The position numbers and the translations under genes were made by a program. Positions 1 through 21,538 of a DNA stretch of 21,538 nt are shown in pieces. The notes below the pieces were generated by a model. The model worked only from the letters and a program-made list of their open reading frames with translations, was not told the origin of the DNA and ran no database searches. Origin of the DNA: Clostridia bacterium (GTDB lineage: Bacteria; Bacillota_A; Clostridia; Oscillospirales; Acutalibacteraceae). The stretch spans positions 1 to 21,538 of the forward strand of contig JAFYUD010000112.1 in assembly GCA_017549665.1 (NCBI GenBank), in the 5' to 3' direction. Position 1 is the stretch's first letter; every line of letters starts with the position of its first letter.

Positions 1-606
1 ATCGACAGCCCCGTTGCTGCATGGATGATGGCAAAAAGAGGTCTCAAGCTCACAGCCGTACATTTTGCATCACCTCCCTACACATCCCAGAGAGCAGAAA
101 TGAAGGTACACGAGCTGCTTAAAAAGGTTGCAAAATACAGCGGCAGAATCGACCTTTACACCGTTCATTTCACAGATTTACAGGAGCGCATCAGAGACAA
201 TGCGCCTGAGGACATGTTCACAATAACAATGCGCCGTATGATGATGAAAATCGCAACTGCAATTGCTGAGAAGAATGACTGTCATGCACTTATCACAGGC
301 GAAAGCGTGGGACAGGTTGCATCACAGACCATGTGGGCACTCAAGTGTACCGACGAGGCGGCTTCCCTGCCCGTTTTCAGACCCTGTATCGGTATGGATA
401 AGAATGAAATTATCGAAATTTCAAGAAAAATTGACACATTCGATATTTCAATCGAGCCTTACGAGGACTGCTGCACAGTCTTTACACCCAAGCATCCCAA
501 AACAAAGCCCACTGTTGAAATGGCAAAGGAAGCTGAGGCTCTTGCATGGGATGACGAGCTTATAAAGACTGCAATCGAAACAGCGAAGCACCTTGCAATT
601 CACTGA
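1..606 (+). CDS. thiI: ThiI, tRNA 4-thiouridine synthase / thiamine sulfur-carrier sulfurtransferase, 5' truncated by window edge
   Basis: The reading frame is open from base 1, so only the last 201 residues are present. It opens with IDSPVAAWMM, the second half of the SGGIDSP PP-loop that binds ATP in ThiI. Further on, the conserved EDCCTVFTPKHPKTKP segment typical of ThiI is present. ThiI adenylates U8 of tRNA and transfers sulfur from a cysteine desulfurase; it also feeds sulfur to the thiazole of thiamine. The protein stops shortly after the PKHP segment with no rhodanese-like extension, so it is the short form common in Firmicutes, which needs a separate sulfur carrier. A hairpin terminator follows at 746. 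The N-terminal ferredoxin-like and THUMP domains lie outside the window. Identification is firm. Confidence 0.95.
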   Translation: MDSPVAAWMMAKRGLKLTAVHFASPPYTSQRAEMKVHELLKKVAKYSGRIDLYTVHFTDLQERIRDNAPEDMFTITMRRMMMKIATAIAEKNDCHALITGESVGQVASQTMWALKCTDEAASLPVFRPCIGMDKNEIIEISRKIDTFDISIEPYEDCCTVFTPKHPKTKPTVEMAKEAEALAWDDELIKTAIETAKHLAIH

Positions 607-745
607 GTTCTGCACATTTTCAGGGCATTGCAGCCGATAAGAAAAAATGCAATAATAACTGCAATAATTTTAATGCAGTTGAGAATTTTTATCATTTTGC
701 AGACCTTGGTTGCAATCAGTAAATTTTTAATAAGCATAAAATTAA

Positions 746-776
746 CCTCCGTATTTTCGTACGGAGGTATTTTTTG
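746..776 (+). terminator. Rho-independent terminator after thiI
   Basis: A perfect 9-bp stem ACCTCCGTA/TACGGAGGT (746-754 with 761-769) has a 6-base loop and is followed by a T-rich run. It ends thiI transcription. It lies 30 bases past the minus-strand dockerin gene that ends at 799, so it may also stop transcription from that side, although the T tract on the minus strand is poor. The remaining gap 607-745 is AT-rich, with only a weak AACTGCA/TGCAGTT dyad (657-680). Confidence 0.85.
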
Positions 777-798
777 ATTAAATTCTGATTTTATGCAT

Positions 799-1923
799 TT
801 ACAGATTTGTATTATAGAGTCCCCTGCTGTATTTATTCAGAAGACAATGATATCTGTACCATTCTGTATAGCAATCCTCGATTGACGCCGCATAGCGCAT
901 TACACTTCTTGCATCCCTTGCGGTGATTTCTGTACTCTGACATGTATTTGCAGCATTCCGCTGATATGAATCTTTAATATAATCAATCCCTGCAGAATGA
1001 CGGAGTATAATTCTTGCATCGGCAGCTGTCACTTTACCGTCACTGTTTACATCACCTATAACAGTCAGCGTGGATGTAAAAAACAACGCATTATCATAGC
1101 ATTGTCTGAATTGTGCACCTGTCGGCACATAATCATCACGATCAAGCACTTTACCGTCATTATCTGTAACAATACCATACCCTGTACCGCAATCTACAGA
1201 ATCAATAAATTCACCGACAGTCATAGGATATGCAAGTTCAGTATCTGCAGTTCGATCATACATCGATCCGATATGCAGCATTCCGTAAGTAAGGCTGTTT
1301 TCCATATCAAAAGCAGGAATATCCGGAGCTTCATCAACAGTATGAGTATTTAACGGAATCCAATTTTTTTCAATTTCAACATCTATATTGTTACCGTCCT
1401 TGTCCTTCATATCTGAAAAAACAATATCAAAATCAAAGCTTCCGAGTGAAATCGCCTCAATTACAATATCACACAAGATTGTTTGTGTAAATTCCCGTCC
1501 GTCAGCAACAATCTCATATTCACAATACCCATTACCTTCCTGTACAAGCTCAGCTTTCAGATATTCTCTGGGAACCGAATAACTATTATCATTCAAATCA
1601 TAATACCAATCCATAGGTTCCGAATCTCCATGGAATTTTATCGTCGAAGCATTGTAACTGATTGTCATTTTTCCGGATGACAGACTGTCAAAATCAAACA
1701 ATTTAACACAAATATAACTTTTTTCTCCGATTACAGGCATAGTAGTGGTCTCTGTTAATTTCTGAAACTCCCGACCATCTTCTGAATACTCAGTATCAAT
1801 CATTGTATAAATCCCGAATCCGACACTTACACGAGGTGTCTTATCTTCTTCTGCTGAAGCACTGATTACAAACAAGAAAAAAAGCATCAGTAAGCATATT
1901 ATTACCGATAAAAATTTTTTCAT
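799..1923 (-). CDS. Secreted dockerin-containing protein, last gene of the sigma/anti-sigma/dockerin series
   Basis: 374 residues from the ATG at 1923, preceded by GAGGTGAGGTG six bases upstream; a GTG at 1932 is in frame but lies inside that ribosome binding site. Residues 1-25 form a signal peptide (KK, a long hydrophobic core, then SASA). A beta-rich region at about 30-200 has no catalytic motif I recognise. It is followed by a short module (TVGEFIDSV ... DGKVLDRDDYVPTG) of the sort often seen just before dockerins. The C-terminal dockerin spans about 290-350. Its first repeat, GDVNSDGKVTAADAR, is intact. In the second, the calcium loop is degenerate (NTCQSTEITARDAR), so binding may be weakened. 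The start is 10 bases beyond the stop of the preceding dockerin gene, consistent with co-transcription. The ligand and enzymatic role are unknown. Confidence 0.85.
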   Translation of the reverse strand: MKKFLSVIICLLMLFFLFVISASAEEDKTPRVSVGFGIYTMIDTEYSEDGREFQKLTETTTMPVIGEKSYICVKLFDFDSLSSGKMTISYNASTIKFHGDSEPMDWYYDLNDNSYSVPREYLKAELVQEGNGYCEYEIVADGREFTQTILCDIVIEAISLGSFDFDIVFSDMKDKDGNNIDVEIEKNWIPLNTHTVDEAPDIPAFDMENSLTYGMLHIGSMYDRTADTELAYPMTVGEFIDSVDCGTGYGIVTDNDGKVLDRDDYVPTGAQFRQCYDNALFFTSTLTVIGDVNSDGKVTAADARIILRHSAGIDYIKDSYQRNAANTCQSTEITARDARSVMRYAASIEDCYTEWYRYHCLLNKYSRGLYNTNL

Positions 1924-1933
1924 ATCAAACACC

Positions 1934-3106
1934 TCACCTCGGAGTATTTATCATCGGGTCGTACCAGCAGACGGAATAACCGAACATTATCTGATACTTT
2001 GTTTCAAGCCCTGCTGCTGTTCTCAAGGCAAGTCTTGCATCGGCAGAAGTAATATTTCCGTCAAAATTCATATCAGCGCAGTAATAAAATCTCTTGAGGT
2101 TTTCCGTTGCCTTTTCAAGTCCTGCTGAATATCTGAGAATATATCTTGCATCTGCCGCTGTGACACCGTTGTAATCCACTGCAGATTCGTCCTTCTTTCC
2201 GTAGACATCACCGAGCATAAACTGTCCTGTAGCACACAGCAAGCCGCCTGTACACATATCGTTGAAAAATGCATCTGAAATAAATTTAAGCTCTGACATA
2301 TTCTTAATTGTTGCAGCATCAGTTTCATCCACACGGACAACAGCCGCATTTACACTGTCACCTACATAAAGAATATCTTCAGCGTCAAAATATTTGCTCA
2401 GCACACTCAGATTCTTTTCCCTTACAGATTCTGTACCCTCGGGGACATCAAAAATCAGTGTAACATACCCTGCCACATCGCTGAGCTTTTCACTCACATA
2501 ATATTCAGTATAATCAAAATCACCGAGAAATCTCAGCTTTTCTGCATAAAGTGCAACCGAATATGCAAGCAGTTCATCATAATAAATCTTATAATATGCA
2601 TTATTGAGCATATTTCTTCTGACAGTATTGACTGTATGATTTGAGCTGTCAATTGTTTCGATAAAAGGATTATATGAGCCTCTGTAGTTGGGAATAGACT
2701 CAGCAGAATCAGGATAAACGGGGATGTACTCGTCTGTGTAATCAAGCTCGATATACATTACATATTCATTGTCTTTAAGTGTCTGACAAAGGGCAACTAC
2801 GTTTTCTTCTGACGGATTCTTAAGATTGAGCTGAAGAATGACCCGATAATAATCAAGACTATACATATCAGGATCATAAGGATACAGATTAATAACACTG
2901 TCAACCAGCTCCTGACTGAACATCTCAGGAGTGAATTCATCAAATTTAAAAGTATATTCTTCTTCTATCATTACATACACATGTGTAAAAAGAAAGCCTG
3001 CAGCTTTTTCCTGCTCAGAAACAACCCTGTTTTCTGCAGATACAGGCAAAAGAAGACATCCTGTCAATAAAACAATACTCATCAGAATAGCAGTAAATTT
3101 TTTCAT
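1934..3106 (-). CDS. Secreted dockerin-containing protein with alpha/beta repeats
   Basis: 390 residues from the ATG at 3106, which has AAGGAG eight bases upstream overlapping the end of the preceding gene; the frame is open further upstream but without a better start. The signal peptide is residues 1-24 with a likely VSA|EN cleavage. An LTGC sequence resembles a lipobox but sits inside the hydrophobic core. The mature part contains two look-alike alpha/beta segments (around 80-125 and 215-285). In each, a strand of alternating hydrophobics is followed by a helix and a second strand, reminiscent of ferredoxin-like propeptide folds. The dockerin spans about 299-367. Its first calcium loop is disrupted by an insertion (GDVYGKKDESAVDYNGVTAADAR), while the second is canonical (ADMNFDGNITSADAR). 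No catalytic motif was recognised. Confidence 0.82.
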   Translation of the reverse strand: MKKFTAILMSIVLLTGCLLLPVSAENRVVSEQEKAAGFLFTHVYVMIEEEYTFKFDEFTPEMFSQELVDSVINLYPYDPDMYSLDYYRVILQLNLKNPSEENVVALCQTLKDNEYVMYIELDYTDEYIPVYPDSAESIPNYRGSYNPFIETIDSSNHTVNTVRRNMLNNAYYKIYYDELLAYSVALYAEKLRFLGDFDYTEYYVSEKLSDVAGYVTLIFDVPEGTESVREKNLSVLSKYFDAEDILYVGDSVNAAVVRVDETDAATIKNMSELKFISDAFFNDMCTGGLLCATGQFMLGDVYGKKDESAVDYNGVTAADARYILRYSAGLEKATENLKRFYYCADMNFDGNITSADARLALRTAAGLETKYQIMFGYSVCWYDPMINTPR

Positions 3107-3119
3107 CAATATCACTCCT

Positions 3120-3746
3120 TTATAAATTTGCGGCTTTGCGTAAAGCCTGTCTTGCATCGGAAGCGGTGATTCTTCCGTCTGCATTCATATCTGCACGTTC
3201 CCTCTGCGAGGAGGAAAAACGTTCAAGCAAGGCTGTGTAGCGAAGAATGAGTCTTGCATCGGAGGCTGTGACCTTCCCGTCAAAATTCACATCTCCCGTA
3301 ACATCCTTGCCCTTATACTCAAACTCGGCTCTCTTCGTAATACTGTCACCGTCAACGTAAATAACCATAGTCGCTCTGTATGTGCCGGTTTTACTGACCT
3401 TTACGGAATGAGTCTTGCTCGTATATATACTCATTGAGCTGTCAGTCCACTCCGTACTTCCGTTGCCGAGGTCAATTTTACTCCAGAAAACGCCCAGTGT
3501 TTTTCGTTCTATATATGTTTTTACAATTATTTTACCGCTGTCTGCAAGTCCCGACACGGTATACATCAGTGTGGCGATACCGCCGTCTGAAATATAAAAC
3601 GTAAGACTTGAATTATAGATATTGACAAAGTTCACCGGCATTGCCATCGGCTGAACATCTGTCGCATGTCCTATAATCACATTATAGGACACAATCAGAA
3701 AGACCGCAATAATAATTGCCGAAATTTTTTTAATTATTTTCCGCAT
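3120..3746 (-). CDS. Small secreted beta-sandwich protein with C-terminal dockerin (paralog B)
   Basis: 208 residues from the ATG at 3746, chosen because it aligns with the MRK start of the upstream paralog; a GTG at 3758 is the alternative, and neither has a clear Shine-Dalgarno, so translational coupling to the gene ending at 3778 is likely. It has a signal peptide or membrane anchor, then one module of about 105 residues (YNSSLTFYISDGG ... GTYRATMVIYVDG), predicted all-beta and similar to small secreted Ig-like modules of Firmicutes. A complete dockerin follows with two canonical loops, GDVNFDGKVTASDAR and ADMNADGRITASDAR. It is about 70% identical by eye over 127 residues to the product of 3778-4485, so the two arose by tandem duplication. 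It carries no catalytic residues I recognise and is more plausibly a structural or binding component than an enzyme. Confidence 0.85.
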   Translation of the reverse strand: MRKIIKKISAIIIAVFLIVSYNVIIGHATDVQPMAMPVNFVNIYNSSLTFYISDGGIATLMYTVSGLADSGKIIVKTYIERKTLGVFWSKIDLGNGSTEWTDSSMSIYTSKTHSVKVSKTGTYRATMVIYVDGDSITKRAEFEYKGKDVTGDVNFDGKVTASDARLILRYTALLERFSSSQRERADMNADGRITASDARQALRKAANL

Positions 3747-3777
3747 AAAATCAATCACGCCAAATCAAAAAATTAAA

Positions 3778-4485
3778 TCATAAGTCCGTATAATCCTCTT
3801 CAGGAGCAAGAGTGCAAGGTTCCGTTGTGCCCCAGTCAATAAGATTTGTGGTAGATTCAACAACATTACTGTCAAACCCTGCAGATTGACGAAGAATCCG
3901 TCTTGCATCAGAAGCTGTAACGACACCGTTTCCATCCATATCAGCACGGTATTTCTGTGAATCAGTAAAGCTGTCAAGTCTTGCAGAGTAGCGCAGAGTA
4001 CTTCTTGCATCAGAAGCGGTAATTCTGCCGTCAAAATTCACATCACCCATGATATTTTTTCTGCTGTACTCGAACTCTGCAGTTTTCGTGATACTTTCAC
4101 CGTCAACATAAATAACTATGGTTGCTCTGTATGTACCGTCCTTGCTGACACTGAGGGTATGTGTATTGCTTGTATATACACCCGTTGAAGTATCAGTCCA
4201 CTCTGATGACCCGTCAGGAAGCTTTACTCTGCTCCAGAATACACCCAGTGACCTGCGATCAATATACGATTTTATAATTATTTTTCCGGTATCCGCACGA
4301 CCCGACACTGTATACATCAGTGTTGCAGTGCCGTTAGCAGAAACGTAAAATGTAAGACTTGAATTATATATATCCACAAATTTCACATTCTGCTCCTGTG
4401 CGGAATTGACTGAAAATGTATTGCTGCTGATAATCACACACACAGCTAAAATTACTGTAAAAATTTTTTCAATTCTTTTTCTCAT
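3778..4485 (-). CDS. Small secreted beta-sandwich protein with dockerin (paralog A)
   Basis: 235 residues, starting at the ATG at 4485 with a weak GTGAG about ten bases upstream. The signal peptide spans residues 1-29 (cleavage near VNSA). The beta module at about 34-142 matches paralog B closely, sharing LTFY, TLMYTVSG, LGVFWS, SEWTD and TYRAT. The dockerin at about 147-203 has two intact calcium loops (GDVNFDGRITASDAR and ADMDGNGVVTASDAR). Unlike paralog B it has a tail of about 30 residues after the dockerin, rich in Thr, Glu and Asp. It starts only 45 bases after the anti-sigma-like gene with no terminator between, so it probably belongs to the same transcript. The biochemical role is unknown; attachment to a cohesin-bearing partner is inferred from the dockerin. 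Confidence 0.87.
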   Translation of the reverse strand: MRKRIEKIFTVILAVCVIISSNTFSVNSAQEQNVKFVDIYNSSLTFYVSANGTATLMYTVSGRADTGKIIIKSYIDRRSLGVFWSRVKLPDGSSEWTDTSTGVYTSNTHTLSVSKDGTYRATIVIYVDGESITKTAEFEYSRKNIMGDVNFDGRITASDARSTLRYSARLDSFTDSQKYRADMDGNGVVTASDARRILRQSAGFDSNVVESTTNLIDWGTTEPCTLAPEEDYTDL

Positions 4486-4530
4486 TGTAACAACTCACAT
4501 CAGACCTGAACTTAATACGCAGAATAATAC

Positions 4531-5211
4531 TTACCGTGAAGCATCCTCCGAATGCTCTTCAGATGCATCCAGAATAAGCTCAATAATTTCCTCAGGCTCA
4601 ATATCACAGTAGCAATCAAGGCTGAAGGTATATTTGGGCGTTGTCCATAACAGAAGATAATAGCCCTCTTCTGAATAGATATCAAACTGCACACCGTTAA
4701 CATATCTGCTGCTTTTCACAAGGCGCTGATTATCAAGCGAACGGTTTGTAAGTCCGTCACCCTGCTGGAGAATAATAACCTGCTCACCTTTTTCCCAGAC
4801 AGAAACTGCTGTATGGTCTGTTCTGTCCTGATCTTTAAGTCTGAAGCCCTCAGATTCAAAATCAGGCATAAGAATATCACTTATCTCTTCACCTGCAGGA
4901 ATGTCACCTGCTTCATCAAAGCCGTACTGCAGATCTATATGGTCTTTTTTATTGCTTTCAAAGTAATTTATCACTTTATCCCTGACATCTGCCATGGACA
5001 AAAGCATAGTTGAAGCAAGAAGGACCATGACCGCCGCAATGGGTAAGATCCGTCTGAAAATCTTCTTTACACGGCTGTTATTCTTGATCAATGGCTCCGT
5101 CTGAGCAACAAACTGTTCTGACGGCTCCCATTCTGCGGATTCACAAGCTATTTCAAAATACTCCTCCATTGCCGCTTCCTGAAGGGCTTTCTTTAACTTT
5201 TCATTTACCAT
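4531..5211 (-). CDS. Single-pass membrane anti-sigma-like protein with DUF4367-like extracytoplasmic domain
   Basis: 226 residues. The start ATG at 5211 lies inside the end of the sigma factor gene (11-base overlap) with a strong GGAGGTGAT upstream, so translation is coupled. The N-terminal part (1-50) is a short cytoplasmic segment rich in charged residues. A transmembrane helix spans about 54-73 (ILPIAAVMVLLASTMLL). The outer part (75-226) has strand-rich features resembling DUF4367 domains (SVWEKGEQVIILQQGD). This arrangement, a small cytoplasmic head, one membrane pass and a sensor-like outer domain directly behind an ECF sigma factor, is that of an anti-sigma factor. A classical zinc-binding HxxxCxxC motif is absent, so the binding head is non-standard. 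The role is inferred from position and topology. Confidence 0.8.
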   Translation of the reverse strand: MVNEKLKKALQEAAMEEYFEIACESAEWEPSEQFVAQTEPLIKNNSRVKKIFRRILPIAAVMVLLASTMLLSMADVRDKVINYFESNKKDHIDLQYGFDEAGDIPAGEEISDILMPDFESEGFRLKDQDRTDHTAVSVWEKGEQVIILQQGDGLTNRSLDNQRLVKSSRYVNGVQFDIYSEEGYYLLLWTTPKYTFSLDCYCDIEPEEIIELILDASEEHSEDASR

Positions 5212-5758
5212 CGGCGATCATCACCTCCCCGGAAAGTTTTTCAATCAATATCTTTTTACCTCTGACAAGCTGTTGTTTTACTGTTGCAGCTTTTCTGCCA
5301 AGCGCATCTGAAATCTGACTGACAGACATATCCATAACATACCGCATATAAAGAACATCCTTGTAAGAATCATCCATCCCTCTTATCACATTCAGAACGT
5401 CGGTATACTCCGCCTGCGCAAGCATTTCCTCGAATGACCTTTCATCCGGCAGATCATAAAGCTCTTCAATGCTTAAATCCCCCGCACTGCGGCTGTTTTT
5501 GCGTGCAATATTCAAAGCCGCATTCTTTGCAGCCTTGACACAGTAGCACTTTCCGTCGTTTTCAGAAGCCTCAAGAAGCACATTTATATGCTTCGAGATA
5601 GCAACGAATGCATTATGCACTGCGTCCTCGGCTTCGTAAGTATCACCTAAAACCGAATATGCTGCATAAAACATTGCTTTGCGGTAAGTCACGTAATAAT
5701 ATTCAAATGTTTTTCTGCTTTCAGAATCACTGACAGCAGTCAGATAAAGTAAAAACAT
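5201..5758 (-). CDS. ECF-type RNA polymerase sigma factor
   Basis: 185 residues, normal for the extracytoplasmic-function group. Region 2 spans about 17-86, including DTYEAEDAVHNAFVAISKH, the core-binding and -10 recognition helix. Region 4 spans about 115-175 and includes MDDSYKDVLYMRYVMDMSVSQISDALGRK followed by ATVKQQLVRGKK, the helix-turn-helix that reads the -35 element. Region 3 is absent, as expected. It is first in a minus-strand series with its anti-sigma partner (overlapping) and four dockerin genes, which are its most likely regulon. The ribosome binding site before the ATG at 5758 is weak. An ECF-like promoter at 5786-5815 suggests that the protein drives its own operon. Confidence 0.93.
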   Translation of the reverse strand: MFLLYLTAVSDSESRKTFEYYYVTYRKAMFYAAYSVLGDTYEAEDAVHNAFVAISKHINVLLEASENDGKCYCVKAAKNAALNIARKNSRSAGDLSIEELYDLPDERSFEEMLAQAEYTDVLNVIRGMDDSYKDVLYMRYVMDMSVSQISDALGRKAATVKQQLVRGKKILIEKLSGEVMIADGK

Positions 5759-5785
5759 AATGATTTATCACTGCCTTCATAATAC

Positions 5786-5815
5786 ATAACACATGAGAAG
5801 ACAAAAAAGGTTACA
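5786..5815 (-). promoter_or_regulatory. Candidate autoregulated ECF promoter for the sigma/dockerin operon
   Basis: Read on the minus strand, TGTAACC (5809-5815) is followed after 16 bases by GTGTTAT (5786-5792). An AAC-containing -35 followed by a T run is typical of ECF promoters in Firmicutes. Transcription would start near 5780, leaving a leader of about 22 bases. No convincing sigma-A promoter is seen in the same place. The -10 half is less certain than the -35 half. Confidence 0.45.
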
Positions 5816-5851
5816 ACAAATTTTAACATTTTAAAAAAAATTTTTCAATCA

Positions 5852-5880
5852 TTGACGGCACAGGTAAAATCTGTTAATAT
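5852..5880 (+). promoter_or_regulatory. Sigma-A promoter of the PHP phosphoesterase gene
   Basis: TTGACG (5852-5857), a 17-base spacer and TAATAT (5875-5880), with TG one base before the -10 element. This is a near-consensus vegetative promoter divergent from the ECF operon. The expected start of transcription is near 5887, only a few bases before the first possible start codon. Confidence 0.8.
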
Positions 5881-5892
5881 TAAGAGTGGAGC

Positions 5893-6573
5893 GTGAAGCA
5901 ATTGAGTTACAAATATGAGTTACATTGTCATACAAAGGAAGTCAGCCGATGCGGTGCTGTGCCTGCGGCTGAAATCGTAAAAATGTATAAAGAAAATGGC
6001 TATGACGGCATCGTCATAACCGACCATTACTCCCCCATGACCTTCAACCTGTCAAACGTGTGGCGTCCTCAGACTGCTATGGACTTCTACACGAGGGGCT
6101 ACAAGGAAGCACTGAAGGCTGCAGGTGATGATTTCACCGTTCTGCTTGGCATGGAATTAAGATATTACGCAACGGCAAACGACTATCTTGTTTACGGCGT
6201 AACTGAGGAATTCCTTAAAAGCAACGGAAATCTGATGAAGAAATATCCCCGAAGATTCTATGCACTTGCAAAGAAAAACGGCTTGCTTGTCCTTCAGGCG
6301 CATCCTTTCAGAGATATGATGATAAGAATAAATCCGAAATATCTTGACGGCACTGAAGCTTTCAACGGCAAGGCTACAAAAGAGCAGAATCTGAAAAGTG
6401 AAGCATGGGGCAAAGAAAACAAGATGCAGATTCTTTCAAGCGGAAGCGACTTCCACAGACCGAAGAATTTTGCAAAAGGCGGTATCATCACCGAAACGCC
6501 TATAAAAACAAACAATGACCTTATAAAAATTCTCACAAGCGGAAGCTTTGAGAGAATCGAAAACTATGACTAA
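5893..6573 (+). CDS. PHP-domain metal-dependent phosphoesterase
   Basis: 226 residues from the GTG at 5893. The polymerase/histidinol-phosphatase fold motifs are in order: ELHCHT (His11, His13), ITDH (Asp44, His45), GMELR (Glu88), QAHPFR (His137) and SGSDFH (Asp186, His188). These residues bind the two or three metal ions of PHP phosphoesterases. The substrate is not apparent; family relatives hydrolyse phosphate mono- and diesters, including nucleotides and histidinol phosphate. The start is uncertain: the promoter predicts transcription from about 5887, and GTGGAG at 5885-5890 is too close to the GTG but about 11 bases from a TTG at 5902, which would give a protein three residues shorter. 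A strong terminator follows immediately. It is convergent with the CARF nuclease gene; a functional link is not shown. Confidence 0.9.
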   Translation: MKQLSYKYELHCHTKEVSRCGAVPAAEIVKMYKENGYDGIVITDHYSPMTFNLSNVWRPQTAMDFYTRGYKEALKAAGDDFTVLLGMELRYYATANDYLVYGVTEEFLKSNGNLMKKYPRRFYALAKKNGLLVLQAHPFRDMMIRINPKYLDGTEAFNGKATKEQNLKSEAWGKENKMQILSSGSDFHRPKNFAKGGIITETPIKTNNDLIKILTSGSFERIENYD

Positions 6574-6574
6574 A

Positions 6575-6599
6575 GGGAAGGCTTTCGCCTTCCCTTTTT
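6575..6599. terminator. Bidirectional terminator between the PHP gene and the CARF nuclease gene
   Basis: GGGAAGGC/GCCTTCCC (6575-6582 with 6587-6594) forms a perfect 8-bp stem with a TTTC loop and TTTTT on the plus side. The As before the stem give a short T run on the minus strand, so it can serve both converging genes. It overlaps the stop codon of the minus-strand gene. Confidence 0.9.
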
Positions 6600-7842
6600 A
6601 TAATACTATCTTTCTTAACTTTTTTCTGATATCGTCGTCACTTATTTCATGCACACCCTCGATAACGTCAATATCCATATCCTTTGCACGCTGTCTGATA
6701 TGAATTTTTGACTCTTCGGGTACATTACCCATGTATGAGCAGACAAGGACAGTCTTCACATAAGGGCCTCCGAATCGCTCGGCAACAGCCTTGATTTTAT
6801 AAAGCTCCTCGTCCTCTACACGTCCGTTTTTACAGGAAATAAACACCGGCTGAAGCCCGTGCATAAGCACCACATCAACCTCATTGACGGTATCCTTTAT
6901 ACTTTCACTGCCTGTATGTATCATCGCATCCCAATCAATATACACGCCCGTTTCGGCATCTGTATAGACAGCATTACCCTCCGGATCCTTGCATGTAAGA
7001 GACAGAATAAGAATTGCGACCTCAAGAATTGTGCCCGATTTACGGAGAAGACGTTTTATCTGATGATCCTTGATTGCAAATGAGATATATTCTCCCGAAT
7101 CCTCAAGACCTGCAATAACACCAAGCTTCACAAGCTCATCAGCAACATCCTCGACCCATGCAAACTCCTGACCTTTCTTTTTCATTTTGTTTGCAATTTC
7201 TGTCCGTGAAGCAGTCAGATACAGACCATTTTCACCTGAATCCAGGCTGATGACTGCAGCCACAGTATTTATCATTGCGTTCCATCTGCCGGGATTTCTC
7301 TTGCACAGATGCCATAACGCCATTACGTCCGAAACGAATTCATCCGTAAGATGCCACAGATGCGTGTCATATTTTGAATTACGCATCAGCGTGCCGCCGT
7401 AAAGAGCAATATTATCCTCCACGGTAATTTCAGGCTCACCCTCATAAGGAATTATTCCGTCACTGTCACAGTCAAAAATCGAGCCTGTGGAAATATTGAA
7501 TCTGTGCATCTGAATCTGTTTTTCGTCCTTATAACGCTCGTAGACGATACCCATTGCCACAAGCACGAGGTCCTCTCCGCCCGTCAGGTCAAAAACACAG
7601 TAATCATCCTCAAGAACAATTTTCTCAAGAATTCCCACAACATTCGAAATACTGTTACGGTTGATATTCACATACTCAAGCTCTATATCAAGCTTCTTCC
7701 TTCTGAGGAAACGTTCATAGTGTTCCTTGTATTTATTCATCGTTTTTTTGTCACCGATAAAAATGATTTTATCCGGCTCCATAGTAATACAGCTTACCAT
7801 ATTATCAATTGAAACTTTATCAAAAAATTCAACAACCGTCAT
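6598..7842 (-). CDS. CARF-domain nuclease of the Card1/Can2 (DUF1887) type
   Basis: 414 residues. The N-terminal CARF-like Rossmann domain (about 1-135) has strand DKIIFIGD followed by VFDLTGGEDLV (TGGE at 87-90), the position where cyclic oligoadenylate is held in the family. A winged-helix-like linker follows (about 165-260, TASRTEIANKM). The C-terminal restriction-endonuclease-like domain has GTILE (Glu274), NEVDVVLMHG (Asp323) and PVFISCKNG (Lys338), matching the E...D...xxK core. VC1899 and Card1 share this CARF-HTH-nuclease order. In type III CRISPR systems such proteins cut DNA and RNA once the Cas10 second messenger binds. No cas gene or repeat array is in the window, so its activator is unknown. 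GGTGATAA precedes the ATG. It is soluble and cytoplasmic. Confidence 0.88.
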   Translation of the reverse strand: MTVVEFFDKVSIDNMVSCITMEPDKIIFIGDKKTMNKYKEHYERFLRRKKLDIELEYVNINRNSISNVVGILEKIVLEDDYCVFDLTGGEDLVLVAMGIVYERYKDEKQIQMHRFNISTGSIFDCDSDGIIPYEGEPEITVEDNIALYGGTLMRNSKYDTHLWHLTDEFVSDVMALWHLCKRNPGRWNAMINTVAAVISLDSGENGLYLTASRTEIANKMKKKGQEFAWVEDVADELVKLGVIAGLEDSGEYISFAIKDHQIKRLLRKSGTILEVAILILSLTCKDPEGNAVYTDAETGVYIDWDAMIHTGSESIKDTVNEVDVVLMHGLQPVFISCKNGRVEDEELYKIKAVAERFGGPYVKTVLVCSYMGNVPEESKIHIRQRAKDMDIDVIEGVHEISDDDIRKKLRKIVL

Positions 7843-7879
7843 TTTATCACCATTTTCTCCGTAACATTATGTTATCTCA

Positions 7880-7888
7880 ATTATAACA
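7880..7888 (-). promoter_or_regulatory. Extended -10 promoter of the CARF nuclease gene
   Basis: On the minus strand TGTTATAAT (TG-n-TATAAT) ends about 37 bases before the ATG. The -35 region is poor, as is usual for extended -10 promoters. It gives the nuclease its own low-level transcription independent of malQ upstream; no clear terminator separates malQ from this gene, so some readthrough is possible. Confidence 0.65.
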
Positions 7889-7919
7889 CTTACAAGGCAG
7901 GATATTGTAAATTACATTA

Positions 7920-9425
7920 TCAGCCTCGTCTGAACAATGTATTTATCTTTCTGAAATACTCACTGTCCATACTGTTGATTGTATCTTTTGTTGTTCTGAA
8001 TCTCCAGTTCTTTTCGGGCACTCCGGGGATATTCATTCTCGCATCCGAGCCGAAGCCGCACATATCCTGAAATGCAATAATTGCAGTTTCCGAGGCTGAG
8101 CGCCATACTGTTTCAATAACCTTACGGCAGCTCTTTGAATAATATCCGCCGTCACCCCAGTTGTCACCCTCAAAACCGATGTAATCAAGAGCAAAACGAC
8201 GCTCCTTCTCCCCTGCTTCCCAGAGCCAGCCGAGAATAGTGTTATTGTCGTGAGTGCCAACGTAATTGACAGAATTTCTCTGTGCATTATGAGGCATATG
8301 AGAAGAATCACCGTCAGGATCAAAACCGAACTGAACAACCTTCATTCCGGGGAATTTTGTATCTTCAAGAAGCTTTACAACGTCTTCACCGAAAACACCC
8401 AGGTCTTCTGCAATGATAGGAGCATCGGGGAACTTTCTGAAAACCTTTTTAAAAAGCTTCATGCCGGGTCCCTGCTTCCACTCTCCTGTCTTTGCAGTTT
8501 CAGCATCAGCAGGTACTTCCCAGTAGCTTGCAAATGCTCTGAAATGATCAATTCTGACAACATCATAAACAGAAAGGGCATTTCCGATTCTTTCAAGCCA
8601 CCATTTGTAACCATCCTTATCCATAGCTGCCCAGTTATAGATAGGATTACCCCACAGCTGACCGTCAGCACTGAAATAATCAGGAGGTACGCCTGCCACC
8701 TTTTCAGGGCAGAGCTTTTCGTCATCAATAAGAAACATGGGCAGATTTGACCACACATCCACACTGTCCATTGCAACGTAAATGGGCATATCACCGATAA
8801 TCTTTATACCCTTTGAATTAGCATAATCCTTGAGCTTCTGCCACTGTGTGAAGAATATATACTGACAGAATTTCCAGAATGCAGAGCGTTCTGCATAGTC
8901 ATGTCTGTGTCTTCTCTTGAAAATATCATAACGGGCAAAATCCTCATCCCATTCCCACCAGGGACGGAAATCATTGGCTTCCTTCACTGCCATAAAATAT
9001 GAGAAGGTTGTAAGCCACTTGTGTTCAGCTTCAAAATCCTTGATTTTCTGTGCAAGTTCAGTGTCAATTCTTGAAAATGCAGTTTTCAGAAGAGCAAGTC
9101 GTGCTTTTTTCGCAAAATCAAAATCAGCAGTATAGGGAGTGCCGTCATAAACATTGGTCCTTGCTTCATCTGCTGTGCAAAGTCCCATTTCCACAAGCCC
9201 CATAGGGTCAATGAAAAGAATATTTCCTGCAAATGCTGATGCAGAGCAATACGGAGAATTTGCATCATCAACAGGATTAAAGGGTAAAACCTGCCAGTAT
9301 GAAAATTTCATTTCAGCAAGCTTATCTGCAAAATCATAACAATTTTTATCAAAAACACCGATACCGTAATCAGAAGGTATTGAGCTTATATGCATAAGCA
9401 CACCGGCACCTCGTTTATTGAACAT
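7920..9425 (-). CDS. malQ: 4-alpha-glucanotransferase (amylomaltase, GH77)
   Basis: 501 residues from the ATG at 9425, preceded by GAGGTGATT; an upstream in-frame start at 9458 lacks support. The enzyme moves maltodextrin segments between alpha-1,4-glucans and releases glucose; it acts in the cytoplasm. GH77 hallmarks are in place: RGAGVLMHISSIPSDYGIG at the N terminus, then VVRIDHFRAF with the nucleophile Asp293, IIAEDLG with acid/base Glu340 and VGTHDNNT with Asp393. It also has GDMPIYVAMDSVDVW and PPDYFSADGQLWGNP. Full length for the short bacterial form. It lies directly downstream of the GH63-like glycosidase on the same strand but has its own promoter and is separated from it by a terminator. 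Confidence 0.97.
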   Translation of the reverse strand: MFNKRGAGVLMHISSIPSDYGIGVFDKNCYDFADKLAEMKFSYWQVLPFNPVDDANSPYCSASAFAGNILFIDPMGLVEMGLCTADEARTNVYDGTPYTADFDFAKKARLALLKTAFSRIDTELAQKIKDFEAEHKWLTTFSYFMAVKEANDFRPWWEWDEDFARYDIFKRRHRHDYAERSAFWKFCQYIFFTQWQKLKDYANSKGIKIIGDMPIYVAMDSVDVWSNLPMFLIDDEKLCPEKVAGVPPDYFSADGQLWGNPIYNWAAMDKDGYKWWLERIGNALSVYDVVRIDHFRAFASYWEVPADAETAKTGEWKQGPGMKLFKKVFRKFPDAPIIAEDLGVFGEDVVKLLEDTKFPGMKVVQFGFDPDGDSSHMPHNAQRNSVNYVGTHDNNTILGWLWEAGEKERRFALDYIGFEGDNWGDGGYYSKSCRKVIETVWRSASETAIIAFQDMCGFGSDARMNIPGVPEKNWRFRTTKDTINSMDSEYFRKINTLFRRG

Positions 9426-9458
9426 GGGAATCACCTCAGAAAGTAAAATAACACACAA

Positions 9459-9487
9459 ATTTTATCATATTCAATAAAAAAAATCAA
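9459..9487 (-). promoter_or_regulatory. Sigma-A promoter of malQ
   Basis: On the minus strand TTGATT (9482-9487), a 17-base spacer and TAAAAT (9459-9464), with TG one base before the -10. Predicted transcription start near 9452, leader about 27 bases. No operator or CcpA-like site was identified. Confidence 0.7.
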
Positions 9488-9510
9488 CAAAAAGAGATGA
9501 AATTGATTCA

Positions 9511-9544
9511 AAAAAGCAAAAATTCCCGTATTTCTACGGGAATT
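9511..9544 (-). terminator. Terminator after the GH63-like gene
   Basis: A perfect 10-bp stem AATTCCCGTA/TACGGGAATT (9521-9530 with 9535-9544) has a 4-base loop. On the minus strand it is followed by TTTTTGCTTTTTT. It separates the large glycosidase from malQ. Confidence 0.88.
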
Positions 9545-9553
9545 CATAGTGTT

Positions 9554-12313
9554 TTATGAAATTTTCAGTGTATGTACTTCATTGTCACTTACTGACATTT
9601 CAATCTCAAGTGTGCCCTTGAAACGCTCGTTGTAAGCAAGCTCTTTGCCGTCAAGTGTGACTGTATATTTCTTATTTTCATCATCATTCATTGTTGCGAT
9701 AACAGTGAATTTTTCATTATTGCCGAAATATGTGAAATCACAATCAAGCTTTGTATTGTCATCACTGAATTCAGATTTATCAACCCATGTATCAAAGCCT
9801 GTATTGAGTGTACCTGCCTTGAAATATGCATTTGCCCACATTGTAATGGGTGTTGAAAGACCGCCGAAATTATGGAACCAGCCGCCTCTGCCTGTTACGA
9901 CATTGACCATTTCAAATGTGTAATATGAATAGTCAACTTCTCTCTTCCAGATATCAAGGGCAAGCTGTGCAATCTTATAAGCAAAGTCACTTTCAGCCAT
10001 ATCAAGCATTGACTTCCAGATAAACCACTGATGGGGGAACCATACATTACCGTTCCAGTAACCGTTTACCATGAAATAGCCTGCTGTCATATCAACTGCG
10101 CTGATACCGTAAGGTGAAAGCATCTCTTTTTCACTCTTGAGATGAGCAAGAATAGCCTTTTTCTGTTCTTCATTACAAGCGCCTGCAATAATGGGATATA
10201 TTCCGTCAAGACCCTTATTGAGATTTTCTCCGTCTGCGGTGCGCATAAGCTCACCTGTAGGATTATAATCCTTATCGTGAAGCACATAGCCGTAATATCC
10301 GCTTTCAGCATCCCATGCATGATCTGTCAGAGCTGCAGTAAGCTTTGCAATATCCTCATCATAAACCTTCACATCATCTGTCTTACCAAGCTTTGCGGCA
10401 GCCATCTTAAGAATTTTACCGCATCTGATAAGCTGAGATGTTGAAAGCACGGAGCCTGTTGTATCACGGATATTTCTGTCCATCATAGCAACCTGAGCAG
10501 GATAATCATCCATGCCGCTTGTTGAATAGAAATAGTCATAAGTTGTTGTAAGGCCGCTCTTAAGTTTTGCTGTTGTTGAGCCTCTGACCTTACCTGCAAG
10601 GAAATCATAATAAAGCTTTACTCCGGGATAAAGCTCAAGAAGCTTTGTCTTGTCATTTCTGCGTTTGAGCATTTCAAGCCACAGATACATCTGCACGGGC
10701 ACCGGTGAGCCGTGATGCAGGAACGCATAATCGGGATTGCTTTCGTCACTGAGATAAGTCTCAAGGCTGTAATCTGCAAATCTTTCGGAATAGTCATTCA
10801 TACCAAGACCGATAAAGCCTGAGTCCCATGTATAAAGGCAGTCCCAACGCTTACCGGGGGTGTGATGAATGATATATTCACCGTGCTTGTAAATGGGATA
10901 AACGGCATTGACCATAACCGTTGACTTGAGAATTTCACAGCTGAGTGAATACTTCTCGCCGTCCTTATTGAGCTTTACGTGCTCGGCTTCCTTCATTCTT
11001 TCGTTATAGATATTTTCATATTCCTGAGCTGAAAGATACTCTGTTTCACCCTTTGAAAGTACAGCATACTCTATATACTCTGAATCAGGATCAATAAACA
11101 ATGTATGAACAATCGCATTGTGGAAGAAGCCGTCATCACTGTGCTTTCTTGAAAATGCACCTGTAAAGCTTTCGGTTACATCGTCAAATGTAACGTCTGA
11201 ATTTGAAAGTCTTGCAGTCATACAGTCTTCAAGTGCGCCTGTTTCAATTCTTCTGTAACGAGTATTATCATTGAATGTGCGAAGAGTGAAAACACCGTCA
11301 ACACCTGCATATCTGCAGGTTGAAATATAACCCTTATCGCACTTTTCTTCCGTGATTTCGGGCATGAATTCATAAGGAGTCATTACTGCGCTGACTTTGT
11401 GCGCATCTTCTTTTTCAGTAATACAGAAGAAGTCAAACTCTGCAGCGCCGGTACCAAGACCTTCAAGAGAAAGTCTGAATTCTCCCTTTTCAACAGCGCC
11501 AAGCTCAACGAGCATGATTTCAGGATCGTCACAGGGAGTAAAATCAACCTGTTTTCCGTTCACAAGGAAGGAAGCAGTTTTTTCACTGTTGATAAGATTT
11601 ACACCGACCATTTCACCCTGAACATAGTGAATATCACTTGTGCGGTATCTTATAACAAGAACTGCATTTTCATAGTCATTTTTACAGTCGATCACAAACT
11701 GTGCCTTATCCCCCTTTTCTGCGCCGAAGGGAGGGATATATCTGTGCGGCATGTGCCACTTGTTTGCTCTGTCACCGAGACCGAAGCCGCCCGTAAAACG
11801 GTTGTCTGCAAACTCTCCCTTTTTAAATCCGTCTGCATTTTCACCGTCCCAGGGTCTTGCCGTTGCATACTCATAAAGCACGTAATCAAGAGCATTCTTA
11901 TACTCACACTTTTCAGGAAGAGAAAGCGCACAGTATGACGGTGTGGGATATTCAATTGAGCTGAAATAGTTAACAAGACAATTCTGCATAAGCTCAGAAT
12001 TGTTCACGAATTTTGTACGGATAAGGGTGCTTTCATCAGAAAGTCTTACGTAAGAAACCTCTGCGTAAACCTTGTCTTTCCACTCAAGATCATGTCTGTA
12101 TGTAAAAACGGAGTAATCAGGTGAGCATCTCCAGGGATGGCAGCCTGAAGGAAGTGTTACGTTGGGAACTTTTATATCACCGCCGAAAACTGCAGGCACG
12201 GTTGTCACGTCGAAACGGACACCCTTTGCAAAATCATGGTCTGCAATGCGTGATATGCCCATATATTTTTTGCCGTAAGGACCCCATGCAGGGAATGCGT
12301 GAGAATATATCAT
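9554..12313 (-). CDS. Large cytoplasmic glycoside hydrolase with (alpha/alpha)6 barrel, GH63-like
   Basis: 919 residues from the ATG at 12313, about 10 bases after AAAGGAAAA; an in-frame GTG at 12319 is possible but too close. No signal peptide. The N-terminal half (about 1-460) is beta-sandwich-like with Trp- and Tyr-rich stretches. The C-terminal half (about 465-840) carries the barrel motifs TWDSGF (495-500), SGMDDYP (599-605), YWNGNVWFPHQWF (752-764), TFEMVN (Glu801) and WFHNFGG. The WDS, MDD and WNG-W motifs are characteristic of GH63/GH37-related clan GH-G enzymes, which invert alpha-glucosidic bonds; the second Asp of MDD is a likely general acid and Glu801 a likely base. A small beta domain closes the protein. 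The substrate cannot be read from the sequence. Location next to malQ suggests an alpha-glucan or oligosaccharide. Confidence 0.82.
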   Translation of the reverse strand: MIYSHAFPAWGPYGKKYMGISRIADHDFAKGVRFDVTTVPAVFGGDIKVPNVTLPSGCHPWRCSPDYSVFTYRHDLEWKDKVYAEVSYVRLSDESTLIRTKFVNNSELMQNCLVNYFSSIEYPTPSYCALSLPEKCEYKNALDYVLYEYATARPWDGENADGFKKGEFADNRFTGGFGLGDRANKWHMPHRYIPPFGAEKGDKAQFVIDCKNDYENAVLVIRYRTSDIHYVQGEMVGVNLINSEKTASFLVNGKQVDFTPCDDPEIMLVELGAVEKGEFRLSLEGLGTGAAEFDFFCITEKEDAHKVSAVMTPYEFMPEITEEKCDKGYISTCRYAGVDGVFTLRTFNDNTRYRRIETGALEDCMTARLSNSDVTFDDVTESFTGAFSRKHSDDGFFHNAIVHTLFIDPDSEYIEYAVLSKGETEYLSAQEYENIYNERMKEAEHVKLNKDGEKYSLSCEILKSTVMVNAVYPIYKHGEYIIHHTPGKRWDCLYTWDSGFIGLGMNDYSERFADYSLETYLSDESNPDYAFLHHGSPVPVQMYLWLEMLKRRNDKTKLLELYPGVKLYYDFLAGKVRGSTTAKLKSGLTTTYDYFYSTSGMDDYPAQVAMMDRNIRDTTGSVLSTSQLIRCGKILKMAAAKLGKTDDVKVYDEDIAKLTAALTDHAWDAESGYYGYVLHDKDYNPTGELMRTADGENLNKGLDGIYPIIAGACNEEQKKAILAHLKSEKEMLSPYGISAVDMTAGYFMVNGYWNGNVWFPHQWFIWKSMLDMAESDFAYKIAQLALDIWKREVDYSYYTFEMVNVVTGRGGWFHNFGGLSTPITMWANAYFKAGTLNTGFDTWVDKSEFSDDNTKLDCDFTYFGNNEKFTVIATMNDDENKKYTVTLDGKELAYNERFKGTLEIEMSVSDNEVHTLKIS

Positions 12314-12346
12314 AGTCACTTTTCCTTTTTTGTTTAGTTTTGAATA

Positions 12347-12375
12347 ATTGTAACATATGTACGGATTTCATGCAA
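12347..12375 (-). promoter_or_regulatory. Sigma-A promoter of the GH63-like gene
   Basis: On the minus strand TTGCAT (12370-12375), a 17-base spacer and TACAAT (12347-12352) with an extended TG. It lies back to back with the promoter of the plus-strand membrane protein gene, whose -35 is also TTGCAT; the two -35 elements are 20 bases apart. Confidence 0.75.
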
Positions 12376-12395
12376 TATAAATCATAAACTTTTTA

Positions 12396-12424
12396 TTGCA
12401 TATACTCAACAAATGTGCTAAAAT
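12396..12424 (+). promoter_or_regulatory. Sigma-A promoter of the YjdF-like membrane protein gene
   Basis: TTGCAT (12396-12401), a 17-base spacer and TAAAAT (12419-12424), preceded by TG-C. Start expected near 12431, about 25 bases before the ATG, with AGGAG in the leader. Confidence 0.75.
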
Positions 12425-12455
12425 AATATGAGATAAATTTCAGGAGAAAAAATTA

Positions 12456-13157
12456 ATGAAAAAATTGAACAATATTACACCAATACCGAAATCACATGAG
12501 ATTTTCTGGTGGATATGCAGAGGAATCATGGTGCTGTGCTCCATATACGGCATACTCAACAACTCTGTAACAATGTATCTTATGGGCGTTTTCTGCGTGG
12601 CGTTTTCGCATCTGTGGGATATGTTCCAGCTTTTCGGAGGAAAATCCTTCATAACGAGAGTTGACTTCTTCGCACAGACGATTCTCAACGTTTTCCTTGT
12701 GTATTCCGTCGGTGTCTACATGATGAACACAAGAACAAACATCCATTTCTTTGACATTCTTTCACACTCAGGCTCAGGCTTCATCGCAACATGGTTTGCA
12801 TATGATTTTGCAGTAGTCTTCCAGGGCAAGAAAAGACACTTGAGTCCTGCTCTTGCGTCGTTTTTCTCATTCACATTCTCAATGTTCATAGCTGTTGCGT
12901 GGGAATTGTACGAGTTCACAATGGACAGAGTCTACGGCTATATGCTGCAGACGTCACCGGTCATTTCCGAGCAGGGTCTTGTTGATACAATGGAAGACTT
13001 CATCTGCTGTGTTGCAGGCTCACTTATCGGACTTTTCGCAGTTGCATTCTACAGAAACGGAATCATCGGCAAAAACAGAAAGCAGCTCAGAGCAGAAGTT
13101 GTGGCTCGTTCAAAGCAGGACAGAAAAGAAGAGCTTGAATTTCTCGGAATTGAATAA
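12456..13157 (+). CDS. Polytopic membrane protein, YjdF/DUF2238-like
   Basis: 233 residues; AGGAG nine bases before the ATG. Roughly six hydrophobic segments are visible (about 16-34, 38-56, 70-88, 97-117, 126-146 and 182-204). Conserved polar residues sit in or near the membrane: FSHLWDMF, FDILSHSGSGF, AWELYEF, and DTMEDFICCVAGSLIG near the C terminus. The His/Gly, Trp-Glu and Asp-Thr-Met-x-Asp pattern is shared with YjdF/DUF2238 proteins, whose function is not established. The C terminus is a basic cytoplasmic tail. It has its own promoter and terminator, so it is a single-gene unit divergent from the glycosidase. The family call is by motif and topology only. Confidence 0.78.
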   Translation: MKKLNNITPIPKSHEIFWWICRGIMVLCSIYGILNNSVTMYLMGVFCVAFSHLWDMFQLFGGKSFITRVDFFAQTILNVFLVYSVGVYMMNTRTNIHFFDILSHSGSGFIATWFAYDFAVVFQGKKRHLSPALASFFSFTFSMFIAVAWELYEFTMDRVYGYMLQTSPVISEQGLVDTMEDFICCVAGSLIGLFAVAFYRNGIIGKNRKQLRAEVVARSKQDRKEELEFLGIE

Positions 13158-13172
13158 TTGATAAAGATTAAA

Positions 13173-13201
13173 GCCGTTCAGTTGCCTGAACGACTTTTTT
13201 T
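13173..13201 (+). terminator. Terminator after the YjdF-like gene
   Basis: CGTTCAG/CTGAACG (13175-13181 with 13186-13192), extended by one further pair across a mismatch, is followed by seven Ts. The last bases overlap the stop codon of the converging gene at 13200. Confidence 0.85.
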
Positions 13202-14612
13202 ACTTTATTTTGACTAAGAATGTAACAGAATAATCCTGCCAGTGTGCTGTCACATAAGTTTCACCTTTTGCCTTAGGAATTATCTTATCATCATCGACAG
13301 CTATTATATTTTCATCAAAATCCGTAAGAGTAATCCCGTTTCTGACCCGTTTATCATCCTTATTACCGTCATATCTGTAAACCTCCGCACTGAAAGCACC
13401 GTCTTCAAGGTTTTTTTCATAAATATGAGGATCGGTAGTTATACCTGCAGTTGTACGGTAAACAGATTTTGAAACAGGGCTGAATTCTTCCTTCACATTG
13501 TCATTTTCCGTATCACTGAAATCAGGACTGTCAATCAGCGAAAAAGTGACCTGCTGAATTCTTGTTGCCCATGTGCCGAAGTTTTCACCGTAAGCATACG
13601 AAAGATAAACGTCGTCGTTCAGCCGTATATGACCGTTTTCTCTTGAAGTAATACCGCAATTATGAAGATTATGTATAGTATTTGTTTTAAGGAAATATGA
13701 ATTTTCGAACTCTGTTCCGTCATCTGACACATACACCTTGATATAGCTGTCGGTTGTGAATCTGGACGCAGTTGAAACAGCAATGAATTTGCCGTAATCC
13801 TCAATATACTTCACGTCAGAAGAATCGGTATCACCCTGAACATGGTCTATTGCAACACCTGTATATTCGAGAGTTGCAGGCCAGTTTTCATCATTTGCAT
13901 CTGCAAGAGAAAGCCGGGTCTGATTCAGTTCATTTTCACGCCATGTGTAATAGAGATATAAGGTGTCATCGAGAACTACCATTGACGGCTCACCGGCACC
14001 GTAAGACCCGGGATTTCCTGTATATGTGATTACAGGCGCAGGTTTTCCGCCCCAGCCGTTACCGTTCCATTTTTCATAAGGACCGTCGATATTCTTACTT
14101 CTTGCAACAAACACATCATTATTGACTCCGCCGTCAGTAGCAGTTGACGTATATGCAAGGTAATAATACCCGCCGAACCTCACTATACCCGGATCGCAGC
14201 AGGAATAGAAATCGGCTGAATCAGGTGTAGGTGCAAGCACTGATTTCTCCGATGTCCAGCTTTTTCCGCCGTCAGGTGAATGTCTGTAAAAAATATAATC
14301 CCATTCGTCAAAAATACCGGGAGCTGAGAAAAAGGCATCAATACTGCCGTCAGCATTTCTGATTAAAGTCGGACCGTAACGGTAAACATAGCTCTGATTT
14401 TTTGCAGGAGTATAAATATCATTGCCCGTATCTGAAGCAACCATTCTGACATATTTTTCTCCGTCAGGAGCAACAGACAATTCTTCATCGGTGTATACTC
14501 TGTTTTCAAGAGGAGTATATTCAACAGTTTTTTTATTTACAGATAAAAAACCGAACACAATAACGCCCGCAACAATAAGACAAGCGATGACAATTATAAT
14601 TAATTTTTTCAT
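13200..14612 (-). CDS. Membrane-anchored five-bladed beta-propeller protein, GH43-like, with C-terminal Big2-like domain
   Basis: 470 residues. Residues 4-24 form a hydrophobic anchor without a cysteine lipobox, so the protein is probably exported and held by an uncleaved N-terminal helix. Residues 75-400 show propeller blades as in glycosidase clan GH-F and related families: RYGPTLIRNADGSIDAFFS, HSPDGGKSWT, CCDPGIVRFGGYYYLAYTS (Asp140) and GAGEPSMVVLDDTLYLYYT (Glu208). The Asp in CCDPG and the Glu in GEPSMV are candidate catalytic acids, but the usual Asp at the first blade is replaced (YGP), so activity is uncertain. Residues about 420-470 resemble a bacterial Ig-like (Big2) domain. It starts nine bases after the monophosphatase-family gene and should share its transcript. 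Confidence 0.75.
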   Translation of the reverse strand: MKKLIIIVIACLIVAGVIVFGFLSVNKKTVEYTPLENRVYTDEELSVAPDGEKYVRMVASDTGNDIYTPAKNQSYVYRYGPTLIRNADGSIDAFFSAPGIFDEWDYIFYRHSPDGGKSWTSEKSVLAPTPDSADFYSCCDPGIVRFGGYYYLAYTSTATDGGVNNDVFVARSKNIDGPYEKWNGNGWGGKPAPVITYTGNPGSYGAGEPSMVVLDDTLYLYYTWRENELNQTRLSLADANDENWPATLEYTGVAIDHVQGDTDSSDVKYIEDYGKFIAVSTASRFTTDSYIKVYVSDDGTEFENSYFLKTNTIHNLHNCGITSRENGHIRLNDDVYLSYAYGENFGTWATRIQQVTFSLIDSPDFSDTENDNVKEEFSPVSKSVYRTTAGITTDPHIYEKNLEDGAFSAEVYRYDGNKDDKRVRNGITLTDFDENIIAVDDDKIIPKAKGETYVTAHWQDYSVTFLVKIK

Positions 14613-14621
14613 AACATCATC

Positions 14622-15377
14622 TCAGATTGATTTATTTTTTGCAAGAATTGAAGTTTTACCTTCAAATGAAAGAGGCTTGCCGTCAAGAGATGTCACAACA
14701 CCGCCTGCTTCTTCAACAAGCAACTTTCCTGCCGCAAAATCCCATGGAGAAACCTGCAGCTCAAAAAACAGCTCTGCTCTGCCCGCTGCAACGTTACATA
14801 AATCCAATGCTGCTGAGCCGCTTCTTCTGATATCAAGAGCCTGATAAAAATAGTCTGAAAGAACTTCCAGAGTTTGTGTAAAAAGCTCTTTATCATAAGG
14901 AGACGAGCCGAAAAGGACAAGAGCATTACTTAAAGGCTGAGATGACACGCTCATCCTTTTTCCGTTACAAAACGCACCCTGACCTTTAATTGCAGAAAAT
15001 ATTTCATCAAGATAAGGATTGTAAACAACGCCTGCAACAGCCTCCTTACCCTTAAGCAAAGCAACGGAAATTGCGCTCATGTGATAATCCTTTACGAAAT
15101 TTGTAGTACCGTCGATAGGATCAACAATAAATGCATAGCCGTCATCAGATAATTCATCATGTGAGCCTTCCTCACCGATAAATTTAGCCTCAGGCAGGAT
15201 TTTCTTAAGCCCCTGCTCAAGCTTTTCCTGAACACCCTTGTCATACTCGGTGACAAGATCTGCAACGCCCGATTTTATATCAATCAGCATTTTCTCTCTG
15301 TCTGCGCCGAGGATTACCTTACCGCATTCCTTTACAAGAGAACAGATTTCATTAACAGTCTGAGTCAATATATTCAC
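14622..15377 (-). CDS. Inositol-1-monophosphatase family phosphatase
   Basis: 251 residues from the GTG at 15377. Metal-binding and catalytic motifs are complete: IGEEG (Glu69, Glu70), DPIDGTTNF (Asp86, Asp89) and SPWDFAAG (Asp213). The family removes phosphate from inositol phosphate, fructose-1,6-bisphosphate, 3'-phosphoadenosine 5'-phosphate or sugar phosphates; which of these applies cannot be told from sequence alone. The start is uncertain: the GTG lacks a Shine-Dalgarno, while a TTG three codons later (15368) is preceded by GGGTGA at a good distance, which would give 248 residues. It is first of a two-gene unit with the propeller protein, an unusual partnership. Confidence 0.92.
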   Translation of the reverse strand: MNILTQTVNEICSLVKECGKVILGADREKMLIDIKSGVADLVTEYDKGVQEKLEQGLKKILPEAKFIGEEGSHDELSDDGYAFIVDPIDGTTNFVKDYHMSAISVALLKGKEAVAGVVYNPYLDEIFSAIKGQGAFCNGKRMSVSSQPLSNALVLFGSSPYDKELFTQTLEVLSDYFYQALDIRRSGSAALDLCNVAAGRAELFFELQVSPWDFAAGKLLVEEAGGVVTSLDGKPLSFEGKTSILAKNKSI

Positions 15378-15405
15378 CCGTTTTCAAAAATTTTATTTCG
15401 TACTG

Positions 15406-15434
15406 ATTATATCAACTATTATTTTTGTTTGCAA
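15406..15434 (-). promoter_or_regulatory. Sigma-A promoter of the monophosphatase/propeller operon
   Basis: On the minus strand TTGCAA (15429-15434), a 17-base spacer and the consensus TATAAT (15406-15411), with TG one base before it. Transcription expected from about 15399, leader about 22 bases. Confidence 0.82.
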
Positions 15435-15453
15435 GTGTTTCATAAAAATCCTA

Positions 15454-15482
15454 TTGCTTTTTCTATGTATTTGTGGTAAAAT
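15454..15482 (+). promoter_or_regulatory. Promoter of tRNA-Leu
   Basis: TTGCTT (15454-15459), a 17-base spacer and TAAAAT (15477-15482), preceded by TG-G. It is placed about 33 bases before the mature 5' end of the tRNA, divergent from the monophosphatase promoter. Confidence 0.65.
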
Positions 15483-15514
15483 TCCGTTTGTTGAAAGACA
15501 AGAAAATTTAATAG

Positions 15515-15599
15515 GCGGATATGGTGGAATTTGCAGACACGCAAGATTTAGGATCTTGTGCCCACAAGCGTGCAGGTTCGACCCCTGTTATCCGCACCA
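15515..15599 (+). tRNA. tRNA-Leu (anticodon UAG), CCA encoded
   Basis: Acceptor stem GCGGATA (15515-15521) pairs perfectly with TATCCGC (15589-15595), followed by A and the encoded CCA (15597-15599). The anticodon stem CAAGA/TCTTG (15542-15546 with 15554-15558) holds loop TTTAGGA with anticodon TAG (15549-15551). The T arm GCAGG-TTCGACC-CCTGT is normal, with one G-U pair. A long variable arm, as expected for class II tRNA-Leu, lies at about 15559-15571. It reads CUA and probably other CUN codons. Confidence 0.96.
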
Positions 15600-15603
15600 A
15601 ATT

Positions 15604-15646
15604 GGAACGCAAGTATTGATACAATACTTGCGTTCCTTTTCTTTTG
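15604..15646 (+). terminator. Strong terminator directly after tRNA-Leu
   Basis: A perfect 15-bp inverted repeat (15604-15618 with 15622-15636, arms GGAACGCAAGTATTG and its complement) is followed by TTTTCTTTT. It begins five bases after the CCA. The perfect long stem also marks the left edge of the accessory-looking segment. Confidence 0.9.
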
Positions 15647-15776
15647 TCAAAAATCGCTTAACACAAGGCTTTTCGGCACTCTTGCAAATGAGATTTGTTT
15701 CGCTGTATCAAAATCGAACCCCAAAAAGTCAAAGTTGAGTGACTCAAACCTACCTCTCTCTTACCTCTCAAAAAAG

Positions 15777-15830
15777 CACAATGACACTTATCTTAAAGAT
15801 TCGTGTCATTGTGACAAAGATAAGTGTCAT
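15777..15830. promoter_or_regulatory. Phased GTGTCAT half-sites with overlapping dyads upstream of the islet gene
   Basis: Three copies of the heptamer are present: ATGACAC (15781-15787, inverted), GTGTCAT (15803-15809) and GTGTCAT (15824-15830). Their centres are 22 and 21 bases apart, about two helical turns. The first copy can pair with the second (11 bp, 15777-15787 with 15803-15813) or with the third (14 bp, 15781-15794 with 15817-15830). All lie upstream of the -10 at 15859, with the nearest copy near -44, a position used by transcription activators. A protein operator is therefore more likely than an RNA switch. Elsewhere in 15647-15776 there is a 13-base palindrome (15735-15747) and a direct repeat TACCTCTC (15751, 15762), with no gene. 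Confidence 0.6.
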
Positions 15831-15855
15831 AGTCCTTTTAATTGGACAGATAATG

Positions 15856-15864
15856 TGATATAAT
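15856..15864 (+). promoter_or_regulatory. Extended -10 promoter of the islet gene
   Basis: TG-A-TATAAT, consensus extended -10, ends 26 bases before the ATG at 15891. No acceptable -35 is present at 16-18 bases, which fits a promoter relying on the upstream GTGTCAT sites and an activator. The leader contains a strong AAGGAGAG. Confidence 0.7.
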
Positions 15865-15890
15865 GATAAAAAATTATAAGGAGAGATAAA

Positions 15891-16661
15891 ATGGTACTTT
15901 CAGATGGAAAAAACAAATTCCAAAATAATGAGTTTTCATTTTGGGAGTGGTCTGCTCCTGTTCTTCAAACACACGAAGAAGTTATGGCCAAAATTAAAGA
16001 ACTAAAATTGCAAGGTAGAGTGATTAAGGGATTCTACTCTGTCGGTATGGGTTATAACTGGACTGACAATAACATTGGAGAAGCGATTTATAATACTATC
16101 GAAAGAATGGTTAAAGAAAATCTCATTACTTCGAAAGGTCCGTTCCCATTCTTGCCAGAGGGAGTTTATATTTCAAGATATGCCGAGATTGATGAACCTT
16201 TTTTGATTGAGTTTGAGGACGGCGATATCCTTGGTATTGATTATAGCGAAGGTAGTTGTGTTCGTATGGAACTTAACACTATCCCAAAGGATATTAAATT
16301 TGGAACCAATAGAAGAACATTTCACCCCAATGTTTTGTTTGGTAGTCTTATTGGCAAAGAAATCGTTGCGATCGAAGTAACCACTTCCACGGAATTGGAC
16401 GAATTCACTTGGTCGCACGGTCTTGATATCGGTGAGCAAGATGCTTACATTACAAAGTTATCATTCGTGTGCAAGAAAGGAAAAGATTGGGAACGTGAGA
16501 AGTTAGAGTTCACCTCGTGGTATGATTATGGTATGGTCGCCGTAACCGATTATGAGGGTGAACCCCTGAAAATTCACGCTCCTGACATAAAAGAAGTTGT
16601 TGCAGGATTTATCGACGAAGAAACATTGAATCTTCAAGATGATTTTTCTTTTGACGATTAA
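15891..16661 (+). CDS. Unrecognised cytoplasmic protein of the post-tRNA islet
   Basis: 256 residues, ATG seven bases after AAGGAG. I do not recognise a family. There is no signal peptide, membrane segment, coiled coil or cysteine cluster. The first half appears helical (THEEVMAKIKELKLQGRVIKG). The middle is strand-rich (PFLIEFEDGDILGIDY, then SCVRMELNTIP), and strands recur near 160-215 (EIVAIEVTTSTELDEFTW, YITKLSFVCKKG). The tail is acidic (DDFSFDD). The overall look, a soluble acidic alpha/beta protein of about 250 residues, is common among immunity-like and accessory proteins, but nothing proves this. Codon use is visibly more AT-rich (AAA, ATT, GAA, TTT) than in the flanking obgE or malQ genes, which suggests acquisition by transfer. 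It is a single gene between strong terminators. Confidence 0.82.
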   Translation: MVLSDGKNKFQNNEFSFWEWSAPVLQTHEEVMAKIKELKLQGRVIKGFYSVGMGYNWTDNNIGEAIYNTIERMVKENLITSKGPFPFLPEGVYISRYAEIDEPFLIEFEDGDILGIDYSEGSCVRMELNTIPKDIKFGTNRRTFHPNVLFGSLIGKEIVAIEVTTSTELDEFTWSHGLDIGEQDAYITKLSFVCKKGKDWEREKLEFTSWYDYGMVAVTDYEGEPLKIHAPDIKEVVAGFIDEETLNLQDDFSFDD

Positions 16662-16662
16662 A

Positions 16663-16721
16663 TGCACCAAACATTTCGGCTTTGCACCAAAATGGCCGAG
16701 TGGTGCAAAAAATGCACCAAG
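16663..16721. repeat. TGCACCA repeat cluster after the islet gene
   Basis: TGCACCAA occurs at 16663, 16683 and 16713 in direct orientation, and its complement TGGTGCA at 16701. Adjacent copies form small inverted repeats (16682-16689 with 16701-16708; 16702-16707 with 16713-16718). Spacing of the direct copies is 20 and 30 bases. Role unknown; possible protein-binding sites or residue of recombination. Confidence 0.5.
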
Positions 16722-16753
16722 ACACTTTTGTATCAAAAATTGCGTTATCATTC

Positions 16754-16800
16754 AAAAAAGAACGAACTTTTGTCTACCAAAAGTTCGTTCTTTTTTATTC
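16754..16800 (+). terminator. Very strong terminator closing the islet gene
   Basis: A 19-bp perfect stem (16754-16772 with 16778-16796) with core AAGAACGAACTTTTG and a 5-base loop starts with six As and ends with a T run, so it can act in both directions. It lies about 90 bases after the stop codon at 16661. Confidence 0.9.
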
Positions 16801-16813
16801 AAGCCGCAGGCTT

Positions 16814-16928
16814 GGTATATCATCACGCTTTAGCGTGTATATCATCACTGAGGTGTATCCTTGCAGTTTGATGAGATACAACACGACCTGTTGGTGATAT
16901 ACAATGCTTCGCAATGATGATATACAAC
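16814..16928. repeat. REP-like structured intergenic repeat built on GTATATCATCAC
   Basis: GTATATCATCAC occurs at 16815-16826 and 16837-16848. Complementary copies follow at 16894 (GTGATATACAA) and 16916-16928 (GATGATATACAAC), with a diverged one at 16870-16882 (GATGAGATACAAC). A small hairpin, CACGC-TTTA-GCGTG (16824-16837), joins the first two copies. The whole can fold as an imperfect long cruciform. I see no reading frame worth calling. It resembles the palindromic extragenic repeats scattered in clostridial genomes, but the family name is not known to me. It fills most of the gene-free stretch 16662-17017. Confidence 0.6.
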
Positions 16929-16937
16929 GGCAAACAG

Positions 16938-16966
16938 TTGATTTTTAAGCTGAAATGTGATACAAT
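16938..16966 (+). promoter_or_regulatory. Sigma-A promoter of the small lipoprotein gene
   Basis: TTGATT (16938-16943), a 17-base spacer and TACAAT (16961-16966), with TG one base before the -10. Transcription start near 16973, leader about 45 bases with GGAGG. Confidence 0.75.
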
Positions 16967-17017
16967 TTGCATCAAGAAGAGCATGGTCAGACGAATTTTA
17001 CATACGGAGGATAAAAC

Positions 17018-17494
17018 ATGAAAAAACTCGTATGCATATTGTTGGTTATATGTATGCTGTTTTCGCTTTCAGGATGTACGGAAGAAGTTTTTACAAGTGC
17101 TATGTTTCTGTACCTTGTTGCTACAAGTGATGACAGCGCAGATAAAGATGATGTTTTTGAATTTGTCTGCGAAAAGGAAGAAGAATTGCTCAATGCAATT
17201 GAGAACGAAAACTTTTCTGCTTTTGAAAACAAAGGCTTTATAAAACGCATAGATACTGATGAATCACTTGTTGATTTTTCTTGCGGCGGTGCCGGTGTCG
17301 GATCCGGCACATCTTATGTAGGATTTTACTATTCCCCTGATGACAATATGACTGATATCTGGTGTTCACCATATCCTGAAAGTTCGTTGACCCGGGCAGG
17401 AAATGGCTTTGAATGGAGGGAAGAAAACGGTGACAATTACTATTATACAGAGCACATATGCGGTCACTTTTATTACTATGAAGCTTCTTTCTGA
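17018..17494 (+). CDS. Small lipoprotein of unknown function
   Basis: 158 residues; GGAGG seven bases before the ATG. The signal peptide ends in the lipobox LSGC (Cys20), so the protein is lipid-anchored on the outer face of the membrane. Residues 45-75 form an acidic helix (KEEELLNAIENENFSAFENKG). A Gly-rich segment follows (DFSCGGAGVGSG), then TSYVGFYYSPDD and a C-terminal Tyr-rich stretch (GDNYYYTEHICGHFYYYEASF). Two or three cysteines in the mature part could form a disulfide. I have an impression of similar small lipoproteins in Firmicutes with a CGG...GFYYSPDD core but cannot assign a named family. It is a single gene with its own promoter and terminator. Confidence 0.83.
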   Translation: MKKLVCILLVICMLFSLSGCTEEVFTSAMFLYLVATSDDSADKDDVFEFVCEKEEELLNAIENENFSAFENKGFIKRIDTDESLVDFSCGGAGVGSGTSYVGFYYSPDDNMTDIWCSPYPESSLTRAGNGFEWREENGDNYYYTEHICGHFYYYEASF

Positions 17495-17542
17495 GATAAA
17501 ATCAATCCGATCCGTCTGACAAGCAGATTTATAAAAACAGAA

Positions 17543-17578
17543 AAAACGCAGTGCAACCGTCTGATTGCATTGCGTTTT
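17543..17578. terminator. Bidirectional terminator between the lipoprotein gene and the small minus-strand gene
   Basis: AAAACGCAGTGCAA (17543-17556) pairs with TTGCATTGCGTTTT (17565-17578), 14 bp with one G-U pair and an 8-base loop. T runs are present on both strands, so it serves both converging genes. Confidence 0.85.
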
Positions 17579-17579
17579 A

Positions 17580-17816
17580 TTATTTTCCGTTGTGACGAAG
17601 CCATTCATCACGTTCTTTTTTTGTCTGCTTCTTGGTTTTTTCACTTATTCCCTGAGCTATTGCCGGATACTCATTTGTCGTTGCATTTGTTTTCTGCACG
17701 TTATATGTGCCGTAACAATTAACCATTTCATTACAGCTGTCAGGCTGACCGTCAACGACTTGAGTACTCGGTGTCAGGGAAAATTTACGTTCTTTTTCAG
17801 ATTTTCTTTTACCCAT
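17580..17816 (-). CDS. Small basic protein of unknown function
   Basis: 78 residues from the ATG at 17816, which has AGGGTGAG at a short but workable distance; an in-frame GTG at 17825 lies inside that site. The ends are Lys/Arg/Glu-rich (MGKRKSEKERKF and KKQTKKERDEWLRHNGK). The middle contains CNEMVNCYGTYNVQKTNATTNEYPAIAQG, in two parts CNEMVNCYGTYNVQ and TTNEYPAIAQG. No signal or membrane segment. The start signal, a shared terminator exactly at its end and the non-random middle argue that it is real. It resembles small proteins I have seen in clostridial genomes carrying a YGTYN...YPAIAQG pattern, of unknown role. It is divergent from obgE. Confidence 0.68.
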   Translation of the reverse strand: MGKRKSEKERKFSLTPSTQVVDGQPDSCNEMVNCYGTYNVQKTNATTNEYPAIAQGISEKTKKQTKKERDEWLRHNGK

Positions 17817-17905
17817 ATTACTCACCCTGAGTTATTATTGCTTCAAAACGTATTTTTACACAAATTTATTCTGATATTTTTGCTGTAATTTTTTTCATTT
17901 TGCTA

Positions 17906-17934
17906 TTTATAATTTAAAAACTATGTGCTATAAT
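17906..17934 (+). promoter_or_regulatory. Promoter of the obgE operon
   Basis: Consensus TATAAT (17929-17934) with TG-C before it and a weaker TTTATA (17906-17911) at 17 bases. Start expected near 17941, leader about 27 bases with GAGGT. Drives obgE, the mini-RNase III gene, the yitT-like gene and probably lepA. Confidence 0.72.
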
Positions 17935-17967
17935 TATAATGATTATTTATATAATGAGGTACAAATT

Positions 17968-19239
17968 ATGTTTGTAGATAAAGCGAAAATAAAAATCAAG
18001 GCAGGTAACGGCGGAAACGGTGCCGTTGCCTTCCACAGAGAAAAATATGTGGCATCTGGCGGTCCTGACGGCGGTGACGGCGGTAAGGGCGGAGATATCG
18101 TATTTAAAATCGATACAAATCTCTCAACTCTCGCTGATTTCCGTTATAAGCGCAAGTATACTGCAGAAAGCGGTCAGAACGGCTCAGGCTCAAGAAAGAA
18201 CGGCAAAAAGGGTCAGGACCTTATTATCAGAGTTCCTAAAGGCACTATCATCCGTGAAGCAGAAAGCGGTGTTGTTATCGCTGACATGTCAACAGACGAG
18301 CCTTTTGTTGCAGCTAAAGGCGGTAAAGGCGGCTGGGGTAACAGCCACTTTGCAACCCCCACACGCCAGACTCCCCGTTTCGCAAAGGACGGTATTCCCG
18401 GTGAGGAATGGGAGGTTATCCTTGAGCTCAAGCTTCTTGCTGACGTAGGTCTTATCGGTTTCCCCAACGTAGGCAAATCTACTCTTGTTTCAGTTGTAAG
18501 CGAAGCAAAGCCCATTATTGCCGACTATCACTTCACAACAATCACTCCCGTTCTCGGTGTCGTAAGAATGGGTCCCGAAAGCTCATTTGTTATGGCTGAC
18601 ATTCCCGGACTTATCGAGGGTGCAGGTGAGGGTGCAGGTCTCGGCCATCAGTTCTTAAGACATGTTGAGCGTTGCCGTATGCTTATTCACGTTGTTGACG
18701 TTGCAGGCAGTGAAGGCAGAGATCCAAAGCAGGATTTTGAAACAATCAACAAAGAGCTTGTAGTTTTCAACGAAGAGCTTGCAAAATGTCCTCAGATCGT
18801 TGCAGGTAACAAGATTGACATGGCAACAGATGAACAGAGAGAGGAATTCAGAAAATATATTGAGGATCAGGGCTTACAGTATTTTGAAATCTGTGCACCC
18901 ATTTACGAAGGTACTCAGGAGGTTGTCAATGCTGCAGCTGCAATGCTTGCAACTCTTCCTCCTATCAAGCAGTACGAATCAGAGCCTATTCCCATGGAAA
19001 TGCTCGAAAAGAAAAAATCAACAGGCTTTAAGGTTTCTGTTATTGATGACACATATTATGTTGAGGCTGAGTGGCTTCTCAAGATACTCAACAAGACAAA
19101 TATCGAAGATTACGAATCACTGCAGTATTTCCAGAAGGTACTCGGCACAAGCGGAATTCTTGACGAGCTTCGCCGCAGAGGTATTCAGGACGGTGACACA
19201 GTAAACATTTACGATCTGGAGTTTGAATATGTGCCCTGA
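17968..19239 (+). CDS. obgE: Obg family GTPase (ribosome assembly and stress control)
   Basis: 423 residues from the ATG at 17968, nine bases after GAGGT; the upstream open frame has no start with a site. The Gly-rich Obg fold (1-158) includes KAGNGGNGAVAFHREKYV and GGPDGGDGGKGGD. The GTPase domain follows with GFPNVGKST (164-172), DIPGLIEGA (211-219) and NKID (281-284). The C-terminal OCT domain (about 345-423) ends with GILDELRRRGIQDGDTVNI. The protein associates with the large ribosomal subunit and links GTP status to growth. It is first in an operon whose next gene overlaps its end. Full length, nothing unusual. Confidence 0.97.
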   Translation: MFVDKAKIKIKAGNGGNGAVAFHREKYVASGGPDGGDGGKGGDIVFKIDTNLSTLADFRYKRKYTAESGQNGSGSRKNGKKGQDLIIRVPKGTIIREAESGVVIADMSTDEPFVAAKGGKGGWGNSHFATPTRQTPRFAKDGIPGEEWEVILELKLLADVGLIGFPNVGKSTLVSVVSEAKPIIADYHFTTITPVLGVVRMGPESSFVMADIPGLIEGAGEGAGLGHQFLRHVERCRMLIHVVDVAGSEGRDPKQDFETINKELVVFNEELAKCPQIVAGNKIDMATDEQREEFRKYIEDQGLQYFEICAPIYEGTQEVVNAAAAMLATLPPIKQYESEPIPMEMLEKKKSTGFKVSVIDDTYYVEAEWLLKILNKTNIEDYESLQYFQKVLGTSGILDELRRRGIQDGDTVNIYDLEFEYVP

Positions 19240-19654
19240 TAACATGGAACTTAATTTTGACAAGCTGAAAATCCATGAGGATTCATCTTCTGACGGTATG
19301 CCCGTTTCAGCACTTGCTTTTCTCGGCGACGTGGTATGGGAAATCATGGTGCGTGAAACACTGACAGTTTCAGGCAAATGCAAAGCAGACAAGCTTCATG
19401 CAAGAAATATTGAAATGGTCAACGCAACGTATCAGGCCAACGCATCAAAGCTTCTCATGGAGCATCTGACCGAGGATGAAACAAGAATGTTCATCCGTGG
19501 CAGAAACACACATACTGCACATACTCCCAGAAACAAATCAAAAAGTGAGTATCATGCCGCAACGGGACTTGAGGTGCTGTTCGGCTGGCTCTACATAAAC
19601 GGCAAAACAGACAGAATAAAAGAGCTTTTTTCAATAGTTATTGATGAGGTGTAA
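19229..19654 (+). CDS. mrnC: Mini-ribonuclease III (MrnC), 23S rRNA maturation
   Basis: 141 residues from the ATG at 19229, which has TGGAG seven bases upstream and overlaps the obgE stop by 11 bases; a second ATG at 19244 lacks a ribosome binding site. The RNase III catalytic fold is present without a double-stranded RNA-binding domain. ALAFLGDVVWEIMVR carries the catalytic Asp, and RGRNTHTAHTPRNKSKSEYHAATGLEVLFGWLYI is the second signature, with the YHAATGLE Glu as the other metal ligand. In Bacillus this enzyme trims the ends of 23S rRNA precursor on the ribosome, which suits its coupling to obgE. Confidence 0.94.
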   Translation: MCPDNMELNFDKLKIHEDSSSDGMPVSALAFLGDVVWEIMVRETLTVSGKCKADKLHARNIEMVNATYQANASKLLMEHLTEDETRMFIRGRNTHTAHTPRNKSKSEYHAATGLEVLFGWLYINGKTDRIKELFSIVIDEV

Positions 19655-19657
19655 ACC

Positions 19658-20533
19658 ATGCTCAAAGGTAAAAAAATCAATGTAAGGGATATAATTCTCG
19701 ACATTCTTATCTGTACACTCGGCGCATTCATATACTCAGTGGGAATAAACTGCTTTATTTCACCCAATGAGCTTTCTTCAGGCGGTGCAACAGGTCTTGC
19801 AATCCTTGCAAATTACCTGTGGAATGTGCCCATAGGCGGTGCAATGTTTGCAATCAACATTCCCTTGTTTGTTATTTCTTTCATTGTATTCGGTAAGAAT
19901 TTTATAATCAAGACATTGTTCTCGACGGCAATGACATCACTGCTTATTGACGCAGGTGTTTATTTCCTTCCTGCTTACGAAGGTGACAAAATTCTTGCGG
20001 CTGTTTTCGGCGGCGCACTGCTGGGCGTAGGTCTGGGCGTAATATTCACCCGTGGCGCAACAAGCGGCGGCACGGATATCATGGGCAGACTGCTGAAGAA
20101 AGCAATGCCCCATATCACCATGGGCCGTCTCGTTATGATATGCGATCTTTGCGTTGTGCTTCTTGCAGGTCTTGTTTATAAAAACATCGAAAGCGTGCTG
20201 TACGCAACAATTGTTTTCATCGTTTCGAGCAAATCAATTGACCTTGTTCTTTACGGCTCCGATAGCGGTAAAATGATGATGATCATTTCATCCAACGCAG
20301 AAGAAATTGCAAAAGCAATCACCTCTGAAACACCCAGAGGCGTTTCCATTGTGCCCGTAAAGGGTGCATACACAGGTGAAGAGAAGCACATGCTTCTTTC
20401 CGTTGTAAGACCTAACGAAGTCAATAAAATGAGAAAAATCGTAAGGCGTTTTGACGAAAAGCCTTTTATTATAATTTCAGATGCATCTGAAATCCTCGGC
20501 TTGGGATTCAAGCCCACAGACAACGAACTTTAA
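19658..20533 (+). CDS. YitT family membrane protein (DUF161 plus DUF2179)
   Basis: 291 residues; GAGGTG lies about seven bases before the ATG, three bases after the mini-RNase III stop. The membrane part (about 10-200) has five or six helices with the family signatures NELSSGGATGLAILANYLW and IFTRGATSGGTDIMGRLLKK. The cytoplasmic DUF2179 domain (about 205-285) contains KAITSETPRGVSIVPVKGAYTGEEK, the usual GxT/TGxxK region. Members are widespread in Firmicutes, and transport or sensing roles have been proposed without proof. It is in the same transcript as obgE, probably by chance of genome organisation. Confidence 0.92.
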   Translation: MLKGKKINVRDIILDILICTLGAFIYSVGINCFISPNELSSGGATGLAILANYLWNVPIGGAMFAINIPLFVISFIVFGKNFIIKTLFSTAMTSLLIDAGVYFLPAYEGDKILAAVFGGALLGVGLGVIFTRGATSGGTDIMGRLLKKAMPHITMGRLVMICDLCVVLLAGLVYKNIESVLYATIVFIVSSKSIDLVLYGSDSGKMMMIISSNAEEIAKAITSETPRGVSIVPVKGAYTGEEKHMLLSVVRPNEVNKMRKIVRRFDEKPFIIISDASEILGLGFKPTDNEL

Positions 20534-20545
20534 GGAGAAAATCGG

Positions 20546-21538
20546 ATGAACACCCCTAAAAAACATATCAGGAATTTTTCCATCATAGCTCATATCGACC
20601 ACGGCAAGTCCACACTTGCTGACCGTCTGCTTGAGCTGACACAGACTGTTGCCAAGCGTGATATGCAGCAGCAGATTCTTGACGATATGGACCTTGAGCG
20701 TGAAAGAGGTATCACAATCAAGGCTCATGCGGTAACACTCAAGTACAATCAGGACGGTGAGGAGTACGAGCTTAATCTTATCGACACTCCCGGTCACGTC
20801 GACTTCAACTACGAGGTTTCCCGTTCACTTGCAGCATGCGAAGGCGCAGTGCTTATAGTTGACGCAACTCAGGGCATTGAAGCTCAAACTCTTGCAAATA
20901 CTTATCTTGCTCTTGACCACGACCTTGAGCTTGTTCCGGTTATCAATAAGATTGACCTTCCCGCTGCAGACCCTGACAGAGTTGCAGCTGATATTGAAGA
21001 AGTAATCGGTCTTGATGCTGAAGAAGCACCCAAGGTTTCAGCAAAGACAGGTGAAAACGTGGACGAGGTTCTCAGACAGATTGTCAAGCTTGTTCCCTGC
21101 CCCGAGGGTGATGACGACGCACCTCTCAAGGCTCTTGTTTTCGACTCAGTTTACGACAACTACAAGGGCGTTATCGTTTACGTAAGAATTATGGACGGTA
21201 CAATCAAAGCAGGCGACACAATGCGCATGATGGCAACAGGTGCGCAGTTTACCGTTGTTGAAGTGGGCAAGATGACTCCCACATCCCTTGCTCCCGTTGC
21301 AAAGCTTTCTGCCGGTGAAGTAGGATACATCACTGCATCTATCAAAACTGTCCGTGATGCACGTGTAGGTGACACTGTAACAACTGCCGAAAATCCCGCA
21401 ACTGAAGCTCTTGAGGGCTACAAGAAGGTAAATCCCATGGTCTTCTGCGGTATCTACCCTGCTGACGGCGCTGACTACGAGGCGCTCAAGGAGGCTCTCG
21501 AAAAATTACAGCTTAACGATGCTGCTCTTACTTTCGAA
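20546..21538 (+). CDS. lepA: Elongation factor 4 (LepA) GTPase, 3' end cut by window
   Basis: Frame open from the ATG at 20546 to the last base (331 residues of about 600). AGGAGA lies nine bases upstream, 12 bases after the preceding stop. GTPase motifs: AHIDHGKST (15-23), [17 protein letters not shown] (80-87) and NKIDLP (134-139). The second domain with its beta barrel (from about 190) and the start of the third, [19 protein letters not shown], are the LepA rather than EF-G pattern. LepA binds the ribosome and helps elongation or initiation under stress. The C-terminal domain lies beyond the window. Confidence 0.96.

Follow-up and report, generated by a model that had tools for sequence, protein, structure and literature searches.

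The window (the whole 21.5-kb stretch of DNA analysed here, from a gut bacterium) encodes a member of a CARF-linker-PD-(D/E)XK protein family with an intact active site and an altered ligand pocket. Most descriptions of CARF nucleases with this fold present them as type III CRISPR effectors. The explanation that we favour, tentatively and with close to an even chance of being right, is that the window protein would be a ligand-gated CARF nuclease, retuned away from cA4 and mainly CRISPR-independent, which in many relatives is tied to an RCK/RyR channel and a Clp/FtsH protease.

The gene is an open reading frame of 414 aa with an ATG start (6598..7842, minus strand), identified as encoding a CARF-wHTH-PD-(D/E)XK protein from the ORF call, Pfam, PADLOC, a predicted model and fold matches. 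The protein has the conserved domain PF09002 (Card1_endonuc; 28.4 bits, cut-off 26.4) and is matched over nearly its full length by PADLOC CARF4--CARF_PDDEXK models (best PDLC01895, E-value: 1.5e-27, residues 2-411). Its Rossmann-like CARF sensor domain covers about residues 1-130 (7453..7842, minus strand) and has fold matches to Csa3, Csm6 and ring nucleases. This is followed by a helical or winged-helix-like linker at about residues 167-266 (7045..7344, minus strand), placed by the secondary structure of the model and by full-length alignment to VC1899 and Can2, and by a PD-(D/E)XK nuclease domain at about residues 267-414 (6601..7044, minus strand; PF09002) that contains E274, E321, D323 and K338. 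The model and the solved-structure matches agree on this fold, including the helix/strand segment at about 167-266. A single-sequence search of solved structures returned nothing relevant, and the broad profile A2 was needed to reach 7bdv (E-value: 2.4e-10) and 1xmx (E-value: 1.8e-12). The original prediction of a Card1/Can2-like CARF-HTH-nuclease, with a CARF TGG motif and an E...D...SCK nuclease core, is borne out by these matches: T87-G88-G89 and E321-x-D323 ... S336-C337-K338 are present and are conserved in relatives, and the CARF-linker-PD-(D/E)XK layout of the model is shared with Can2/Card1 (7bdv, 6xl1) and with VC1899 (PDB 1xmx), the best structural match.

The protein search yielded 760 homologues at E<=1e-3, of which the best 120 were taken and 33 entered alignment A1 with the window protein. 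For the surrounding DNA, the best 80 of 226 contig relatives were used (loci L001-L080). After removal of 14 duplicate or superseded loci, a 90-row alignment and tree of the family were made, and pocket and active-site residues were counted on the former. E274, E321, D323 and K338 are unchanged in all 90 rows. E321 and D323 align with Glu276/Asp278 of Can2 and Glu291/Asp293 of VC1899, which PMC7969007 names as the catalytic pair. The same paper lists Ser19, Thr42, Lys99 and Tyr118 as the cA4 contacts common to Can1 and Can2. At these positions the window protein has D8, D31, D91 and R114, respectively (counted on the A2 alignment to 7bdv). Position 91, which corresponds to Lys99, is acidic in 88 of the 90 rows (D in 58, E in 30). 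Of the other three, position 8 is mostly D (76 rows; E in 8), position 114 mostly R (71 rows; K in 7), and position 31 is variable (D in 40). Elsewhere in the CARF domain, N14 and G88-G89 are conserved in 90/90 rows and E5 in 89/90. Read from the alignment, the canonical cA4 contacts are swapped across the family for a different, largely conserved set of residues, and the CARF domain is likely still to bind a ligand or partner. Because the cA4 contacts are replaced, the messenger of this family is probably not cA4, although a pocket argument of this kind, based on sequence, is no proof against cA4 binding.

VC1899, an orphan DUF1887 protein of Vibrio cholerae, is a published precedent for an orphan CARF nuclease. 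It has Asp9, Asp34, Arg96 and Val115 at the four contact positions, is not activated by cA4 and is reported to have weak RNase activity without cA4 regulation (PMC7969007). The window protein could be an orphan of the same type, with no messenger gating at all, acting as a housekeeping or stress nuclease or retaining weak residual activity unconnected with defence. We consider this unlikely. VC1899 is indeed the closest structure, both proteins lack the Can2-type cA4 contacts, and the window gene stands alone with a GC content like that of its surroundings (0.418 versus 0.412). The two proteins differ in that identity is 16% over the structural alignment, VC1899 has Arg96 where the window family has D or E, and relatives of the window protein are often found near RyR/RCK-channel genes. 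Against an ungated orphan, the strong conservation of N14, E5 and G88-G89 would be hard to explain without a ligand or partner, and the patchy distribution of the gene (43/300 genomes at E<=1e-3; 2/11 in the nearest genus) is more like that of an accessory gene.

The favoured reading, of a gated nuclease with partners other than CRISPR, draws on gene neighbourhoods. ORFs of the 80 loci and the window were clustered, and the commonest neighbour was a membrane protein, present in 32 loci and in most cases about 580-950 aa long. It was followed by a protease combining two AAA domains, one of Clp type and one of FtsH type, with an M41 peptidase in one protein (25 loci), YbjN-like proteins beside the CARF gene (16 loci) and a small RyR-domain protein beside the CARF gene (14 loci; PF02026 E-value: 7e-36 for L001). 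Sigma-like and anti-sigma-like proteins, so labelled from sequence and gene order, were found in 10 and 8 loci, respectively; the sigma-70 region 2 match of the sigma-like protein of L037 is below the cut-off. These neighbours lie mostly on the same strand as the CARF gene. The membrane protein has a fold match over its tandem-RCK region to the RCK-gated channels CASTOR, DMI1 and GsuK. It differs from them in a RyR-like C-terminal segment (weak in L010), and its role as an ion channel is predicted.

At least one gene of this island lies within 8 kb in 41 of the 90 tree rows, and in 33 of these 41 it is the channel or RyR gene itself; the other 8, assigned through protease, YbjN or sigma-type genes, weigh against the favoured reading. 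In 54 rows each flank reaches at least 4 kb; of these, 29 have the island, 1 has a CRISPR operon (L120) and 24 have neither, and those 24 also speak against it. The label depends on the 8-kb cut: L057 (Cmr operon with CorA) and L035 (channel gene) were scored as having none, their partners lying just beyond. On the quick tree, built without bootstrap, the island label is scattered (29 changes versus 29.9 in shuffles) and so is not one clade's accident. The window protein groups with L001, L002 and L006, all of which have the island, and with L005, whose flank is too short to tell; this set of five is supported. Yet the window itself contains no channel, RyR, protease, YbjN or sigma-type island gene in its 21.5 kb, a further point against the favoured reading.

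Co-occurrence was counted in 300 genomes of the family of G048, with thresholds chosen after the lists had been seen and kinship uncorrected, both of which count against the weight of the result. CARF homologues were found in 43 genomes at E<=1e-3 and in 19 at E<1e-40, the membrane protein (profile A3, E<1e-50) in 23 and cas10 (E<1e-20) in 10. The CARF and membrane proteins share 10 genomes where 1.46 are expected (p 5e-8, kinship uncorrected), several of them with the two genes on different contigs. CARF and cas10 share 2 genomes where 0.63 are expected, showing no excess over chance in this sample (p 0.13, kinship uncorrected), and the outcome is the same if all 18 genomes over the Pfam cut-off for cas10 are included (2 versus 1.14 expected, p 0.32). 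That no CRISPR system was found in most of the related genomes, while channel and protease genes adjoin many relatives, suggests that the family answers a different alarm than the CRISPR messenger. Among the papers listed in the literature searches, which lay largely outside subscription papers, none described a RyR-CARF association.

Several further genes were seen around the CARF and channel genes. L003, L008, L022, L047 and L065 have a common neighbour at about 1.1-1.3 kb (3.7 kb in L047), which we take to resemble a PrsW-type membrane protease. A TIR-made NAD-derived signal was considered as the usual partner and rejected, TIR-like genes being found in 6/81 CARF loci with a home-made profile, which missed a Pfam TIR match in L035. 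Channel loci without a CARF gene have TIR-like genes in 5/12 cases (L155, L156, L157, L158 and L164), and TIR and the CARF nuclease may be alternative channel partners. Proteins of 993-1476 aa with a C-terminal Card1-type nuclease (PF09002) lie beside a RyR-domain gene or match in L127 (3268-6246), L128 (1153-5580) and L129 (3692-6685, minus strand); that of L128 also has a protein-kinase domain. It seems that, next to RyR, this nuclease is combined with more than one kind of sensor.

The mechanism that we propose runs as follows. The window protein would act as a ligand-gated, probably dimeric nuclease, in which the N-terminal CARF domain senses a small messenger, probably other than cA4, and opens the C-terminal PD-(D/E)XK domain, which would then nick DNA and/or cut RNA. 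It would belong to a family found mainly in Clostridia, which has VC1899 and Can2 as relatives and the cA4 contacts replaced. Its commonest partners would be the predicted RCK-gated channel with a RyR-like C-terminus, the small RyR protein, the Clp+FtsH AAA+/M41 protease, a YbjN-like protein and sometimes sigma/anti-sigma-like proteins. As the window gene is alone beside malQ, its own partners would lie elsewhere in the genome or have been lost. The functional link to the channel and protease, and a role in stress or against phages, are putative. The original prediction had left a choice between service to a distant type III locus and response to another nucleotide signal in a stand-alone defence; the replaced cA4 contacts together with the RyR/RCK and Clp/FtsH neighbours favour the second option, in which nucleotide binding and the defence role are themselves putative. 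No ligand-making enzyme was recognised on an unsystematic reading of the islands, a point against the favoured reading. With an active site intact in every member examined, cA4 contacts replaced and usually no detectable cas10, CARF sensing would, if this reading is true, have other inputs. The recurrent channel, whose closest solved folds are the gating rings of plant CASTOR/DMI1 and which has a RyR-like end, suggests that a single response involves both ion flux and regulated proteolysis.

The other option is that a type III CRISPR system encoded elsewhere in the genome activates the protein through a cyclic oligoadenylate, which would make it an ordinary effector working in trans. The fold is that of the cA4-activated Can2/Card1, and one relative lies within a Cmr operon (L120). 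For another, L057, the distance to a Cmr operon is about 8 kb, and that operon already includes CorA. The absence of a CRISPR locus near the gene, as originally claimed, holds for the 21.5-kb window, which contains no CRISPR-like repeat family and in which PADLOC finds none of its families among nine flanking proteins (ThiI, two of the four dockerin proteins, malQ, a GH63-like protein, the protein at 14622-15377, Obg, the protein at 19223-19654, YitT and LepA were outside this set). A lack of nearby cas genes is common in the family and is no oddity of the window. The best DNA matches to 7920-15377 of the window include G407, G238, G308, G363 and G130, which share one genus (11 genomes), and G068 and G020, which lie outside it. 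Cas10 was found in 0/11 genomes of this genus, either with PF22335 or with a Cas10d profile. A CARF homologue is present in 2/11 (G238 and G443, that of G443 being near a contig edge with a stop within the matched stretch) and the membrane channel in 1/11 (G238). G020 has a CARF homologue and no PF22335 match; G068 has a candidate PF22335 match (E-value: 8.9e-9), which counts against the favoured reading.

The 79 genomes behind L001-L080 were searched for cas10 as well. PF22335 matches occur in seven, and are strong (E<1e-20) in G002, G045, G447 and G448. The matches of G027 (L084 and L085) were rejected as Cas10 because they are GGDEF proteins. L083-L085 have no tblastn similarity to Cmr-type Cas10s, and an E. 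coli control also gives PF22335 matches; dismissal of all weak matches as spurious was nevertheless rejected for G005 (L083) and G456 (L150/L154), whose weaker matches are type III-D Cas10s with adjoining RAMP genes (PADLOC Cas10d E-values: 2.8e-71 and 3.8e-85, respectively). As PF22335 barely detects III-D, the genus and the carriers were searched again with the Cas10d profile, and only G005 and G456 were positive. In total, cas10 was detected in 6/79 carriers (four III-B: G002, G045, G447 and G448; two III-D: G005 and G456). It was not found with either profile in the remaining 73/79, mostly MAGs that may be incomplete, so that these absences are soft. Both III-D loci (L083 in G005 and L154 in G456) are compact: the Cas10 is about 500 aa long and is accompanied by Cas5/Cas7 genes of III-D type. 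The CARF-nuclease family is present in the same two genomes. Within the 300-genome sample, PF22335 matches of similar size and score in G068, G107, G191 and G206 may also be III-D; none of these is among the 19 CARF carriers.

L005, which shares a clade with the window protein, comes from G005, and the III-D Cas10 of this genome is the strongest hint toward a distant type III locus. The six carriers with cas10, together with L120, tell against the favoured reading. Can2 and Card1 are type III effectors, whereas in this family cas10 was found in only six of the 79 carrier genomes searched. The absence of Cas10 from all 11 genomes of the nearest genus and from 73/79 carriers, the replaced cA4 contacts and the chance-level co-occurrence of CARF and cas10 all argue against an in-trans effector, and the III-D locus of G456 comes with a Csx1/Csm6-type CARF-HEPN gene of its own. 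For the window protein, we regard the type III option as weakened and improbable.

The operon of L120 (genome G074) is the exception within the family. Besides Cas6, Cas10 and Cmr genes, this type III-B operon has a CRISPR array of 12 exact repeats; the CARF nuclease, a family member (37-38% identical), directly follows Cmr6 as the last gene, and no CorA is seen. The names Cmr1 and Cmr3-5 were assigned from sequence and gene order. CorA, a membrane protein, is the effector of SAM-AMP-type III-B systems, and PMC10600005 describes D70 and E151 as absolutely conserved acids of CorA-1-associated Cas10s that are thought to let Cas10 accept SAM. The Cas10s of L120, L136 and L137 were aligned to chain 9lq5_B, which from its residue numbering is inferred to be B. 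fragilis Cas10; D70/E151 there match D79/E161 of L120 by residue count, and L120 Cas10 keeps GGDD. Both acids are present in the Cas10s of L120, L136, L137, L147, L148 and L149. In the III-B Cas10 of L146 the first of the two positions is N, and both acids are missing from the two III-D Cas10s; neither is seen in six Cas10s read as III-A from sequence and gene order (L140-L145), but the alignment is gapped there and the absence uncertain. Apart from L120, the surroundings are visible for four operons with the signature, and PADLOC detects CorA in each: L136, L137, L147 and L057 (which is the contig of L148). The contig of G447 (L149/L153) ends too early to tell. CorA lies after Cmr6 in L137, behind a DEDDh-type gene after Cmr6 in L057 and before Cmr1 in L136. 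The L120 nuclease thus holds the position of CorA in L137 and, one gene later, in L057, but CorA is a membrane protein of another fold. In L057, the CorA and DEDDh-type genes (2159-4227) are beside a Cmr operon about 8 kb from the CARF-family gene; as this operon already has CorA, the case says little. L147 encodes a Cmr6-CorA fusion of 838 aa (1717-4230, minus strand) in a type III-B operon with a SAM-AMP-type Cas10.

A further idea is that SAM-AMP (ATP joined to S-adenosylmethionine), or another cationic compound like it, is the messenger read by the CARF pocket, the acid at the Lys99 position in 88/90 rows replacing a phosphate-binding lysine by analogy with D70/E151 of Cas10. The Cas10 signature is present in 5/7 Cas10s from close-CARF carriers (G002, G045, G074, G447 and G448; not G005 or G456) and in 1/8 others (Fisher p 0.035), in a comparison that combines two different lists and covers few, related Cas10s. 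Among the eight others, G095 and G205 do have distant CARF homologues, and the single signature in that group is the one in G205. The idea leans mainly on L120, together with CorA in the four other signature operons. Against it, a family member and such a Cas10 share an operon only in L120, the pocket of VC1899 also has acids, the signature comparison and the gapped III-A alignment are uncertain as described, the identity of 9lq5_B comes from residue numbering, the two III-D Cas10s lack the signature and no Cas10 that could make SAM-AMP was found in 73/79 carriers. We judge it very unlikely for the window protein; L120 is nevertheless a direct test case for a CARF domain reading SAM-AMP. A bolder combination, highly doubtful as a whole, is that the family would be the nuclease arm of an undescribed, mainly CRISPR-independent RCK/RyR and Clp/FtsH alarm module, with its CARF pocket retuned from cyclic oligoadenylates to a SAM-AMP-like cationic messenger, so that the same nuclease could be plugged into either a SAM-AMP-making type III-B system or the channel module.

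Within the window, the gene was originally said to have its own extended -10 promoter. A possible element, TGTTATAAT, can be read by consensus at 7880..7888 on the minus strand, but it has no good -35, the scanner reports 15 promoter-like sites in 2.5 kb versus 6.4 in shuffles, and malQ lies only 77 nt upstream on the same strand, so that read-through from malQ is possible. At 6575..6599, between the convergent PHP gene and the window gene, a stem-loop (GGGAAGGC-TTTC-GCCTTCCC) followed by a T run was read by eye and is absent from the scanner list; it is likely to be a shared terminator of both genes. Recent acquisition judged by composition was rejected, the GC of the gene equalling that of the window, as was a phage or plasmid origin, since tblastn searches of 50,697 phage records and 72,556 plasmid records gave no match; viral contigs held no confirmed relative. 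In G407 (malQ 85% identical), a dockerin gene directly follows malQ, and neither CARF nor PHP has a match in the 5.7 kb around malQ, which shows that the site varies. The window also encodes four dockerin-like secreted proteins in a row (799-4485), whose direct repeats have diverged, adjoining an ECF-type sigma factor (5201-5758), and an inverted repeat with 23-nt arms (15772-15839; 91% complementary) about 170 bp downstream of a tRNA-Leu gene (15515-15599).
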